A stretch of 64,000 nucleotides of DNA from assembly GCF_000178955.2 (NCBI RefSeq), contig NC_016631.1:5890001-5954000 (forward strand). Reading direction: 5' to 3'. Source of the DNA: Granulicella mallensis MP5ACTX8. Its GTDB lineage: Bacteria > Acidobacteriota > Terriglobia > Terriglobales > Acidobacteriaceae. A program made the translations under genes and the position numbers. This document shows positions 1 through 64,000 of the stretch, in pieces. Position 1 is the stretch's first letter; every line of letters begins with the position of its first letter. Below the pieces are notes generated by a model, which worked only from the letters and a program-made list of their open reading frames with translations, did no database searches and was not told the origin of the DNA.

Positions 1-2
1 TC

Positions 3-221
3 GTGCTCGATCCGCCTCGTGCGGGCGCGGGAGTGGAGGCTTGTGAGCTGCTGCTGAAGCTCGCTGCGCCTGCCGTGGTCTATGTCTCGTGCGATCCGAC
101 AACGCTGGCTCGCGATTTAGTTGTGTTGCAACGGGACTATCGTATTGCGGAGATACATCTGGTCGATCTCTTTCCCCAGACCTTTCATCTGGAGACTGTT
201 GTGATGCTGGCACGCAGGTAG
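3..221 (+). CDS. 23S rRNA (uracil-5-)-methyltransferase, C-terminal fragment (RlmD/TrmA family)
   Basis: Only the last 72 residues are inside the window; the gene begins upstream, so the apparent GTG at 3 is an internal Val codon. The fragment carries the family's catalytic end: a DPPRAG motif near its start, then YVSCDPTTLARDL, and the terminal pattern DLFPQTFHLETVV. In this family the Cys after DPPR attacks C6 of the target uridine, with S-adenosylmethionine as methyl donor. The N-terminal TRAM and iron-sulfur parts are not visible, so the exact rRNA or tRNA target cannot be set. Downstream lies a repeat element, then comEC on the same strand. Confidence 0.85.
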   Translation: MLDPPRAGAGVEACELLLKLAAPAVVYVSCDPTTLARDLVVLQRDYRIAEIHLVDLFPQTFHLETVVMLARR

Positions 222-232
222 GACGTGCCACG

Positions 233-480
233 ACAGTTCTTGCCTTTGCTTTTCTGGCTTGTCATTCCGAGCGCAGCGAGCGAACCTGCTGTCTCCCGTT
301 CTTTGCCTATATCGCCACAGATGTTTGCGTACCAGAACAATCTCCTTCTGGCTTCGCTACTACTTTTGGGGCCGCATGAGCGAAAAACGGGAGACAGCAG
401 GTTCGCTCGCTACGCTCGGAATGACAAGCCAGAAAAACAAAGGCAAGAACAAAAGCAAAAACAAGAACAAAAGCAGGGGC
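233..480. repeat. Long inverted-repeat element, family A copy 1
   Basis: This fills most of the gene-free stretch 222-590. The left arm (about 253-300) begins CTGGCTTGTCATTCCGAGC. The right arm (about 386-434) is its near-perfect reverse complement and ends ATGACAAGCCAG. A unique spacer of about 85 bases lies between. The arms run out into imperfect pyrimidine (left) and purine (right) tracts built from short AAGCAA/AAACAA-like units. Five more copies with the same arms occur in this window. Open reading frames across it are artefacts of the repeat. Confidence 0.85.
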
Positions 481-590
481 ACCTTACCCTTCAGGGCTGT
501 TTTTATGCGAACTTCTCTGCTTCCCCCCCTATCAAATAACCAGAGAACCGCTTTAATGGCACACTGGGCAGAACTCAGTCGTCGCCTCTC

Positions 591-3317
591 ATGCGGGTCA
601 TAGGTACTTCAGGTTTCTGGATGGACTCCGCTCCGGCGGTCGAAGCGCTGCGCTTTCGCAGGATGCCTCTGCTGGCTGCCGTGCTTTGTTTCGCGCTCGG
701 AGACATACTCTCCCGAAGCTGGCATGCTCCCGTTCTGCTTGCTGGATCGACCGCGTTATTACTGCTGCTCGCTGTCCTCAGCCAATGGCGCGCCAACCGC
801 ATCGCCATTGTTCCCGCGCTCGCGCTATGGATCGTTGCCGGCTGCTGGTGCGCGCAGATACAACCCGCGATTCCGCCGCAGACAGCGCTCATCCCCTACG
901 CCGATGGCCTGAGCCGCATCGTGCGTGGGCGTGTGGTGCGGGTGCGCCTGCTGCACGAGACACAACAGAACGACGCTGCCCCACAACAGCCGCAGGAACC
1001 GTGGCGCATGGAACCCGGCGCGTGGGAGGCCGACAACGAACATCCGTTGGAGTCCGTCGATCTGGATGTACAGGCCATCGAAGATGTAACGCCGGACACC
1101 TCCACCATGCGGCCACTGCAAGGCGGAGTGCGCGTGACGATCACTGGCGATGCGCCGGTGCTGGCCTGTGGCGACGTGCTGGAACTGCCGCTGCGCTTGC
1201 GCGTGCCGGACACCTATCGCGATCCCGGCGCATGGTCGCACGCAGCGGCGTTGCTTGGCGAAGGCATCGCTGTGCAATCCAGTGTGAAGGCCGCGCGTGT
1301 GCACAAAACCGGAGCCGCGACTCGTGACTGGCGATGCCGCCTCTATGCCGCGCAGTCATGGGCGGCGAGCCGCATCGACATGCTCGTACACTCCCGCGCC
1401 AATCGCCTGCTGCCCGCAGCCGCACACCTCAGCGCGGAAGATGCCGCGATCCTGAACGCAATGCTCTTCGGCGACCGTGGACGGCTGAGTCAGACGCTTC
1501 GCGCAGGCTTTGAACGGACCGGCACCTTTCATCTCTTCGTGGTCTCGGGATTGCATATCGTCCTGCTGTCAGGAGTGCTCTTCTGGATTCTCCGCAAACT
1601 GCGCACTCCGGAAGGCATAGCCGTTGCAACGACCATCGTTGCGGCGACAGGCTACGCACTGCTCACCGGCTTTGGCGTTCCGGTGCAGCGCGCGCTTGGG
1701 ATGACGGCGGTGTATCTGCTCGCGCGCTGGCTGGCCCGCGAGAGCGGCGCGCTCAATGCGCTGGGCGTGGCAGGGCTCGCCGTACTCGTGTTCGATCCGC
1801 GCGCTCTATTCGAGGCAGGTTTCCAGATGACCTTCCTCGTCATCCTTGCCATCGCAGGACTTGCGTTGCCGTTGAGCGACCGCCTGCTGCACTCCTGGAA
1901 GCGCGCCACACATAATCTCTGGCTCGTGCGGCTCGATGCCTTTCTGCCGCCGCAAGTCGCGCAGCTTCGCGTTCGCCTGCGCATGTTCGGCGTGCTCTTT
2001 GCGCAACTGCTCGGCAAAGGCGCACGTGATCTGCCGCTGTGGCTGTTGCTCGCTGTGACCTGGGCCTGCGAAGCGTTTTTGATCGGTATCGTGGTAGAGC
2101 TCTGCATGGTATTGCCGATGGCCGTCTACTTCCATCGCGCCACGCTGCTGGCGCTGCCGCTGAATCTCATCTCTGTACCGCTGATCACAGTGCTGATCTG
2201 CGTTGCGGTTCTCACGTTCTGCGTGGCCCTTTTGAACAGTTGGCTGGCGATGATTCCCGGCGCGATCACCGCTCTGCTCCTGCATACCGTGCGAGCCCTG
2301 GTGGAGCACCTCGGCCACATCGCCCTCGCCGATCTGCGCGTGCCGATGCCAGCCCCTGCGGCGATCGCGCTGGCCTGTGCCGCTCTCGTCTTCTGCTGCT
2401 GGGCCCTGCGTGCTCGACAGAGGATGTGGCAGTGGGTCGGCGTTGCCGCCATGGCCGTGATTCCACTGGCAGTGCTGCTGCCGGAGCCGCCGTTGCTGCA
2501 TCGCGGCGTGCTGGAGGTTACCGCGCTCGACGTTGGCCAGGGCGACTCGCTGCTGGTCGTCTCTCCTGAGGGCCGGACGCTGCTCGTCGATGCAGGCGGT
2601 CCGGTCGGGCAGCAGGTGCCGTCTCCGGACCGATGGGATATTGGCGAAGAGGTCGTCGCGCCTTATCTTTGGTCGCGGCGCATTCGCCGTCTCGATGCCA
2701 TACTGCTGACGCACGCGCACAGCGATCACATGGGCGGCATGCCGGCGGTGCTGCGCGATCTGCGTCCGCACGAACTCTGGCTCAGCGTGCAGCCGGGCAA
2801 GTCGCCAGGACTCCACGCCTTGCTCGAAGAGGCACAGGACCTCGGCATCACCGTACGCTGGTTTCGCGCGGGCTACGCCTTCAATTGGGGAGGCCTGCAC
2901 ACCAGCGTGCTCGCTCCCGAAGCGAGCTATGAGAATCCCCGTGAGGCCGTGAACAACGACTCTTTAGTGATGCGCCTGGACTTCAACAAAGCCAGCGTCC
3001 TGCTCGAAGGCGATGCCGAAGCACCGAGCGAAGCGGCGATGGTGGAGCATGGACGCGTCGCGCCGGCGACCCTGTTGAAGGTCGGCCACCATGGCAGCAA
3101 TACTTCGACGACGCCGGCGTTTCTGGCCGCCGTCGCGCCGCGCGAGGCCGTCATCAGCGTCGGTCGATACAACACCTTCGGGCATCCACGCTTTGAGGTG
3201 CTCGGCCGCCTCGAAGCCGCACACGTCAAAACCTTCCGCACCGACCGCGCGGGCGCGGAGACGTTCCTGCTGACGAGCGAGGGTGGAATCTCCGCTGGTA
3301 CCGCCGCATCTTATTAA
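591..3317 (+). CDS. comEC: ComEC/Rec2 family DNA-uptake channel
   Basis: At 908 aa this is a full three-part ComEC, the inner-membrane channel that carries single-stranded DNA into the cell during natural transformation. The N-terminal part has hydrophobic segments around residues 25-90 and a soluble DUF4131-like region. The central competence domain starts near residue 285 with an LFGDRG motif and FVVSGLHIVLLSG, followed by many membrane segments. The C-terminal metallo-beta-lactamase-like domain has DVGQGDS, HAHSDH at residues 708-713 and GHHGSNTS near 832-839, so the metal-binding residues of the putative nuclease are kept. The start is ATG at 591; an in-frame ATG at 624 is an alternative. 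No other competence genes are adjacent. Confidence 0.93.
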   Translation: MRVIGTSGFWMDSAPAVEALRFRRMPLLAAVLCFALGDILSRSWHAPVLLAGSTALLLLLAVLSQWRANRIAIVPALALWIVAGCWCAQIQPAIPPQTALIPYADGLSRIVRGRVVRVRLLHETQQNDAAPQQPQEPWRMEPGAWEADNEHPLESVDLDVQAIEDVTPDTSTMRPLQGGVRVTITGDAPVLACGDVLELPLRLRVPDTYRDPGAWSHAAALLGEGIAVQSSVKAARVHKTGAATRDWRCRLYAAQSWAASRIDMLVHSRANRLLPAAAHLSAEDAAILNAMLFGDRGRLSQTLRAGFERTGTFHLFVVSGLHIVLLSGVLFWILRKLRTPEGIAVATTIVAATGYALLTGFGVPVQRALGMTAVYLLARWLARESGALNALGVAGLAVLVFDPRALFEAGFQMTFLVILAIAGLALPLSDRLLHSWKRATHNLWLVRLDAFLPPQVAQLRVRLRMFGVLFAQLLGKGARDLPLWLLLAVTWACEAFLIGIVVELCMVLPMAVYFHRATLLALPLNLISVPLITVLICVAVLTFCVALLNSWLAMIPGAITALLLHTVRALVEHLGHIALADLRVPMPAPAAIALACAALVFCCWALRARQRMWQWVGVAAMAVIPLAVLLPEPPLLHRGVLEVTALDVGQGDSLLVVSPEGRTLLVDAGGPVGQQVPSPDRWDIGEEVVAPYLWSRRIRRLDAILLTHAHSDHMGGMPAVLRDLRPHELWLSVQPGKSPGLHALLEEAQDLGITVRWFRAGYAFNWGGLHTSVLAPEASYENPREAVNNDSLVMRLDFNKASVLLEGDAEAPSEAAMVEHGRVAPATLLKVGHHGSNTSTTPAFLAAVAPREAVISVGRYNTFGHPRFEVLGRLEAAHVKTFRTDRAGAETFLLTSEGGISAGTAASY

Positions 3318-3336
3318 GAAGGCGAAAGGAGCTACT

Positions 3337-3627
3337 ATGCAAAAAGATATGGGAGCGACAGGAGTCACACCGAATCCCGCGAAGCCTCTGCCAACGCCGG
3401 AAGCGCTCGAAGAGCAGCGCCTGATCCGACGGATGCAGATGATGATGAACATGGTGATGCAGGTGATCGCGCAGGACTCCACCCTGACCATCGACGACGC
3501 CTCGCAGATGATCGCCGACGCACGCTCCGCGGCGCTTGCGATGTTCCCCGGCAAAGAGCTGGCCTACGACTTGATCTGGAAGCCGCGCTTTCAACGGCTG
3601 ATGCGCGAGCGCTTCCTGATTATGTAA
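3337..3627 (+). CDS. Small hypothetical protein, Met-rich helix
   Basis: A 96-aa protein starting at the ATG at 3337, chosen because GAAAGGAG lies just upstream; an in-frame ATG at 3283 lies inside comEC and lacks this site. It begins 19 bases after the comEC stop, so it is probably cotranscribed. The sequence has a Pro-rich start, then a helical stretch (RRMQMMMNMVMQV) with unusually many methionines, and a basic C-terminus. There is no signal peptide or membrane segment. I do not recognise the family. Codon use and GC match its neighbours. Confidence 0.65.
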   Translation: MQKDMGATGVTPNPAKPLPTPEALEEQRLIRRMQMMMNMVMQVIAQDSTLTIDDASQMIADARSAALAMFPGKELAYDLIWKPRFQRLMRERFLIM

Positions 3628-3673
3628 TTGGCACGAGGCTACAGAGACTCAAAGCACCACTAAAGTGAGGCGC

Positions 3674-3743
3674 CGAGTTACGAGATATGAGTTGCGAGAT
3701 ACGAGTTATCCCTCGCCTCTCGCAACTCACATCTCGCAACTCG
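3674..3743. repeat. Short inverted repeat of tandem GAGTTGCGAGAT units, abutting a stop codon
   Basis: The 25-nt arms at 3674-3698 and 3719-3743 are complementary except at two positions. Each arm is itself made of near-repeats of a 12-nt unit like GAGTTGCGAGAT. The element ends 9 bases from the stop of the minus-strand TonB receptor gene at 3753, where it could form a 3' hairpin. There is no long T-run, so a classical terminator is not proven. The same layout recurs after tkt, rplY and prs. Confidence 0.7.
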
Positions 3744-3752
3744 GGGCTGCAA

Positions 3753-6700
3753 TCAGAACTCGATGCGGCCAGAAAGCTGCGCCGAGCGGCTCTTGTTTGC
3801 CTGGGCATTGACCTGCCCGAAGCTTGCGTTTCCATACACCGCACTCGCCACAGAGAACTGAGTGTGGTTCGTTACGTTGTAGAGGTCGGCCTGAATGTTG
3901 AACCTGGACGAGTTCAGGATGTGCAGGTTGAAGCTGCGGCGCAGGCTGATATCCAGGTTGTTGTTGCCGGGACCGTAGATGTCATACGGAGCCGTGCGGG
4001 GTGCGTTGCCGAATTGATAGGCGTTGTTGCCGGTGAAAGCAGTCGAATCGATATAGCTCTTGCTGACGCTCGAGGTCGCCCCCTGGCCCCACTTGCCGTT
4101 GATGCGGGCGCGGCCAATGAAGGCAGGGTTAAGGTTCGGCATGCAGGCGCCTGCGGGAGAGCTAAAGGAGCTCTGCGCGGGATTGGTCGCGCAGACGGAC
4201 GAGGTGATCGCCAGAGGCGAGCCGGAGTAGGCCTGGAAGATAGTCGAAAACTTCAAGCCTCCCAGTACAGCGCGTTCCCACGCTTGATTGGCAAGGATCT
4301 GACGTCCGATCGGCAAGTCCCATACGCCCGTGATCACAACGTGCTGGGGCTGGCTCGATGTTGATACCGAACGATCCATCCGGCCTATGGCGTAGGCTTT
4401 GCCGTTGCCTGAAGCAAACGCCGGGATGGCATAACCGGAGCGGAACGTGCCGGCATCGTCGATGGAGCGAGACCAGGTGTAGTTCGCCATAAACGTGATG
4501 CCGTGCGTCGGCCGCATGTTGAACGACATCTGCAGCGAGTGGTAGTTGGAGTTCGCCACGTTCCCGTAAGGATCGCTGACGTTCTGGAACGGGAATGGAT
4601 GCAGCAGCGTCGCAACGCTCTGGCTGGTGTTGAACTTCGTGTAGTACGAAGGGCAGTCGCCGGAGGTAGCGCAGAACGTCGTCTCCGCCGCTCCTGTCAG
4701 GTTCAGGCTCGAACCCAGCGCGAGATACTTTGGATCGAGCTGATCGGCCCAGAAACCGCGAGCGTTGCTTCCATCGGCCTGCAGGAAGTGGCCTTGCGAT
4801 CCGACATAGGTGATCGTCGAGGTGAAGGCATCGGTCCACTGATGCTGAAAGCCGAAGCTCCAGTTGATGTACTGGGGAGCACGACCGCCCAGGTAGGGAT
4901 CAGCATAGCCCTGGCTGCTGGAAGGTGTCCCAGTATATCCAGCGACCGTGGTGTAGCCCGTTCCATAGGCTGGGCCGGAGGCGCGCCCTGCAGCTGGAGT
5001 GCTCATTCCAGCAGGCACCGCCATGTTCGAACCCATCAGAGGAAAGGTCGACAGGAGCTGGCCGTTCGCTGAGAACGACGGAGCAGCCGAGAACCCAAGA
5101 GCGTTGGATGCCATGCCCGTTTGTGAAGCCGTGCCTCCGCCGACGCCGTTGCCGTGCGTATACATCACGCCGTAGCTGGCGCGGACAACCGTCTTCGGAT
5201 CGACCTGGTAAGCGAGTCCGATGCGCGGCCCGATGTTCTTGAAGTAGGTGTTCACCGGGGTCTGGCAGTTACAGGTGTTCGCGCCATCTCCGGCATATTG
5301 CAGAGCGCCGTTGATACCCGTTACCGGGTTTGGAAGATTCGGATTGAAGAAGCTCATGAAGCCATGGTTCTCTCTGACGGAGGGGAAGATATCCCAACGC
5401 AGGCCCAGGTCGAGCGTGAGTTTGTCGGTTACCTTCCAGTTGTCCTGAACATAGGGCGAGTAGGCCCGGAAGCGGGAGCCATACGACTGGTCCAGATACT
5501 GCGTGAGGCTTCCCTTATCGATCTGGCCGACCAGGAAGCTGGCATACGCCGCTCCTGTATTGGCGGCCGCCGCATACTTCGGTGAAGTATTGCTCGAGGC
5601 TGTAATCTGGGCTGTCTCCGTAACGGAAGCGGCCAGGGTCAAAGGAGTGCTTCCCCCCGTTGCCGGAGTCACGTTGTAGAGCAGCCAGGCGATCTGTCCG
5701 CCAAAGGTCACGGTATGCTTCCCGGCAACCCACTGGATGTTATCGACAAGGGTGTAGTTCTGCGCGATCGTCCCGTTGGGAGTAGAACCGCTCCAACCGG
5801 TCGGGGCATTGGTGCCGCTGAAGGTAACAAAGGGAAATGCGGTCTGCGCAGGCCCTGAGGGCAGTCCGGTGAACCCGAGCGCGGAGGCAGAGTATTGAGG
5901 AAGCTGGTCGGCGTCAAAGGTGGGACCGTTATAACGCGCGTAGCCATACTTGAACTGATTGACGAGGTGCGGCGTAAAGGTGTGCGTCTCTTCGATGATG
6001 CCGACCGCCGTCTTGGGTGCGTAGGCCTGGCCATAGTTGTACGGCACGCCTGCAACGTTGCGGCCTGAACCCTGCGCCTGTCCGACGGGGAAGGAGCTGG
6101 CCTGACGGCCAATCGCCGCCATGAGCGTCAACTGGTCTTTCTGAGTGGTGTAGTCGATACGCTCAGTCGTCGACCAGTTGTTCAGTGCCGTTGCGTTGGG
6201 GGCATAGTAGTTGTTCTGAAGGTTCTGGTTGGTGAGTTGCGGTATAAATTGCTGCAGCGCGAGCGCGGCCTGCGAGAACTGCGAGGCAGGGATTACATCC
6301 GGTGTGCCGGTGAGAATCGGATTGCCCCCAGGGCCGGGGGTTCCGGCATACGAGTAGCCATAACGGTAGCGGCAGGGGCCATTGGTGCTGTTGGCCGTAC
6401 AGGCAGCCTGCGAGTTCGGGTCCCAGACGCCGCCCGGAATCACTCCCGTAAAGTTGCCGTTCTGTTGTGCAAACGTCGGGAAAGTGACAGGAGTTGGCGT
6501 GGTGCTGGAGTAGCGATAGCCGTTGTAGTTACCGAAGAAGAAGAGCTTGTCCTTCCAGGTGCCGAAGGGAACCAGCGGACCGCCGAAGTTGATTCCATAC
6601 TCGTTCTGGTGCTCGATCGGCTTCGCAGGCAGCCCGGTCAGCGGGTTGTTCGCGCGGTAGAAGCCCCAGGTATCGAGCGCCGTGTTGCGGAAGAACTCGT

Positions 6701-7538
6701 ACACCGCGCCATGCCATTTATTCGCACCCTGCTTGATGGTGTAGTTCTGAATGCCCTGGCCTTCATAGATCGCCGAGTAGCCGTTGGTCTGTACCTGGAA
6801 CTGGTTTACGGCATCCACCGAGATCGCCGTCCAGATATAGCGCGGGTCGCCGTTACCACCGGCGCGCACGAAAGGCAGACCGTCGATGTACACGGCAGTG
6901 ACACCACCACGGCTTCCGGAGCCGTTGACAATACCGGTGTTCGTGGTGGGATTGCCGGTCGTATTATTGCCCTGCACACCGGGCATGAGGAAGGCGAAGT
7001 CGGTCGCGCGGCGCTGGTCAGGCTGGCCGTAAGCGCCCATCTCGATCGGTAGCGCGGCATACATGTCCTGCTCCATGGTCGCGCCCAGCGTGGCATTGGT
7101 GGTCTCAAGCTGGGGAGGAGCCGCCGTGATGGTGACACTCTGATCGGAGGCACCCACCGTCAGCTTCGGGTTGAGGCTTACCGTCTCCAGTGCGTTGACG
7201 TGCACATCCTCCTGTCTCAACTTCTCGAAGCCCTTGGCGGTGACGGTGACGGTATAAACGCCGGGATCAAGTGTCGAGACACTGAAGTCTCCCGCGGAGG
7301 TGCTCGTCGTTGTCGTGGAGATTCCGGTCGCGCCATTGGTCATCACAACCGTCGCGTCGGGAATAGCCGCTCCGCTGGCATCGAAGACCGTGCCTGTGAT
7401 CGCGCCCTTACCGGCCAACTGCGCATGGGCTGCTCCACTCGCCACCAATAAAACAGTAAGACAGAAAACGATAAGCCTCAGGCTCAGGGATGCTCTAAGA
7501 ACTTTGGAGATCGTGCGCGTCGACAGTATGCGGTTCAT
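3753..7538 (-). CDS. Oar-like TonB-dependent outer-membrane receptor with carboxypeptidase-like N-domain
   Basis: A 1261-aa protein. The start is the ATG at 7538, because GAGGAG lies 7 bases upstream and a signal peptide follows (hydrophobic core near residues 18-35, AHA cleavage site near 38-40); the reading frame is open further upstream to 7652. After the signal comes a carboxypeptidase-regulatory-like beta-sandwich (GAITGTVFDASGAAIPDATV). A plug-like region and a large beta-barrel follow, ending in aromatic RIEF, a typical outer-membrane C-terminus. This architecture is greatly expanded in Acidobacteria and Myxococcus (Oar). Such receptors are thought to import large ligands such as polysaccharide or peptide pieces. 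No SusD or glycosidase is next to it, so the substrate is unknown. Asn/Thr/Gly/Tyr-rich loops are typical. Confidence 0.88.
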   Translation of the reverse strand: MNRILSTRTISKVLRASLSLRLIVFCLTVLLVASGAAHAQLAGKGAITGTVFDASGAAIPDATVVMTNGATGISTTTTSTSAGDFSVSTLDPGVYTVTVTAKGFEKLRQEDVHVNALETVSLNPKLTVGASDQSVTITAAPPQLETTNATLGATMEQDMYAALPIEMGAYGQPDQRRATDFAFLMPGVQGNNTTGNPTTNTGIVNGSGSRGGVTAVYIDGLPFVRAGGNGDPRYIWTAISVDAVNQFQVQTNGYSAIYEGQGIQNYTIKQGANKWHGAVYEFFRNTALDTWGFYRANNPLTGLPAKPIEHQNEYGINFGGPLVPFGTWKDKLFFFGNYNGYRYSSTTPTPVTFPTFAQQNGNFTGVIPGGVWDPNSQAACTANSTNGPCRYRYGYSYAGTPGPGGNPILTGTPDVIPASQFSQAALALQQFIPQLTNQNLQNNYYAPNATALNNWSTTERIDYTTQKDQLTLMAAIGRQASSFPVGQAQGSGRNVAGVPYNYGQAYAPKTAVGIIEETHTFTPHLVNQFKYGYARYNGPTFDADQLPQYSASALGFTGLPSGPAQTAFPFVTFSGTNAPTGWSGSTPNGTIAQNYTLVDNIQWVAGKHTVTFGGQIAWLLYNVTPATGGSTPLTLAASVTETAQITASSNTSPKYAAAANTGAAYASFLVGQIDKGSLTQYLDQSYGSRFRAYSPYVQDNWKVTDKLTLDLGLRWDIFPSVRENHGFMSFFNPNLPNPVTGINGALQYAGDGANTCNCQTPVNTYFKNIGPRIGLAYQVDPKTVVRASYGVMYTHGNGVGGGTASQTGMASNALGFSAAPSFSANGQLLSTFPLMGSNMAVPAGMSTPAAGRASGPAYGTGYTTVAGYTGTPSSSQGYADPYLGGRAPQYINWSFGFQHQWTDAFTSTITYVGSQGHFLQADGSNARGFWADQLDPKYLALGSSLNLTGAAETTFCATSGDCPSYYTKFNTSQSVATLLHPFPFQNVSDPYGNVANSNYHSLQMSFNMRPTHGITFMANYTWSRSIDDAGTFRSGYAIPAFASGNGKAYAIGRMDRSVSTSSQPQHVVITGVWDLPIGRQILANQAWERAVLGGLKFSTIFQAYSGSPLAITSSVCATNPAQSSFSSPAGACMPNLNPAFIGRARINGKWGQGATSSVSKSYIDSTAFTGNNAYQFGNAPRTAPYDIYGPGNNNLDISLRRSFNLHILNSSRFNIQADLYNVTNHTQFSVASAVYGNASFGQVNAQANKSRSAQLSGRIEF

Positions 7539-7792
7539 GGGACTCCTCAAATTGCTGCGAAAACTCGTGATCATCCAAGCCTCTACCCTTTCTTTTGCCG
7601 GTGAAAAAGAGTGGGTTGGATGTGCGACGAGAAGTATCCTCTCCCCTATCAAAAGCTGTCAAGTCGGAAATGTTCGCTGTCATACAGAAGGTTGATAGCA
7701 GAAAACACCCCCGCTCAAACACGCGGAGCGGTGCTTTGGCTAAAGACCTTAGAAAGCCGTTGTTATGGAAGGAAATCCCGGGCGCAAGGCGC

Positions 7793-9460
7793 TCAGGGCT
7801 GGCGGTAGGAGCGCGTGAACTCGGGAAGATCGGCTCCGGAGAGGAAGTCCCGCAGGCTGGCTGTCAGTGCGGCACGGGCGGTGTCCGGGGCCAGTGCGGT
7901 GTCCGGCGTCGCGGTGCGCAACAGAACCGGGATCGGGCGTGTGGGACTCTGGCTCAGCAAATTGCGGGTGTCCGGGCGGCTGTAGACAAAGCCAAAGTGC
8001 TTGAGGCCGTTCGAATACTGCCCGCACGTTGTGCCGGTGCAAACTGTCGTCGCCTCAAGATACTGTGTCGCTCCATTATTGAAGAACAAGAGGCCGAAGC
8101 TCGTAACGCCCCTGGCCGTCGGCAAAAGAAGATCGCCATGCCAAAGCCAGTCTTCTCCGCGGGCCGAGTGGCAGAGCAACGTATCGTGCGCCCCCAGTAC
8201 CGGCGAAATGCCGACTGAAACCACCGCACTCTTTTCGGGAGCGACGCTGCCGTCCGGCGCATAGTCCGCCCAGTAGTAGACCAGCGGACCATTCAGCATG
8301 TACTCATTCCACTCGCGCTGCAGCTTGTAGTGGCCCACGTGCTGCGGGAACAGACCAAGCGCCTTCGGATCGCTGGCGATACGAGAGGTCTTCCAGTCCT
8401 GCACGATAGCTCGCGCATACGTGATGCTGCCCACCAGCACCAGCAACGCCAACGCGATCCAGCGCGGCAGGAACGAGCCTGGCGCCACACCGGGAGTGCT
8501 CTCCGGCATTGTGGCTAATGCCGGCACGCGTAAGTCATGGCCAGGGCTGAATCGGCGAATCAAGGTAAACAGCAGCGCGGTCGCGACGAAGAACAGGCAG
8601 GCGCCGATGAGGTAGTCGCCCATCTCTGCGCGGCTCTGCAGCCATTGGATATGCAGTGCAACGATGTAGTACAGCACCAGGACACACAGCCGAACGAGGT
8701 TGAAGACGTATCCCAGCAGCACGGCCCCAGCGACCACAAGAATGTGCACGCGCAGACGAAACCTGTAGAGATATCCCGCGATCAGCGCGATGAAGCCCAT
8801 CGTGACCGCTCCCCGAATGCCGTTGCAGCCCGGCGCGATAAACATGCCGAAGTCCGGAGTAAACATCAGCCGCAACTGGTCGCTGGTGAGCTGTTGCCCC
8901 AGGGCGTGAGCGAAGGCACGTGCGATCAGGGATGAAGCGTGCTGCAGCGGCAGATCGATATGCAGCGTAAAGAAGGTGGGAACCGGGTTGACGAACCCCA
9001 TCAGCACGAGGGGGAAGAGCGTGGCGCGAACAAGCCTCGGCCCTCCGAACAACAGCACGACGCCCGCCGCATAGGCAATGGCCACCAGCGAGTGGGGCGG
9101 GAGGAAGATCGTCCACGAGGGCGTGAGGATCAGCTCGAGAATGGCACGGTCGCGCAGATGGACCAGCGCAATCGTAGCGGCAAGAATCGCCAGTCCCCAC
9201 CAGCTTCCGCGCAGCTCCCAGCCAAGCGATCGCCAGACTCTCAGGATGAGCACAAAGCTCACCAGAGGGATGAGGCCACCGATGGATTTGAGCGGATCAT
9301 TCATCCAGAGCACCCAAAGAGCAAGCGCTGTCTGGAAGATCGCGAATACACCGGCGATGCTCAGCCCCCCCACCAGCATTACGGCTGTGGACCGTGTCAG
9401 CCTGAGCCCTGCCGGTCGCGCATCGGTCGGTGGCACAGCAGCCGTGGGAGAGGTAAACAT
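7793..9460 (-). CDS. Exosortase with fused C-terminal EpsI-like domain (XrtJ-like)
   Basis: A 555-aa multi-pass membrane protein. The exosortase signature is visible: a catalytic-type Cys in PGCNGIRG (Cys212), Arg in NLVRL (Arg257) and a His near 270 (VALH), set among about eight membrane segments. After a further membrane segment near residue 340, the C-terminal 200 residues form a soluble domain with QREWNEYML-type features of EpsI proteins. Exosortases cleave and re-anchor PEP-CTERM-type proteins during export, often with exopolysaccharide synthesis. Size and fusion fit the acidobacterial XrtJ group; this is from memory of the family and not from a search. No PEP-CTERM substrate or polysaccharide gene is adjacent. 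Confidence 0.82.
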   Translation of the reverse strand: MFTSPTAAVPPTDARPAGLRLTRSTAVMLVGGLSIAGVFAIFQTALALWVLWMNDPLKSIGGLIPLVSFVLILRVWRSLGWELRGSWWGLAILAATIALVHLRDRAILELILTPSWTIFLPPHSLVAIAYAAGVVLLFGGPRLVRATLFPLVLMGFVNPVPTFFTLHIDLPLQHASSLIARAFAHALGQQLTSDQLRLMFTPDFGMFIAPGCNGIRGAVTMGFIALIAGYLYRFRLRVHILVVAGAVLLGYVFNLVRLCVLVLYYIVALHIQWLQSRAEMGDYLIGACLFFVATALLFTLIRRFSPGHDLRVPALATMPESTPGVAPGSFLPRWIALALLVLVGSITYARAIVQDWKTSRIASDPKALGLFPQHVGHYKLQREWNEYMLNGPLVYYWADYAPDGSVAPEKSAVVSVGISPVLGAHDTLLCHSARGEDWLWHGDLLLPTARGVTSFGLLFFNNGATQYLEATTVCTGTTCGQYSNGLKHFGFVYSRPDTRNLLSQSPTRPIPVLLRTATPDTALAPDTARAALTASLRDFLSGADLPEFTRSYRQP

Positions 9461-9535
9461 GCTTCCGATTCTAACTAGGGAGTGTCATCAAAATTGCACG
9501 TGGGATGAAGTTGGACTGTGCAAGCTGTTTGCTAT

Positions 9536-9572
9536 GGCACGGTTTCATTATCGGCACGGTTGAAACCGTGCC
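9536..9572. other. Perfect hairpin, possible terminator
   Basis: A 12-bp stem (GGCACGGTTTCA paired with TGAAACCGTGCC) with a 13-base loop that itself repeats GGCACGG. It lies in the 220-base gap between the first island gene (stop at 9681, minus) and the start of the exosortase gene, and may end transcription of the island. No clear U-tract follows. Confidence 0.5.
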
Positions 9573-9680
9573 CTTCCGATGCGCGGCTCAACAAACTGTG
9601 TGCATAGCTCAGCTTCGCTCCAAGAATAGTTTGAGGACACGCCCTGAGCTTCAAAAGCTTTTCCATGAGACTCCTCCACG

Positions 9681-10343
9681 CTATTGCGCCGATTGTCGTG
9701 CCGACGCAGTCAGACTCGCGCAGGCCTGCTCGAAGTCTTGACGTGATCCTCGCCGGAGATCACCCAGCAGGTACGGCTCAAAGCCGTGGTAGTCGGCTGC
9801 GAGAACACCTTCATGAAGAGTTGCATCGAGATTGCCGAACTGCGATTGAGTGTCGTTGTAGAGGATGAGAGACATGCCAGCATTGGAGACGCGGTTTGTG
9901 GTGAAGGCGTAGCTGATTAGCTTGCCATCACGACCGCACATCGTAGCGGAGCCGCGCAGTGAGGCAGAAGCGATGTGAAATGGGTCCAACGAGGTACTGA
10001 CGAAGATAGCGCGAACGTTGTCAAAGTCATCCTGCTTCTGCTGACGAAGCTCGCGTATGGCTTCCTGACGATCTGATTCGGCGATGAACGGGCTGGGTGA
10101 AAGATCGGGCGGTGCGGGGCGACTGGGCGGTTTCAGGATGCCGACCCATTCGCCTGTCAGCGCCGTGTCGGGATGTAACTTGGGCGCGGCCCAGGAGTTG
10201 CGGTAGAGGCGCAGGCCATAAGGAACACCAAGAAAGAGGCTGCCCAAGATAAAAATGACTATAAAGAATCTGAGGAACTCAGCGGATACGATGATCCCCG
10301 GGCCCTTGGGAGTAACGGATGCGGAAGGCGGCGACGGCTCCAT
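9681..10343 (-). CDS. Membrane-anchored G-x-W-V-G family protein, island paralogue 1
   Basis: A 220-aa protein. The ATG at 10343 is chosen because AAAGGATAAGC precedes it; upstream in-frame codons lack a binding site. It has one membrane segment at about residues 24-44, then GEWVG at 64-68. A charged insertion rich in Gln/Arg (around 85-105) is not seen in the other paralogues. The end matches the family's closing pattern, LLGDLRRG...DFEQACASL. The predicted topology is a short cytoplasmic tail, one signal anchor and a periplasmic beta-rich domain. This is the most promoter-distal of eleven such genes. Function unknown; a periplasmic immunity or envelope-binding role is inferred only from the linkage to VgrG. 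Confidence 0.7.
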   Translation of the reverse strand: MEPSPPSASVTPKGPGIIVSAEFLRFFIVIFILGSLFLGVPYGLRLYRNSWAAPKLHPDTALTGEWVGILKPPSRPAPPDLSPSPFIAESDRQEAIRELRQQKQDDFDNVRAIFVSTSLDPFHIASASLRGSATMCGRDGKLISYAFTTNRVSNAGMSLILYNDTQSQFGNLDATLHEGVLAADYHGFEPYLLGDLRRGSRQDFEQACASLTASARQSAQ

Positions 10344-10411
10344 GCTTATCCTTTTCTCATCTGTATGGTGAAGATGTTGGCGCCTTTGGGTATACCCATA
10401 GAGATTCTGTT

Positions 10412-10666
10412 CTAGTCGCCTGCCGGCACGATCACGACCTCGCAACCTACCCTGATCAGATCGTCGGCAAACTCTCGCGCGGTGTCTGGATCAAAAGAGA
10501 ACGGTAAGTGATAAGGCAGCCCTGTAGAAAGAAAGTCGCGATACATGACATAATCCCCGCGCCCTTTGATGTAGTACCGTATCACTTCCAATAGTCGGCC
10601 CCAGACCATGGAGAACTCTTCTATATCTCCTTTGCCGGGACCAACAATAATAAGACGTTTGGACAT
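10412..10666 (-). CDS. Small hypothetical protein of the VgrG island
   Basis: An 84-aa soluble protein starting at ATG 10666, preceded by AAGGAG; the longer frame to 10702 has no such site. The start SKRLIIVGPG suggests a beta-strand and loop, and the end FADDLIRVGCEVVIVPAGD suggests a helix-strand unit, so a small alpha/beta fold is likely. It has no signal peptide or membrane segment, unlike the genes around it, so it would act in the cytoplasm. It lies between two island paralogues with short gaps and is probably cotranscribed. I do not recognise the family. Confidence 0.65.
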   Translation of the reverse strand: MSKRLIIVGPGKGDIEEFSMVWGRLLEVIRYYIKGRGDYVMYRDFLSTGLPYHLPFSFDPDTAREFADDLIRVGCEVVIVPAGD

Positions 10667-10774
10667 ATCGCTCCTTGGATGTAGTGAAGTTTGGACAGGC
10701 AAAAGATTTACCTATGCGTGGATCATGACGACGGGTTTTGGTGAGGCGGACGTTACTGGTTGCAAGGTAGGCTT

Positions 10775-11347
10775 TTACTTGCAAAGCTGGGCGAAGTCGG
10801 CGGCGTCTGCGCGATGAAGAATGCCGCGGAGTTCCGCATGAGCAAGCGATCCGCTGAAAAACAGCTTGCCATTTCGGGAGGAGATGTTGGCTGAATCGAT
10901 GCGAATGGGAAAGGCACTCGGCGGATGCTGGTACACGTCCAGATCAGCGATTCCGTTTTCCAACAGACCGTGATCGAACCTGGCCGTTGACCGAGTTCCC
11001 TGGTCTGAACACAAGGTCACCGTGCCATTGACTTGGTCCAGCGTAGTCAGCAGGCCACGGCTACTCTGTACCATGACGATCCAGTTCCCTGTTCCTTCAG
11101 CCGGCATGTCCCATGTTCCTGGTGAATCTTGCGACGAAATGGCCCGTCCGACCCAGGTGCCCACAATCAATGAGGAACGATCAGGGGAGTTGGTCACAGC
11201 GTGCATCATTTTGCTGTACACCAGCGGACCAGCAATGGCCAGGACGATAAAAAGACCGAAAAGAAACAGTCCCACAAGGCCACTTGAGGACTTTGAGTTT
11301 GACAGCCTGGTCTGCCGGGTGACTTGTGAATTCATATTGAAGGTCAT
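10775..11347 (-). CDS. Membrane-anchored G-x-W-V-G family protein, island paralogue 2
   Basis: A 190-aa protein with one membrane segment (about residues 24-44) and GTWVG at 63-67. It is a close relative of the gene at 16264: the two share TNSPDRSS before the motif, then WDMPAEGTG, TVTLCS and a C-terminal pattern ending FxxLCK. A central Cys in TLCS is common to this subgroup and to the genes at 9681 and 11375 (TMCG, RMCD). GGAG lies 10 bases before the ATG at 11347. Predicted inner-membrane anchor with a periplasmic beta-rich domain; role unknown. Confidence 0.72.
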   Translation of the reverse strand: MTFNMNSQVTRQTRLSNSKSSSGLVGLFLFGLFIVLAIAGPLVYSKMMHAVTNSPDRSSLIVGTWVGRAISSQDSPGTWDMPAEGTGNWIVMVQSSRGLLTTLDQVNGTVTLCSDQGTRSTARFDHGLLENGIADLDVYQHPPSAFPIRIDSANISSRNGKLFFSGSLAHAELRGILHRADAADFAQLCK

Positions 11348-11374
11348 ACGCTCACTTCTCCTCGCTCGATAGAC

Positions 11375-11938
11375 CTACTGCCGCAACCCCAGGCAAGCCT
11401 GCTTATAGGCCTGCAAACTATCCCGATGCAACTCTCCCTGCAGTCCAGGATCTGTGCCGTCATATTGCGAAGCAAGATGATCGCCGCGCAACGCACCAAA
11501 CAACTCCCCGCCGTCCGAAGTTTCCGCTGAGATAAGCGTAATGCCCAACGTGTCGTCACTTACGGTTCTGGTCTTCAGCAAAGCAAATGGCGTCTCACCC
11601 TGCTTATCGCACATGCGAACCGTACCAGTAAGTGTGGGTGAAGACCAACGCAAGAAGCTTACTGACGTATCGACATAAACGACGCGGCGGTCGGCCGAGC
11701 CTTCACCAGAAGACATGGTACCGACCCAGGCACCCGTTACCGGACGCAGAAGCTGGACACGGCTTATGTATAGATAGCCGGCGAGGACGATAAAAACGCC
11801 AGCGGCCATCAAAACCATAACTCCTACGCTCTTCAACAGGCTACCTGCGGTCACGTTGCGGTCTCCGTACTTGGCCACAAACTGCTTTTCCTCGGGCGTG
11901 CCGTGCTGTTCATGCCACTTTTTTTCTTCTGGGAGCAC
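11375..11938 (-). CDS. Membrane-anchored G-x-W-V-G family protein, island paralogue 3
   Basis: A 187-aa protein starting at GTG 11938, supported by a perfect AGGAGG 7 bases upstream. A hydrophilic, Glu/Lys-rich N-terminal tail of about 35 residues precedes the membrane segment (about 38-58), longer than in the other paralogues. GAWVG is at 69-73. Later come TGTVRMCD and the family end GLQGELHRDS...YKQACLGL. The gene stops 27 bases before the start of the next one (11347), which fits one operon. Function unknown; see the island finding. Confidence 0.7.
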   Translation of the reverse strand: MLPEEKKWHEQHGTPEEKQFVAKYGDRNVTAGSLLKSVGVMVLMAAGVFIVLAGYLYISRVQLLRPVTGAWVGTMSSGEGSADRRVVYVDTSVSFLRWSSPTLTGTVRMCDKQGETPFALLKTRTVSDDTLGITLISAETSDGGELFGALRGDHLASQYDGTDPGLQGELHRDSLQAYKQACLGLRQ

Positions 11939-11986
11939 GACTTATCCTCCTACTTCACGGGTGAATATCGGCGATGGGGGAGAGCA

Positions 11987-12595
11987 TCAGCTCGGAGTAG
12001 CACTGTAGTTCGGCTTCTGAATGCTTTTTACCAAAGAATTCAGAGTCCTCTTATCACCACGCTTCAGCGAGCCGCTGATCTTATAACTGGTTCTCTCGGG
12101 TAGCTCATAACTGCCGTGAAATAAAGATTTTCCAAATGTCAATACAAAATCGGGAAAGCTGTAGTTCCAGCTACCCGATAGGGTCCCATCCGGCGGAGCG
12201 GCAAGCAACTCTTTTGTGTTTCCACGTATCGGAAGCAGCCAATCATCGTTCAATCGTTCGATATCGAATGTGTGCCGTTGACCCGAAGCATCGATCAGTA
12301 CAGCCTTGGCGTCAGTGCGATCTAGAAATGAAAACCACACTGGCGAAAGAACGACTTGAATAACAGCATTTCCTTGTTGCTCGACATCTTCGTGCAACGA
12401 ACCGTCAGACACAATTCGGACAATGGAGACAACGCCCATCCAGTTACCGTTGAGGCTATCTGCCGCGCGTACGGAACGTATCCGCGGAATCAACACGGAC
12501 AACGCGAAAAAAACAATGATCCCAGCCACAAACAGCAGCTTTGATCCCATGCCACTTCCAACAGCGCGAAAACCCGCCAAAATTCTTTGCCACAT
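11987..12595 (-). CDS. Membrane-anchored G-x-W-M-G family protein, island paralogue 4
   Basis: A 202-aa protein, start ATG 12595 with GGAG upstream. The N-terminus (MWQRILAGFR, then AVGSGMGSKL), the membrane segment (about 20-36) and GNWMG at 50-54 are almost the same as in the gene at 14775. The first roughly 90 bases of the two genes are nearly identical in DNA, showing a recent copy or gene conversion. Shared later motifs are SPVWFSFLDRT, AVLIDA, HTFDI and SFPDFVL, ending KISGSLKRGD. The rest has diverged clearly, so the periplasmic domains may be selected to differ. Function unknown. Confidence 0.72.
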   Translation of the reverse strand: MWQRILAGFRAVGSGMGSKLLFVAGIIVFFALSVLIPRIRSVRAADSLNGNWMGVVSIVRIVSDGSLHEDVEQQGNAVIQVVLSPVWFSFLDRTDAKAVLIDASGQRHTFDIERLNDDWLLPIRGNTKELLAAPPDGTLSGSWNYSFPDFVLTFGKSLFHGSYELPERTSYKISGSLKRGDKRTLNSLVKSIQKPNYSATPS

Positions 12596-12745
12596 GATTT
12601 TCTCCAGTTCAATTTCACACGCAATGTCCGTTAGGGAAACTAACCTATCTCACGAGAAAACGTAAGGCTCTGTATGTGTACCAGGCCTTGTGGAGCAGAA
12701 TCCTCGCGGTAGTGCGTCAACGAGAAGAGACAGATCTACTGGATA

Positions 12746-13141
12746 CTAAGAAGGGTCGAGCGGGATACGCGACAGGAGGAGGATCCCTTTATCTTCAGGA
12801 CTTTCTCGAATGTAAAGATCTATGCTACACAACCATTGGTTTATCAGCTCTGCAGAACGAGCGCTTGCGAGAATCCTGCAGTCCAGCAAAGGAAACACAA
12901 AATCTGCGCGGCCAAAACCGGGGTCCGTAATCTCAGGCAGATACCGGTTGTTGGCGTTGAGGCGTTGGAAGCCCGGGTCCGATCCGTCATTCTGGTATCC
13001 GTTTTGATTTGTCAGTGTTTTGACGAACTTGGTGAAGACCCCATCTTCAGGGGCTTCTTTGTAATTGGGGTCTTCGGTGGAGTTCTCATCCGGACCTGCA
13101 GGCTCGGGAGCACCTGGTTTTTCGCTGGAGTTACCGCCCAT
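12746..13141 (-). CDS. Short member of the island's C-terminal-module family
   Basis: A 131-aa protein without a membrane segment; GGAAGAGGAC precedes its ATG. The first 35 residues are Pro/Glu/Asn-rich and probably disordered. The C-terminal 60 residues (FVFPLLD, then DLYIRESPEDKGILLLSR) match the C-terminal ends of the genes at 17035 and 17803, which are two to three times longer. It is therefore either a naturally minimal version of that module or a shortened copy. It sits between island paralogues 4 and 5. Function unknown. Confidence 0.65.
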   Translation of the reverse strand: MGGNSSEKPGAPEPAGPDENSTEDPNYKEAPEDGVFTKFVKTLTNQNGYQNDGSDPGFQRLNANNRYLPEITDPGFGRADFVFPLLDCRILASARSAELINQWLCSIDLYIRESPEDKGILLLSRIPLDPS

Positions 13142-13166
13142 GATTGTCCTCTTCCTGTGATGTCAG

Positions 13167-13757
13167 TTAGGGTTTCGCGCCGGCCGCTGCGTTCATAGCC
13201 TGTACAAGTGAGTTGTAGTCGTCGTCGGTGCCTTTCACGAGCACACCTTTCATGTCGTACCCGGTAAACAGGTCGCGTTCGATGGAGAGACTTTCGCCAG
13301 CTTTCCACTGCCCGTGAAAGCTGCCCGAAACCAGGTCTTTCGGATCATTGGGATGATAACCATCGAGCCAAAGGCTGGTGCGAAACTCGTGGTTTGGATC
13401 CTTTGCAGAGATGGAGAGTGCTTTTAGGTGAAAGGTCTGGGGCGGCTGACCAGCTATAGAGATTTCGCCGGTTCCGCCGTAGTTGTCGAGAAAGTAGTCC
13501 TGGGTGCCGAGTCTAAAGCGGATGACAGCCGGCTTCAAGAGAGCGCGGTGCCATGGGTCCTGGACACCGTAGATATCGATGTGACCAACCCATTCGCCCT
13601 TGATAGAGTTGGAAGAAGTCCCGGGCATGAAGCCGCGCACATGTTCGAGCATGGCCCTGGGATTGAGCAGCGTCCAGATCAGGAAAAACACTGTCAGGAA
13701 AGTCAGCACCAGCATACCCGGCCTTTTACTCCTGTTGATTGGTCGGAACTGATCCAT
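13167..13757 (-). CDS. Membrane-anchored G-x-W-V-G family protein, island paralogue 5
   Basis: A 196-aa protein with one membrane segment (about residues 14-31) and GEWVG at 54-58, then a beta-rich domain with TGEISIAG and the family end GVLVKGTDDDYNSLVQAMN. GGAAGAG precedes the ATG at 13757. The stop is 25 bases before the start of the 12746 gene, so the two are likely cotranscribed. It is one of the more divergent members and lacks the central Cys of paralogues 1-3. Function unknown. Confidence 0.7.
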   Translation of the reverse strand: MDQFRPINRSKRPGMLVLTFLTVFFLIWTLLNPRAMLEHVRGFMPGTSSNSIKGEWVGHIDIYGVQDPWHRALLKPAVIRFRLGTQDYFLDNYGGTGEISIAGQPPQTFHLKALSISAKDPNHEFRTSLWLDGYHPNDPKDLVSGSFHGQWKAGESLSIERDLFTGYDMKGVLVKGTDDDYNSLVQAMNAAAGAKP

Positions 13758-13902
13758 CTACTCTTCCTTGCCGAAAATATATCAGCTCCGTCAGGCGGCA
13801 AAACAAGACTGACGTTCGTCGTTTTCCCTGCGTTTGTGTGCCCGATCGTACTGAAGATTAATGATTGTCGCGATGCTGCCCGGTCACCGGTTTACGAAAA
13901 CG

Positions 13903-14454
13903 TCAACGCGCTAACATAAATGTCACCGGTAGCGAATGCACCGTTATGTGTTTTTCAGGGGTGCTTACCTGTACGAAAGCAGAATAAATCACACTATAAA
14001 CATGCATGCCTGTCGCAAATTGATATTGCGTGGTGATGTCCTGTTGCGCTTGCAGGCTCTGCCCTGGTGCCAGCCGTATCAAATCTTTCTCTTCAGATGC
14101 CCTTCGTTTAACCATCGGCCCCAGAAAATCAACCTTCTGTTCCGCCTGCGATATTCCCAGAAGGCTACCTTCCATCAAATTGCTCCGGAAGACCTGCCAC
14201 GGTTCGAATAAATAAGTGTCCGTCTCTGAAGTATTCTTCCAGGTTACATGCACGATGACATGTCCACCGCTTATATCCACATTCATTGCAATCTGCAGAT
14301 TTACATTCGATCCTTTTTGTATTGGTGTAACGCCCGCTGGTGCCGGCGAAACGTGCACGCCAGGTTCCTTCCAGCAGCCAAAACCAGCCGCCAGCAACAG
14401 GCTAAGGCCGAGCGTCAGCAACATCCTATTTGATACCTTCCACGAAATATTCAT
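13903..14454 (-). CDS. Exported protein of unknown function in the VgrG island
   Basis: About 183 aa from ATG 14454 (ATG 14466 is an alternative; neither has a strong ribosome site). The N-terminus is a signal peptide with a Leu-rich core ending GFGCWK. The Cys suggests a lipoprotein, but residues -3 to -1 (GFG) are not a good lipobox, so this is uncertain. The mature part is beta-rich, with a pattern (VIVHVTWKNTSETDTYLFEPW) like proteins that bind or present conserved strands. It lies directly downstream of the vgrG fragment, and that rearrangement may have replaced its original upstream region. I do not recognise a family. Confidence 0.6.
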   Translation of the reverse strand: MNISWKVSNRMLLTLGLSLLLAAGFGCWKEPGVHVSPAPAGVTPIQKGSNVNLQIAMNVDISGGHVIVHVTWKNTSETDTYLFEPWQVFRSNLMEGSLLGISQAEQKVDFLGPMVKRRASEEKDLIRLAPGQSLQAQQDITTQYQFATGMHVYSVIYSAFVQVSTPEKHITVHSLPVTFMLAR

Positions 14455-14484
14455 AACTGTCCGCATGATTCAGTGCTGCTGCGG

Positions 14485-14635
14485 GAAAACGCCAGTCCGA
14501 CTCGCCGTACTGGACGTAGTTCAAGGCCTTGCTGCTGGAGGCCTGAACGGAGATGCTGAGGTTGTGCCGCGACCCAATCGCGGCCGGCGATGGAGGAGAG
14601 CGTCTGCTCGGAGTACTGCTTGTGCGCGGTCACGT
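14485..14635 (-). pseudogene. vgrG fragment
   Basis: This 151-base stretch is nearly the same DNA as 22243-22395 inside the intact vgrG. It encodes the region around TAHKQYYSEQTLSSIAG and NYVQYGESDWSF, with a 3-base deletion and a 1-base insertion that break the frame. On both sides the similarity stops abruptly. It is debris of a second vgrG copy or of a recombination event. Confidence 0.85.
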
Positions 14636-14644
14636 ACGCAAATC

Positions 14645-14755
14645 TCACGATGCGGCGAAGAACTCTAGAATCCGATTGGGCTCCGTTGAGGTCAAAGAGG
14701 TCCAGACATAAACCTCTATAGAATGGCGATTCTGATGCGGAGCCTCATCGGACAT
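14645..14755 (-). CDS. 36-aa reading frame with strong ribosome site, joined to vgrG debris
   Basis: The ATG at 14755 has AAAAAGGAG 6 bases upstream, one of the best sites in the island. The frame (MSDEAPHQNRHSIEVYVWTS...) stops at 14645, just before the vgrG fragment begins in another frame. It looks like the intact 5' end of a lost gene cut by the recombination that brought in the vgrG piece. It could still be translated as a short peptide. Nothing in it identifies a family. Confidence 0.4.
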   Translation of the reverse strand: MSDEAPHQNRHSIEVYVWTSLTSTEPNRILEFFAAS

Positions 14756-14774
14756 AGTGATCTCCTTTTTGCTG

Positions 14775-15353
14775 TCAGCGTGCGCTACTCAGGTTTTGAA
14801 CGAGAGACTGAAGCGTAGCTTCATCACCACGCTTCAGCGAGCCGCTAATGCGATACGTCGTACCATCAGAGAATTCGTTGTTTCCAAAACTATCGAATTT
14901 CAGTACAAAGTCTGGAAAGCTGCGATTCCATTGCCCAATTATCGTCTCGTCTGTTCCACCAGCCAGCAACTGCTTAGAGCTCCAGCGTTTTCTAAACGCC
15001 CAACCGTCAGCTAAGTCAGAGATACCAAAAGTATGCCGCACGCCGTCAGCGTCAATGAGCACAGCAGTGGACTCGGTACGATCAAGAAATGAAAACCAAA
15101 CCGGTGACAATTTCACTCGCATGACGGCAGTCCCTTGCGATTCCGTGTCATTCAGGTTGTCCTTCGGAATACTCTTCGTAATCGAGACTGTGCCCATCCA
15201 GTCGCCATACATACTGTCAGAGGCTCTTACTGCACGTATCCGCGGGACTAGAATATATAACGCAAAGAAAACAATGATCCCAGCCACAAACAGCAGCTTT
15301 GATCCCATGCCACTTCCAACAGCGCGAAAACCCGCCGAGATTCTTTGCCACAT
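14775..15353 (-). CDS. Membrane-anchored G-x-W-M-G family protein, island paralogue 6
   Basis: 192 aa from ATG 15353 (GGAGCTC upstream, and the same start context as its sister at 11987); the frame extends to 15377. Membrane segment at about 20-36, GDWMG at 50-54, then SPVWFSFLDRT, HTFGI, SFPDFVL and ISGSLKRGDEATLQSLV. The 5' DNA is nearly identical to the sister gene, the rest much less so. Predicted inner-membrane anchor with a periplasmic domain. Function unknown. Confidence 0.72.
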   Translation of the reverse strand: MWQRISAGFRAVGSGMGSKLLFVAGIIVFFALYILVPRIRAVRASDSMYGDWMGTVSITKSIPKDNLNDTESQGTAVMRVKLSPVWFSFLDRTESTAVLIDADGVRHTFGISDLADGWAFRKRWSSKQLLAGGTDETIIGQWNRSFPDFVLKFDSFGNNEFSDGTTYRISGSLKRGDEATLQSLVQNLSSAR

Positions 15354-15531
15354 GATGAGCTCCAGTCCAGCTTTCACACGCGATGCTCGTTACGGAGATT
15401 AGCCTATCCAATACAGATGGCACCCGGTCTGATCGTGGCTTTTGGTCGAGGGATGGGGGGAAATCTCGCACGCAGCTTCAAGTCGCATGCGTCGGGCGGA
15501 AGGGGCGGTTGGAGTATGGTCAGCATGCGGG

Positions 15532-16146
15532 TTAATGCTTCTCCTGCTGTTGCGGCTTCAGGTTTCGTTCAAACTCACGCTCCTGCTGCATCATCTGTTC
15601 GGGACCGGAGTTGTTGAAATACGGATTTCCAGTAGGGGAGTCCGAGCTATCGGACGGCTGCGCGGGAGTGCGGCCGTGGAGACCGTCGTTGATGGCCTCC
15701 ACGACGGTCATCTGGCTCGGCTTGTACATGGAAATCCTGCCGAGGGGAAGGGTGTTTGCGCCGTTCCTGAGATGGAGTGCGACGCGCGGTCCCATGCGAT
15801 CGTAATCAATGAAAGCGCGGTCGAGGTCACCAGTGGCGAGCGCGTACGTTGTTTCAAAGCCGGTCAGAAAGCGGTTGGTGGAAGTAACGGTTCCTGCATC
15901 CCAGTTGATGTCGAGCGTGTTCGTCCAGCCAAGAGCGAAGAGCAATACGAGAACGAGGCCAAACGAACCGATGAGCAGGATGCCGCGGGTGGAGGCCGCC
16001 CGCGGCGGTAGAAGCCTGTAGACGGTGAAGGAAGCTACAACCTCAAAGGCCAGCGTGAGATAGGTACCGGACCAGAAAAACATCTGCGGGCTGGACACCC
16101 GCAGATGATGGCTGGTGTTTTGTACGATCTGAAGATCTGGTCCCAT
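15532..16146 (-). CDS. Two-helix membrane protein of unknown function, island
   Basis: A 204-aa protein; the ATG at 16146 has a strong AAGGAG 5 bases upstream. It has two membrane segments (about 23-45 and 55-75), then a soluble domain of about 70 residues (DINWDAGTVTSTNRF...) and a Pro/Gln/Glu-rich tail. The two-helix hairpin plus small beta domain recalls bacterial PH-like or photosystem-assembly-like membrane proteins, but no signature is convincing. It lacks the G-x-W-V-G motif and is not one of the eleven paralogues. It is in line with the other island genes and probably cotranscribed. Confidence 0.62.
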   Translation of the reverse strand: MGPDLQIVQNTSHHLRVSSPQMFFWSGTYLTLAFEVVASFTVYRLLPPRAASTRGILLIGSFGLVLVLLFALGWTNTLDINWDAGTVTSTNRFLTGFETTYALATGDLDRAFIDYDRMGPRVALHLRNGANTLPLGRISMYKPSQMTVVEAINDGLHGRTPAQPSDSSDSPTGNPYFNNSGPEQMMQQEREFERNLKPQQQEKH

Positions 16147-16263
16147 GCTGCTCCTTGACCGTGCTGTAGATCGCCGAAATGTTGGAGTTAGGTCCGACGG
16201 TGCCGAGGTTCTGGGTCATGGCGATCTCGTGGGCGCGTCCATGTCTCCTGCGGGGGAAACGAA

Positions 16264-16821
16264 TTACTTGCAGAGCCGCTCAAAGTCAGCGGGCTGGCCG
16301 GGCTCCAGGATGCCATGCATGTTTTGTTCGGCGACGACTGCGCTAAAAAACATCTTGCCATCGCGCGGAAACAGAAACGCAAGATCGATCCGGGTTGCGC
16401 GCGTGCTGTCCGTTTGCTCGACATTCAGGTCCGCCTCCCCACCGTTCAGGAAATCCATGTTAAAAGTGCCGACGGTTCGCGCTCCTGTGTTCGAGCACAA
16501 GGTAACGGTACTCTGGGTGGCGTCCATGGAGGTAAACAGGCGATGTTTGCTCTGGATCATCACCGCCCAGTCCCCTGTCCCTTCCGCCGGCATGTCCCAG
16601 CGGCCAGAGGAGTGATCCGACAGCACGGCACGGCCCACCCAAGTACCTGTGATGCGCGAGGAACGATCCGGCGAGTTGGTCGCCGGATTGGCAAGTTTGC
16701 TGTACAGCAAAGGCCCTAGCGTTACGACGAGAATAAACAGCCCAATCATAATCAGCATGGTGAGAGCCCCTCGTGTGAGCGGCGCGCGGGGCCTGGTGTT
16801 TCGGGTGACCTGTTGATCCAT
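16264..16821 (-). CDS. Membrane-anchored G-x-W-V-G family protein, island paralogue 7
   Basis: A 185-aa protein: short basic N-terminus (QQVTRNTR), membrane segment about 19-40, then TNSPDRSS, GTWVG at 59-63, WDMPAEGTG, TVTLCS and an end in FERLCK. It pairs with the gene at 10775, which has the same blocks in the same order. AAGGAAAA lies upstream of the ATG. Below its stop (16147-16263) only very short overlapping frames are present. Function unknown. Confidence 0.72.
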   Translation of the reverse strand: MDQQVTRNTRPRAPLTRGALTMLIMIGLFILVVTLGPLLYSKLANPATNSPDRSSRITGTWVGRAVLSDHSSGRWDMPAEGTGDWAVMIQSKHRLFTSMDATQSTVTLCSNTGARTVGTFNMDFLNGGEADLNVEQTDSTRATRIDLAFLFPRDGKMFFSAVVAEQNMHGILEPGQPADFERLCK

Positions 16822-17034
16822 AGCGATACTATTTTCCTTGTGTTGGGCTGCTTAGCCTATATCGAGAGAGAAGAGTTTCGACCGGATATAGACGTGTCCG
16901 GTAGACACATGGGGGCTACGGCATCCATCCGACCTTCATGTTCTTTGGTGAGCGTCTGCGGAGCCACAAATGCAGGAGCTGAGTACGCACTCTGTTCCAA
17001 TTTCTCGGTCATCGAGAAGACTTGGGGGTGGGTG

Positions 17035-17799
17035 TTACGCCTTCCGTTGCGATTTTTGCCTGACCTGCTCTACCAGAGACTCCAGCGGCAACCTTGACAA
17101 GATAAGGATCCCCCGATCTTCCGCGCTTTCACGAATGTATACATCGACGCCACAAAGGCACAGATCAAGCCGCTCAGCGAAACCCGCACTGCTGATAGTG
17201 TTCCGGTCCACAAGCGGCAGATAGAATCTCTCTTTTTTAAAGCGATCATCTTCAATCGTAGGCAGAAAGAGCTCTTTCGACCGCTTCAGAAGCGCCTCAC
17301 TATCCAGCTTGGAGAAGGTCTGAATTTCTACTCCCAATCCACGCATCGTCCTTGCGGCTTCTATACGCTTCCCTTCATCTCCCGTCAGGCGGAAGAGTTT
17401 GTAATAAGGCTTGGCCGGCTCATCGCCGCGGAAGCTGGCGGCAACTGCATCCATCATGATGGCTTTCGACCAGCTTTTGGGAGGCTCCCGGTCCGGCCAT
17501 ACTCCAAGCCCTATCTGCGGTTTCCAGGAAGCTCCATTTTCGCTCACCAGACTGGACCCGGTTGCGGGTGAAAGCTTCCACATTTGCAGCAGAACCTCTT
17601 GCTGAAGCCCGTAATCATCTGTCAGCACGTCTGTTAGCAGGCCGAGAAATTTGCGGACGATACCGTACTGCGGCGGAGTCATGGGAAACTGCTCTACCGG
17701 CAACAGAACCGCCTGCCAGGGAACGGGAGCCTCCACGCCCTGAAGCTCCAATTTAATCTCTTGCTGTTCTCCCGGCCGTCCATCCGCTTTATCTTTCAC
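17035..17799 (-). CDS. Island protein with shared C-terminal module (254 aa)
   Basis: The start is GTG 17799: AGGAG lies 8 bases upstream, inside the last codons of the preceding gene, whose stop is only 3 bases from this start. The two are therefore translationally coupled. There is no signal peptide or membrane segment. The N-terminal half is mixed alpha/beta. The C-terminal part (residues about 195-245: FYLPLVD, then VDVYIRESAEDRGILILSR) matches the ends of the genes at 17803 and 12746. The gene sits directly downstream of the candidate effector at 18854. An adaptor/chaperone or cytoplasmic immunity role is a guess from position only. Confidence 0.7.
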   Translation of the reverse strand: MKDKADGRPGEQQEIKLELQGVEAPVPWQAVLLPVEQFPMTPPQYGIVRKFLGLLTDVLTDDYGLQQEVLLQMWKLSPATGSSLVSENGASWKPQIGLGVWPDREPPKSWSKAIMMDAVAASFRGDEPAKPYYKLFRLTGDEGKRIEAARTMRGLGVEIQTFSKLDSEALLKRSKELFLPTIEDDRFKKERFYLPLVDRNTISSAGFAERLDLCLCGVDVYIRESAEDRGILILSRLPLESLVEQVRQKSQRKA

Positions 17800-17802
17800 C
17801 GC

Positions 17803-18705
17803 TTATCTCCTGACGGGCTCTTCTGCTGGCGGCATGGTTGCCACTACATCCAGCATGACTTGTTCATACTCCGGTTTCTGAAACAACAACACCACTCCCT
17901 TGTCTTTTCTACTTTCGCCCACGTAGACGTCGAAGAGCTCAAAGTACAAAGACCGTTCTTCTGGAGAAGCCCCGAAGACAGTTGCACTATCCAGCAAGGG
18001 AAGAACGAAATCCATCCTGCGGAGTTCGGCGCGATGGGCAAGGTCGCTGCCGAAAAGGGTCTTGCTGCGATCAAGAAATGCGTCGAGCCGGGCGGCGGTG
18101 CCGCTAACGATCTGTTCCACGTCGAAGCGCTGAAAGGCCGGATGGGCGGCGCGTAACGCGGGCGAGATGGCCATGTTGGGAGGGCGTACCTTTGGCTTTG
18201 GATCTGGCGGTAAGAAGAGCGCGATGAAACCGCCATAGCCGGCGAAGAGCTCTCGTTGAGGTATGGGTTGTTTGTTGGCAAACCAGAGGAGGCTTTGACC
18301 TATTCGCTCGCCATGCTTCTCATTCTCTTCCGGTTGGGTCGCCGGTGCGCCGTCGGGCGGAAACAAGGTTGTGCCGCCGCTCATGGAGCGGCCAAGGCCA
18401 GGGTATATGACACAGCGTTCCTTGTATTGATGATAGGAGTGATGCAACGGCCCGCGTATCTCGTTCTGCTGCATGAAGTGCTCGCAGCGCAGCTTGCCGG
18501 ACTGGGTAAGGGCAGCGGAAAAGCGCTCCAGGAAGAGTAATAGCCACTGTCTCTCCGCATACCGCAAGGGAAAGCCGGAGACCGGCAGCCAGAAGAGAGA
18601 GGCGTCAGCAATCGCGGATTCCGGGGCCGGTATCCACGGCGCAAACGTAGGCTGCGGCGAAAGCCGCGGCCGCTTGTTTACGGTCTCCAACGTGTTTTCA
18701 TTCAT
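17803..18705 (-). CDS. Island protein with shared C-terminal module (300 aa)
   Basis: 300 aa from ATG 18705 (GGCGGAAGC upstream); a TTG at 18732 in frame is less likely. Features seen: Trp/Phe-rich N-terminal region (WIPAPE, LFWLPVSGFPLRYAERQW), a middle part with several Pro-rich loops, and the C-terminal module MDFVLPLLD ... FDVYVGESRKDKGVVLLF. No membrane segment. It is the first gene after the candidate effector on the same strand and is coupled to the 17035 gene by overlapping start signals. I do not recognise the N-terminal domain. Confidence 0.7.
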   Translation of the reverse strand: MNENTLETVNKRPRLSPQPTFAPWIPAPESAIADASLFWLPVSGFPLRYAERQWLLLFLERFSAALTQSGKLRCEHFMQQNEIRGPLHHSYHQYKERCVIYPGLGRSMSGGTTLFPPDGAPATQPEENEKHGERIGQSLLWFANKQPIPQRELFAGYGGFIALFLPPDPKPKVRPPNMAISPALRAAHPAFQRFDVEQIVSGTAARLDAFLDRSKTLFGSDLAHRAELRRMDFVLPLLDSATVFGASPEERSLYFELFDVYVGESRKDKGVVLLFQKPEYEQVMLDVVATMPPAEEPVRR

Positions 18706-18765
18706 AGCTTCCGCCTGTTTGTCACCCTTCAAGGGAAGCCCTGAACAAGTGTCTTGCTTTACAGG

Positions 18766-18785
18766 GGCGGGATTTCATTCCCGCC
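18766..18785. other. Hairpin between effector-like gene and downstream pair
   Basis: A 7-bp stem (GGCGGGA / TCCCGCC) with a 6-base loop, in the 148-base gap upstream of the 18705 start. It could attenuate transcription between the effector-like gene and the pair below. A similar GGGCGGGATTTT-type hairpin occurs at about 30739-30762. Confidence 0.4.
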
Positions 18786-18853
18786 ATAAATCTCCCAAAA
18801 TCAGTGCAGCTTTAGCTGCGGAGGAAATGCTCGCACTCTTGTTCACGCCTTCC

Positions 18854-19861
18854 TTACATTGCAGGTACAAGGGTGCCCGCACCCGCACCTGCACCGGTAA
18901 CGGTCTCACTCAACCAGGTTCCTGCTGACGTAACTGCCTCTCCTATTGCCGGCAGCGCCGCCATATCTTCCGGGCCGACGAAGACTGCAGCAACAGCAAG
19001 TCCCACGGCTGCGACGCCGATAACCCCTGACTCAATCGGATGGGCCTTGATAGCAGACCAGGCTTTTCCGGCCTTATCTTCCACCCAGTTTTTGGCTCCC
19101 ACCGCTAATCCGGCGGTCGCGGTCGCTGCCTCTGTGGTCCACATCCAGGCCTGCGCTGCGGTCTCCGGGTTCTCAAGCGCTTCCGTCGCCGCTTCATCTT
19201 CGAGTGCCTCTTTGATGCCTGAGACGAGCTCCTCCGCTTTGACATGCAGCTTGTCAAAGCTGATGCCGGTAAGGCTCAGATCATTGTCGACGATGCCGAT
19301 CTCGGTCTTCATGGCATAGAGGCTATTGCCGAAGTAACAATTTTCATTGATGGTCGCGATGAAGCTGCTCTCCTCGTGCTTCCACTCGAAGCTTTCGGGT
19401 GCATTGGTGTCATGCTTATCAATGAAGTTGTCTACGCTTTGACCGATCACGTAGCACTCGCGGTTACCTTGGACAACCCACTCTTCGTCACCCAATGTGG
19501 CTTGGTTGCGTTTCTTGTTATATAGGAACTCCGCATCGCCTTCGATATCGTGAATCTGGTCGCCACCCACACGCAAAGTATCATCCGCTGAAACGAGCAC
19601 GTGACGATTGCCGATGATTTGGTGATTGTAGTCACCTCGGATGAGGTGCTGACCGTGGCCTGGACGTACGTTCGGAATGGCTGAGGTAAGAGTGAGTGCA
19701 CGACTCTCGATATTTTTCAATCTTAGTTGTGCATTGTCCTTGTTAGCTCCATTCGGAGCCTGGATTGTCTGAATCACCTTATTAAAGGTTCCTTTTAATC
19801 CAAGCTTTGTCGGAGATTCATCTTCAACAATATTGTGGTCTTCTGCTTCTGCACCCATCAT
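18854..19861 (-). CDS. Candidate secreted effector: VgrG-tip-like repeat region plus hydrophobic Gly-rich tail
   Basis: A 335-aa protein; AAGGAG is 4 bases before tandem ATG codons at 19861. Residues about 70-150 carry degenerate G-[DN]-x-x-x-x-[VI]-G repeats (RGDYNHQIIGNRHV, RVGGDQIHDIEGDAEF), like the triple-stranded beta-helix of VgrG/gp5 tips. Residues about 150-230 are acidic and helical. The last 120 residues alternate Ala/Gly-rich hydrophobic stretches (VIGVAAVGLAVAAVFVG; GAGAGAGTL) separated by charged helices, as in pore-forming or membrane-inserting tails. There is no signal peptide, which fits export by T6SS. It lies four genes below vgrG on the same strand. An effector role is inferred; a structural tip extension is the main alternative. 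Confidence 0.6.
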   Translation of the reverse strand: MMGAEAEDHNIVEDESPTKLGLKGTFNKVIQTIQAPNGANKDNAQLRLKNIESRALTLTSAIPNVRPGHGQHLIRGDYNHQIIGNRHVLVSADDTLRVGGDQIHDIEGDAEFLYNKKRNQATLGDEEWVVQGNRECYVIGQSVDNFIDKHDTNAPESFEWKHEESSFIATINENCYFGNSLYAMKTEIGIVDNDLSLTGISFDKLHVKAEELVSGIKEALEDEAATEALENPETAAQAWMWTTEAATATAGLAVGAKNWVEDKAGKAWSAIKAHPIESGVIGVAAVGLAVAAVFVGPEDMAALPAIGEAVTSAGTWLSETVTGAGAGAGTLVPAM

Positions 19862-19894
19862 TCGCTCCTTAGTATGAAATGCTAGTTCATTACT

Positions 19895-20434
19895 TTAGGC
19901 TTGCGCACAAGCGTTGATACTCCGCCTCTGTACCGATATGCAATGTTCCACGATAGGAGTAGTCGCGAATTCCAAAGCGGAAATGCTAAGAGCATTCGCT
20001 TGGAAGGTGCCGCTAAGATGATGAAAGCCGAAGAGGTCCTGGCTATGTATTTCACTAAAGGAATCGCCACTAAGATTCCCCTTCGGGTTGATCATGAAAT
20101 TGACGTCCTTGAAGAATCGCAAGGTGGTGTCACCGGCCAGAAAGAGCTTGCCCTTTCCCTGATATCCTTTGAGAAATGGGTCGTTCAGGTGAAGATTAAA
20201 TTCAAGCACCGCCGTCTTGTTCGGCAACTTTTCTCCGCTCGGCTTGTAGGCTTCGACAATGCCCACCCAGTTGCCTTCCGCCGTGTCCCCGCTTTGAGGA
20301 TTGAACTGGCCGGCGTATGTGCCCAACCACTTATGATTCAACAGCAGAAACATCCCTGCCATGAGCGACAGGATGAAGACCGCCTTCAGCAGGAACGCAC
20401 CCACCGACATCCCTATCGTTTTTCCTGGAGGCAT
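19895..20434 (-). CDS. Membrane-anchored G-x-W-V-G family protein, island paralogue 8 (C-terminal frameshift)
   Basis: Read as it stands, 179 aa, start ATG 20434 with AGGAAAGGG upstream. It pairs with the gene at 20515 from the first residue: MSxGxFLLxA, MFLLLNHxWxGTYA, then GNWVG at 54-58 and INPKGNLSG. After SALEF the frame leaves the family. Switching frame there gives DYSYRGTLHIG, then TEAEYQRLCASLK and a stop at 19890, which matches the sister's DYKYRGVLHLGNDADYQALCNSL. A single lost base near 19945-19955 explains this. It is either a recent inactivation of the C-terminus or a sequencing error. Confidence 0.7.
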   Translation of the reverse strand: MPPGKTIGMSVGAFLLKAVFILSLMAGMFLLLNHKWLGTYAGQFNPQSGDTAEGNWVGIVEAYKPSGEKLPNKTAVLEFNLHLNDPFLKGYQGKGKLFLAGDTTLRFFKDVNFMINPKGNLSGDSFSEIHSQDLFGFHHLSGTFQANALSISALEFATTPIVEHCISVQRRSINACAQA

Positions 20435-20514
20435 ACTGTGCGCCCTTTCCTGACTATGCCTTTTTTTCGGTTCATCGGTGACTCATCCTCAGCGATATTG
20501 TGCCCTCCGTTTCT

Positions 20515-21090
20515 TCACCGTGACGCGCTGCTGTCTTTAGTTCCATTCAGGCTGTTGCATAAAGCTTGATAGTCTGCGTCGTTGCCCAGATGCAAGACAC
20601 CGCGGTACTTGTAGTCATGCAAGGCCAATTGTGAAACTACAAATTTGTTTTTCTGGAAGGTCCCCTTAATGTCTACGTCGCTATCGTGATCGTCTGGGGA
20701 CATTGTTGTACCGGAAACGCTTCCACTCAGAACGTCCTGACTATTGATCATGAAGTGGACGTCGTTGTAGAACCGCGGTTCGGCATTTCCTCTTGTAAAC
20801 AGCTTGCCTGTCCCCTGATATCGCTTGACGAACGGGTCATCCAGATGCAACTTGAACTGGATTGCCGTTGCCCTGTCCAGGATCTTGTCACCGTTCGGCT
20901 CGTATGCCTCGACAATACCGATCCAACTGCCGTCCGCCGTGGCGCCATTCGGCGTACGAAATTGCGCGGCATACGTGCCAAACCATCTATGATTTAGCAG
21001 TAAAAACATGGTTGCCATCAGGCAGACTACGAAAGCAGCTCGCAGCAGGAATGGTCCTAGCGACATGCCAACCTTCCTCACTAAAGGCAT
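20515..21090 (-). CDS. Membrane-anchored G-x-W-I-G family protein, island paralogue 9
   Basis: 191 aa; GGGAG precedes the ATG at 21090, and the gene begins 40 bases after the vgrG stop, so it is probably cotranscribed with vgrG. Membrane segment about 13-33, GSWIG at 54-58, then IVEAYEPNGDK and the family ending YRGVLHLGNDADYQALC. It is the intact sister of the frameshifted gene just below it. Being the first gene after vgrG makes it the best candidate for a partner of VgrG-delivered activity. Confidence 0.75.
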   Translation of the reverse strand: MPLVRKVGMSLGPFLLRAAFVVCLMATMFLLLNHRWFGTYAAQFRTPNGATADGSWIGIVEAYEPNGDKILDRATAIQFKLHLDDPFVKRYQGTGKLFTRGNAEPRFYNDVHFMINSQDVLSGSVSGTTMSPDDHDSDVDIKGTFQKNKFVVSQLALHDYKYRGVLHLGNDADYQALCNSLNGTKDSSASR

Positions 21091-21130
21091 GATTTACTCC
21101 CAGCCCTAAAGATGCCTGCTTTTCGGTCCA

Positions 21131-22696
21131 TCATTCCCCTCCAATATCTTTGGAGTAGAACTGAGACTCAATGTGAACGCGACCCTTTGGTGCGTGCAGG
21201 ATAATGTCACCGGTTAGAGACTCGAGCGTGATGTTAGTTCGGCCCGTCTGGTCCGAGCATTCTGTCATCTTGAGCCTATTATTGTTTGGGGTAGCCAGAA
21301 CGATCGTCTCGACGCCTGCCTTATCGGAGAGTTGCAAGCGATTTCCACTCTTCGTCATGAGGTGCTTGACATCATTCGTCGCGATGTCCCCGCCTCGCAG
21401 ATCGTTGCGATACTGGTTGTGCACGCCATTCCAAAGCGAACCAATGATGACGGGGCGCTCCGGGTCGCCGTCTTCAAACGCCACGGCCACTTCGTCGCCG
21501 ACTTCCGGCATAAACATGAAACCGCGATCCGGACCCGCGTGAGGGCTGGTAGCTCGTGCCCAGTGAGTAGCGCCATCCTCCTGCCAGAAGAACTGCACCT
21601 GAACTCTGCCCATTTTCTTGGGGTCGTTGTGACCCGTAACACGCGCCGAGACGATGCCGTTCCACGTCCGCGCCTCTGGGGGGTTTGGGTTGCGGTAGTT
21701 CTTCCATGGGGTGCAGACGAAGCTATTCAGGTAGCCCTGCGGAGTCCATTGATGGACCACACGCACCAGCCCATAGGTGCCCTTGGCGTCGAGCATTCCT
21801 TCTACCGTCAGCGTGTTGCCGGCCATCAGAGACTGGTTGCGCGAAGAGCCGGTGCCCGTTACCGCACTGCCCATGCTGCGTTCGCTCTCGGACTGCAGCT
21901 GGTCTGAGTAGTTGTCGAGCGTCATCGCACGGGCGCGCTGCGGCTCGAAGCCTGGCGGCAACTGCGCCGAGGCCGCCTGTACCGCGCTCGTAAGCTGCTC
22001 GGCGGCCGGATAGAACTGCGGCGGCTTCGACAGCTTCTCAAACGTGTTCGACTGCATGGCATGGTGATCGTAGTGCGAGCCCGAGAAGCTGGGATTGACC
22101 CGACGGCCGCGCAGACGGAAGCCGACCAGATCGCCTTCACCCCGCCACTGAACAGTGCTGCCCGTCTGGAAGCTGTTGAAGACTTCCACTCCCGTTTGGC
22201 TCGGACGCATCCATGCGTCGTGGTCGTCGACGAGGCGGTTTAGAAAACTCCAGTCCGACTCGCCGTACTGGACGTAGTTCAACGCCTTGCTGTCGGAGGC
22301 CTGAACCGCGATGCTGAGGTTGTGCCGCGATCCAATCGTGCCGGCGATGGAGGAGAGCGTCTGCTCGGAGTAGTACTGCTTATGAGCGGTCACGTCCAGG
22401 CCGAAGCTGTCGCTCACGGCGATTAACGTAGCCGTGTAACTGCCCCAAACCTCATAGTCCAACTCCACGTCATGGACGGAGCCGGAGAAATGAATCTGCT
22501 CCACTCCCTGGCTATCGGTCGTCTTGACCTCGACCGGCTTGCCCAGCAGATCTTCTACCGGAATGCGCTGGTCTTCGGTATTGCGACAGACAATGGTGCA
22601 CCACCAGTGCTGGTTCAGTTCCTGAACGACTTCAACGGAAGCCAGACGAGCATCCCCGAGCATCCCATCGCCAATCTGTATCTGCGGAAGCGCCAT
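21131..22696 (-). CDS. vgrG: Type VI secretion tip protein VgrG
   Basis: 521 aa. The N-terminal gp27-like part has the conserved blocks DVTAHKQYYSEQTLSSIAG (about residue 100-118) and ESDWSFLNRLVDDHDAWMRPS. The gp5-like OB domain spans about 345-424 (WNGIVSARV, GRVQVQFFW, GDEVAVAFEDGDPERPVIIGS). The last 97 residues are a shortened gp5 C-terminal region (TKSGNRLQLSDKAG, TGDIILHAPKG) with no extra toxin domain. VgrG caps the Hcp tube and carries effectors. Length is at the low end for the family. No other T6SS core gene is in the window, so this is an orphan vgrG. GAGGAC precedes the ATG at 22696. Confidence 0.93.
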   Translation of the reverse strand: MALPQIQIGDGMLGDARLASVEVVQELNQHWWCTIVCRNTEDQRIPVEDLLGKPVEVKTTDSQGVEQIHFSGSVHDVELDYEVWGSYTATLIAVSDSFGLDVTAHKQYYSEQTLSSIAGTIGSRHNLSIAVQASDSKALNYVQYGESDWSFLNRLVDDHDAWMRPSQTGVEVFNSFQTGSTVQWRGEGDLVGFRLRGRRVNPSFSGSHYDHHAMQSNTFEKLSKPPQFYPAAEQLTSAVQAASAQLPPGFEPQRARAMTLDNYSDQLQSESERSMGSAVTGTGSSRNQSLMAGNTLTVEGMLDAKGTYGLVRVVHQWTPQGYLNSFVCTPWKNYRNPNPPEARTWNGIVSARVTGHNDPKKMGRVQVQFFWQEDGATHWARATSPHAGPDRGFMFMPEVGDEVAVAFEDGDPERPVIIGSLWNGVHNQYRNDLRGGDIATNDVKHLMTKSGNRLQLSDKAGVETIVLATPNNNRLKMTECSDQTGRTNITLESLTGDIILHAPKGRVHIESQFYSKDIGGE

Positions 22697-22872
22697 CCAT
22701 GTCCTCTAACTGCTCTGCAAGGGTAAGACCTGATAGCCAATCAGCCACGGTTGTTTAGCTTAGCTTAAAAAGATGTCGAGCCGTGAGCAAAGGATGCTTA
22801 GGTGTTCCCTTACTGGGCAGGCGTTCGCCGGGGGCGTATGCGTCGGGATCGGACCTGAGTCCCTTTACGGAT

Positions 22873-23490
22873 CTATTTTCCATCGGGCTCTCCTGTAATC
22901 GGCGTTGATGGCGCGTTATCCAGGTCTTTGATCTGCTCACGATAATCCTGAGCTGTGCCCGGCTTGAGGACGCCGGTGATGTACATCTCGGGAGTTTCAA
23001 ATCCCCTGATCGTGAGTACACCGCCATCGAATCGACATTCCAAAGTTCCCGTAAGAGCATCGTCCTGGTTCAATCCCTTGGTTCGAACACTGAAGGAACC
23101 CTGATGCGGGTCGAACGGAGTCATGAAGTTTTCCGTCTCCACTCCCTTCACATGTCCTTCCAGATCGGTGATTTCTCCCGTTGCCTGCAATTTAGACAAA
23201 TAAGAAAATACAGCCGGCTTAAAGGTGAGCGTGATGATGCCAGAACCATGCTCATAGGACGGAGGCTGGTGCTTGCCTTCTAGCGGCTGGAGTTGAACGA
23301 TCCCAACCCACTGCCCAATCAGGGCGGAGCGGTCTTCCTGTTTGCCGAAGCGCGCATGCACATATCCAGAGATAAAAGGGTAGAACATGCCAAGCACGAA
23401 CAGCGTGATCAACGTTGCCGGAATTAAACGACGCATCGATGAACCCTTCCCTGACCTGGGAGTGGAGAATACCGCGTCACGATACGCCAT
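22873..23490 (-). CDS. Membrane-anchored G-x-W-V-G family protein, island paralogue 10
   Basis: 205 aa with a basic N-tail, membrane segment about 22-42 and GQWVG at 59-63, then VQLQPLEG, TFKPAVFSYLSKLQ, LTGTLECRF and the family end MYITGVLKPGTAQDYREQI. It is a tandem duplicate of the next gene upstream (23601): only four differences in the first 78 residues, more in the C-terminal half. The duplication includes at least 30 bases upstream of the start. It lies just upstream of vgrG on the same strand. Confidence 0.75.
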   Translation of the reverse strand: MAYRDAVFSTPRSGKGSSMRRLIPATLITLFVLGMFYPFISGYVHARFGKQEDRSALIGQWVGIVQLQPLEGKHQPPSYEHGSGIITLTFKPAVFSYLSKLQATGEITDLEGHVKGVETENFMTPFDPHQGSFSVRTKGLNQDDALTGTLECRFDGGVLTIRGFETPEMYITGVLKPGTAQDYREQIKDLDNAPSTPITGEPDGK

Positions 23491-23600
23491 CAGCCGATCT
23501 CTCTCGCCATCCTGCCTGCAATCATGCTAATGGTCTCATCCGCTGCGCTGAGTCAGCCTTGATCTGAAACGGCGGGATCGCTGTCGATGGCACTACAGAT

Positions 23601-24218
23601 TTATCGGCCATGCGTATCTCCTTGCGCTGGAGTAGTCGGCATATTCTTCATTTCATTGACGCGTTGTTGATAGGAAGCGTTATCACCGCGCCGTAAAATG
23701 CCCGTGATGTAGAACTGCGGCGTCCTGAACGCCGTAATGGTGAGCGTGCCCTTGTTGAACCTGCCTTCCAGGGTGCCGGTCAGGGCGGCGTCGCCTTTTG
23801 TGCCTTCCGTGCGAACAGAGAAGTGCCCTTCCTGTGGGTTGAAGGGAGTCATAAACCCTGAAGTCTCCATCCCCTTCACGTGATACTCGTAGTCGGTCAT
23901 CTCGGCTGTACCCTGCAGCTTGGAAAGATAGGACAGCATTGCCGGTTTGAATGTGATCGTCATGATCGCTGCGCCGTGTTCTTCGGACGGCGGCTGGTGC
24001 TGCCCTTCGAGTGGCTGCAGTTGGACGAGGCCAACCCACTGCCCAATCAACGCCGAGCGGTCTTCCTGCTTGCCGAAGCGTGCGTGCACATATCCAGAGA
24101 TAAACGGATAGAACATGCCAAGCACGAACAGCGTGATCAACGTTGCCGGAATGAGACGACGCATCGATGATCCCTTCCCTGGTTTGGGAGTGGAGAACAC
24201 CGCGTCACGATACGCCAT
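23601..24218 (-). CDS. Membrane-anchored G-x-W-V-G family protein, island paralogue 11
   Basis: 205 aa, the first gene of the island in the direction of transcription. Same architecture as paralogue 10: membrane segment about 22-42, GQWVG at 59-63, then FKPAMLSYLSKLQ, LTGTLEGRF and FYITGILRRGDNASYQQRV. The 110-base gap to paralogue 10 holds no recognisable gene. A promoter for the island may lie in the short gap 24219-24292, but I see no convincing -35/-10 pair. Function unknown. Confidence 0.75.
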   Translation of the reverse strand: MAYRDAVFSTPKPGKGSSMRRLIPATLITLFVLGMFYPFISGYVHARFGKQEDRSALIGQWVGLVQLQPLEGQHQPPSEEHGAAIMTITFKPAMLSYLSKLQGTAEMTDYEYHVKGMETSGFMTPFNPQEGHFSVRTEGTKGDAALTGTLEGRFNKGTLTITAFRTPQFYITGILRRGDNASYQQRVNEMKNMPTTPAQGDTHGR

Positions 24219-24292
24219 CAGCCGCTCTCTCTCGCCATCCTGCCTGCCATCATACGCAACGGCTGCGGGCTGCGCCCCGCGACCTACAAGGC

Positions 24293-25462
24293 TTACTTCA
24301 TTCGAGCGAGTTCCGAGCCTGCCAGCAGGAATCCGCCTACCCCGTACACGTAGCTGCTCGACGCACCTACCGCATCCGGAGCGGCGCCGATGGGCTGGAT
24401 CGAGCCCAGCCTGCCGTCGGCGTACACATGCGTCAGCATTCCGGCCCAGGCCTTCGTGACCACCGGCAGAAACTTCGCTCGCGGCAGACGTCCCGTGTTG
24501 ATGCCCCAGGCCATGGCGTAGGTATAGAACGCCGTACCTGAAACCTCAGGCTCCTTGTAAGACTCCTGGTCCAGCAGTCCCGTCCGCCACAGGCCATCGG
24601 GCTGCTGCAGCCCGGCGACACGATCGGCGATCTCGCGGAACTGCTGCTCGTACTTCGGACGCGACGGATAATCCTTGGGCATCGTCGTGAGCACACGCAC
24701 CAACGCGCCGAGTACCCAGCCGTTGCCGCGTGCCCAGAAGAGCTTCTGCCCATTGGCCTCGGTCTTCTTCAGAAAGGTAGCATCACGCGTGAACAGGTGC
24801 TGCTGCGGATCGTAGAGCTCCGCCGAAGTCACCCACCACTCGTGATCCATGTAATCGAGATACCGATGGTCGCCCGTAATGCGCGACAACTCCGTCAGGA
24901 CCGGAGGCGCCATGTAGAGGGCGTCGCACCACCACCAGACGTTCTTCTTCGGATCGTCAGGACGAACAACCAGGCGGTCCATCGTCGCGCGAACGTCGGC
25001 GATCTTCACGGGTTCGGGTGCACGCTCATAGAGCGCCAGATAGCTCTTGCCGATCGCCTCATCGTCTGCATGCGGGAAGCGCGACTGGACGAGCATCCAT
25101 TGGAATTTGTCCGCCGCCGCATGAGCTACGGCATCGCGATATTTAGGGTCGCCCGTAGTCTCGGACGCCGCCAGCAGGCCGTCGTACAGCGTGGCGAAGG
25201 TCCACTGCTGATTGAACTTCGATTCGGCAGCAAGGAGCTGCCAGTCGGCCACCTTGCGCATCGCCTTGCGGATGTCTTTGGAATCGAGCTTCGGCGAGAG
25301 ATCGGTCGCCAGCGGTCCGGGGTCGGAGGGAATACTGCCGGCGGCTTCCCGCTCGACGGCACCGGCGTCATGCTTCGCAGGGGCCTGCGCGTTGGTTCTT
25401 GGGACGAGGGCGAAGGCCAGCACCAGGCTGCCGAAAAGAACTACGGTATTGCGACGATTCAT
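24293..25462 (-). CDS. GH105 unsaturated rhamnogalacturonyl hydrolase, secreted
   Basis: 389 aa with a signal peptide (LFGSLVLAFALVPRTNAQA). It has the alpha/alpha-barrel repeats of glycoside hydrolase family 105 (YteR/RhiN): DIRKAMRKVADWQL, WTFATLYDGLLAAS, WWWCDALYMAPPVL, LFWARGNGWVLGALVRVL, EVSGTAFYTYAMAWGI. Family members remove the unsaturated galacturonyl residue that pectate or rhamnogalacturonan lyases leave at chain ends. The conserved Asp in the WWCDALYM motif is present. It is not next to other pectin genes but shares strand with the sugar-catabolism block. Export suggests action in the periplasm or outside. Confidence 0.88.
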   Translation of the reverse strand: MNRRNTVVLFGSLVLAFALVPRTNAQAPAKHDAGAVEREAAGSIPSDPGPLATDLSPKLDSKDIRKAMRKVADWQLLAAESKFNQQWTFATLYDGLLAASETTGDPKYRDAVAHAAADKFQWMLVQSRFPHADDEAIGKSYLALYERAPEPVKIADVRATMDRLVVRPDDPKKNVWWWCDALYMAPPVLTELSRITGDHRYLDYMDHEWWVTSAELYDPQQHLFTRDATFLKKTEANGQKLFWARGNGWVLGALVRVLTTMPKDYPSRPKYEQQFREIADRVAGLQQPDGLWRTGLLDQESYKEPEVSGTAFYTYAMAWGINTGRLPRAKFLPVVTKAWAGMLTHVYADGRLGSIQPIGAAPDAVGASSSYVYGVGGFLLAGSELARMK

Positions 25463-25557
25463 CGAACCACTCCATCAGTCGGGCAAAAGCAAGATAGCAC
25501 GTAGAGGGAGTCTTTGGCTCTGTCTTTCGTCCAGTCAAGCGGTTTTATGGGATCGAC

Positions 25558-25795
25558 GGTGTCTTGCTTTTGTCTTTGCTTTTGCTTTTCTGGTTTGTCA
25601 TTCCGAGCGTAGCGAGCGAATCTGCCGTCTCCCGTTTTTTGCCCGGACGACCATAGATGGTTTTATGCCAGCACAATTCTCATATGGCTTTACCCATATT
25701 TCCTGGGTGACATGAACGAAGAACGGGAGGAAGCAGATTCGCTCGCTACGCTCGGAATGACAAGCTAGAAAAGCAAGAACAACAGCAACGGCAAC
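25558..25795. repeat. Long inverted-repeat element, family A copy 2
   Basis: Fills the gene-free stretch 25463-25799. Left arm about 25587-25640 (CTGGTTTGTCATTCCGAGC), right arm about 25716-25772 (GCTCGGAATGACAAGCTAG), spacer about 75 bases. The outer edges run into TTTGCTTTTG-like (left) and AAGCAAGAAC-like (right) tracts. The right tract ends almost at the glk stop. Confidence 0.85.
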
Positions 25796-25799
25796 ACCA

Positions 25800-26843
25800 C
25801 TACGACGAGTGAAACGACGCCGCGCGTTCCGAGTGTCCGGAGATCTCCGCCGCGCGGGCCTCCGCATAGGCCGCAGCTCCCAGCAGAGCGCAGGTGTCGT
25901 CGAGGATGATGCGTACAGGAATCGTTTCGAGCAGCGGCGAGAGTCTTCCCTTGTCGAGAAAGCCCTGCGTAAATGTGCCGTTCTGCATGGTCTTCAGGAT
26001 CTTCGGAGCGATGCCGCCGCCAAGATAGATTCCTCCCGCTGCGAGAACCTTCAACGCAACGTTGCCTGCCTCCGCGCCAAAGGCTCCAGTGAAGATCTGC
26101 AGGGTTTCGAAGCAGATCTCGCTTGATCCATCCTCGGCGCACTGGCCGATTACAGCGTTCGGGTCTTCTGCCGCCATGCGGTCGCGCAGCCAGCTTGGCT
26201 CTTCCATCTTCTGATCGTCGCGCAGGAAAGAATAGATGTTCTTGATGCCAAGCCCCGAGACAACACGCTCAAAGCTGACGCGTCCGGCGAGTGTGCGGCG
26301 GAGATATTGAAGGAGAGCGATCTCGCGGTCGGTCCTCGCCGCGAAGTCCGAGTGGCCTCCCTCAGACGGCAGCGGAATGTGCTGATGACGCAGGCTGTCC
26401 CAGATCAACAGGCACTCGCCCAGGCCCGTGCCGGCCGATACCAGCCCGCGATGCCCTATCGCTCCCGGGTCGCCCTGGTGCAGCGTGAAGACCTTGGCCT
26501 GCGCGAGTTCAGGAATGCCGTAGCCATTCGCTTCGAGATCGTTGATCAAGAAGATGTGCTCGATGCCGAGCGACTTCTGCAGGTCGCGCGTATCGAGCGT
26601 CCAGGGCAGGTTCGTCAGCTTCAGGCGACCGTCGCGCACAGGTCCGGGGCAGCCGAAGCACGAGGCGATGATCTCCTTCTTGGAGGTCTCTTCGCTGGCA
26701 AGAAATTCTTCGACGATATCGTCGAGACACTTATAGTGCGTCGCAGGAAACTTGTGATCGCGAACCGGCACAAGTTTGCCGCCCGCGAAGTTGTAAAGAG
26801 CCAGATGGACTTTTGTGCCGCCAACATCACCTGCAAGAATCAT
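25800..26843 (-). CDS. glk: Glucokinase (non-ROK, bacterial Glk family)
   Basis: 347 aa. The N-terminal phosphate-binding motif GDVGGTK is at residues 5-11; CFGCPGPV, NDLEANGYG, SAGTGLGE and SEGGHSDFA follow in the order of the E. coli-type glucokinase family, and the C-terminal GGIYLGGGIAPKIL adenosine-binding motif is present. It phosphorylates glucose at C6 with ATP in the cytoplasm and feeds the pentose phosphate genes just upstream. AGAGGCG precedes the ATG. Family members are usually about 320-345 aa, so length is normal. Confidence 0.92.
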   Translation of the reverse strand: MILAGDVGGTKVHLALYNFAGGKLVPVRDHKFPATHYKCLDDIVEEFLASEETSKKEIIASCFGCPGPVRDGRLKLTNLPWTLDTRDLQKSLGIEHIFLINDLEANGYGIPELAQAKVFTLHQGDPGAIGHRGLVSAGTGLGECLLIWDSLRHQHIPLPSEGGHSDFAARTDREIALLQYLRRTLAGRVSFERVVSGLGIKNIYSFLRDDQKMEEPSWLRDRMAAEDPNAVIGQCAEDGSSEICFETLQIFTGAFGAEAGNVALKVLAAGGIYLGGGIAPKILKTMQNGTFTQGFLDKGRLSPLLETIPVRIILDDTCALLGAAAYAEARAAEISGHSERAASFHSS

Positions 26844-27013
26844 GTACGCCTCTAAGTTTGCGGCACGGGTAAACCTGTGCCTTTAACGAAACATTGCTTC
26901 CAGTTTTCTTTTAAAGCCACAGCTCTTCAAAACAAGCCGAAGCCTCGGCTCTACCTTCTACTTTTTAACGGTTCCTTGTCTACTGCCGTTGCTTCTTTAG
27001 AGCTACGGTCTTT

Positions 27014-27829
27014 TTATATCTCCAGCGTGCCCACTTTATTGCTTCCATCGGGCGTGGTGAAGACTTCGCTTGCCTTGGGCAGCTTGGCGGCAGCAGCTTC
27101 GTCGAGCAGGAAGAGCAGCTTGCCGTTTGAGGGGCGAATCAGCTGCGAAGGCAGACGTTCGGGGTCGCGAGGACCCGTCAATACTTCTGCCAGAATGTCC
27201 GTCTTGCTGGGGCCTTCGATCTCAAACGCCACTTCTGTCGCCTGGTTGATGACCGGCCACGTCAGCGAGATGCGCCAGGTGTCCTTCTGCGGAACGTGGT
27301 TCGCGATGACCAGACGATTCAGCTCATCCAGTCCGGCCGTGTTGGGAAACAGCGACGCGGTATGGCCATCGGGGCCCATGCCCAGAGCGACCAGGTCGAA
27401 CACCGGGGACTCTGCGCCTTCGAGCTTCATCGTGTTGCGCAACAGGCTCTCGTAACGTGAGGCTGCCTGTTCGGGATCGAGCTCGCCTTCCATGCGGAAG
27501 ACATTAGCCTCGGGAATCGGCACCTTGCTCAATAGCAGGTCGCGGCATACGCCATAGTTCGACTCCGGATGATCCGGCGCGACACAGCGCTCATCCACCC
27601 AGAAGAGCTGCAGCTTGTCCCACGGAACGGTCGTGAGGAACGGCTGGGATGGATCGGCCAATAGCTTGAAGGTCGCCTGCGGCGTCGAGCCGCCGGAGAT
27701 CGCAATGCGGGCAATCCCGCGTGTAGCGACAGCCTGCTCCACGCGCGCAGCCAGCAGCCGCGCCGAAGCCAGCGCAACCTCAGCCGGCGAAGACCAAACC
27801 TTGTATGTAACAGTGACGGGACGCGGCAT
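27014..27829 (-). CDS. pgl: 6-phosphogluconolactonase
   Basis: 271 aa of the NagB-like fold: IAISGGSTPQATFKLL near residue 40, FWVDERCV, DLVALGMGPDGHTASLFP and WRISLTWPVINQA. It hydrolyses 6-phosphogluconolactone to 6-phosphogluconate, the step after glucose-6-phosphate dehydrogenase, whose gene (zwf) lies directly upstream on the same strand. The start ATG 27829 is preceded by a weak site. The gap to glk (26844-27013) holds no gene. Confidence 0.92.
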   Translation of the reverse strand: MPRPVTVTYKVWSSPAEVALASARLLAARVEQAVATRGIARIAISGGSTPQATFKLLADPSQPFLTTVPWDKLQLFWVDERCVAPDHPESNYGVCRDLLLSKVPIPEANVFRMEGELDPEQAASRYESLLRNTMKLEGAESPVFDLVALGMGPDGHTASLFPNTAGLDELNRLVIANHVPQKDTWRISLTWPVINQATEVAFEIEGPSKTDILAEVLTGPRDPERLPSQLIRPSNGKLLFLLDEAAAAKLPKASEVFTTPDGSNKVGTLEI

Positions 27830-27930
27830 AGTGTTCTCAGTTCTCCGTTGTCAGTACTTCGCGGTTCCTGGTGAATCAGGTTCCGCGTAGATCATGATTC
27901 TTTGGATGCATCCTAAGAGGCTTATAACGA

Positions 27931-27965
27931 GCGTCCGGGTCAGAACAATCATCTGACCCGGACGC
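27931..27965. terminator. Perfect 14-bp hairpin downstream of zwf
   Basis: GCGTCCGGGTCAGA and TCTGACCCGGACGC form a perfect stem with a 7-base loop, in the zwf-pgl gap. A terminator or mRNA-end stabiliser for zwf is likely. There is no U-run. Between it and the zwf stop are direct repeats of CTGTTTCCTG (27970-28000). Confidence 0.55.
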
Positions 27966-28002
27966 CTATCTGTTTCCTGTTTGCTACTTCCTGTTTCCTG
28001 CT

Positions 28003-29550
28003 TTAGAGCTTCCGCCACTTCCGGCCGTCGCTCTTGAGCATGGCGTCCGAAGCTGCCGGCCCCCAGGTTCCCGCAGCGTAGTTCGGGAAGTCCTTGACCG
28101 GGTCCTTCGCCCAGGCTTCGAGGAGCGGGGTGATCAGCGACCAGGTCGCCTCCACACCGTCGCGATGCGCGAACAGGGTTCCGTCGCCGAGCATGGCATC
28201 GAGCAATAGACGCTCGTAGCCGTTCGCCGAGGAAGCACCGAACGCGTCGGCATAGCTGAAGTTCATGTTCACCGAGCTCATGCTCATGTTCGGGCCGGGG
28301 ACCTTGGCTGCAAAGCGCAGCGCGATGCCCTCGTCCGGCTGAATGCGCATGGAGATGACGTTCGGCTTGATGCCCTCAGCACCCTTGCCTTCGTGGCCCT
28401 TGAAGAGCAGCAACGGCGGCTGCTTGAATTGGATGGTGATCTCCGTCACGCGTTTCGCGAGGCGTTTGCCCGCGCGGATGTAGAACGGAACGCCAGCCCA
28501 GCGCCAATTTTCGATCTCCAGCCGCAGGGCGGCATAGGTCTCGGTCTGCGAACGAGGATGAACGCGATCTTCCTGGCGGTAGCCGATGACAGGCTTGCCG
28601 TCGACGTTGCCGGGGCCGTACTGGCCGCGTACCGTGTCGGCCGGGTGGATTGGCTGGATCGCCTTCCATACCTTGACCTTCTCGTTGCGGACGGCGTCGG
28701 CCTCGAAGCTAACCGGCGGCTCCATCGCGACGAAGCTCAGGAGCTCCATCACGTGGTTCTGCACGACGTCGCGCAGCGCACCGGCGCCTTCATAGAAGGG
28801 CCCGCGGCCTTCAATACCGATCGACTCGGCAGCCGTGATCTCGACGTGGTCGATGTAGTTGCGGTTCCAGACGTGCTCGAAGATGCCGTTGGCGAAGCGG
28901 AAGACGAGGATGTTCTGTACCGTCTCCTTGCCGAGGTAGTGATCGATGCGGAAGATCTGGTGCTCGTCGAATACTTTGTTGACTTCGTCGTTCAGCGCGC
29001 GCGCCGACTCGAGATCGTGGCCGAAGGGCTTTTCGATGACCGTGCGAACCCAGTGGTTCGCGCCCTCGACGGGCTTGTTCATCTCGTGCTTGCCGAGGTA
29101 GGAGACGATGTCGGAGAAGTACTCCGGCGCGACCGCGAGGTAGAAGAGGCGATTGGCCTTGGTGCCGAACTTCTCGTCCATCTCGGCGAGCTTCTTCTTC
29201 AGGCCTTCGTAGGCTGCGTCATCGTCGAAGTTCATCGCGTAGTACTGCACGCGGTCGACGAACGGCGCGAGCTTGGCTTCGTTCTCTTCGACGCCGCCGC
29301 CCTTGATGATGCCGTCCTTCATGTCGGCCGGAAACGTGGCCTCCAGCGAGCGCCGGGCGACGCCGAGCACAGCGAAGTTTTCCGGCAGGAAGCCTGATTG
29401 CTCCAAGTGGTAGAGCGCAGGCAGCAGCTTGCGCTTGGTCAGGTCACCGGAAGCTCCGAAGATGACCACGATGCATGGATCGGGGCGGCGCTCCAGGGAC
29501 TGGCTGGCCTTCATCGCCTCGGGACTGATGTTCACCTGTGTTGTCGACAT
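28003..29550 (-). CDS. zwf: Glucose-6-phosphate 1-dehydrogenase
   Basis: 515 aa from ATG 29550, which has AGGAG 6 bases upstream; the frame runs on to 29622 without a better site. The nucleotide-binding motif GASGDLTKRK is at residues 32-41, and the active-site block RIDHYLGKETVQNIL and the following NYIDHVEI are intact. It oxidises glucose-6-phosphate to the lactone, the entry step of the oxidative pentose phosphate pathway. The gene lies 84 bases below the gnd stop and upstream of pgl. Confidence 0.95.
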   Translation of the reverse strand: MSTTQVNISPEAMKASQSLERRPDPCIVVIFGASGDLTKRKLLPALYHLEQSGFLPENFAVLGVARRSLEATFPADMKDGIIKGGGVEENEAKLAPFVDRVQYYAMNFDDDAAYEGLKKKLAEMDEKFGTKANRLFYLAVAPEYFSDIVSYLGKHEMNKPVEGANHWVRTVIEKPFGHDLESARALNDEVNKVFDEHQIFRIDHYLGKETVQNILVFRFANGIFEHVWNRNYIDHVEITAAESIGIEGRGPFYEGAGALRDVVQNHVMELLSFVAMEPPVSFEADAVRNEKVKVWKAIQPIHPADTVRGQYGPGNVDGKPVIGYRQEDRVHPRSQTETYAALRLEIENWRWAGVPFYIRAGKRLAKRVTEITIQFKQPPLLLFKGHEGKGAEGIKPNVISMRIQPDEGIALRFAAKVPGPNMSMSSVNMNFSYADAFGASSANGYERLLLDAMLGDGTLFAHRDGVEATWSLITPLLEAWAKDPVKDFPNYAAGTWGPAASDAMLKSDGRKWRKL

Positions 29551-29634
29551 GAATCTCTCCTCGTACAAAATCTGGAGAGAGGGGTGAGCGGAGAGTAGTG
29601 AGGAATCACTACCTCCACTCACGACTCTCTGTTG

Positions 29635-30540
29635 CTAGCTCTTCTTTACTGCGTGTCCACCAAACTCGTTGCGCATAGTGGATAGCATACGGTCGGTAAA
29701 GTTGTTGTCCTCGCGCGAGCGGAGACGGCGAATCAGCGACTCCGTAATGACAGGCGCTGACACGTTGAGATCGATGGCTTCGAAGACCGTCCAGCGGCCT
29801 TCGCCGGAGTCCGGCACAAAGGCTTCGAGACCATCGAGCGTGGGGTTCTTCTTGAGTGCGTCGGCGGTCAGGTCGAGCAGCCACGAGCGGACCACCGAAC
29901 CGTAGCGCCAGATCTCGGAGATCTGCGTCAGGTCCAGCGCGAGCGGTGTCTTCGCCTTCATGATCGAGAAGCCCTCTGCATAGGCCTGCATCATGCCGTA
30001 TTCAATACCGTTATGGACCATCTTGACGAAGTGTCCGGCACCGGCGGGTCCAACGCGGCCCCAGCCTTGGTCGGCTGCAGGGGCGAGCGTCTCGAAGATC
30101 GGACGCAGGCGTTCGACGACGTCTTCGTCGCCGCCGATCATCATGCTGTAGCCTTCGGTGATGCCCCAGATGCCGCCCGACGTTCCTACGTCGACGAAGC
30201 CGAAGCCTTCCTGCTTCAGGGCCTCATGCCGTCTCTGCGAATCCTTGTAGTTCGAGTTTCCGCCGTCGATGAAGATATCGCCCTTCTGCATGAAGGGCTT
30301 CAGCTTCGCAATCGTCTCGTCGACGGGGTCGCCGGCCGGTACCATGATCCAGATCGCTCGCGGCGCCTGGAGATTCTTAACGAGGTCTTCAAGCGAACTC
30401 ACGCCGACGGAGCCTGCGTCGTTCAGCTTTTTTACAGCGTCGGCGGAAAAATCAAAGCCGACTACTTTGTGCCCGGCCAGGCGCAGGCGCTCTGCCATGT
30501 TGCCGCCCATCTTGCCGAGGCCAATCATTCCAAGTTCCAT
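29635..30540 (-). CDS. gnd: 6-phosphogluconate dehydrogenase, decarboxylating (short type)
   Basis: 301 aa with the Rossmann motif GLGKMGGNMAERL at residue 7, DGGNSNYKDSQRR, GTSGGIWG, and the substrate-binding lysine in GAGHFVKMVHNGIEYGMMQ. It converts 6-phosphogluconate to ribulose-5-phosphate plus CO2. The 300-residue form is the GndA-like/YqeC-type short enzyme and not the 470-residue E. coli type; cofactor choice (NAD or NADP) is not decided here, although a D in the VGFDFS position suggests NAD. Upstream gap 30541-30768 holds no gene, only a GGGACGGGA hairpin. Confidence 0.92.
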   Translation of the reverse strand: MELGMIGLGKMGGNMAERLRLAGHKVVGFDFSADAVKKLNDAGSVGVSSLEDLVKNLQAPRAIWIMVPAGDPVDETIAKLKPFMQKGDIFIDGGNSNYKDSQRRHEALKQEGFGFVDVGTSGGIWGITEGYSMMIGGDEDVVERLRPIFETLAPAADQGWGRVGPAGAGHFVKMVHNGIEYGMMQAYAEGFSIMKAKTPLALDLTQISEIWRYGSVVRSWLLDLTADALKKNPTLDGLEAFVPDSGEGRWTVFEAIDLNVSAPVITESLIRRLRSREDNNFTDRMLSTMRNEFGGHAVKKS

Positions 30541-30768
30541 GTGTCATCCTTACGCGTTTTGAACGCCTCTTAGAGAGTAATCCGAACTGCTGTCAATGAG
30601 AAATGGGGAGACTCGGAACATTTCAGCGGCAGATCGGAAAGCGGCGTTTTCCCTCTTCAGGCGGACAGCGTTTGTTTTGAAGGGTATGGCCTTCAACCCC
30701 TACAGATACCGGCTGGAAAAAATAATGCCGGAGCCTGCGGGACGGGACCAAAATCCCGCCCCTTTGCG

Positions 30769-31635
30769 CTACTCACCTTCAGGAAAATCCGCCCCAAGCG
30801 TTACCGGTTCCCAGGCTGCGATCTCCTGCGTAAACTCGTCGAGTTTCGCGCGGAAGCGCGTGAGCGCCAGCTTGCCCAGCAAGAGGTGCTTCGGCGTATG
30901 GGGCGACGCGACGGCGGCGATAATCGCCTGCACCGCGCGCACCGGGTCACCCACCTGCTTGCCGTCGTTGGTCTTCATGTATTCGCGGGTCTTGCCGGCA
31001 GTCTCATCGTAGTCGGCGATGCGCGTAGGCACCTCCTGGCCGGAGCGGCCCAGGAAGTCGGTGCGGAACGGACCGGGCTCGACGATCAGCACCTTCACGC
31101 CCAGCGGGGCGAGTTCGACAGAGAGCGCCTCCGAGAAGCCTTCGACTGCGAATTTTGTGGAGTTATAAAATCCCCAGCCGGACAGACCGACGAGGCCGCC
31201 AATTGACGAAAGATTCACGATATGGCCGCTGCGGCGCGCGCGAAACTGCGGCAAAAACGCCTTGGTGACGCGGATGAGGCCGAAGACATTGGTCTCGTAC
31301 ATCGGCATGAACTCGGCTTCGGTAACCTCTTCCACCGCGCCCAATACGCCGTAGCCTGCGTTGTTTACCAGCACATCGACGTGACCGAACTTTGCCAGCG
31401 TCTTCTCGACGGCCGACTGCACCGCGTCTTCCTTCGTGACGTCCAAAGGCAGTACCAGCGCGGTCTCGGGATACTTTGCCGCCAACGCACTCAACTGCTC
31501 GGGCTTGCGCGCGGTAGCGACGACCTTCGCGCCACCGGCGAGCAGTTGCTCGGCCATCTCACGGCCGAAGCCTGTGGATGCGCCTGTGATAAACCAAACT
31601 TTTCCTGCCTGCGTATTGCCTGTCGAATTGCTCAT
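30769..31635 (-). CDS. Short-chain dehydrogenase/reductase
   Basis: 288 aa classical SDR: TGASTGFG cofactor loop at 17-24, NNAGYG, catalytic Ser in LSSIGG and the YNSTK Tyr-Lys pair, then VEPGPFRTDF. An Arg in TARKPEQL after strand 2 suggests NADPH. SDRs reduce or oxidise small alcohols or ketones; this sequence does not show the substrate. It sits inside the pentose phosphate block but is not a known pathway step. Confidence 0.88.
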   Translation of the reverse strand: MSNSTGNTQAGKVWFITGASTGFGREMAEQLLAGGAKVVATARKPEQLSALAAKYPETALVLPLDVTKEDAVQSAVEKTLAKFGHVDVLVNNAGYGVLGAVEEVTEAEFMPMYETNVFGLIRVTKAFLPQFRARRSGHIVNLSSIGGLVGLSGWGFYNSTKFAVEGFSEALSVELAPLGVKVLIVEPGPFRTDFLGRSGQEVPTRIADYDETAGKTREYMKTNDGKQVGDPVRAVQAIIAAVASPHTPKHLLLGKLALTRFRAKLDEFTQEIAAWEPVTLGADFPEGE

Positions 31636-31710
31636 GCGTTAAAGACGCGTGGAGTGGGGGTTGCGATGCAAGTCTGTTTTACGGAGTCAATAAAATCTCA
31701 CAGCAGAGGC

Positions 31711-31948
31711 GGGTCATTGTCTTTGTCTTTCTGGTTGTCATTCCGACCCTGAGCGAAGCCGAAGGGGAGTGAACCTGCTGTCTCCCGCTTTTCGATCATG
31801 CCACCAGAAAGGTACAGGTAAAGCTAGAAGGGATCGTGGTGTAACGCAAACATCTGTGGTGGTACAAGCGAAGAACGGGAGACAGCAGGTTCACTCGCTG
31901 CGCTCGGAATGACAACCAGAAAAGCAAGGACAACAGCAACAGCAAAAA
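31711..31948. repeat. Long inverted-repeat element, family A copy 3
   Basis: Fills 31636-31948. Left arm from about 31727 (CTGGTTGTCATTCCGACCCT, then GAGCGAAGCCGAAGGGG); right arm ends ATGACAACCAG at about 31920. The two arms differ in the middle: the left carries CCCTGAGCGAAGCCGAAGG, the right the shorter CGCTGCGCTCGG. The arm ends are therefore interchangeable modules. A tail of AAGCAAGGAC/AACAGC units follows and touches the rpiA stop. Confidence 0.8.
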
Positions 31949-32629
31949 CTACGGATACATCTCCGTCACGCCACCATCCCCCGCAATCAGCGCCAGGCTG
32001 GCCATGTTCAGAAACAGCCCATGCTCCACCACGCCGACGATGCCGCGAATGGCGGCGGCCGTCGCCGCAGGATCCGGGATCTGGCCGCAGGCGCAGTCCA
32101 GGATGTAATTTCCTTCGTCCGTAAGATACGGTCCATCGCCGTTCTTTGCCGGTCTCTGCGAAGGATTCAGCCCCAGCGCAGCTAGCTTCGAATGCACCAG
32201 CGGCAACGCCATCTTGATGACCTCGACAGGCAGCGGAAACCGTCCCAGCGTCTTTACAACCTTCGTCTGGTCGACCACCACGATGAACTTCTTCGCCGAA
32301 CTTGCGACAATCTTTTCGCGCAGCATCGCACCGCCGCCGCCCTTGATCAGCGTCAGGCCCGGAGCCACTTCATCCGCGCCGTCAATGTACACATCCAGGT
32401 CCGGCAGCTTGTCGAGCGTAGTGATGTCCATGCCCAGCGACGCCGCCAGATTGTGGCTCGCATCGCTCGACGCTACGCAGCGAATCTTTAAGCCTTGTTT
32501 TACGCGCTCACCCAGAGCCTTGATAAACAGCGTCGAAGTCGAGCCGGTACCGAGGCCCACCGCCATGCCGTCTTGCACAAACTCTACGGCCCGTTTACCG
32601 ACCAGCGCCTTTGCTTCATCCTGTGTCAT
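31949..32629 (-). CDS. rpiA: Ribose-5-phosphate isomerase A
   Basis: 226 aa: GLGTGSTSTLFIKALGERV, ASSDASHNLA, DKLPDLDVYIDGADEVAPGL, LIKGGGGAMLREKIVA and VDQTKVVKTLG, the full RpiA signature series. It interconverts ribulose- and ribose-5-phosphate in the non-oxidative branch. It lies 104 bases below tkt on the same strand. Length is normal for the family (about 220). Confidence 0.95.
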   Translation of the reverse strand: MTQDEAKALVGKRAVEFVQDGMAVGLGTGSTSTLFIKALGERVKQGLKIRCVASSDASHNLAASLGMDITTLDKLPDLDVYIDGADEVAPGLTLIKGGGGAMLREKIVASSAKKFIVVVDQTKVVKTLGRFPLPVEVIKMALPLVHSKLAALGLNPSQRPAKNGDGPYLTDEGNYILDCACGQIPDPAATAAAIRGIVGVVEHGLFLNMASLALIAGDGGVTEMYP

Positions 32630-32642
32630 AGGGACCTCAGGG

Positions 32643-32733
32643 CCAGGGATTAGGGATTAGGGATCAGGGATTAGCCGCAGCAAAAACACGCGCGCTTCTA
32701 ATTCCCTAATCCCTGTTCCCTAATCCCTAATCC
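32643..32733. repeat. TTAGGGA-type inverted repeat abutting the tkt stop
   Basis: The left arm is tandem AGGGATT/AGGGATC units (about 32646-32674). The right arm is the complement, CCCTAAT units (about 32700-32733), running straight into the tkt stop codon. It can fold into a hairpin just after tkt. A second element of the same motif lies between rplY and prs. Confidence 0.8.
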
Positions 32734-34731
32734 CTACTTCTTGACCAGCTTCTTGGCAGCTTCGACGACGTGTCCAACCGAGACACCCAGCTTCTCCAGA
32801 GCGATCGGCCCGGGAGCCGATGCGCCGAAGCGATCGATACCGATGGCGACGCCATCGCGGCCGATGTACTTCCACCAGCCCATCGTCGCACCGGCTTCAA
32901 CAGAGATCTTCGGTACACCGTGTGGGAAGACCGAGAGCTTGTACTCTTCGCTCTGCTCCTCGAAGATCTTGAAGCTCGGCATGGAGACGACTGTCGCGTT
33001 GATGCCGGCAGCCTTCAACTCCGCGGCAGCCTTCATAATCACTTCGACCTCGGAGCCCGTGGCGACGAGGACGATGTCCTTACCGCTGCCGTCGAGGATG
33101 TAAGCACCCTTGCGAGCGCCCTCGAACACCTTGTACTTCGCATCGTCGAGAACCGGCAGATCCTGGCGAGAGAGCGCCATGAAGCTGGCCGACTTGCGCT
33201 CGAGCGCCAGCTGCCAGCAGGCAGCGGTCTCGTTCGCATCCGCGGGACGGAAGTCGGTGAGCTGCGGAATCGCGCGCAGGCTCATCAGGTGCTCGATGGG
33301 CTGGTGCGTGGGACCGTCCTCGCCGAGGCCGACGGAGTCGTGCGTGAAGATGTAGAGCGAGTGAGTGCTCATCAGAGCGCCCATGCGCAGCGCCGAACGG
33401 CAGTAGTCGCTGAACGTGAAGAACGTCGAGCCGAAGGGAATGAGCCCGCCGTGTGCCGCGATGCCGTTCACCGCTGCCATCATGCCGAACTCGCGCACAC
33501 CGAAGAACACGTTACGGCCCTTGGGATCGACGTGGAAGCTGGGTGAGTCCTTGAAGATGGTCTTGGTGGAAGCCGTAAGATCAGCCGCGCCGCCAAACAG
33601 TTCGGGAACGACCTTTGCGACAGCATTCAACACCACCTGGCCGGCGTTGCGTGTCGCCACAGGCTTGTCCGCGGGGAAGGTCGGGATCGCCTTCTCCCAG
33701 CCCTCGGCCAGCTTCGCCGCAGAGGCGCGCTCATACTGGGCGCCCAGTTCAGGGTAGGCCTTCTTGTAAGCGTCGAACTTCTCCTGCCATTCGGCCTGGG
33801 CCTTTGCGCCCTTGTCCTTCGCCTGCAGCCAGTTCTTACCAGCCTCTTCGGGGATGTAGAAGCTCTTGTCCTCGGGGAAGCCAAGGTTCTTCTTGGTAGC
33901 CTTGGTGGCCTCCGCGCCCAGCGCTTCGCCGTGAACCTTATTCGTGCCGGCCTTGGGCGAGCCATAACCGATCACCGTGCGCACGCGAATCAGCGAGGGC
34001 TTGGTGGTCTCGGCCTGAGCCGCACGGATCGCTCTTTCGATGGCGACGAGGTCGTTGCCGTCCTCGACCATCTGCACATGCCAGTGGTAAGCGTGGAAGC
34101 GCTCGGTAACGTCCTCGGTGTAGCTGAGGTCGGTAGGGCCGTCCAGCGAGATCAGGTTGTCGTCATACAGCACGATCAGCTTGCCCAGGTTCAATGTGCC
34201 CGCAAGCGAAGCCGACTCGTGGCTGATGCCTTCCATCAGATCGCCGTCGCCGCAGAGAACGTAGGTGTGGTGATCGACGGGGGTGTGGTTGTCGTGGTTG
34301 TAGGTCGCGGCGAGATGCTTCTCGGCGATGGCTTCACCCACGGCCATGGCGAAGCCCTGGCCGAGCGGACCGGTGGTCACTTCAACGCCAGGAGCCTCAC
34401 CGTACTCCGGGTGCCCCGGCGTGTGCGATCCCCACTGGCGGAATTGCTCGAGCTGCTCGATCGGCAGATCGTAGCCGGTCAGGTGCAGTACGCCATAGAG
34501 CAGCGCCGACGCGTGGCCATTGGAGAGGATGAAGCGATCGCGGTCGGACCAGAGCGGCTCGGCCGGGTTGTACTTCATGATCTTGTGGTACAGCAGGTAG
34601 GCGATGGGAGCGCAGCCCAATGGCGCTCCGGGGTGGCCGCTCTTGGCCTTTTCAACCTGATCGACTGCGAGGAAGCGCAGCGTGTTGATGGAAAGCTGGT
34701 CGAGTGCGTCTTGCTTCTGCTGGTCGGTCAT
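32734..34731 (-). CDS. tkt: Transketolase
   Basis: 665 aa from ATG 34731 (GAGGACAG upstream); the open frame to 35178 runs through a repeat element and is not coding. Thiamine diphosphate enzyme features: SGHPGAPLGCAP, GPLGQG, the GDGDLMEGISHES motif, DDNLISLDG, then HDSVGLGEDGPTHQP in the pyrimidine domain. It moves two-carbon units between sugar phosphates. It is the first gene of the block in transcription order (tkt, rpiA, SDR, gnd, zwf, pgl, glk). Confidence 0.96.
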   Translation of the reverse strand: MTDQQKQDALDQLSINTLRFLAVDQVEKAKSGHPGAPLGCAPIAYLLYHKIMKYNPAEPLWSDRDRFILSNGHASALLYGVLHLTGYDLPIEQLEQFRQWGSHTPGHPEYGEAPGVEVTTGPLGQGFAMAVGEAIAEKHLAATYNHDNHTPVDHHTYVLCGDGDLMEGISHESASLAGTLNLGKLIVLYDDNLISLDGPTDLSYTEDVTERFHAYHWHVQMVEDGNDLVAIERAIRAAQAETTKPSLIRVRTVIGYGSPKAGTNKVHGEALGAEATKATKKNLGFPEDKSFYIPEEAGKNWLQAKDKGAKAQAEWQEKFDAYKKAYPELGAQYERASAAKLAEGWEKAIPTFPADKPVATRNAGQVVLNAVAKVVPELFGGAADLTASTKTIFKDSPSFHVDPKGRNVFFGVREFGMMAAVNGIAAHGGLIPFGSTFFTFSDYCRSALRMGALMSTHSLYIFTHDSVGLGEDGPTHQPIEHLMSLRAIPQLTDFRPADANETAACWQLALERKSASFMALSRQDLPVLDDAKYKVFEGARKGAYILDGSGKDIVLVATGSEVEVIMKAAAELKAAGINATVVSMPSFKIFEEQSEEYKLSVFPHGVPKISVEAGATMGWWKYIGRDGVAIGIDRFGASAPGPIALEKLGVSVGHVVEAAKKLVKK

Positions 34732-34879
34732 TCTGTCCTCAAATGTGTAAGCTCGTGTGTTCGCGCGCCCCATGCGCGCCCTATTCTCACAGGCCAGTCC
34801 AGTGTAACGGAAGGGCGTGGGTCTCAACCGTACCGTAACAATTCGGGTGCGGCTGAAGCCGCAGGCTTTGTGGATTTGT

Positions 34880-35170
34880 TGTGGTTTTTGCGGTTGTGGT
34901 CGCCTTTGTCGTTGCTGTTCTGGCTTTTGCCTTTCTTGCTTGTCATTCCGACCCTGAGCGAAGCCGAAGGGGAGCGAACCTGCTTCCTCCCGTTCTTTGT
35001 CCGCGCCGTCACAAATGCTGTGTGTCAGGACAGTCTCTTCTGGCTTTACCGCTATTTTCTGGGCGGCATAACCGAAAAACGGGAGACAGCAGGTTCGCTC
35101 CCCTTCGGCTTCGCTCAGGGTCGGAATGACAAGCCAGAAAGGCAAGAACAACCGCAAAAGCAAAAACAAT
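34880..35170. repeat. Long inverted-repeat element, family A copy 4
   Basis: Dominates the gene-free stretch 34732-35178. Left arm from about 34932 (CTTGCTTGTCATTCCGACCC), right arm ending CGGAATGACAAGCCAG near 35133; both arms carry the CCCTGAGCGAAGCCGAAGGGGA module, so this copy is the most symmetrical. Outer tracts are TTTGCGGTTGTGG-like on the left and AACAACCGCAAAAGC-like on the right. The rest, 34732-34880, contains nothing I can identify. Confidence 0.85.
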
Positions 35171-35178
35171 CTACCCAC

Positions 35179-35207
35179 TTGACATCGTTTTCTTCAGCGC
35201 TTACATT
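35179..35207 (+). promoter_or_regulatory. Sigma-70-type promoter of the arsR gene
   Basis: A consensus -35 TTGACA (35179-35184) and a -10 TACATT (35202-35207) are separated by exactly 17 bases. The start codon follows 37 bases after the -10. The -10 overlaps the first bases of the palindromic operator, so a bound repressor would block the polymerase. Confidence 0.75.
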
Positions 35208-35239
35208 TCACCAATCGGTTATATAACCGATTGGTGAAA
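35206..35239. promoter_or_regulatory. Perfect 34-bp palindromic operator
   Basis: Two 17-base arms, TTTCACCAATCGGTTAT and its exact reverse complement, meet without a spacer. It ends 4 bases before the arsR start codon and covers the transcription start region and the place where a ribosome site would be. It is the obvious binding site for the dimeric ArsR protein, giving autorepression. Confidence 0.85.
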
Positions 35240-35243
35240 TAAC

Positions 35244-35612
35244 ATGAACACTTCAAATCTGGACTCGACCTTCGCCGCCCTTGCCGATCCGACCCGGCGG
35301 GCCATCCTTGGGCGGCTGGCCCTGGGTGAAACCTCGGTCACGGAGCTGGCTGCTCCGTTCGAGATGAGCATGCCGGCTATCTCCAAGCACCTGAAGGTGC
35401 TGGAGCGGGCTGGGCTCATCGTCCGTGGACGCGAGGCCCAGTGGCGGCCCTGCAAGCTGCAGGCTGGACCGCTGCAGGACGCCTCCGTCTGGATCGATGA
35501 GTACCGGAAGTTCTGGGAACAAAGCTTCGACCGTCTCGACGACTATCTGAAGACCCTGCAAGACCCAACTTTGCAAGCTAAGGAGAAACATCCTGAGCAC
35601 AAGAGAAAGTAA
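35244..35612 (+). CDS. ArsR-family winged-helix repressor
   Basis: 122 aa: ADPTRRAILGRLALGETSVTELAAPFEMSMPAISKHLKVLERAGLIVRGREAQ is a standard ArsR winged helix-turn-helix split over residues about 14-64. No metal-binding Cys motif (ELCVCDL type) is present, so it belongs to the non-metal ArsR group that usually travels with an SRPBCC protein. That partner is the broken gene that follows. A perfect operator precedes it. Confidence 0.9.
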   Translation: MNTSNLDSTFAALADPTRRAILGRLALGETSVTELAAPFEMSMPAISKHLKVLERAGLIVRGREAQWRPCKLQAGPLQDASVWIDEYRKFWEQSFDRLDDYLKTLQDPTLQAKEKHPEHKRK

Positions 35613-35851
35613 CGCCGTAGCCGCCCTACCGTTTTCACTTCACGGTGTCGCCGCTGGACGGGGACGGCAACGCACTCTGCGAGAACTGGAACTCGGTGTT
35701 CTTTGCCGAGGTCGAGGGCGGCACCGAGGTCATTCTGGATGTGCATGTGATGAACTTCAGACCAGAGTTCGCACCGAATCTGAAGGGCATGCCCGCTGGA
35801 TGGAGCTCAAGCCTCGACCGGTTGGGCGAGCTGCTGAAGTCCGCATCGTGA
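35593..35851 (+). pseudogene. SRPBCC/AHSA1-domain gene with internal deletion
   Basis: Overlapping the arsR end, one frame gives an N-terminus typical of ArsR-linked AHSA1 proteins (STRESNAVAALP, with CTG instead of a usual start). From about 35621 another frame gives only the C-terminal half: YRFHFTVSPLDGDGN, NSVFFAEVEGGTEVIL, MPAGWSSSLDRLGELL. The missing middle (about 70 residues of the usual 150) and the frame change show a deletion. The C-terminal piece could be translated from GTG 35645, but without a full lipid/ligand-binding fold. Confidence 0.7.
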
Positions 35852-35913
35852 AGGACAAAGCATGTCCTTTGAGCGTATGAATATCACAACGTAAAGACCC
35901 TAAGGAGAGGACC

Positions 35914-36333
35914 ATGAATACGAATCTGCACCTTGTATTTCCGGGCACTTGTAACGAGGCGTTTGCGTTTTACGAGAAGACGTTCGGCACGAAGAGATTG
36001 CTGACGATGAAGTTTGGCGACGCACCCGCAGGCACCCCCGTCCCTGAGGATGCGAAGGACCTGATCATGCACACGGCGCTGCCTGTGGGCAGCGTGACGC
36101 TGATGGGCTGCGATGGACCTCCGGGACGTCCGGGGACTCCACTGGGCGGCTTCCAGATATCGGTGGACTCGACGGACCAGACCGAAGTGAAGCGGCTCTT
36201 TACCGAGCTCAGCAAGGATGGTTCTGTGCAGATGCCGTTGACGCCGACATTCTGGTCGCCGCTCTTTGGGATGCTGACGGATCGGTTCGGCGTGGGCGGG
36301 ATGGTGAGTGTGCCGGGGCCACAGCCGAGTTAA
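35914..36333 (+). CDS. VOC-superfamily (PhnB-like) protein
   Basis: 139 aa: LHLVFPGTCNEAFAFYEKTFG, then IMHTALPVGSVTLMGCD and a C-terminal FWSPLFGMLTDRFGVGGMVSV, the pattern of PhnB-like vicinal-oxygen-chelate proteins. AGGAGAGG lies upstream of the ATG. The trio ArsR, SRPBCC, PhnB-like VOC is a common arrangement; here the middle gene is broken. Substrate unknown: some relatives are annotated as ubiquinone methyltransferase-like, but there is no methyltransferase motif. Confidence 0.88.
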   Translation: MNTNLHLVFPGTCNEAFAFYEKTFGTKRLLTMKFGDAPAGTPVPEDAKDLIMHTALPVGSVTLMGCDGPPGRPGTPLGGFQISVDSTDQTEVKRLFTELSKDGSVQMPLTPTFWSPLFGMLTDRFGVGGMVSVPGPQPS

Positions 36334-36359
36334 CGATGGGTGATGAAACCGCCGTAATT

Positions 36360-36605
36360 TGAGCCCCGCAGGGGCGGCCTCATCATAGCCCAGGGTGATG
36401 ACGCAAAGCGCGCCACAAACATTTGCAGCGCGCTCTGCGTCAAGGGTTAACCCTGGGCTACGAAACCACCATAAAGGCAGAGCCCTGAAAGGGCGATCTA
36501 TCGAGGTTGCCTTGATAGGTCGCCCTTTCAGGGCTCTGCATCTTCTTTGCACTGTAACCCAGGGTTTCACCCTGGGCTATGATAGGCCGCCCCTTCGGGG
36601 CTGAG
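36360..36605. repeat. Compound hairpin repeat, family E copy 1
   Basis: Nested inverted repeats: AGCCCAGGGTGAT / TTAACCCTGGGCT, AGAGCCCTGAAAGGGCGA / TCGCCCTTTCAGGGCTCT, and TAACCCAGGG / CACCCTGGGCTA, closing with GCCGCCCCTTCGGGGCT. The whole stretch can fold into several strong stems. It lies between the convergent VOC and glucoamylase genes and could end transcription from both sides. Confidence 0.8.
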
Positions 36606-36627
36606 CTTTGTGCTACTGCTTAGTTTC

Positions 36628-39096
36628 TTACGACTTCGGCTTCATCGCCGCTGGTCCCTGCGGCAGAAGCTCCTCGTTGATATAGACCTCGCAGTTGCGG
36701 CCCAGCCAGTGATCGCTCTCCGGCCAGTACAGCGTGAAGATAATGCTCCCTGTCTGGTCGTGCGCCGTCTGGATGTCGACGAACGACCCCGGACGGCCAA
36801 CCACACGGGACTCGATCGAATTCTTCGTCTCCCAGTTATCCGTGGTGTAGACGACACGGAAGCGTTGCGCATCGAGAATGCGCAGCGTGCCACCCTGACA
36901 CATCGCGGAGATTGGCCTGCCGGTCTGGAAGATCTCCATGCGACTCTGGAACGTGCGCTTTTCCTTGGGAACCGCGTAACGCTCCTCGACGACCGAGATG
37001 CGGTCGAAGACCTTGCCGTCGGCGACCGAGCGCAGCAGCTTGACGTACTCGGCATGCGCCCAGACCAGCGGCTGCGCCGAGCCCGCCGAGCGGCCCAGGT
37101 ACATTCCCTCCGAGGGCAGATCGGCGTAGTCCCACACCTGCTCCGGCAGCATGCCGCCGATGGAGCTGAACTTCTCCAGCGCCGTCACGAACGAGGTGAC
37201 ATCCTTCCCTGCCGCGAGCTCGTAGTGCGCGCGCTCGCCGGTCAGGATCGGCCAGGCACGGCCCTGTCCCGAGCCGAGGTACGGGCCGCCGTCTTTCCGC
37301 TGACCGTAGCCGTCGTGGTTGTAGCGGCGCCAGCAAGCACCGTAGGGGGTGTCGATCTTCAGTACCGAGTCAACGACCTTCAGCGAGTCGATGATGAGTG
37401 GATCGTCCGCCCGGCGAACTCCGTAGCGAACCAGTTCGAGGAAGCCTGCGTCGATCACCTCGCGCGCCTCGAAGTCGAACCTCTCGCCCGGCTCGCGGTT
37501 ATTGAGGTGGACGGTGCCCGGAGGAATCTGCGGGTTGTGGAACGGCTCGCCCTCTGCCGGCGGACGGATACGCATGTAGTGATACGGGACGTCGGGCAGC
37601 AGCATGCCGCGGTTCGTCGTCGTCCACTCATCGAGATGCGCCTCGATCCAGTCGGCATAGTCCTCGAGGAAGGTACCGAGTTCGCGCGAGCCGTGCGCGA
37701 TGGCGATGTCCGCCGCGCAAACCAGCGCCGAGATGACCGCTGCCAGCGTCGAAGGCGAGTAGCCTGCATTCTCTTCCCAGCGCTCCTGCTGTGTGACCGG
37801 CGCATAGCGCACGAGGAACGCCGAGGCGTTCACCACGAAGGGGAAGATATCGAAGTTGCCGAGGCCGTCGGCCTTCCAGAGCCGCCACGCGAGGATGATC
37901 GGGAAAGCCACCTCGTCAAGCTGAATGCCCTGCCAGTAAGGAGTTCCATCGATCCAGAAGTTCTGTGCGAAGCCGCCGTCGGTATGCTGGGTGCAGGCGA
38001 GGTAGACCAGCGCGCGAAGCGCGGTATCGACGCGGCCGCAGGCCAGCATCGCCGTCGCCGACTGCACCATGTCACGCGTCCAGACCAGGTGATAACCGCC
38101 CAGGTCGGCATCGGATTTGGACGCTCCCCACGGGATCGAAGCCGACGCAATGAACGCGCCGGAGTAGGTCTTGTCCTCGTGCGTGAGAATGACGTTGTGT
38201 GAGACGCGCAGCAGCTTGCCGCCGTCGGTTGAGGCCTTCGCCAGACGCTCCGGGGACTCCACGCGCTGCCACTGCTGAATGAAGCGCTTGAGATGCGCGT
38301 CATACGGGGTGGCGAGCGTCTGCATCATGCCGGCGAGCGCGGAGTGATGACCATCTCCGAGCGCGATGGCGATCGTGAACTCGCGGTGTGTTGCTACCTC
38401 GATCTCGCCCATCATCGCGATGTTGCCATCGAGCGCCTGGCCGAACTGCCAGGCCATGTGCATGTGGGTGGAGAGATCCTGATAACCATCGCTGGCACCC
38501 ACGAAGCCGGAACTGGTGCGCGTGAATCCGCAGCTGGCCCCGAAGGCCAGCGAGACATTGTTCTTCCACGCCAGGATGCAGCGCTTGCCGGCGATGTCCA
38601 CCGATCGCGCCGAGTTCCCTGCACCGCCACCATCCAGGTGCGGAGCCAGCAGCGCATAGCACTTGAGCCGGGAGAGGATCGCTTCGTCGCCCTCGATCTT
38701 TACGTTCATCAGCACGACGGGATGATGGGGGTCGGTAATGAACTCCTTGGTCACCTTGTACCGTCCGCCGATATCGCTCGCTACGACGCGGACAGCCAGC
38801 GCGTCGTCGTCCACGTAGTGGAAGTCGTACTCGAAGTCGCGCTTCTCTTCATGGAAGAAGGTCTCTTCATCGGTGAAGAGCAGTTCCATGTCGCGCGTCT
38901 GCGGACGGTCGATCGTAGGGTAGTAGATCTCGTTCAGCGTGCCGTGCGAGGCCGTAAACCAGATCCTGCTGGAAGCCGCATAGGCCGTTGAAACCGCGTC
39001 TTTCTGGCTGGAAGTCCAGCGCGGTTCAAGTCCAGGCCTGCCGAAGGCTGGACCATCGTCATCCAGCCAGTGATACGTTCCGTCGAAGACGCTCAT
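36628..39096 (-). CDS. Glucoamylase (glycoside hydrolase family 15)
   Basis: 822 aa. The N-terminal super-beta-sandwich typical of bacterial GH15 starts with GRPGLEPRWTSSQKDAVSTAYAAS and NEIYYPTIDRPQ. The (alpha/alpha)6 catalytic barrel holds LGGYHLVWTRDMVQSATAML (near residue 330), YWQGIQLDEVAFPI with the likely acid, GPYLGSGQGRAWPILTGERAHYELAAG and MLPEQVWDYADLPSEG with the second carboxylate. These enzymes release glucose from alpha-1,4-linked ends. There is no signal peptide, so it probably acts on cytoplasmic glucans such as glycogen or maltodextrin, supplying glucose to the glk found upstream in this window. Confidence 0.92.
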   Translation of the reverse strand: MSVFDGTYHWLDDDGPAFGRPGLEPRWTSSQKDAVSTAYAASSRIWFTASHGTLNEIYYPTIDRPQTRDMELLFTDEETFFHEEKRDFEYDFHYVDDDALAVRVVASDIGGRYKVTKEFITDPHHPVVLMNVKIEGDEAILSRLKCYALLAPHLDGGGAGNSARSVDIAGKRCILAWKNNVSLAFGASCGFTRTSSGFVGASDGYQDLSTHMHMAWQFGQALDGNIAMMGEIEVATHREFTIAIALGDGHHSALAGMMQTLATPYDAHLKRFIQQWQRVESPERLAKASTDGGKLLRVSHNVILTHEDKTYSGAFIASASIPWGASKSDADLGGYHLVWTRDMVQSATAMLACGRVDTALRALVYLACTQHTDGGFAQNFWIDGTPYWQGIQLDEVAFPIILAWRLWKADGLGNFDIFPFVVNASAFLVRYAPVTQQERWEENAGYSPSTLAAVISALVCAADIAIAHGSRELGTFLEDYADWIEAHLDEWTTTNRGMLLPDVPYHYMRIRPPAEGEPFHNPQIPPGTVHLNNREPGERFDFEAREVIDAGFLELVRYGVRRADDPLIIDSLKVVDSVLKIDTPYGACWRRYNHDGYGQRKDGGPYLGSGQGRAWPILTGERAHYELAAGKDVTSFVTALEKFSSIGGMLPEQVWDYADLPSEGMYLGRSAGSAQPLVWAHAEYVKLLRSVADGKVFDRISVVEERYAVPKEKRTFQSRMEIFQTGRPISAMCQGGTLRILDAQRFRVVYTTDNWETKNSIESRVVGRPGSFVDIQTAHDQTGSIIFTLYWPESDHWLGRNCEVYINEELLPQGPAAMKPKS

Positions 39097-39194
39097 GGTG
39101 AATATGAGAGCACAAAAGTGGGAATAAAGTTACGGGTTTTCAGCCGGGCAAGATTCGCGGGTGTAATTTGCGGGCCGTCTTCTTGATCCATTCA

Positions 39195-39356
39195 CAAAAT
39201 TGTCATCTCGACCGGAGGCGCGCTTTTGCGCCGCAGTGGAGAGACCTGCAGTTTGTTCGCGCGGGCGAAAATAATTGCAGCTACCTGCAAGCTGCAGGTC
39301 TCTCCACTGCGCATCACGATAAAACCATGATGCTCCGGTCGAGATGACAATTTTGG
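39195..39356. repeat. Long inverted-repeat element, family D
   Basis: Left arm AATTGTCATCTCGACCGGAG then GCAGTGGAGAGACCTGCAG (39196-39252); right arm CTGCAGGTCTCTCCACTGC then CTCCGGTCGAGATGACAATT (39293-39354). Same general design as families A-C (outer GTCAT box) but different core. It lies in the gene-free stretch 39097-39519, between divergent glucoamylase and superoxide dismutase; the remaining 160 bases before sod show no clear promoter. Confidence 0.8.
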
Positions 39357-39519
39357 GGTGGCACAAGCGAAGAAGCTGGTGCCTGCGACCGGAATTTCAC
39401 GTCCACTGCCGTCGCGGGTGTAAGCTCAACGATGTTGCGCCGCGTATTGCGGCGCGTGCATCCAACCACCAGAGCGAGGCTCTGCGCCTCCGCAAACCGA
39501 ACATAAGGAGCAACTCACC

Positions 39520-40131
39520 GTGGCCTTCGAACTTCCTCCCCTTCCCTACGACTATGCCGCTCTCGAGCCGACCATCGACGAAGCGACGATGAAGCTGCAC
39601 CACGACAAGCACCATCAGACGTACGTCACCAACCTGAATGGCGCGGTCGAAAAGCACCCTGACCTGGGCAAAAAGACACCTGAAGAACTCATCAAGGACC
39701 TGGACAGCATTCCCGAAGACGTGCGCGGTGTCGTCCGCAACAACGGCGGCGGACACGTCAACCACACCATGTTCTGGCAGATCATGGGACCGAACGGCGG
39801 CGGCGAGCCGACGGGCGAAATCGCAGCCCAGATCAAGGCAGACTTCGGTTCGTTCGAGGACTTCAAGAAGAAGTTCAACGAGACGACCGCCAAGCAGTTC
39901 GGCTCCGGCTGGGGCTGGCTGGTATTCAAGGGCGGCAAGCTGGAGATCGTGACCACCGCGAACCAGGACAATCCGCTGTCGCAGGGTCTGTACCCGATCC
40001 TCGGCAACGACGTCTGGGAGCACGCCTATTACCTGAAGTATCAAAACAAGCGTCCTGATTACCTCGCGGCCTGGTGGAACGTCATCAACTGGGCAGAGGT
40101 CAACAAGCGCTTCGAGCACGCGAAGAAGTAG
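39520..40131 (+). CDS. sodA: Superoxide dismutase, Fe/Mn family
   Basis: 203 aa starting at GTG 39520, with AAGGAG 9 bases upstream. All four metal ligands are seen: His27, His82, Asp164 and His168 (DVWEHAYY). No signal peptide, so cytoplasmic. It disproportionates superoxide to oxygen and peroxide. Motif [10 protein letters not shown] before the third block fits the Fe/Mn type; iron versus manganese cannot be decided from sequence alone. A strong terminator follows. Confidence 0.95.
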
Positions 40132-40146
40132 TTTTTGTCTGGATGG

Positions 40147-40182
40147 ACACGAGGCCGCCTTTGGCGGCCTCGTGTGTTTTGT
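40147..40182 (+). terminator. Rho-independent terminator of sod
   Basis: A 13-bp GC-rich stem (ACACGAGGCCGCC / GGCGGCCTCGTGT) with a TTT loop and a following GTTTTGTTGTT tract, 16 bases after the stop. Confidence 0.9.
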
Positions 40183-40303
40183 TGTTCTGGCCCCCAACCT
40201 TGTGGGCTTTTCAGGTCCGAATCCCAGCCACAATAAATCCCGCCTAAGCCAACTATCCAGTGCATCGGCTTGTTACGATCACCGAGAAACTGGAGATACT
40301 ACT

Positions 40304-40594
40304 ATGCTGCTGGATATCGCATTGAAAACCGACTACGGCTCAAAGACTAGACACCAGAGCTATTTTGAACTGGGCTCTGCGGACGGTCGTGAACCACGAC
40401 TCACCTTCAAAATCGTCGATACCGATCCACGCTTCCAGTTGGTACTTCTCATGCTACGGCGCATGAAAGGTGACCCTGGCTTTGTCGATCTTGAAGACAG
40501 CTCTATCTTCAGCTGGGTGCAGCTCGCCGGACACAAATGGATTGGGGCTTTCGACTTGGATCATGAGGATATCGCTGCGTTGAGCGGACGTTGA
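40304..40594 (+). CDS. Hypothetical protein upstream of HigA-like antitoxin
   Basis: 96 aa from ATG 40304 (TGGAG upstream); the frame is open to 40172 but that part overlaps the sod terminator. It is a soluble protein with no signal, with blocks YFELGSADGREPRLTFKIVD, FQLVLLMLRRMKGDPGF and FSWVQLAGHKWIGAFDLDHEDIAAL. It ends 42 bases before the HigA-like gene, in the place where a toxin normally sits, but it does not look like HigB/RelE (no RelE-type basic catalytic block). I do not recognise the family. Confidence 0.65.
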   Translation: MLLDIALKTDYGSKTRHQSYFELGSADGREPRLTFKIVDTDPRFQLVLLMLRRMKGDPGFVDLEDSSIFSWVQLAGHKWIGAFDLDHEDIAALSGR

Positions 40595-40636
40595 TTTGGT
40601 CGACTATGAGGATTATCACTAGAAAGGTTCCGCTTT

Positions 40637-40936
40637 ATGATGAAAAACCCCTGCCACCCGGGCGAATTACTGGAAGACAGCTTCGGGAAAGACGGTCTCA
40701 ATATCTCTATTGCCGAAGCGGCACGCCACCTTGGGGTTGCACGCGTCACCTTGTCACGCGTCGTAAATACTCGTGCCTCTGTGAGCCCTGATCTAGCGGT
40801 CAGGCTGGAACGAGCTGGCCTGAGCACAGCCCGTCTCTGGCTGGCGGTTCAATCTGCTTATGATCTGAGCCAGGCGCTGAAGCGTAAACAGCCGAAGATC
40901 ATTCCATTCCAGATACAGGGCAAGAAGGCGGCATAG
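40637..40936 (+). CDS. higA: HigA-family antitoxin / XRE-type regulator
   Basis: 99 aa with the HigA opening NPCHPGELLEDSF and a helix-turn-helix (ISIAEAARHLGVARVTLSRVVNTRASVSPDLAVRLERAG, split over residues about 23-61), then TARLWLAVQSAYDLSQAL. HigA proteins bind their own promoter and neutralise the HigB ribonuclease. No HigB is visible on either side. AGAAAGG precedes the ATG. Confidence 0.88.
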   Translation: MMKNPCHPGELLEDSFGKDGLNISIAEAARHLGVARVTLSRVVNTRASVSPDLAVRLERAGLSTARLWLAVQSAYDLSQALKRKQPKIIPFQIQGKKAA

Positions 40937-40999
40937 GACAACACAGTCCTTGTGATTTGTAGGGAGAGCGGCTTTACCCCCCTTGGTTACGGGATGAAA

Positions 41000-41105
41000 T
41001 GGTGACTCGACCTATTAGGTCGGGCCTTCAGCCCTCTACTTTTGGCGGGTTCGGAACCCAGGGCTACGCCCTGGGCTGGTATGGCGTCGCCCCTTCGGGG
41101 CTCAG
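41000..41105. repeat. Compound hairpin repeat, family E copy 2
   Basis: Contains CGACCTATTAGGTCG, CCCAGGGCTACGCCCTGGG and GCCCCTTCGGGGC hairpins, the same modules (CCTGGGCT, CGCCCCTTCGGGGCT) as the element at 36360-36605. It occupies the 292-base gap between the converging higA and typA genes. Confidence 0.75.
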
Positions 41106-41176
41106 TTCTATGCAGGTTTTCTACGTCGTGCCTTTTCCACCAGACAATCTCCACCAAGCAACGGCAACGACCAAAA

Positions 41177-41212
41177 ACAACAAAGCCCTCCAGACGGAGG
41201 GTTTTGTTGTTT
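41177..41212. terminator. Bidirectional terminator between higA and typA
   Basis: A stem AACAACAAAGCCCTCC / GGAGGGTTTTGTTGTT with loop AGAC; A-rich on one side and T-rich on the other, so it can stop transcription in both directions. It lies 16 bases from the typA stop. Confidence 0.8.
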
Positions 41213-41228
41213 GCTGAAGGAAGAGCAG

Positions 41229-43067
41229 TTACTCGGGTTGAGCGCCGCTGCGGTTGCCCTTGGGACGGCGGTTCGCCTGCAGCACCTTCTTGCGCATGCG
41301 CAGCGACTTGGGCGTGACCTCGACCAGCTCGTCGTCCGCGATGAACTCGATCGACTGCTCGAGCGTGAGCACCTTGAAGGGCACCAGGCGGACAGCGTCG
41401 TCGGAGCCCGAAGCGCGCATGTTGGTGAGCTTCTTCTCGCGGACGCAGTTGACGTCGAGATCGTTGTCGCGGGAGTGCTCACCGATGAGCATGCCCTCGT
41501 AGACCTCAACACCGTCGCCCAGGAAGAGAACGCCGCGCTCCTGGATGCCGTCCAGCGCATACAGAGTCGTAACGCCCTGGCGGTCCGAGATCAGAGCGCC
41601 CGAAGGACGCTGCGGAATCTCGCCTGTGTAGGGGATATAGTCGCCGGCGATGGAGTTCATGACGATGGTGCCGCGAGTCTCGGTGAGCATTTCGTTGCGC
41701 AGGCCGATAAGACCGCGCGACGGAACCTTGAACTCCATACGGACACGGCCTGAACCGTGGTTCGCCATCTTGACCATCTCGCCTTTTCTCGGCCCGAGGC
41801 GCTCAATCACGGTTCCAACGAAGCTCTCAGGGATATCGATGGTCAGAATCTCGGAGGGCTCCATGAGCTGGTCGTTGATGCGCTTGGTGACGATCTGCGG
41901 ACGCGAGACCATCAGCTCAAAGCCTTCGCGGCGCATCATTTCGATGAGCACGGAGAGCTGGAGCTCGCCACGGCCGAGCACCTTGAAGTTATCCGGGGTG
42001 CCGGTATCTTCCACGCGGATGGAGACGTTGGTGAGCAGCTCCTTTTCGAGGCGCTCCTTGATGTTGCGCGAGGTGACCAGCTTGCCTTCGCGGCCGGCGA
42101 ACGGGCCGTTGTTGACCGAGAAGACGATGGCGATGGTCGGCTCATCGATCTTGATGGTCGGCAGCGGCTTGGGGTTCTCGAGCGCGCAGAAGCTCTCGCC
42201 GATGGTGATGGCGGGGATACCGGCGACGGCGATGATGTCGCCGACTTCGGTCACTTCGGTGTCTGTGCGCTTGAGGCCGTTGAAGGTGAAGAGCTTGGTG
42301 ATCTTCACGGTCTGGAGCGTGCCGTCGATGCGGGAGAGGTTGACTTCCTCGCCGGCCTTGAGCGTGCCGTTGAAGACGCGGCAGATCGCGAGGCGTCCGA
42401 GGTAATCGGAGTAGTCGAGGTTGGTGACCAGCACCTGGAGGTCGCCATCCGGCGTGCCGGTGGCGGGAGGAATGGTCTTGAAGATGAGCTCGAAGAGCGG
42501 CTGCAGGTCGGTGCCCGGGACGGCGAGGTCCATGGTCGCGGTGCCGGCCTTGCCGTTGGTGTAGATGACCGGGAACTCGAGGACGCTGTCGTCGGCATCG
42601 AGGTCGATGAAGAGGTCATAGACCTCGTTCAGCACTTCCTGGGGACGAGCATCGGGACGGTCGATCTTGTTGATAACAAGGATCGGGGTCAGCTTGGCTT
42701 CAAGCGCCTTCGAGAGCACGTAGCGCGTCTGGGGCAGGGGGCCTTCGCTGGCGTCCACGAGCAGGACGACGCCGTCGACCATCTTGAGCGCGCGCTCCAC
42801 CTCGCCGCCGAAGTCGGCGTGGCCGGGGGTATCGACGATGTTGATCTTGGAGTCGTGATACTGGATCGCCGTGTTCTTGGCGAGAATGGTGATACCACGC
42901 TCTTTTTCAAGATCGTTCGAGTCCATGACGCGCTCGGCAACAGCCTCGTTGGCGCGGAAGGTGCCGCTCTGGCGCAGCATGGCGTCGACCAACGTGGTCT
43001 TGCCGTGATCGACGTGGGCAATAATGGCGATGTTACGGATGGCTTGGGCGGTCGTTGGGGTGCTCAC
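41229..43067 (-). CDS. typA: Ribosome-associated GTPase TypA/BipA
   Basis: 612 aa, usual length. GTPase motifs: [10 protein letters not shown] (17-26), [31 protein letters not shown]. The EF-G-like domains II, III and V follow, then the BipA-specific C-terminal part ([43 protein letters not shown]). It binds the ribosome near the A-site and helps 50S assembly and growth under stress. A long gap with no gene (43068-43323) separates it from the divergent gene next door. Confidence 0.96.
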
Positions 43068-43323
43068 TTGGAGAGGGCTTTCCTGTTCTGATCAGACTGA
43101 ATATCGGTTTTAGGGAGCTGGACGCACACGTGGAAGAAGGTGCAGGCCTTCACGGCTCCGAAATTGGGTGAAAAGCGCGTCGCTTCCAGTTTACCGCATG
43201 GCGACAGTTGTAGTGAAAAGATTGGGTTAAGACGTATTTTACCGGAATGCCCCCTTTTGCCGGGGCGGAAGCGGCATCAACGAGGCATAAAGGGCCCGCC
43301 TCGTGCCCTATACTGAGGGGCAC

Positions 43324-44799
43324 ATGGACAAGGTTGCGCCCGATACTCCACTTCGCCCCCTCGAACTCGCAGCTTTGAAGAACTACAAGCTTGACCATGC
43401 GTACGACGAGATGTTCTCCGGCTCGGAGACCCTGCATGAGCACTACGAGCCGCTGCTGAGCCACCTGGCCGCGCTGCCGCCGGAAGAGATGCAGCGCCGC
43501 AAGCAGGCCGCTGACCTCAGCTTTCTCAACCAGGGCATCACCTTCACCGTCTATGGACGCGACGAAGGCACCGAGCGCATCTTTCCCTACGACCTGCTGC
43601 CGCGCATCATCACCAGCGCCGAGTGGGCGACCGTGGAACGCGGCCTGACCCAGCGGATCACCGCGCTCAACCTCTTCCTCAAGGACATCTATAACGAGGG
43701 CCGCATCCTGAAGGACGGCATCGTTCCGCGCGAGCTCGTCTACTCCTGCCCGCAGTTCCGCCGCCAGATGTGCGGCCTGCAGGTTCCGCGCAACGTCTAT
43801 ATCGCCGTCTGCGGAACCGATTTGATCCGCCTCGAAAACGGCGACTTCGCGGTGCTCGAAGATAATCTGCGCGTGCCCTCGGGAGTGAGCTACATGCTCA
43901 CCAACCGGCGCGTGATGAAGCGCATCTTCCCGCAGCTCTTCCGCAGCTACAACGTGCGGCCGATCGAGCACTACACGCAGGTGCTGCTGAGCACGCTGCG
44001 CTCGCTTTCTCCCGAGGGAAGACCGGAGCCGAACATCGTCCTGCTCTCGCCGGGCGTCTTCAACTCCGCCTACTTCGAGCACGCTTACCTCGCGCGCCAG
44101 ATGGGCATCGAGCTCGTCGAAGGTCGCGATCTCGTGGTTCACGACAATGTCTGCTACATGCGCACCACCAGCGGGCTGAGACGCGTAGATGTCATCTATC
44201 GGCGCGTGGACGATGACTTCATCGACCCGCTGGCCTTCCGCTCCGACTCCATGCTCGGTGTCGCCGGGCTCTTCAATGCGTATCGGGCGGGCAATGTGAC
44301 GCTGTCCAATGCCTTCGGCACCGGAGTCGCCGATGACAAGGCAATCTATGCGTATGTGCCGGACATCATCCGCTACTACCTGAGCGAAGAGCCGGTGCTG
44401 AACAATATCGAGACCTTCCTTTGTGCGCGGGATAAAGACCGCCAGCATGTGCTGGCAAACCTCGACAAGCTCGTGGTCAAGGCGGTGGGAGAGTCAGGCG
44501 GCTACGGCATGCTGATCGGCCCGCACTCTACGGCCAAGGAGCGCAAGGATTTTGCCGACCGCATCAACGCCAATCCACGCAACTATATCGCGCAGCCAAC
44601 GATCAGCTTTTCGCGCGCGCCGTGTCTGATCGGCGATGAGCTTGAGCCGCGCCACGTCGATCTGCGGCCTTACGTGCTCTACGGCGACAAGGTCACCATC
44701 GTCCCCGGCGGGCTTACGCGCGTTGCGCTCACGCGGGGCTCGCTGGTGGTGAATAGTTCACAGGGCGGTGGCAGTAAGGATACTTGGGTGCTGAGCTAG
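43324..44799 (+). CDS. Circularly permuted ATP-grasp protein (DUF404/DUF407)
   Basis: 491 aa from ATG 43324 (GAGGGG upstream; a GTG at 43303 is in frame). Blocks seen: [41 protein letters not shown], the ATP-binding [20 protein letters not shown], then [44 protein letters not shown] and [15 protein letters not shown]. Family members pair with alpha-E and transglutaminase-like proteins, as found 1.5 kb downstream; a peptide-ligation role has been proposed for such sets, substrate unknown. A repeat element and a nucleoside-hydrolase-like gene separate it from its partners here. Confidence 0.92.
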
Positions 44800-44817
44800 T
44801 AGCGCGAGCAGAGGAAG

Positions 44818-45080
44818 GCGTGCTGTTGTTCTTGCTTTTCTGGTTGTCATTCCGAGCGCAGCGAGTGAACCTGCTGTCTCCCGCTTTTCGCCAGTGCCAC
44901 CACACAGGTGGCGTTTCAGCACGGGCCATACACTTTCAGTTCTGGCATATGTTTTCTGGGCAGTACGAATAAAGAACGGGAGGAAGCAGGTTCACTCCCC
45001 TTCGGCTTCGCTCAGGGTCGGAATGACAACCAGAAAAGCAAGGACAACAGCAAAAACAAAGGCAAAAGCAACAGCAAATA
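44818..45080. repeat. Long inverted-repeat element, family A copy 5
   Basis: Fills 44800-45106. Left arm about 44838-44888 (CTGGTTGTCATTCCGAGCGC), right arm ending CGGAATGACAACCAG at about 45034; the right arm carries the CCCTTCGGCTTCGCTCAGGG module. A long purine tail of AAGCAA/AACAGC units (45034-45080) reaches the start region of the next gene. Confidence 0.85.
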
Positions 45081-45106
45081 CGAATCTTTACTCCAACGAG
45101 CCATCC

Positions 45107-46216
45107 ATGATCAAACACGCATTTGCGAAGACGCTGCTCCCTCTGCTTCTCTCTGCCCTCACCATCGGCACAGCCGCCGCACAATCGCCACGCCTTGTCC
45201 TCATCGACCAAGACGGCTCCGGTCCGGGTGGCTCCAACCAGATGTCGATGATGGTCCTCCTGCAATCGCCGCAGGTACGTGTGCTCGGCATTACGATGGT
45301 CAGCGGCAATGCGTGGGAGCCTGAAGAGGTTGCGCACACCCTGCGCATGCTCGAACTGATTCACCGCACAGACGTTCCTGTCGTTCCCGGCGCGGTGTTC
45401 CCACTGGTACGCACCGAGGCCGAGGTCCAGCAGGAGCGCACGCTCTACGGCACCTTTGAGTGGTACGGCGCGTGGGGCGACCTCACCGCCCACACCAGCC
45501 TGCAGGCTTATCACGGGCCCTTTGTCGTTCCCCCATTGGACGAAGGCGAGCCCACCACCAAGCCTCTCGGCGAAGATGCCGCGCACTTCCTGATTCGGCA
45601 GGTGCACGCGCATCCACATCAAGTGACGATCTACGCCGCCGGGCCGTTGACCAACATCGCGCTGGCACTCTCTATCGATCCTGACTTCGCCACACTGACG
45701 CAGGGAATCGTCATCATGGGCGGCAGTCTCGCCCCACAGACCAGCGACCCGGAATACGCGACGCACCCGCGCCACGAGTTCAACTTCTGGTTCGACCCCG
45801 AGGCAGCGCACATCGTGCTGCGCGCGCACTGGCCGCGCATCGACCTCACCACGGTCGACATCTCCGTAAAGACACAGTTCACCAAAGAGATGGTGAAGGA
45901 GATTGCGCGCTCCGGCACGCCTTCAGCAAAGTACATAGCGCAGTACAGCCGCGAGTTCTTCTACCTGTGGGACGAACTCGCAGCGGCGGCCTGGATCGAT
46001 CCGAAGATCATTACGAAGGAGCGCCAGCTCTACGTGGATGTCGATCTGGCACGTGGCCCCAACTATGGCGACACGCTCACCTGGTCGGCGGCGAGCCGTC
46101 CGCAGCGCGACCTGCCCCTGGTTCACGTGCAGGAAGATCTCGACAGTTCGCGCTTCGACAAGCTGTTTATCGAACTGATGAGTGCTCCGCCCCTGGCCGC
46201 CGCCGGTGTAAAGTGA
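45107..46216 (+). CDS. Secreted nucleoside-hydrolase-like protein
   Basis: 369 aa from ATG 45107; the longer frame crosses the repeat. A signal peptide (LPLLLSALTIGTAAAQ) is followed directly by the IU-NH fold start RLVLIDQDGSGPGGSNQM. The family's metal site is D-x-D-x-G-x-D-D; here Asp34 and Asp36 are kept but the later pair is replaced by Ser43-Asn44. Further blocks: VLGITMVSGNAWEPEEVAHTL, VTIYAAGPLTNIALAL, VIMGGS, EFNFWFDPEAAHIVL. It may hydrolyse nucleosides outside the cytoplasm, or may be a divergent, possibly non-catalytic, form. It splits the ATP-grasp / alpha-E pair. Confidence 0.82.
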   Translation: MIKHAFAKTLLPLLLSALTIGTAAAQSPRLVLIDQDGSGPGGSNQMSMMVLLQSPQVRVLGITMVSGNAWEPEEVAHTLRMLELIHRTDVPVVPGAVFPLVRTEAEVQQERTLYGTFEWYGAWGDLTAHTSLQAYHGPFVVPPLDEGEPTTKPLGEDAAHFLIRQVHAHPHQVTIYAAGPLTNIALALSIDPDFATLTQGIVIMGGSLAPQTSDPEYATHPRHEFNFWFDPEAAHIVLRAHWPRIDLTTVDISVKTQFTKEMVKEIARSGTPSAKYIAQYSREFFYLWDELAAAAWIDPKIITKERQLYVDVDLARGPNYGDTLTWSAASRPQRDLPLVHVQEDLDSSRFDKLFIELMSAPPLAAAGVK

Positions 46217-46298
46217 AATCTCCGTTACATTTTCCGAAGCGGCCGGCTTCCATGTCCGCAGAGGAAAGCACTATCCGGAATCAGGAAAGGGGCAAGCC

Positions 46299-47285
46299 AT
46301 ACTCTCTCGCGTCGCTGATTCGCTCTACTGGATGTCCCGCTACCTGGAACGCGCGGAACATACCACCCGCCTGCTCGACGTAAACCTGACCCTGATGCTG
46401 GACGAGAGCGCCATCAGCTCCGACCATCGCTGGCAGCGTGTAGTGCAGGCGCTCGGCAAGCCGAAGCGTATCCGCTGGAATGGCGACCCTTACGAGCTGG
46501 CGCGCACGCTTACCTTCGACGTGGAGCATAAGTCGTCGGTGCTCTCCTGCATCATCCGCGCCCGTGAAAATTCGCGCCACGTTCGCGAGCAGATCTCGAC
46601 CGAGCAATGGCACCGCCTGAATTCGTTGTATCTCGAAGTCACGCGTCCCGAGTTCCAGAGCGTGATGCATGCGGAAGCCCTGCAGGGTAACAGTGAAACA
46701 CCCGCCGCATTCCTGCAACAGGTGATGGAAGCCGTTCATCAGTTCCAGGGCGTGACCGACTCGACGATGTCGCACGGCGAGGGCTGGCACTTTATCCAGG
46801 TAGGCCGCTATCTCGAACGCGCGTCGGCCACGGCGATGCTCATCGAGGCGTATCACGAAGACCTCTGGGCGAATCCCGACCAGCTCCCCGAAGGCAACGA
46901 ATATCTCGAGTGGATGGGGCTGCTTCGTTCGGCAACAGCCTTCGAGGCTTACTGCAAGGTCTATACCGCGGACATCACTCCCGAGCGCATCCTGGAGTTT
47001 TTGCTGCTCGATGACGAGTTCCCGCACTCGCTGCGCTTCTCCATCGACAGCGTGCAGAACGCGCTGCAGGCGATCCAGCGCAACTCCGGCAAGAGCCGTG
47101 CCGAAGAGCTGAACCGCATCGCCGGACGCCTTAGCGCAAAGCTGGGCTTCGCCAGCGTCGATGAGATTCTCTCCGGAGATGTCATCGGCTACCTTCGCAG
47201 CATTCAAAGGGAATGCCAGGCGATTCACGAGACGATCTACCATCTCTACGTCGATTACCCCATCCAGACAGCCCTGGCGGGGTGA
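46299..47285 (+). CDS. Alpha-E domain protein, apparent ATA start
   Basis: The conserved alpha-E N-terminus (normally MLSRVADSLYWMSRYLERAE) is encoded here as I-LSRVADSLYWM from an ATA at 46299, preceded by AGGAAAGGGG. The first in-frame ATG is 46332 (MSRYLERAE), which would cut off eleven conserved residues. 328 aa in the long form, all-helical, with GEGWHFIQVGRYLERASATAMLI as the second repeat. It belongs with the ATP-grasp protein upstream and the transglutaminase downstream. Start by a rare ATA codon, or one base error at 46301, are both possible. Confidence 0.88.
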   Translation: MLSRVADSLYWMSRYLERAEHTTRLLDVNLTLMLDESAISSDHRWQRVVQALGKPKRIRWNGDPYELARTLTFDVEHKSSVLSCIIRARENSRHVREQISTEQWHRLNSLYLEVTRPEFQSVMHAEALQGNSETPAAFLQQVMEAVHQFQGVTDSTMSHGEGWHFIQVGRYLERASATAMLIEAYHEDLWANPDQLPEGNEYLEWMGLLRSATAFEAYCKVYTADITPERILEFLLLDDEFPHSLRFSIDSVQNALQAIQRNSGKSRAEELNRIAGRLSAKLGFASVDEILSGDVIGYLRSIQRECQAIHETIYHLYVDYPIQTALAG

Positions 47286-47386
47286 TCCTGTAACGCAGCT
47301 ATACGCTTCATCCAAAGGTGCTTGACCAGAGGTCTACGTTGATTCTCACGCAGCTTGAACCGATTGCAAATCGCACGGAGGGCCCC

Positions 47387-48385
47387 ATGTATTATTCGAT
47401 CCGGCATCTGACGAAGTTCCTCTACAAGACCGAGGTCAGCGAGAGCATCATGGAGACGCGCATGCACCCGCGCTCCGACCAGAACCAGCGCTGCCTTACG
47501 TTTCATCTCTCGGTCAGCCCGCGCTGCCGCGTCTTCAGCTATCGCGACCATCTCGCCAACCAGGTTCACCACTTCGATATCCCGGGCCAGCATGGACAGC
47601 TCGTCATCGTCGCCGAATCGCTCGTCGAGATGCAGCCGCATGCTGCAGTGCCCGACTCTCTGCCCGAAGGCTCGTGGGCGGAGCTTGACCGGCTGGTCCA
47701 TGAGGGCGACTACTGGGAGATGCTGCTGCCCAGCGAGTTCGCAACCCCGACCCCGGCGCTCGCGGAACTCGCTGACTCTCTCGATCTGCGCCGCCGCGAC
47801 GATCCTTTGAGCGTGCTGCACAAGCTGAATGAGCAGCTCTTCCATTACTTCGACTACAAACCGCTCTCGACCAAGGTCGACTCACCGATCGACCTCGCGC
47901 TCAGCACCAAAGGCGGCGTCTGCCAGGACTTCTCGCACATCATGATTGCGCTATTGCGTTCGCGGCTGCAGATTCCCTGCCGCTACGTCAGCGGCTACCT
48001 GTATCACGGGGGCGACGCAAACGATCGCTCCGAGGCCTCGGCAACGCATGCGTGGATCGAGGCGTTTCTCCCTGAACTGGGATGGGTGGGCTTCGATCCT
48101 ACGAATTATCTGGTCGCGGGTGACCGCCACATTCGCACGGCTATCGGCCGCGACTACTCCGACGTACCGCCGACTCACGGCGTCTTCCGCGGCCGCGCCA
48201 GGAGCGAGCTCACGGTCGCCGTTCGCGTCACACCGAGCGAAGGCACACCGTCGCTTGACCGCGAGCTTCCTGTTCCGGAAGACTGGTCGATCCTGGTCGA
48301 GAAGGCCCAGGCTCTCCCCGATCAACCCCCACCGCCGAAGCGCCAGCACCAGCAGTCGCAGCAGCAGCAGTCGAATACGGTTTAG
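47387..48385 (+). CDS. Transglutaminase-like cysteine peptidase family protein
   Basis: 332 aa from ATG 47387, with GGAGG 6 bases upstream. The N-terminal beta-domain starts YYSIRHLTKFLYKTEVSESIMETRMHPR. The catalytic triad is Cys179 (GGVCQDFSH), His221 (THAWIEAFLPELGWVGFDP) and Asp237. The tail is Pro/Gln-rich. It ends the ATP-grasp / alpha-E / transglutaminase set; such proteins probably cleave or cross-link peptides made or tagged by the ATP-grasp enzyme. No signal peptide, so cytoplasmic. Confidence 0.93.
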   Translation: MYYSIRHLTKFLYKTEVSESIMETRMHPRSDQNQRCLTFHLSVSPRCRVFSYRDHLANQVHHFDIPGQHGQLVIVAESLVEMQPHAAVPDSLPEGSWAELDRLVHEGDYWEMLLPSEFATPTPALAELADSLDLRRRDDPLSVLHKLNEQLFHYFDYKPLSTKVDSPIDLALSTKGGVCQDFSHIMIALLRSRLQIPCRYVSGYLYHGGDANDRSEASATHAWIEAFLPELGWVGFDPTNYLVAGDRHIRTAIGRDYSDVPPTHGVFRGRARSELTVAVRVTPSEGTPSLDRELPVPEDWSILVEKAQALPDQPPPPKRQHQQSQQQQSNTV

Positions 48386-48408
48386 ATTTGCCTGTGTTTT
48401 TCTCACCA

Positions 48409-48641
48409 CAGAATCGTCATCCTGAGCGAAGCGTCCCGGCTTTTGGGGACGCGGAGTCGAAGGACCCCGAGGGCTACCATCTTGCCCAAGCCTCTCGAAC
48501 CTTTTTTACCTCGAGCGCTCGAGCCTGGACTTTCGTGATGGAAAAGGTCCTAACTTCATAGGCTAGATAAAGTCCTTCGGGGTCCTTCGACTGCGCACCT
48601 CGCAAAAAGCGCGAGGCGCTACGCTCAGGATGACGATCTTT
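48409..48641. repeat. Long inverted-repeat element, family B copy 1
   Basis: Left arm CAGAATCGTCATCCTGAGCG ... GTCGAAGGACCCCGAGGG (48409-48475); right arm CTTCGGGGTCCTTCGAC ... GCTCAGGATGACGAT (48571-48638). The arms differ in the middle module: TCCCGGCTTTTGGGGACGCGG on the left, CTCGCAAAAAGCGCGAGG on the right. Fills 48386-48684, between converging genes. Confidence 0.85.
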
Positions 48642-48684
48642 GGTGGATGTGAACAAGAAGAGCATTCGGCTGCTTATTGACGGC

Positions 48685-49401
48685 CTATTCAGCTTCAAAG
48701 TCTTTATGCCCCACCGAGGTCCGGCGGTCGAACACGAAGCAGGTGCCATGCCATTGGCTGTCCTGCTCGGGCACTTCCTCGAGATACTTCAGGATGCCGC
48801 CCTTGAGGTGGTAGACCTCGCTGAAGCCCTCCTGCAGCATGAAGGCCGAGGCCTTCTCGCAGCGGATGCCGCCGGTACAGAACATCGCCACCTTGCGATG
48901 TTTCGCCGGATCGAGGTTCTCGCGCACATAGGTGACGAAGTCCGAGAACGTCTCAATGCCGGGATCGATGGCTCCGTTGAAGGTACCTAGATCGGCCTCA
49001 TAGTGGTTTCGGGTGTCCAGCAGCAGCACTTCGGGATCGGCAATCAGCGCGTTCCACTCCTGCGGCTGCACATAGTTTCCGGCCTGCGTTGGATCGACCT
49101 TGGCTTTGCGGAAGGCGATGATCTCGCTCTTGACCAGAAACTTCAACCGGCCAAAGGGCCGCTCCTCCGAGTTCGCGAACTTCACGTCCGCCCGGTCCAG
49201 CCCGGTCTTCTCCACCAGCATGTCCAACAGCCGCTCGATGGTCTCAGCCGAGCCTGCCATGGTGCCATTCACGCCTTCACTGGCGATCAGCATGCTGCCG
49301 CACAGGTCTTCCTCGCTGAAGGCCGCACGCAGTTCGTCGCGCAGGGCAGCCGGGTCAGGCAGGGAGACAAAGCGGTAAAAGGCGGCAATCGTGAAGTTCA
49401 T
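48685..49401 (-). CDS. trhO: tRNA uridine(34) hydroxylase TrhO (rhodanese-like)
   Basis: 238 aa. N-terminal acylphosphatase-like part (FYRFVSLPDPAALRDEL; GSMLIASEGVNGTMAG) and C-terminal rhodanese domain with catalytic loop CTGGIRCEK (Cys175, Cys181), after LLLDTRNHYEADLGTF. TrhO makes 5-hydroxyuridine at the wobble position of certain tRNAs. The E. coli protein is about 350 aa; this one matches the shorter versions. GAAGAGGA abuts the ATG. Confidence 0.92.
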   Translation of the reverse strand: MNFTIAAFYRFVSLPDPAALRDELRAAFSEEDLCGSMLIASEGVNGTMAGSAETIERLLDMLVEKTGLDRADVKFANSEERPFGRLKFLVKSEIIAFRKAKVDPTQAGNYVQPQEWNALIADPEVLLLDTRNHYEADLGTFNGAIDPGIETFSDFVTYVRENLDPAKHRKVAMFCTGGIRCEKASAFMLQEGFSEVYHLKGGILKYLEEVPEQDSQWHGTCFVFDRRTSVGHKDFEAE

Positions 49402-49483
49402 TCCTCTTCAATCATAGATCGGCAGGGGTGCGCAGGGCCTATCTATCGATCCATCGCGCTTCGCACGATGCCTAGGGAGCCGC

Positions 49484-50092
49484 CTAAGCCAAAATACTTT
49501 CCAAATACAACGCCATGATCTTCTTGTACTCAGCGATCACCAGAGGCTTCTCTCGCGGCGCGGCTTCAGCATAGAGGGTTGTCATGCCCCGAACCAGCTG
49601 CACCGCAACGTTTGCGGCCAACAGAGCCCTCTCTTCAGTAAGCGATGGCGTCTTCGCCCGAAACGCATTCGCTATGGCCATCCGCAAGCCCCTGCGTGCC
49701 GCCGCGTCGCGTGAAAATTTGATCGGCGCGGCCATCAGCTTCAGATAAGCCGGCCGCTCCTGAACGAACTCCGTGACGTACCCGATAAAGAGTTCGCCAA
49801 ACTCCTGATGAGTCAGCGTCGCCGCCTGCTCCATCAAAGGCTTCCAGTGCGCTTCGAGCTCTTGCGCGTACTGGTGCGTCAGAGCGAAGCCGATGGTCTG
49901 CTTGTCCGGGAAGTAGTGATACAGCGTGCCGATTCCCGAGCCGCTGCGCTCCGCGATGGCCGTCATCGTGGCGGCTTCAAAGCCCACCTCGCCGAAGAGC
50001 TCCGCAGCCGCATCCAGAAAGTTCGCCAGCCGACGCGTAGAGCGTTCCTGCTGCGGGGCCACACGGACGGCATTTGACGAAGTCGAGGACAC
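49484..50092 (-). CDS. TetR-family transcriptional repressor
   Basis: 202 aa. Helix-turn-helix at about residues 40-67 (MTAIAERSGSGIGTLYHYFPDKQ), the rest a helical ligand domain. The apparent start is GTG 50092, lying inside one of two operator-like palindromes and without a ribosome site, so the transcript may be leaderless or the start slightly different. It is divergent from a hydrolase and MFS exporter gene, which it most likely represses together with itself. Confidence 0.88.
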   Translation of the reverse strand: MSSTSSNAVRVAPQQERSTRRLANFLDAAAELFGEVGFEAATMTAIAERSGSGIGTLYHYFPDKQTIGFALTHQYAQELEAHWKPLMEQAATLTHQEFGELFIGYVTEFVQERPAYLKLMAAPIKFSRDAAARRGLRMAIANAFRAKTPSLTEERALLAANVAVQLVRGMTTLYAEAAPREKPLVIAEYKKIMALYLESILA

Positions 50093-50132
50093 CCTCGTAT
50101 TCTACATTTACAAAGTCGAGGATACCCTCGAC
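50082..50132. promoter_or_regulatory. Twin operator between tetR and hydrolase genes
   Basis: Two copies of GTCGAGGAYACCCTCG (50082-50097 and 50115-50130), the second extended to the palindrome GTCGAGGATACCCTCGAC. Their starts are 33 bases apart, about three helical turns. They lie between the divergent genes, the first covering the tetR start codon and the second ending 3 bases before the ribosome site of the hydrolase gene. Confidence 0.8.
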
Positions 50133-50145
50133 TTCAGGAGGAGCC

Positions 50146-50718
50146 TTGAGCTCGTTGCATCTGGAACCGAAGAAAACCGCCCTCGTCCTGATCGATCTCC
50201 AGAATGGGATCGTCGCCATGCCTACCGCGCCTTACTCTGGTGCAGAGGTCATGCAGAAGTCCCGCCAACTGGCAGAAGCCTTCCGGGCAAAAGGGGCTCC
50301 GGTCGTCTATGTTCGCGTGGATATTGGAGACTTTATGCATCTGCCGGCCGACAAATCTCACCGCGATCCGAACGCTCCGCCACCGCCCGCCATCCTGTCG
50401 GAGATTGCACCTGAGGCCGGTTTTCACGACGGCGACCTGCTGATCACCAAGCGGCATTGGGGCGCCTTTGCCGGTACGAAGCTGGAGGAAGAACTCAGGC
50501 AACGCGGCATCGAGACGGTCGTTCTCGGAGGAATCGCCACTAACTTCGGCGTTGAGTCGACCGCGCGCCAAGGGACCGGCCTGGGCTTTGCCTTCGTCCT
50601 CGTGGAAGACGCCTGCAGTGGCCTCGAGGCTCACGCCCATACCTTTGCCTTCGAGACGATCTTCCCACACCTGTCGAGAATCAGGAAGACCGACGAGGTC
50701 ATCGCTTCCCTTGCCTGA
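50146..50718 (+). CDS. Isochorismatase-family hydrolase lacking the nucleophile Cys
   Basis: 190 aa from TTG 50146 (AGGAGG 4 bases upstream); the frame to 50074 crosses the operators. Fold markers: TALVLIDLQNG with Asp17, LLITKRHWGAF with Lys102, and VVLGGIATNFGVESTA, where Gly135 replaces the Cys of the amidohydrolase members. A Cys-less site points to an isochorismatase-like or other ether/ester reaction and not to an amidase, but the substrate is unknown. Its 3' end overlaps the MFS gene, so the two are cotranscribed under TetR control. Confidence 0.85.
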   Translation: MSSLHLEPKKTALVLIDLQNGIVAMPTAPYSGAEVMQKSRQLAEAFRAKGAPVVYVRVDIGDFMHLPADKSHRDPNAPPPPAILSEIAPEAGFHDGDLLITKRHWGAFAGTKLEEELRQRGIETVVLGGIATNFGVESTARQGTGLGFAFVLVEDACSGLEAHAHTFAFETIFPHLSRIRKTDEVIASLA

Positions 50719-52153
50719 GACCTTGAGCTCCGCCGACCGGCTGGATCCCTCCGTCTGGAAGATCGTATCCGTCGCGGTGCTTGGCTCCTTTCTCTCCCAG
50801 CTCGATGCGACCGTCGTCAACGTGTCGCTCTCCAGCCTGACGGTGGAGTTGCATAGCACTCTCACGGTGATTCAGTGGGTTACGAGCGGCTATCTGCTGG
50901 CACTCGCGCTCATGCTTCCGTTGAACGGCTGGCTGGTGGATCGCATTGGGGCCAAAACCCTCTACCTCTGGTGCTTTTCGGCCTTCACGCTCTCTTCGGC
51001 CCTGTGCGGCCTGGCCTGGTCGGCAAACTCCCTGATTGCCTTTCGCATTCTGCAGGGCATGAGCGGAGGATTGCTCGCTCCCATGGCGCAGATGATGCTG
51101 GCACGCGCTGCCGGAAGGCATATGGCACGCGTCATGGGCTATGCCGCTCTGCCCGTCATGCTGGGCCCAATCCTTGGGCCTGTCATAGCCGGGGCGATTC
51201 TGCAGCATGCCTCCTGGCGCTGGCTCTTTCTGGTCAACCTGCCGGTCGGGGCTCTGGCGATTCTGCTGGCCGTCCTCTTCCTGCCCAACGACCGCGAAGA
51301 GACGACGCCACGCGACCTCGATCTGCTGGGCCTGGCGCTGCTCTCTCCCGGACTGGTGCTCTTTCTCTACGGATCGGACCACATGGGAGAGCGCACAGGC
51401 CTTCTTGCCCTGGCCACCGCCGCTGTTCTGATTACGATCTTTCTCCGGACGGCAGCGCCCAAGGGAGCGAACGCGCTGATCGATCTGCGTTTGTTCAAGA
51501 GCAGAATCTTCTCGGCCTCCGCCACTACACAGTTCCTTTCCAACGGAATTATGTACGCCGCGCAGATGCTGGTCCCGATCTATCTCATCCGCGCCTGCGG
51601 CCGATCGCCCAGCGCGACGGGCTGGCTGCTGGCTCCCCTGGGGCTGGGGATGGTCTGCGCCTATCCCTGCATGGGATTCCTGACACAGCGGTTTGGGATT
51701 CGAAAGGTCTCCTCCGGGGGTGCACTTCTGGCCCTGGCCGGCACTTTGCCTTTCATCTATCTGGGGGGACACGGATTGATTCTTGCCGTACTCGCTCCCG
51801 CTCTCTTCTTCCGTGGCATGGGACTGGGGGCTATCGGAATTCCATCGCTCACGGCGGCCTACGCGTCGGTCAAGAAGCAGGACCTGCCGATGGCGACGAC
51901 CTCGCTCAATATCGTCCAGCGCCTCGGCGGCCCGACACTGACGACCGTGTGCGCAACCTTCCTCGCCTGGCGACTTCGGTCGGTAGGGACTCCGGGCATG
52001 ATGTCCGGCGCCTTTACCTCGACCTTTGTTCTGCTTTGCGTGTTGCACGTTCTCCTGCTGGTGGCCGCCTTGAGGCTTCCCGTTTCCGTGGACAGAGTTG
52101 CGGAGCAGCGGGTCGAGGAAGAATCGCTCAATTTGATTGAAGTGGCGGAGTAG
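50711..52153 (+). CDS. MFS multidrug exporter, DHA2 (EmrB/QacA) type
   Basis: About 480 aa. Start is uncertain: TTG 50711 overlaps the hydrolase stop, TTG 50723 is the other choice; the frame further upstream lies inside the hydrolase gene. Motifs: SQLDATVVNVSLSSL in the first helix, YLLALALMLPLNGWLVDRIGAK (motif A), RILQGMSGGLLAPM, MLGPILGPVIAGAI (motif C of drug exporters), WRWLFLVNLPVG. Such proton antiporters pump hydrophobic compounds out. With the TetR and hydrolase genes it forms a likely inducible resistance unit. Confidence 0.88.
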   Translation: MPETLSSADRLDPSVWKIVSVAVLGSFLSQLDATVVNVSLSSLTVELHSTLTVIQWVTSGYLLALALMLPLNGWLVDRIGAKTLYLWCFSAFTLSSALCGLAWSANSLIAFRILQGMSGGLLAPMAQMMLARAAGRHMARVMGYAALPVMLGPILGPVIAGAILQHASWRWLFLVNLPVGALAILLAVLFLPNDREETTPRDLDLLGLALLSPGLVLFLYGSDHMGERTGLLALATAAVLITIFLRTAAPKGANALIDLRLFKSRIFSASATTQFLSNGIMYAAQMLVPIYLIRACGRSPSATGWLLAPLGLGMVCAYPCMGFLTQRFGIRKVSSGGALLALAGTLPFIYLGGHGLILAVLAPALFFRGMGLGAIGIPSLTAAYASVKKQDLPMATTSLNIVQRLGGPTLTTVCATFLAWRLRSVGTPGMMSGAFTSTFVLLCVLHVLLLVAALRLPVSVDRVAEQRVEEESLNLIEVAE

Positions 52154-52195
52154 GAGATTGGAAGATTGCCATCGAACCAGGTGGTTTCCCTGGGT

Positions 52196-52425
52196 AGTTT
52201 TTGTCTTTGACTTTCTGGTTGTCATTCCGAGCGCAGCGAGCGAACCTGCTGTCTCCCGTTTTTCGCCAGTTCCACCATAAAGTTATGCCTCAGCACAGGC
52301 CATACACTTTCAGTTCTGGCAACATGCTCTCCAGGCAGTACGAACAAAGAACGGGAGGAAGCAGGTTCGCTCGCTCCGCTCGGAATGACAACCAGAAAAG
52401 CAAAGACAAAAGCAAGAAAAGCAAA
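52196..52425. repeat. Long inverted-repeat element, family A copy 6
   Basis: Part of the gene-free stretch 52154-52556. Left arm about 52214-52265 (CTGGTTGTCATTCCGAGCGC), right arm ending GCTCGGAATGACAACCAG at 52395, then an AAAGCAAAGAC purine tail. The spacer shares sequence with copy 5 (GCACAGGCCATACACTTTC versus GCACGGGCCATACACTTTC), so copies 5 and 6 are the closest relatives. 52426-52556 shows no clear feature. Confidence 0.85.
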
Positions 52426-52556
52426 GGCACCGTCTCCGGATTTTCTTCTTGAGTACGAAGCCTGTGCCGTAGCATCCAATGTTCCAAGCAGATAGAGTGG
52501 CCCCGGCAGGCTGAAGGCTGCGATACTGAAACAACGCAGGGATGCACGCGTAGCCC

Positions 52557-53873
52557 ATGTCCACCAGCATCACCAATTCGACAAACGAGACCAACGAAGC
52601 GGCACGGCTCCGGAAGCGGGCGTCCTCCAGCTTCGACAAGACCCTGCGTAGCGCGCGTTCCACGATCGCCTTCCGCGAGACAGTCAACCTTGCGATCGAT
52701 AGCTTCCGCGCCAGCAAGACGCGATTTCTGCTCACCATGCTCGGCATGGTCATCGGCTCGGCTTCGATTGTGCTGGTCTATACCGTGGGCAATACGGGCA
52801 AGGATTTCGCTCTCAATACCATCTCCGGCTTGGGGCCGAACAAGGTCGAGATGCAGTACTCCGGCGGCATCACCATGGGCCCAGACAACGTCAGCACGCC
52901 CGACTATATGACCCGTGAAGATCTGCAGGCGGTCCGCAGCCAGATCCCTGGGATCATTGCCAGCTCGCCCATGCTGGAGTACCACGACAATATCGCGGTG
53001 GGGAACGGCATTACCAAAGAGGCCATGCTGCTTGGCGTCAGCCCGGAGTACAAAGAGGTCAGAAATCTCAAGGTAAAAGCCGGGCGCTTCTTCGATGACC
53101 AGGATGCAACAAGCCACGCCAAGGTGGCCGTGATCGTAGGCCCCATGGCCCGTGAGCTCTATGGCAGCTATGCCGATGCGGTGGGACATACGATCTCCAT
53201 TCGCGGCATTCCCTTCACCATCATTGGCGTCTTCATGGAGAGCACCAACACCTTCGGTACCTCGGAGATCAGCGAACACACCCTGCTGGTTCCCTACGAG
53301 GTCGCCCGCTACTTCACGGGCAGCGACGAGCTGAAGGAGATCTTCTTCAGCATGAAGAATCGGGAACAGGTCGAACCAGCGGCCGCACGCATCACCCAGA
53401 TCATCCACGCCCGCCACTATCCCACCAGCGAGTACAAGGCCCAGACGCTCACTGACATCCTCGTCACGATGCGCCAAATCGCCAACATGCTGACGATCGT
53501 ACTGTTTCTGGGCTCGGCCATTACGCTGATCGTCTCCGGGGTAGGCATCATGAACTCGATGCTGGCCAACGTGCAGTCGCGCATTCGCGAGATCGGCATC
53601 CGCAAGGCCATGGGAGCGACCAGCCGCGAGATACGGTTGCAGTTCCTCACGGAAGCGGTGTTTCTATCGCTGGGCGGAGGCATCATTGGTACGGCGCTGG
53701 GGCTGGCCCTGCCGCTCAGTGTCGGTATCTTTACCGACTTCACGATCCCGGTCTCGGCCTTGAGCGCGGTGATTGCCCTGGCGACATCGGTGGTGGTCGG
53801 AGTCATCTTCGGAACATTGCCGGCGAATCGAGCGGCGAAGCTCGATCCAGTGGCTACGCTCAAGTACGAGTAA
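52557..53873 (+). CDS. MacB/FtsX-type ABC transporter permease
   Basis: 438 aa. After a long hydrophilic N-tail comes the first helix RFLLTMLGMVIGSASIVLVYTVG (split around residues 59-80), a periplasmic MacB core of about 200 residues, and three C-terminal helices with SRIREIGIRKAMGATSREIRLQFLTEAVFLSLGGG, the FtsX signature, split over the coupling region. MacB-like pumps use ATP to drive extrusion or lipoprotein-linked processes without carrying substrate through the membrane. No ATPase or HlyD-type partner is in the window. The 50-residue N-terminal extension is unusual. Confidence 0.9.
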   Translation: MSTSITNSTNETNEAARLRKRASSSFDKTLRSARSTIAFRETVNLAIDSFRASKTRFLLTMLGMVIGSASIVLVYTVGNTGKDFALNTISGLGPNKVEMQYSGGITMGPDNVSTPDYMTREDLQAVRSQIPGIIASSPMLEYHDNIAVGNGITKEAMLLGVSPEYKEVRNLKVKAGRFFDDQDATSHAKVAVIVGPMARELYGSYADAVGHTISIRGIPFTIIGVFMESTNTFGTSEISEHTLLVPYEVARYFTGSDELKEIFFSMKNREQVEPAAARITQIIHARHYPTSEYKAQTLTDILVTMRQIANMLTIVLFLGSAITLIVSGVGIMNSMLANVQSRIREIGIRKAMGATSREIRLQFLTEAVFLSLGGGIIGTALGLALPLSVGIFTDFTIPVSALSAVIALATSVVVGVIFGTLPANRAAKLDPVATLKYE

Positions 53874-53891
53874 GTCGTTGCTTGTTTTTCG

Positions 53892-54047
53892 TCGTCATCC
53901 TTGAGAGAGCGCAGCGAACGAAGGCCCCCGCATTCTGCCGCGGTGGCACGAACGCAAAACCCACCACCAGCATTTTTGCGTTCCGCTTACGTCCGTGGGG
54001 GCACTAAATGCGGGGATCCTTCGGCTACGCCTCAGGATGACGACGAA
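53892..54047. repeat. Long inverted-repeat element, family C
   Basis: Outer boxes CGTCGTCATCCTTGAG (53890s) and CTCAGGATGACGACG (near 54045); inner boxes GAAGGCCCCCGCATT and AATGCGGGGATCCTTC. It lies between the convergent permease and membrane-protein genes. Same overall plan as family B with a different core. Confidence 0.75.
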
Positions 54048-54072
54048 AAACAAACAACAGCAACAGCAGTCT

Positions 54073-55545
54073 TCAACGCACCTCTGCGTCGAAGACACCG
54101 GTTTCGACCGCTGCTCCATGCTTCATCTGGATAAAGATGCGATACCGGCCAGACGCTGGGAAGCCATAGGGAAACTCCACCGTCGGCGAGATCGCCTCGG
54201 AGGACATCTCCATTCCCGGCATGGAGTCCATGTCATCCATACCCTGCTCCTGCGGGTTCGCCAGCATCATCGCGGGCATCGCGGCTGAGCCTTCGGGATG
54301 CGTGTGCGCAAAGGTCGTTCCGTCCGACTTCACAAAGGCCGCATGCCCGGCCATCCCGAGATAGGGCTTCATGTCCGCAGCGGGCTTGCCCGCCGGATCA
54401 AGCAGGGTAAAGCGGAAGGCATACGCCTTGCTCGCGGTAATCTCGGCGGGCTTGTCCCACACCATCGTGTAGCCGTCGGGAAGTTTGAACGACGGGCCGA
54501 GGTCTCCCGCAGAGAGGGCAGATGGAGCGGCGCTGGCGTCCTCCGCCGACAACGGCGCGGTGGACATGCCTGCAGGTACCGTCAGGGTTGACGTTTCCGT
54601 TTCGGGAAAGCCGTTGCGGTGCACAATGTCAGCGAAGAGCTTGTAGGTTCCGGGCGGCATGGATGGCAGCGTATCGCGCAGCCCCTGCTTGCCCTCCGGC
54701 TCCGGATGCAGATGAAACGCGGCATCCATCTCCGGCATGCGGATCGCGTAGAGATGCATCACGTGCCCGTGGTCAAGGAGCAGATCGGCGTTCTTCTGGG
54801 CTCTCCACTTATCTGGAGCATCATCGTCAGGATTGCCGATGAGCAGATCGAGCGTGTTGCCGGTCAGCGTGGGGCGCAGTTCAGAGGCGTGGTAAAGATT
54901 TCCCTCATAACCTGCGGCTGCTACGTTCCACCACCTGCCACCGAGATAGACCACGCTGCAGACGACGACGAACGCGATGCCGCTCGCGATCAGCGCCAGA
55001 CGGCGGCGCGCGCCATCGGGTCTCTGACCGGGAACCAGCCGCGACTCGCGCACTGCGGCGGCGACGATGCCCACCATGCCGAGGACCAGGACGACGCCAA
55101 GAACTCCCAGCATGACTCCCATGGAACGCTGCATGTGCAGGATCACGGTCGGCGCTGCCGCGACGGGGATGCTGGTAGTCGCGGGACCGGAAGCGCCGTC
55201 GATGCCGAGACGAACCTGCCAGGAGCCCGAGGCCATGATCCAGAGCGAGCCGGTAAAGAACGCCGGGTCGTCGGCGGAGCGCTTCAAAGGGTCTGGAGTG
55301 GGCGGGTGCTTTGAGGCCTCTCCCGTCAGCATCAGAGGCGTGATGCTGAGCGAGTTTACTGCCGAACCGTTGCTGCGCACTTCAATCGTCGCAACGCCGG
55401 GAATCACCGTCGGCGTGCGAATGGTGACGAAGAGCTTGTAGGGACCAGCAGTGACTTGTTCGAAGACGTCCTTATTACCAACATGCGCGTAGGCAGGAAC
55501 AACAAGCGTAGCCAAGAGGAGCAGGAGGCAGCCAAGACGCTTCAT
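54073..55545 (-). CDS. Exported/membrane protein with His-Met-rich beta-domains
   Basis: 490 aa from ATG 55545, which overlaps the stop of the gene before it by 4 bases (ATGA). A signal peptide (LLLLLATLVVPAYAH) puts a His at the mature N-terminus. A FixH/YtkA-like beta-domain (GPYKLFVTIRTPTVIPG) is followed by two membrane helices (about 155-180 and 198-222), then a periplasmic region with HGHVMHLYAIRMPEMDAAFHLHPEPEG, FAHTHPEGSAAMPAMM and MDDMDSMPGMEM. The His/Met clusters resemble periplasmic copper-binding proteins. A metal-handling role is inferred, not shown. Confidence 0.65.
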   Translation of the reverse strand: MKRLGCLLLLLATLVVPAYAHVGNKDVFEQVTAGPYKLFVTIRTPTVIPGVATIEVRSNGSAVNSLSITPLMLTGEASKHPPTPDPLKRSADDPAFFTGSLWIMASGSWQVRLGIDGASGPATTSIPVAAAPTVILHMQRSMGVMLGVLGVVLVLGMVGIVAAAVRESRLVPGQRPDGARRRLALIASGIAFVVVCSVVYLGGRWWNVAAAGYEGNLYHASELRPTLTGNTLDLLIGNPDDDAPDKWRAQKNADLLLDHGHVMHLYAIRMPEMDAAFHLHPEPEGKQGLRDTLPSMPPGTYKLFADIVHRNGFPETETSTLTVPAGMSTAPLSAEDASAAPSALSAGDLGPSFKLPDGYTMVWDKPAEITASKAYAFRFTLLDPAGKPAADMKPYLGMAGHAAFVKSDGTTFAHTHPEGSAAMPAMMLANPQEQGMDDMDSMPGMEMSSEAISPTVEFPYGFPASGRYRIFIQMKHGAAVETGVFDAEVR

Positions 55546-56756
55546 CGCTGAACCCCACGCATCCAGCGGCCAAAACCGAGACCAACCCAAGTGGAGACCA
55601 TGGCGTAAAAGGCTGCGATGATGAGTCCTTTGGCGAGTTGAAGGCCGTACTGGGGCTGGAAGAACTGCCGCATCCTGTCAAGGCTGGTCGCGCGGGACTT
55701 GTAGTCGAAGTAGATCGTTCCGAAGAAGCGGTTCTGGCTGGCATGCGACATCAGAAAGTTGGCGAAGGGCCACTCCACCGCAACCAGCACCGCGACGAAG
55801 ACGAGGCCGGAGACAACCGCGATCTGCCAGGGCTTCCAGGTGCGTACGCGCTGCCAAAGCAGGTCCAACGCCAGCGCCGGAAGGATGATCAGAATCGGAA
55901 ACTTTGCCGGAATGAAATGAGTGACCGGGTTAAAGACCGGGCCGAGCTTCGGAGCGGCTGGAAACAGGGGCAGGATCAGGATCTCGCCGATGCAGAAGAC
56001 CATGTACACCGCGGCCGTAGCCGTGGCTGCCCAGCGGAAACGCGAAGCCTGCGAGAAGGTCGCGAACAGGATGGGGAGTCCGATTCCCATGGCGATATAG
56101 GCAGGCGCACGATGCAGGGCTGTCTCCGGAGTGAACTCCTGCAGAAAGAACATCTGCCCGCCGATAGAAAGGCCACCAAGATACAAGAAGAGAATCTGCA
56201 AACGCTTAAAGTTGGAGGCGTCAGCAACCGCCGCGCGGTTCATAGCTGCGAGGATCAGGAACAGCATGCCGAATGAGATCGCGCGTATACCGAGAATGAG
56301 CAGCACGTGCGGCGGGCTGATGATCTTTACATCGAGGCCATAGGCGTTGTGCCACCAGTTGTCGAAGGGCGCCGAGGTCAGCATGGCGACGCCGCCCCAT
56401 CCCGCGAGAAACACACCGAGAGGAGCACGGAGGCCAAGCACATCCACGGAAGCCTTGCGAAGTTCCTGGGCTTTCGGACTATGACCAAAGGTGGCATTCA
56501 ACACCAGCCACAACCCGACGATGCCCGCGAGGAGTCCACAGGCGTAGATCGCCATGTGTGCCGGCGTCCAGAAGCTATCGCGACCGATCGAGCGATGCCA
56601 GGAGACGTCCCACGATCCGCCGATGCTGGCCGAAGTGACAGCAACAACGCCGGTCCAGATGTACCAAGGCACCGAGGCGGTACGCGACAGGCTCGGGCCG
56701 ATACTACGTTCTGAAGGAAGAGGCAGGCCGGCAGAAGCATGGGCGGCGGTTGACAT
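55542..56756 (-). CDS. Polytopic membrane protein coupled to the His-Met-rich protein
   Basis: 404 aa from ATG 56756 (the frame extends to 56789). About ten membrane helices. Conserved-looking charged pairs lie near helices: SWDVSWHRSIGRDSFWTPAHM, FDNWWHNAYGLDVKIISPPH, FLQEF and ALHRAPAY. The His and Asp residues at helix ends could hold metal or haem, but no family signature is sure. It overlaps the next gene by 4 bases, so the two proteins are made together, probably as a complex. Confidence 0.65.
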   Translation of the reverse strand: MSTAAHASAGLPLPSERSIGPSLSRTASVPWYIWTGVVAVTSASIGGSWDVSWHRSIGRDSFWTPAHMAIYACGLLAGIVGLWLVLNATFGHSPKAQELRKASVDVLGLRAPLGVFLAGWGGVAMLTSAPFDNWWHNAYGLDVKIISPPHVLLILGIRAISFGMLFLILAAMNRAAVADASNFKRLQILFLYLGGLSIGGQMFFLQEFTPETALHRAPAYIAMGIGLPILFATFSQASRFRWAATATAAVYMVFCIGEILILPLFPAAPKLGPVFNPVTHFIPAKFPILIILPALALDLLWQRVRTWKPWQIAVVSGLVFVAVLVAVEWPFANFLMSHASQNRFFGTIYFDYKSRATSLDRMRQFFQPQYGLQLAKGLIIAAFYAMVSTWVGLGFGRWMRGVQR

Positions 56757-56875
56757 CAGATCTCCTAAAAGCAATGTTGGATTGCTCACTTTTGGCTTAT
56801 TTTACGCGGGTTTTGGCCTTGTCCCGTTGTTGCCTTTTGTAGTCGCCAATGGAATAGCAGCGCTAAAGGCAATAC

Positions 56876-57475
56876 TTACCTGGCTAACTCAAGCGCACTC
56901 TCGGATGCGGCTTTTGCCCGATCAGAGGAAGCAATCAAGATGGCTCCGATGGTTAACAGATAGATCACAGACACAGCCATCGGCAGCAATGTGAAGCGCG
57001 TGGAGGGCAGCCAGTTCCAAAGTACAAAGCAGGTAATCGCTCGCACCAGGGCATGGGTTGTATAGAGAGCGGTGTGGCCATACATCCAACCGATCACGGG
57101 CCATTGAATCGCCATGCCGATCGCCAAAATGAGCGGTACAAGCTGGGGATAACTCCAATAAGCCGAGATCGCTATGGGCCAGAAGAGGAGCATGGATATC
57201 AGCGCAGGGAAGATCATATCCCGGATGGATGTCCGATCGCGCATAAAGTCGATTCCGAACAACTTTGCCAGCAGGAGAGCGAGAGGGAAGAGGGTTCCAC
57301 TGGTCACGAAAGCAAGAAAAATCCAAAGATGGCTGTGCAGTTTATATCCTGCGATCCCCAGAAAGGCCCACCAGATCGCACCCGCAAGTGGAATCGGATA
57401 GGCACCTCTCAAACGGAAGAAAGAGGCTTTACGCTCAGCCAGCAACGCCTGCTCGAGGTTCATGCCTGTGGTCAT
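56876..57475 (-). CDS. DUF7010-like six-helix membrane protein
   Basis: 199 aa from ATG 57475 (GGAGAGGAT upstream); the frame is open to 57517. Five to six hydrophobic helices separated by short loops: YPIPLAGAIWWAFLGIAGY, FVTSGTLFPLALLLAKLFGID, IFPALISMLLFWPIAISAYW, LVPLILAIGMAIQWPVIGWMYG. The segment order and the MYGHTALYTTHALVR loop recall the small DUF7010 family of unknown function; recognition is tentative. Transcribed in the same direction as the pair below it, after a 119-base gap. Confidence 0.65.
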   Translation of the reverse strand: MTTGMNLEQALLAERKASFFRLRGAYPIPLAGAIWWAFLGIAGYKLHSHLWIFLAFVTSGTLFPLALLLAKLFGIDFMRDRTSIRDMIFPALISMLLFWPIAISAYWSYPQLVPLILAIGMAIQWPVIGWMYGHTALYTTHALVRAITCFVLWNWLPSTRFTLLPMAVSVIYLLTIGAILIASSDRAKAASESALELAR

Positions 57476-57610
57476 GGAACGATCCTCTCCGAGGAGATGA
57501 ACCGGAACAAGTGACAAATGTCATGCTTCGTACGGCTATTGTTCTGCTGCGATGAAAGAGTGTGGCGAGTTGTTCATTCGATGCCTCTAGGTTCTTGTTC
57601 AGAATCTCCA

Positions 57611-57838
57611 CAGAATCGTCATCCTGAGCGTAGTGCCTCGCGCTTTTTGCGAGGCGCGAAGTCGAAGGACCCGAGGGACTTGATCTTGCCCATTGATGTT
57701 GGGATCTTTTCCAGTACAAAGGCCCAGGCTCGAGAGCTTGAGGTGAAAAAGGTGCGAAGGGCATAGGCAAGATTGCGACCTTCGGGGTCCTTCGACTTCG
57801 CGTCCCCAATGCTGGGACGCTTCGCTCAGGATGACGTC
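57611..57838. repeat. Long inverted-repeat element, family B copy 2
   Basis: Left arm CAGAATCGTCATCCTGAGCG ... TCGAAGGACCCGAGGGACTT (57611-57682), right arm ACCTTCGGGGTCCTTCGACT ... GCTCAGGATGACG (57777-57836). Shares arm ends with the element at 48409 but with the middle modules swapped (TCGCGCTTTTTGCGAGGCGCG on the left here; GTCCCCAATGCTGGGACGC on the right). Occupies most of 57476-57870. Confidence 0.85.
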
Positions 57839-57870
57839 TCTGTCGAGAGGCAAAAACACTATGTTGGAGC

Positions 57871-57907
57871 GGAAAAACAAACGGCGCCACTCAGAGAGTG
57901 GCGCCGT
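57871..57907 (-). terminator. Rho-independent terminator of the rpsF-rpsR-rplI operon
   Basis: A 12-bp GC-rich stem (ACGGCGCCACTC / GAGTGGCGCCGT, loop AGA), 31 bases after the rplI stop, followed on the minus strand by TTGTTTTTCC. Confidence 0.9.
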
Positions 57908-57938
57908 TCAATCAGCATGATGCCTATTCGTACAGTGA

Positions 57939-58469
57939 TTAGTCGCGGTTGTCGTCGAGTTCGCCGGTGTAGAGCGAGACGAATCCGGTGTCGTTGTCTT
58001 CCACCGCGCCCTCGGCGCCTTCCGGCGCGTCGCTCTTGATGGTGACCTGCACGTGTGCCGTGACTTCGCGGTGAATCTTGACCGGCACGTGGAACTCGCC
58101 GACTGTCTTCAGCGGCTCGTCCAGGTGGATCTTGCGGCGGTCGATCGTGTAGCCCTCGGCTTCGAGTCCACGCGCGATGTCCTGCGACGTAACCGAACCG
58201 AACAGGTGGCCGCCGTCGCCGGTCTTGCGCTCGAACACCAGCGCCAGCTCGTTGAGCTTTGCGCCGAGCTCTTCGGCTCCGGCCTTTTCGCCAGCCGACT
58301 TGCGAATGGCCGACGCCTTCATCTGCTCGATGACGGCCTTGTTTGCCGCGGTGGCTTCGATCGCCAGCTTGCCGGGCAGCAGGTAGTTACGGCCATAACC
58401 GGCGGCGACTTTAACGACGTCGCCTCGGTGGCCGAGCTTGTTCACATCTTCCTTCAGGATGACTTCCAT
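57939..58469 (-). CDS. rplI: 50S ribosomal protein L9
   Basis: 176 aa. N-terminal rRNA-binding domain MEVILKEDVNKLGHRGDVV and the signature GYGRNYLLPGKLAIEAT, long connecting helix, C-terminal domain with GGHLFGSVTSQDIA and HLDEPLKTVGEFHVPVKIH. Bacterial L9 is about 150 aa; the extra 25 residues are an acidic C-terminal tail. The gene follows rpsR by 86 bases and ends the operon. Confidence 0.96.
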   Translation of the reverse strand: MEVILKEDVNKLGHRGDVVKVAAGYGRNYLLPGKLAIEATAANKAVIEQMKASAIRKSAGEKAGAEELGAKLNELALVFERKTGDGGHLFGSVTSQDIARGLEAEGYTIDRRKIHLDEPLKTVGEFHVPVKIHREVTAHVQVTIKSDAPEGAEGAVEDNDTGFVSLYTGELDDNRD

Positions 58470-58555
58470 GACACTTCTCCAGACTTACTCAAGCTTGCCC
58501 GCGAGTTAGAAACTAACCCGGACAAGGTGCGCGCCCGTTGGCGCAGGTTTCAAAA

Positions 58556-58930
58556 CTAGAAGCGTGCGGCGTAAGGCAGCAGGGCGATAGCGCGAGCCTG
58601 CTTGATGGCCTTGGTCAGCTTGCGCTGGAACGGAGCGCTGGTGCCCGTGAGGCGGCGCGGAATGATCTTGCCGCGGTCGGACACGAACTGCTGCAGCAGG
58701 CGCACATCGCGGTAGCTGATCGTGTCGATCTTCTCCACCGTGAACTTGCAGACCTTCTTGCGGCGGAAGAACTTGCGTCCGCCAGGGCCGCCGCCGGGAC
58801 CACCGGTGCGGGGAGGACGCGAACCGCCCTCGGGACGCGGACGGAAGCCGCCCGATGCGGGAGCTCCGGCAGTCTGCGCCGGGGCGGGAGTGGATGCTGC
58901 GGGTGCTGCTTGATTCGTCTCGTCAGCCAT
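58556..58930 (-). CDS. rpsR: 30S ribosomal protein S18 with long N-terminal extension
   Basis: 124 aa; the core ([31 protein letters not shown] ... [34 protein letters not shown], with the S18 signature) begins near residue 52. The first 50 residues are Ala/Pro/Gly-rich and low-complexity, longer than usual. S18 binds S6 in the 30S platform; rpsF lies just upstream. GGAAAAGC precedes the ATG. Confidence 0.96.
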
Positions 58931-59082
58931 GTTGCTTTTCCTTTATGCCGGTACCTGATGCTTGCCGGCCGGTTCTGCTGCTCGCGCTCCAGACCCGCGT
59001 GGGGGCCTCTGGACTTGATCTTCATCGCGAAGATCTTGGAAGCGTCGTGCGGCGTTGCTGTGGTCCTTATGCCGGTCCACCC

Positions 59083-59103
59083 TCATGACAGAAAACGTCA
59101 TGA
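59083..59103 (-). other. Hairpin in the rpsF-rpsR gap
   Basis: A 7-bp palindromic stem (TCATGAC / GTCATGA) with a 7-base loop, in the 204-base space between rpsF and rpsR, a place where many bacteria carry ssb. No gene is supported in this space. The hairpin may modulate read-through into rpsR and rplI. Confidence 0.4.
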
Positions 59104-59134
59104 AGATGGCACCCGGCGAAGCTTGAAAGAAGAA

Positions 59135-59608
59135 CTAAACCTCTGCGGCAACCGGCTCGGTCGCGGCAACAGCCTCGGGAGCAGCGGCTTCAGCAGCAGG
59201 AGCTTCCGCAACCGCCGGAGTCTCGGCAACCTGGGCAGCCTCGGGGCTGGACGTGGGCAGCGCGCTGCGCTTCACGTGAGAGTCGCGGTGAGCCTTGATC
59301 TTGGCCACGCGCTTGTCTTCCTCGTCCATGCGCACGGTGATGAACTTGATGACCGGCTCGGAGACACGGAGGCGGCGCTCGATCTCAGAGATCAGCGAGG
59401 CGGGCGCGTCGACGATGAGCAGGACGTAGAAGCCGTCGTTGAACTTCTGGACGGTGTAGGCCAGGCGACGGCGGCCCATCTTCTCGGTGGTCTTCACAAC
59501 GCCGCCACCTGTGGTGACGTAGCCGGAGAAGGTCTCGACGAGCTTGTCGAGCTCGGCCTCTTCAACGTCGGGCCGAACGATAAACATGATTTCGTAAGTG
59601 CGATTCAT
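59135..59608 (-). CDS. rpsF: 30S ribosomal protein S6
   Basis: 157 aa. Ferredoxin-like core: RTYEIMFIVRPDVEEAELDKLV, GGGVVKTTEKMGRRRLAYTV, GFYVLLIVDAP, ERRLRVSEPVIKFITVR. The last 45 residues are Ala/Val/Glu-rich and low-complexity, as in other bacteria where the tail is glutamylated or simply disordered. First gene of the rpsF-rpsR-rplI operon. AGAAAGAAG upstream is a weak ribosome site. Confidence 0.96.
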   Translation of the reverse strand: MNRTYEIMFIVRPDVEEAELDKLVETFSGYVTTGGGVVKTTEKMGRRRLAYTVQKFNDGFYVLLIVDAPASLISEIERRLRVSEPVIKFITVRMDEEDKRVAKIKAHRDSHVKRSALPTSSPEAAQVAETPAVAEAPAAEAAAPEAVAATEPVAAEV

Positions 59609-59621
59609 GATGCTTCTTTCT

Positions 59622-59650
59622 GCGGGGTTCTGCCCCGCACCGCTTCGGTG
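59622..59650 (-). promoter_or_regulatory. Twin hairpins in the rpsF leader
   Basis: Just upstream of rpsF (13 bases from the ATG) the minus strand reads CACCG-AAG-CGGTG, then GCGGGG-CAGAA-CCCCGC. Many bacteria have a leader RNA here that binds the S6:S18 complex. The exact consensus of that motif is not verified, so this is only a candidate. Confidence 0.4.
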
Positions 59651-59714
59651 ATTGCTTTCAATTTCCTAATTCACAATTCCCAATCCCGAAGTACGGTGTG
59701 GAAGATTGTTCGTT

Positions 59715-60311
59715 CTAATTCTCGGGTTCAACCTTCCGGTTGAACTCATTCATCGCCGCACTGACACCTTTCGTCAGCACAGCCTCAACCGCCCGTACCG
59801 CCTGGTCGAGTACTTCATCCAACACCGCCAACTCTGTCTTGCGCATCGGCGCAAGCAGGTAGGAGGTGCCTCCTGCCTTTACCTCGCGTCCCGTTTCGAG
59901 CGGCGGTTTGCCGACCCCAATCCGAACGCGAAGCCACTCTTCCGTGCCAAGCACGCCGGAGATCGACTTCACTCCGTTGTGCCCTCCCGCCGACCCGCGC
60001 TCCCGGATACGAAGCGTGCCCAGTGGGATTGCCAGCTCGTCATAGAGAACGATCAAGTCCTCGACGCCAAGCTCCAACTCATTCAACAAAGCGGCTACCG
60101 AAAGCCCGCTCAAATTCATAAAGGTCTCGGGCTTGGCCAGCAGGACATCATGCCCTGCAAGCCTTGTCCGCACCGTCACCGCTCTTCCGCGACGGTTGGC
60201 AAACTGCGTATCGCAGATCTCAGCGATACGATCCACTGCCAAAAACCCGGCATTGTGCGGCGTGAAAGCGTACTCCGGACCAGGATTCCCAAGACCGACA
60301 ATCAGTTTCAC
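59715..60311 (-). CDS. pth: Peptidyl-tRNA hydrolase
   Basis: 198 aa: KLIVGLGNPGPEYAFTPHNAGFLAVD, KPETFMNLSGLSVAALL, VLYDELAIPLGTLRIRERGSAGGHNGVKSI and RVRIGVGKP, with the catalytic His (HNAG) and Asp (YDEL) present. It frees tRNA from dropped-off peptides. Same strand and order as in most Acidobacteria: prs, rplY, pth, rpsF. Confidence 0.96.
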   Translation of the reverse strand: MKLIVGLGNPGPEYAFTPHNAGFLAVDRIAEICDTQFANRRGRAVTVRTRLAGHDVLLAKPETFMNLSGLSVAALLNELELGVEDLIVLYDELAIPLGTLRIRERGSAGGHNGVKSISGVLGTEEWLRVRIGVGKPPLETGREVKAGGTSYLLAPMRKTELAVLDEVLDQAVRAVEAVLTKGVSAAMNEFNRKVEPEN

Positions 60312-60333
60312 GACGGCTCACCTGTGGTGAGCC

Positions 60334-60418
60334 AGAGTGTAGAGGATAGAGTGTAGAGCGTAGAGCAATCGTGCATAACCTTTGTTCTCTCTACTCTCTA
60401 TCCTCTAATCTCTACACT
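60334..60418. repeat. GTAGAG-type inverted repeat abutting the rplY stop
   Basis: Left part: tandem GTGTAGAGGATAGA units; right part: CTCTATCCTCTAATCTCTACAC, largely complementary. It ends 2 bases from the rplY stop, the same layout as after tkt, prs and the TonB receptor gene. Confidence 0.7.
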
Positions 60419-60419
60419 T

Positions 60420-61097
60420 CTACTTCTTCTTGTCGCCAGCAGCGTCGGCAGCAGGTGCATCCTGCTTGCCCTTCTTGGCAACTTCAGGCTCGGTCGGGCC
60501 GGCAACCGGCTCGGCAACAGCCTCTTCCTTGGCGAGGGTGACGTGTGCAACCAGTGCATCCTCTTCGCCGAGGAACTTCAGCTTGTCCGAGTGCGGCAGG
60601 TCCGAGATGTGGATCGCGCCGTTGATCTCGAGGTTTGCGACGTCGATGTCGATGTGATCCGGAATGTCGCCGGGGAGGCACTCGACCTCAACCTCGTGCA
60701 ATACCTGACCGAGAACACCGCCGCCCGTCTTGACGCCGACCGGAACGCCGATGAGCTGAACCGGAACCGAGACGCGCATAGCCTTGTCCATAGCGATACG
60801 CTTCAGGTCGATGTGCAGCAGCTTGCCCTTGATGGGCTCATGCTGCCAGTCGACGATCATCACCTTGTTCGTGCCTTTGCCTTCGATGGCGAGATCGAAG
60901 ATCGTGTTATGACCGGACTCCGAGTACAGAATCTTGGTGATGACCCGGGGGTCGACCGTGACGGCCACCGACTCCTGGCCCGCGCCGTATACAACAGCGG
61001 GAATCAGGCCGGAGACACGCACGCGACGGGCGTGGCCCTTGTTGAAGGTACCGGTACGGGGCGTTGCCACAACTGCTTCGATCTTGCTGGTTGACAT
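60420..61097 (-). CDS. rplY: 50S ribosomal protein L25/general stress protein Ctc
   Basis: 225 aa. N-terminal L25 beta-barrel (VVATPRTGTFNKGHARRVRVSGLIPAVVYG, split) and C-terminal TL5-type domain (VSVPVQLIGVPVGVKTGGGVL, HEVEVECLPGDIPDHIDIDV). The two-domain Ctc form binds 5S rRNA. The last 35 residues are Ala/Lys/Glu-rich. It lies between prs and pth, its usual neighbours. Confidence 0.95.
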   Translation of the reverse strand: MSTSKIEAVVATPRTGTFNKGHARRVRVSGLIPAVVYGAGQESVAVTVDPRVITKILYSESGHNTIFDLAIEGKGTNKVMIVDWQHEPIKGKLLHIDLKRIAMDKAMRVSVPVQLIGVPVGVKTGGGVLGQVLHEVEVECLPGDIPDHIDIDVANLEINGAIHISDLPHSDKLKFLGEEDALVAHVTLAKEEAVAEPVAGPTEPEVAKKGKQDAPAADAAGDKKK

Positions 61098-61121
61098 GTG
61101 TTTTCCTTTCGGGCACGAACG

Positions 61122-61279
61122 GCAGGGATTAGGGATCAGGGAACAGGGATTAGCCCCTTGTCGTCCATTCGCCTATCACTGCAGCTTTGCTCCCTTCGCG
61201 GCTTCCACCGCTGGTCTGTGAGCCTAGAGTCGGAACAGTTTGCTTTCTAAGCCCTGCTCCCTAATCCCTAATCCCTGCT
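61122..61279. repeat. TTAGGGA-type inverted repeat abutting the prs stop
   Basis: Left arm of CAGGGATTAGGGATCAGGG-type units (61122-61153), right arm CTCCCTAATCCCTAATCCC (61257-61276) running into the prs stop at 61280. The spacer of about 100 bases has no visible gene. Same motif as the element after tkt. Confidence 0.8.
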
Positions 61280-62401
61280 CTAGTTGAAGAGCGTCGATAC
61301 CGACGTCTCCATGTGAATGCTCTCGATCGCCCGGCCCAACAGGCCTGCTATCGAGAGCACCTTAATCTTGCTTACCTTCTGCGCGGCTTCGGAGAGCGGA
61401 ATGGTGTTGGTCACGACCAACTCTTCCAGTCCCGAATTCGCAATGCGCTCCACCGCCGGCCCTGAGAGCACAGCATGCGAAGCGCAGGCATAAACTTTTT
61501 CCGCTCCCTGTTCGAGCAGTGCGTCGGCGGTCTTCACCAGCGTTCCAGCCGTATCAACAATGTCGTCGAGGATCAGGCAGGTGCGTCCACGCACTTCGCC
61601 GATGACGTTCATCACCTCGGTTACGTTGATGTCGGTACGTCGCTTGTCGACGATGGCCAACGGTACTTCTAATTTCTTTGCAAAAAATCTGGCGCGCTCC
61701 ACGCCGCCTGCATCGGGGCTCACTACGGTAAGATTCGGCAGCTTCAAATCGCGGAAGTACCCCACCAGCACCGGGCTGGCAAACAGATGGTCGACGGGGA
61801 TATTGAAGAAGCCCTGGATCTGCGCCGCATGCAGGTCGACGAACAGCGCGCGATTGGCGCCTGCCGTCGTCAAAAGATCCGCGACCAGCTTGGAGGTAAT
61901 CGCCACGCGAGGCCGATCTTTGCGGTCCTGACGCGCATACCCGTAATACGGAACAACGACCGTGATTCGTCCTGCCGAGGCGCGCCGGAGCGCGTCCATC
62001 ATGATCAGCAGTTCGACGAGGTTCTGGTCGACCGGGTGGCACGTGGGCTGGACGAGAAATACGTCTACGCCGCGCACATTTTCAAGGAGCTGAAAGTGGG
62101 TTTCACCGTCGGAGAATCGCTGCAAGCGTGTCTCTCCGACGGGTACACCCAGAAATTTACCGATCTCCTCCGTCAACGGCCGGTTCGCCGAGCCGGAGAA
62201 GATCTTGAAGCGCTTATCGTCACTCAGGCGCGAGGAGCGTTTTTTCTCCGCTGCTGCCTTTGCTCCCGCCGCAGAGGTCGCCGGTGTCAACACAAACTCG
62301 GCAACTTGCTTCGGTTGCTCCAGCTCGGCCTGGGCCGTCGCGCTGGAGCCGTTATTACTAGAACTCGGGGAAGGAACCGCAGTCGTGTCTTGTTCGTTCA
62401 C
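61280..62401 (-). CDS. prs: Ribose-phosphate pyrophosphokinase with N-terminal extension
   Basis: 373 aa; the enzyme proper (about 315 aa) starts near residue 63 (KRFKIFSGSANRPLTEEIGKFLGV). The first 60 residues are Ser/Ala/Gln-rich and probably disordered; an internal start could give the normal length, but no better ribosome site is seen inside. Active-site blocks: RFSDGETHFQLLENVRG, VVPYYGYARQDRKDRPR, VVSPDAGGVERARFFA and the PRPP loop LILDDIVDTAGTL. It makes PRPP for nucleotide synthesis from ribose-5-phosphate supplied by the pentose phosphate genes. Confidence 0.94.
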   Translation of the reverse strand: MNEQDTTAVPSPSSSNNGSSATAQAELEQPKQVAEFVLTPATSAAGAKAAAEKKRSSRLSDDKRFKIFSGSANRPLTEEIGKFLGVPVGETRLQRFSDGETHFQLLENVRGVDVFLVQPTCHPVDQNLVELLIMMDALRRASAGRITVVVPYYGYARQDRKDRPRVAITSKLVADLLTTAGANRALFVDLHAAQIQGFFNIPVDHLFASPVLVGYFRDLKLPNLTVVSPDAGGVERARFFAKKLEVPLAIVDKRRTDINVTEVMNVIGEVRGRTCLILDDIVDTAGTLVKTADALLEQGAEKVYACASHAVLSGPAVERIANSGLEELVVTNTIPLSEAAQKVSKIKVLSIAGLLGRAIESIHMETSVSTLFN

Positions 62402-62715
62402 GTAGAAATCCTCCAGGCTGGTTGACCTATGGGTATCTCAAAAACTGCTTGTCTAACTTCTTGCGACTGGGCTTGTTTCCGCACCAGCCATTTGCATTGC
62501 GAGACTTCGGTTCCTTATCGGCTGCCGGCGGATCGTGTTTCCTTCTCCGCCGCGCCGCTAACTCTGCTACTCCCGCGCATCGGCTTTATGCCGAACTACA
62601 TGTGCGGGCCTTGCTCAATCCTCTGGCGATAAAGTTCTTCATCGCCGAAAAATCAAAAGCTCCCTTGTTGCCTATCCGAGGATTTAGAGGAACTAAATCT
62701 GGCGAACGATCTAAG
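62402..62715. other. Gene-free stretch upstream of prs
   Basis: 314 bases without a supported gene. Reading frames on the plus strand lack ribosome sites and any recognisable protein. It should hold the prs promoter, but I see no strong -35/-10 pair. Confidence 0.5.
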
Positions 62716-62789
62716 TGGTTGGGCGACTAGGATTCGAACCTAGACAAAGTGCGTCAAAGGCACTTGACCTACCATTAGTCGATCGCCCA
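62716..62789 (-). tRNA. tRNA-Gln (anticodon TTG)
   Basis: 74 bases including an encoded CCA end. The acceptor stem TGGGCGA pairs with TCGCCCA. The anticodon stem AGTGC/GCACT encloses CTTTGAC, giving anticodon TTG. The T-arm has GGTTCGAATCC. All four arms fold. It is the only RNA gene I find in the window. Confidence 0.95.
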
Positions 62790-62826
62790 GTACCGCCGGT
62801 GCGCTTCTACACATTTACCGGCAAAG

Positions 62827-63873
62827 CTACTCTGCGAACATCGTATCCCAATAAGCCGAACGAGGCAGGGTCTCCGTGAGGATAGCCTGCGTGCCGGATT
62901 GCTGGACACGCTGTTGAGCGGCGCGTGCGTCTGCCTGAGACTCGTAGAGTCCAAACAACGCCGAACCCGAACCCGACAACGCCGCATACAGCGCGCTGCC
63001 GCCGGAATCGGAACCCATCAAATCACGCTTGGTTGAACGCAAGGAGGGATGCTGTGAAAACGCTACTTCTTCGAAGTCGTTTTCGATCCCGGTGCGGACA
63101 AGCGCGAGAAGTGGGTTCTCGGCCAGATTACCCTGCTTGTCCGGAAAACCGGGGCGAGCAATACCGGAGGGGCCAGATTCGACGCCATCTATTGTCCAGA
63201 TGGCAGCCAGAACGCGGCTCAACTCACTTAGTCTATCGAGGGGCTGTTGAAAAGTCAACGTAGAGGCGGAACTTGCCTCTCGAACCTCGCTCTTCGCATC
63301 CAGGTCCCGGAACGCCTGTGCGGTCGAAACCCCTACTGACGGAATCGCCACGACACAGGGGATCGCCGGCGTATCTGGCAGAGGATAAACCTCTTCGCCA
63401 CGCCCCAGCCCCAGGACCGACCCTCCTAGCAGAAACAGCGGCACGTCCGACCCGACCTCGGCCGCCAGCTTCAGCCGCTCCGATCCGGGCAACGCCCGGC
63501 CAAGCTCGCGTTCCAATCCCAGCAGGGCGGCGACGGCATTGGCCGATCCCGCGCCCATGCCTCCCTGCACCGGCAGGCGCTTCTGGATGTCGATCGTCAC
63601 TTCCGCCGTGATCCCCATCCGGGTCAAGGCACCGGCCACCATCGCAAAGGCCGTGTTCTTTTCCGCGTTCCGTGTCTCAGTCCGCGGAACCCCCGGATGG
63701 TTCGAGGTGAGCGTAATTTTCGTCACCGCCGCCGCCCGAGCCTCGACCGTCACAAAATCATGCAGCGCGAGCGTCTGATACATCGTCGCGAGACCATGAA
63801 AGCCGTCCGGCCGCGCCGGGCCGACCGCCAGCCCGAGGTTGATCTTGGAAAAGGAGCGCACGCGTGTGGACAT
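62827..63873 (-). CDS. ispE: 4-diphosphocytidyl-2-C-methyl-D-erythritol kinase
   Basis: 348 aa GHMP kinase: SFSKINLGLAVGPARPDGFHGLATMYQTL, the ATP loop LPVQGGMGAGSANAVAALLGL, and SDVPLFLLGGSVLGLGRGE, then a C-terminal SGSGSALFGLYES. It phosphorylates the CDP-methylerythritol intermediate in the non-mevalonate isoprenoid pathway. Longer than E. coli IspE (283 aa) through a loop in the middle, common in Acidobacteria. It lies next to tRNA-Gln and prs. Confidence 0.93.
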   Translation of the reverse strand: MSTRVRSFSKINLGLAVGPARPDGFHGLATMYQTLALHDFVTVEARAAAVTKITLTSNHPGVPRTETRNAEKNTAFAMVAGALTRMGITAEVTIDIQKRLPVQGGMGAGSANAVAALLGLERELGRALPGSERLKLAAEVGSDVPLFLLGGSVLGLGRGEEVYPLPDTPAIPCVVAIPSVGVSTAQAFRDLDAKSEVREASSASTLTFQQPLDRLSELSRVLAAIWTIDGVESGPSGIARPGFPDKQGNLAENPLLALVRTGIENDFEEVAFSQHPSLRSTKRDLMGSDSGGSALYAALSGSGSALFGLYESQADARAAQQRVQQSGTQAILTETLPRSAYWDTMFAE

Positions 63874-63933
63874 ACGATTGTCATTCTAGCTGGGCTTCAC
63901 AAAGAGCTAAGATAGGCCTACGGAGTGTGCGCC

Positions 63934-64000
63934 ATGGCAAGCTCGGTTCTTGTTCCTGTCAGCGAGTACCTGAACAGCATGTATCACCCCGACTGCGACT
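63934..64000 (+). CDS. Uma2-family (DUF820) protein, 5' fragment
   Basis: The last 67 bases encode MASSVLVPVSEYLNSMYHPD... and the gene continues beyond the window. The opening (SVxEYLxxxYxPDCD) is the usual start of Uma2 proteins, a restriction-endonuclease-like family of unknown function that is abundant in Acidobacteria and Cyanobacteria. The ATG at 63934 has only a weak GGAG-like site upstream. Confidence 0.7.
   Translation, partial: MASSVLVPVSEYLNSMYHPDCD

Follow-up and report, generated by a model that had tools for sequence, protein, structure and literature searches.

A vgrG fragment in a type VI secretion island of Granulicella mallensis MP5ACTX8 as the probable stump of a displaced VgrG-effector module

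Here we describe a short vgrG scrap in the genome of Granulicella mallensis MP5ACTX8 that, in our judgement, is probably a stump left by an older VgrG-effector module after its displacement in a type VI secretion island. The window that we analyzed, a stretch of 64,000 nucleotides, holds an intact resident vgrG and an array of presumed orphan immunity genes, with further pieces of vgrG lying among them. The process behind this arrangement is well supported as the sequential displacement already known from Vibrio cholerae, so that the island is a new instance of a known process, and what is novel about it is that its borders are unusually legible. It offers a readable record of the replacement of type VI secretion system (T6SS) modules, in which several borders keep the tail of a former vgrG and two of these tails have a close allele still intact in a sister species.

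The scrap occupies 151 nucleotides at 14485-14635 (on the minus strand, as are the 36-codon head, the other vgrG pieces, the presumed orphan immunity genes and the module genes located below) and corresponds to approximately codons 101-151 of the VgrG body, interrupted by two small frame changes, as judged by blastn and by reading the frames. The first-pass annotation had claimed that 151 bases here repeat part of an intact vgrG about 7.8 kb away, and this is borne out: the scrap and the 153 nucleotides at 22243-22395 are identical in 140 of 154 columns, with 4 gap columns (E 3e-56, blastn), and lie 7,758 nucleotides apart from start to start. The gene in question is the resident vgrG (21131-22696; 521 aa; PF04717 and PF05954). 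The same annotation described the copy as out of frame, which is correct for about the first third of the scrap, where the reading is off the frame of the 36-codon head that precedes it; a second small shift puts the remainder back into the head's frame, and this part reads on through a tail of the M35-peptidase type until it reaches a stop codon at 14428-14426. The scrap therefore extends further on its low side than had been noted, since the homology runs on into 14485-14429.

The tail and its stop (14426-14485) are joined to the scrap and overlap the start of the following gene, 13903-14466. A matching arrangement is found in L059, a locus from a lichen-metagenome Acidobacteriaceae, whose VgrG of 719 residues carries an M35 metallopeptidase domain at its C-terminus (PF14521, residues 584-716, E 6e-26). 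Positions 14485-14429 match the last 19 residues of that protein with 74% identity (E 6e-5, tblastn), and at the DNA level 45 nucleotides at 14470-14426 match with 84% identity (E 4e-9, blastn against the whole window); this short match reaches into the start of 13903-14466, a gene to which part of its conservation may be due, and a second copy of the homologous gene in L059 keeps the same stretch with no vgrG in front of it. L059 has both traits of an evolved VgrG of the M35 type, a body and PF14521, whereas the window holds a piece of the body and the last residues of the tail only. Behind the L059 VgrG lie two homologues of 13903-14466 (43% and 54% identity), one of 13167-13757 (55%), and then spike-like, 299-aa and 251-aa genes. 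MP5ACTX8 shows the same order: scrap, tail, 13903-14466 (187 aa, presumed to be an orphan immunity gene left from the collapsed M35 module, with a start that looks, by eye, like a signal peptide), 13167-13757 (a GxWxG protein, presumed to be the second immunity gene of that module and matching L059 13311-13883) and a 131-aa remnant (12746-13141). The N-terminal part of this remnant resembles the spike-like gene (37% over 97 columns) and its C-terminal part the L059 251-aa gene (51% over 74 columns), and the two matched ranges overlap. An intact VgrG-M35 with a gene of the 13903-14466 type behind it was found in L059 only; across 249 genomes of the order, 13903-14466 had no further match apart from a weak one (26%, E 2e-4).

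These comparisons show a piece of the body joined in one frame to a VgrG-M35-like tail, followed by genes in the order seen in L059. Because the sequence continues into a tail of the M35-peptidase type, the scrap probably was not copied from the resident vgrG; it is most likely the stump of another vgrG. The earlier suggestion that vgrG sequence is duplicated and lost inside the island accordingly survives as repeated gain and loss, and fails insofar as it takes the scrap for a copy of the resident gene. Since the L059-type tail is accompanied by the same order of following genes, we read the locus as a collapsed, displaced vgrG-effector module with surviving presumed immunity genes: the L059-type module seems to be present here in collapsed form, with those genes intact.

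On its other side, the scrap is preceded by a frame of 36 codons plus a stop (14645-14755), which ends 9 nucleotides short of it and has an AGGAG a few bases before its ATG. The first-pass annotation was right to report a 36-codon frame with an excellent ribosome site directly before the scrap, and wrong to call it simply cut off, or beheaded: in G. mallensis X5P3 the same ATG opens a frame of 96 codons that runs straight into the vgrG scrap of that genome. The start region of the head is common to X5P3 and, for about 55 nucleotides, to Granulicella sp. S156, which has just the first part of the head, and the left joint between head and scrap is common to X5P3 and MP5ACTX8. In X5P3 the scrap extends a few nucleotides further, and three other frames lie between it and a gene shared by both genomes (9681-10445). 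Since the right joints and the genes that follow them differ, at least one event on the right side postdates the split of MP5ACTX8 and X5P3. Two candidate origins for this region found little or no support. The head might have been the start of the spike-like gene that follows a related immunity-type gene in S156, but the DNA match is weak (shuffled sequences scored at least as high in 22 of 500 trials with the S156 head and in 181 of 500 with the MP5ACTX8 head); searched against profiles of seven island families, the 36-codon head had no match below about E 0.1 among the matches listed. An origin in a mobile element was rejected, as 14400-14800 had no match at E 1e-5 in phage and plasmid collections.

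The pattern of identity between MP5ACTX8 and X5P3 shifts sharply near 14675. Immediately ahead of the stump lies 14775-15377, a presumed orphan immunity gene of the GxWxG type that is 98% identical in X5P3 and 90% in S156. More precisely, the upstream gene matches X5P3 at 98.5% (573/582) and the head at 99.1% (113/114); because these are more alike than the neighbouring 4.3 kb (92%), a recent exchange probably ended near 14675. The two scraps themselves agree at only 85% (133 of 156 columns), that of MP5ACTX8 having a shorter left part and the two small frame changes. They share two changes relative to both vgrGs, one of which is also the S156 base, against 9 and 11 private changes, four of the nine lying at a misaligned edge; with so few changes in common, the scraps would have diverged about as long ago from one another as from vgrG.

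The stump could also have arisen in two steps, with an ancestral vgrG scrap lying behind 14775-15377 and an M35 module arriving later and losing its own vgrG body at the joint. This is a variant of the displaced-module reading, with which its odds overlap, and we consider it possible, if somewhat short of an even chance. It would account for the presence in X5P3 of a body scrap with neither the M35 tail nor the genes behind it, for right joints that lie several nucleotides apart and for the sharp change of identity near 14675; what speaks for a single step instead is that body and tail share one frame, which would happen by chance one time in three, and that the joint is simple.

Three vgrG scraps other than 14485-14635 lie in the island, and two of them are 3′ tails that sit directly before a presumed orphan immunity gene. 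The tail at 12641-12699 is of the type found in Granulicella sp. S156 (59 nucleotides, 88%, E 1e-16 by blastn against the whole window); together with a spacer and the GxWxG gene 11987-12595 it is collinear with S156 over 694 nucleotides at 93%, a stretch that in S156 belongs to an intact vgrG and the first gene behind it. The tail at 16852-16904 is of the G. mallensis X5P3 type (53 nucleotides, 89%, E 5e-15, blastn); tail, spacer and gene start match X5P3 at 91% over 102 nucleotides, and the GxWxG gene that follows (16264-16821) is 50% identical to the gene directly behind the X5P3 vgrG. Both tails thus represent alleles that are intact in a sister species, where they precede an orthologue (93%, S156) or a homologue (50%, X5P3) of the gene found here. 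The remaining piece is a second scrap of the body (11969-12005; 37 nucleotides, 89%, E 2e-8) from the same region of vgrG, and it overlaps the end of 11987-12595. When vgrG tails from 17 loci, some of them alike, were searched against all 64 kb at E <= 1e-3, they matched only at 12.6, 14.4 and 16.9 kb and in the resident vgrG, and the reversed tails gave no match in the window at the same threshold. The vgrG tails, the body scraps and the 131-aa remnant are the remnants of old effectors that one looks for in a displacement array, and the scraps, with their allele matches, support the earlier proposal that 14485-14635 marks a recombination junction, in the sense that recombination or deletion junctions occur in this island.

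It is improbable that the scrap is a local duplication, a fragment of the resident vgrG that was copied inside the genome and ended up here by chance. Among five vgrGs compared with the scrap, the resident gene is indeed the closest (141 of 156 columns), and another body scrap comes from the same stretch of vgrG. Yet the left joint is shared with X5P3, the resident vgrG has no tail like the one into which the scrap runs on, and the other two tails are foreign alleles.

Two of the array genes are likewise traceable to positions behind vgrG. Both 11987-12595 (93%, S156) and a further presumed orphan immunity gene of the GxWxG type, 10775-11347 (90%, X5P3), have orthologues directly behind a vgrG in a relative. 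Twelve aligned GxWxG proteins have in common a hydrophobic stretch at the N-terminus and an invariant motif, G-x-W-x-G, and an AlphaFold2 model of the family is weak (mean pLDDT 59.8). No Pfam family scored above cut-off for five GxWxG-type or related genes and 9681-10445, no NCBIfam name for four immunity-type genes and no PADLOC name for two; the immunity role of the GxWxG and 13903-14466 proteins is presumed. Behind the resident vgrG lies its own module (17035-21090), with two GxWxG genes, a spike-like gene and genes of 309 and 254 aa. The last three of these, the set at 17035-19861, had no Pfam or NCBIfam match above cut-off. Genes of the 303 and 254 types follow vgrG in 14 of the 17 loci (some of which come from the same genome), the exceptions being G000p4077, L058, which is a short contig end, and G208; this conserved set is possibly an adaptor or effector set. 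Elsewhere in the MP5ACTX8 genome, the TssK family has four matches, two of them over the full profile. No RNA family reached its gathering score in 9000-26000. Upstream of the resident vgrG there is a tandem pair of GxWxG genes (22873-23490 and 23601-24218), found likewise in X5P3, with a dN/dS of 0.13 each against the X5P3 genes.

Simple Nei-Gojobori counts place the presumed-immunity-type genes of the island at a dN/dS of 0.13-0.24 in eight comparisons with relatives. The values are 0.23 against S156 and 0.18 against X5P3 for 14775-15353, 0.24 for 11987-12595 against the S156 gene directly behind vgrG, 0.16 for 10775-11347 against the X5P3 gene directly behind vgrG, and 0.18 (X5P3) and 0.20 (S156) for 9681-10445. 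For reference, codons 1-400 of vgrG give 0.04 and 0.07, the glycosidase 24293-25462 gives 0.04 and the exosortase that borders the island 0.14, so that the presumed immunity genes are no lower than the exosortase and lie above vgrG. Such ratios show, as far as codon counts can, that the array genes are kept, and say nothing of their role.

In a comparison with vgrG over 62 codons, the X5P3 scrap has 11 non-synonymous changed codons (one a stop, and two past the end of the blastn homology) and 9 synonymous ones, whereas the intact vgrGs of MP5ACTX8 and X5P3 differ over the same codons by 10 synonymous changes and no non-synonymous change. With its frame changes in MP5ACTX8, and a stop and near-equal counts in X5P3, the locus has vgrG homology without coding constraint, as a vgrG pseudogene should. 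It is very improbable that the fused frame is a working small gene, such as a decoy or regulator of VgrG: it has a good ribosome site and is open for 96 codons in X5P3, but it is broken in MP5ACTX8, S156 has only the first part of its head, and the X5P3 codons have changed about as often non-synonymously as synonymously. An assembly artefact, the outcome that the first-pass annotation thought would undo its reading, is hardly credible, given that the MP5ACTX8 genome is a single contig of 6,237,577 bases: the right joint is known from MP5ACTX8 only, but mis-assembly of the left joint is very unlikely because the same joint is present in X5P3.

The displaced-module reading implies the following course of events. 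A new module, consisting of a vgrG 3′ part, one or more immunity genes, a spike-like gene and two further genes, would enter by recombination anchored in the conserved body of vgrG. The old vgrG would be pushed downstream, and its middle, including the peptidase, would be lost by deletion, while the presumed immunity genes would be retained, presumably for the protection that they still give against neighbours armed with the old weapon. Repeated rounds would then build an array in which vgrG scraps mark the borders of former modules. G. mallensis X5P3 and Granulicella sp. S156 carry the same island, and a comparison with X5P3 shows a feature of such an array: the resident vgrG is 90-99% identical in all 11 of the 100-nucleotide bins up to nucleotide 1100 and 46-55% in the last two, and the cargo behind it differs, so that between relatives a conserved 5′ part is followed by a variable 3′ part and variable cargo. 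The scraps might themselves serve as recombination anchors, offering short vgrG homology where modules land, and the island would then swap blocks like a cassette array free of integrase; we think this unlikely, although the gene content of MP5ACTX8 and X5P3 does differ just to the right of the scrap, up to the shared 9681-10445, in line with such a role.

In V. cholerae, modules are described as entering via the conserved part of vgrG, with the old effector lost and the old immunity gene kept downstream; homology-facilitated illegitimate recombination was proposed, and a displaced effector 3′ end is described (PMC5361080). The Granulicella island resembles that system in its displaced 3′ ends and in a variable VgrG C-terminus tied to the type of module. 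It differs in phylum and gene families, in modules that add a spike-like gene and two further conserved genes, and, as far as the available part of that report goes, in that several borders bear vgrG scraps, two of them traceable to alleles intact in sister species. In bee gut bacteria, variation in VgrG length has been ascribed either to decay or to fragments displaced through illegitimate recombination (PMC8125069); there too, arrays of orphaned 3′ ends accompany immunity genes, though those ends are of rhs genes, and the VgrG fragments are not matched to donor alleles in the portion of the report drawn on here, unlike the two Granulicella tails. In agrobacteria, the breakpoint lies within vgrG, the C-terminal part is exchanged with the downstream genes, and orphan immunity genes occur (PMC8546570); the sections of that paper used here contain no description of vgrG scraps at the borders, such as the Granulicella island has. 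A related pattern is reported from Ralstonia (PMC11481896). The M35-type module recalls the Pseudomonas aeruginosa pair VgrG2b-PA0261 (Tpe-Tpi), in which a VgrG with a C-terminal metallopeptidase acts in the periplasm and an adjacent gene encodes an exported or membrane-anchored immunity protein (PMC6899460). The L059 VgrG likewise has a C-terminal metallopeptidase domain and an adjoining presumed immunity gene; its domain is Pfam M35 (PF14521), and the likeness drawn here is one of description. The island supplies candidate linked pairs, namely the GxWxG proteins with the module cargo and, putatively, VgrG-M35 with gene 13903-14466. A literature search for T6SS in Granulicella or Granulicella mallensis found no paper.

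Beyond the island, a survey of 28 genomes of the genus found 9 with any match to this VgrG. Four short pieces were vgrG scraps, all of them in this island of three genomes, two being in the S156 island; the other partial matches sit in open frames of 196 to 735 aa. The S156 island holds at least three further vgrG 3′ pieces. A tblastn survey (E <= 1e-3) of 18 stretches, 17 with a full vgrG, was positive in the three homologous islands and found one scrap in G208 and one in G070 contig 2, the stretch without a full vgrG, while 13 of the 17 loci with a full vgrG had no scrap at this threshold, at which short scraps may be missed, since in the window 16852-16904 and 11969-12005 were found by blastn alone. 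The scraps in G208 (L104) and G070 contig 2 (L103) are single vgrG 3′ tails in two other genera of the family, and the pattern is therefore wider than this island.

Several features of the surroundings were observed along the way. The island borders on an exosortase gene (7793-9460; PF09721, E 5e-37) that is conserved in X5P3. Positions 15532-16146 encode a 204-aa protein with a weak, sub-cut-off match to NrsF and two relatives in the S156 array. A dispersed inverted-repeat element has at least four copies in the first 40 kb, the part searched (240-463, 25561-25799, 31732-31915 and 34927-35145), with arms of 45-114 nucleotides that are 76-94% complementary, and a transketolase-like gene (32734-35178, so named by eye) has the start of its longest frame within one of these copies.
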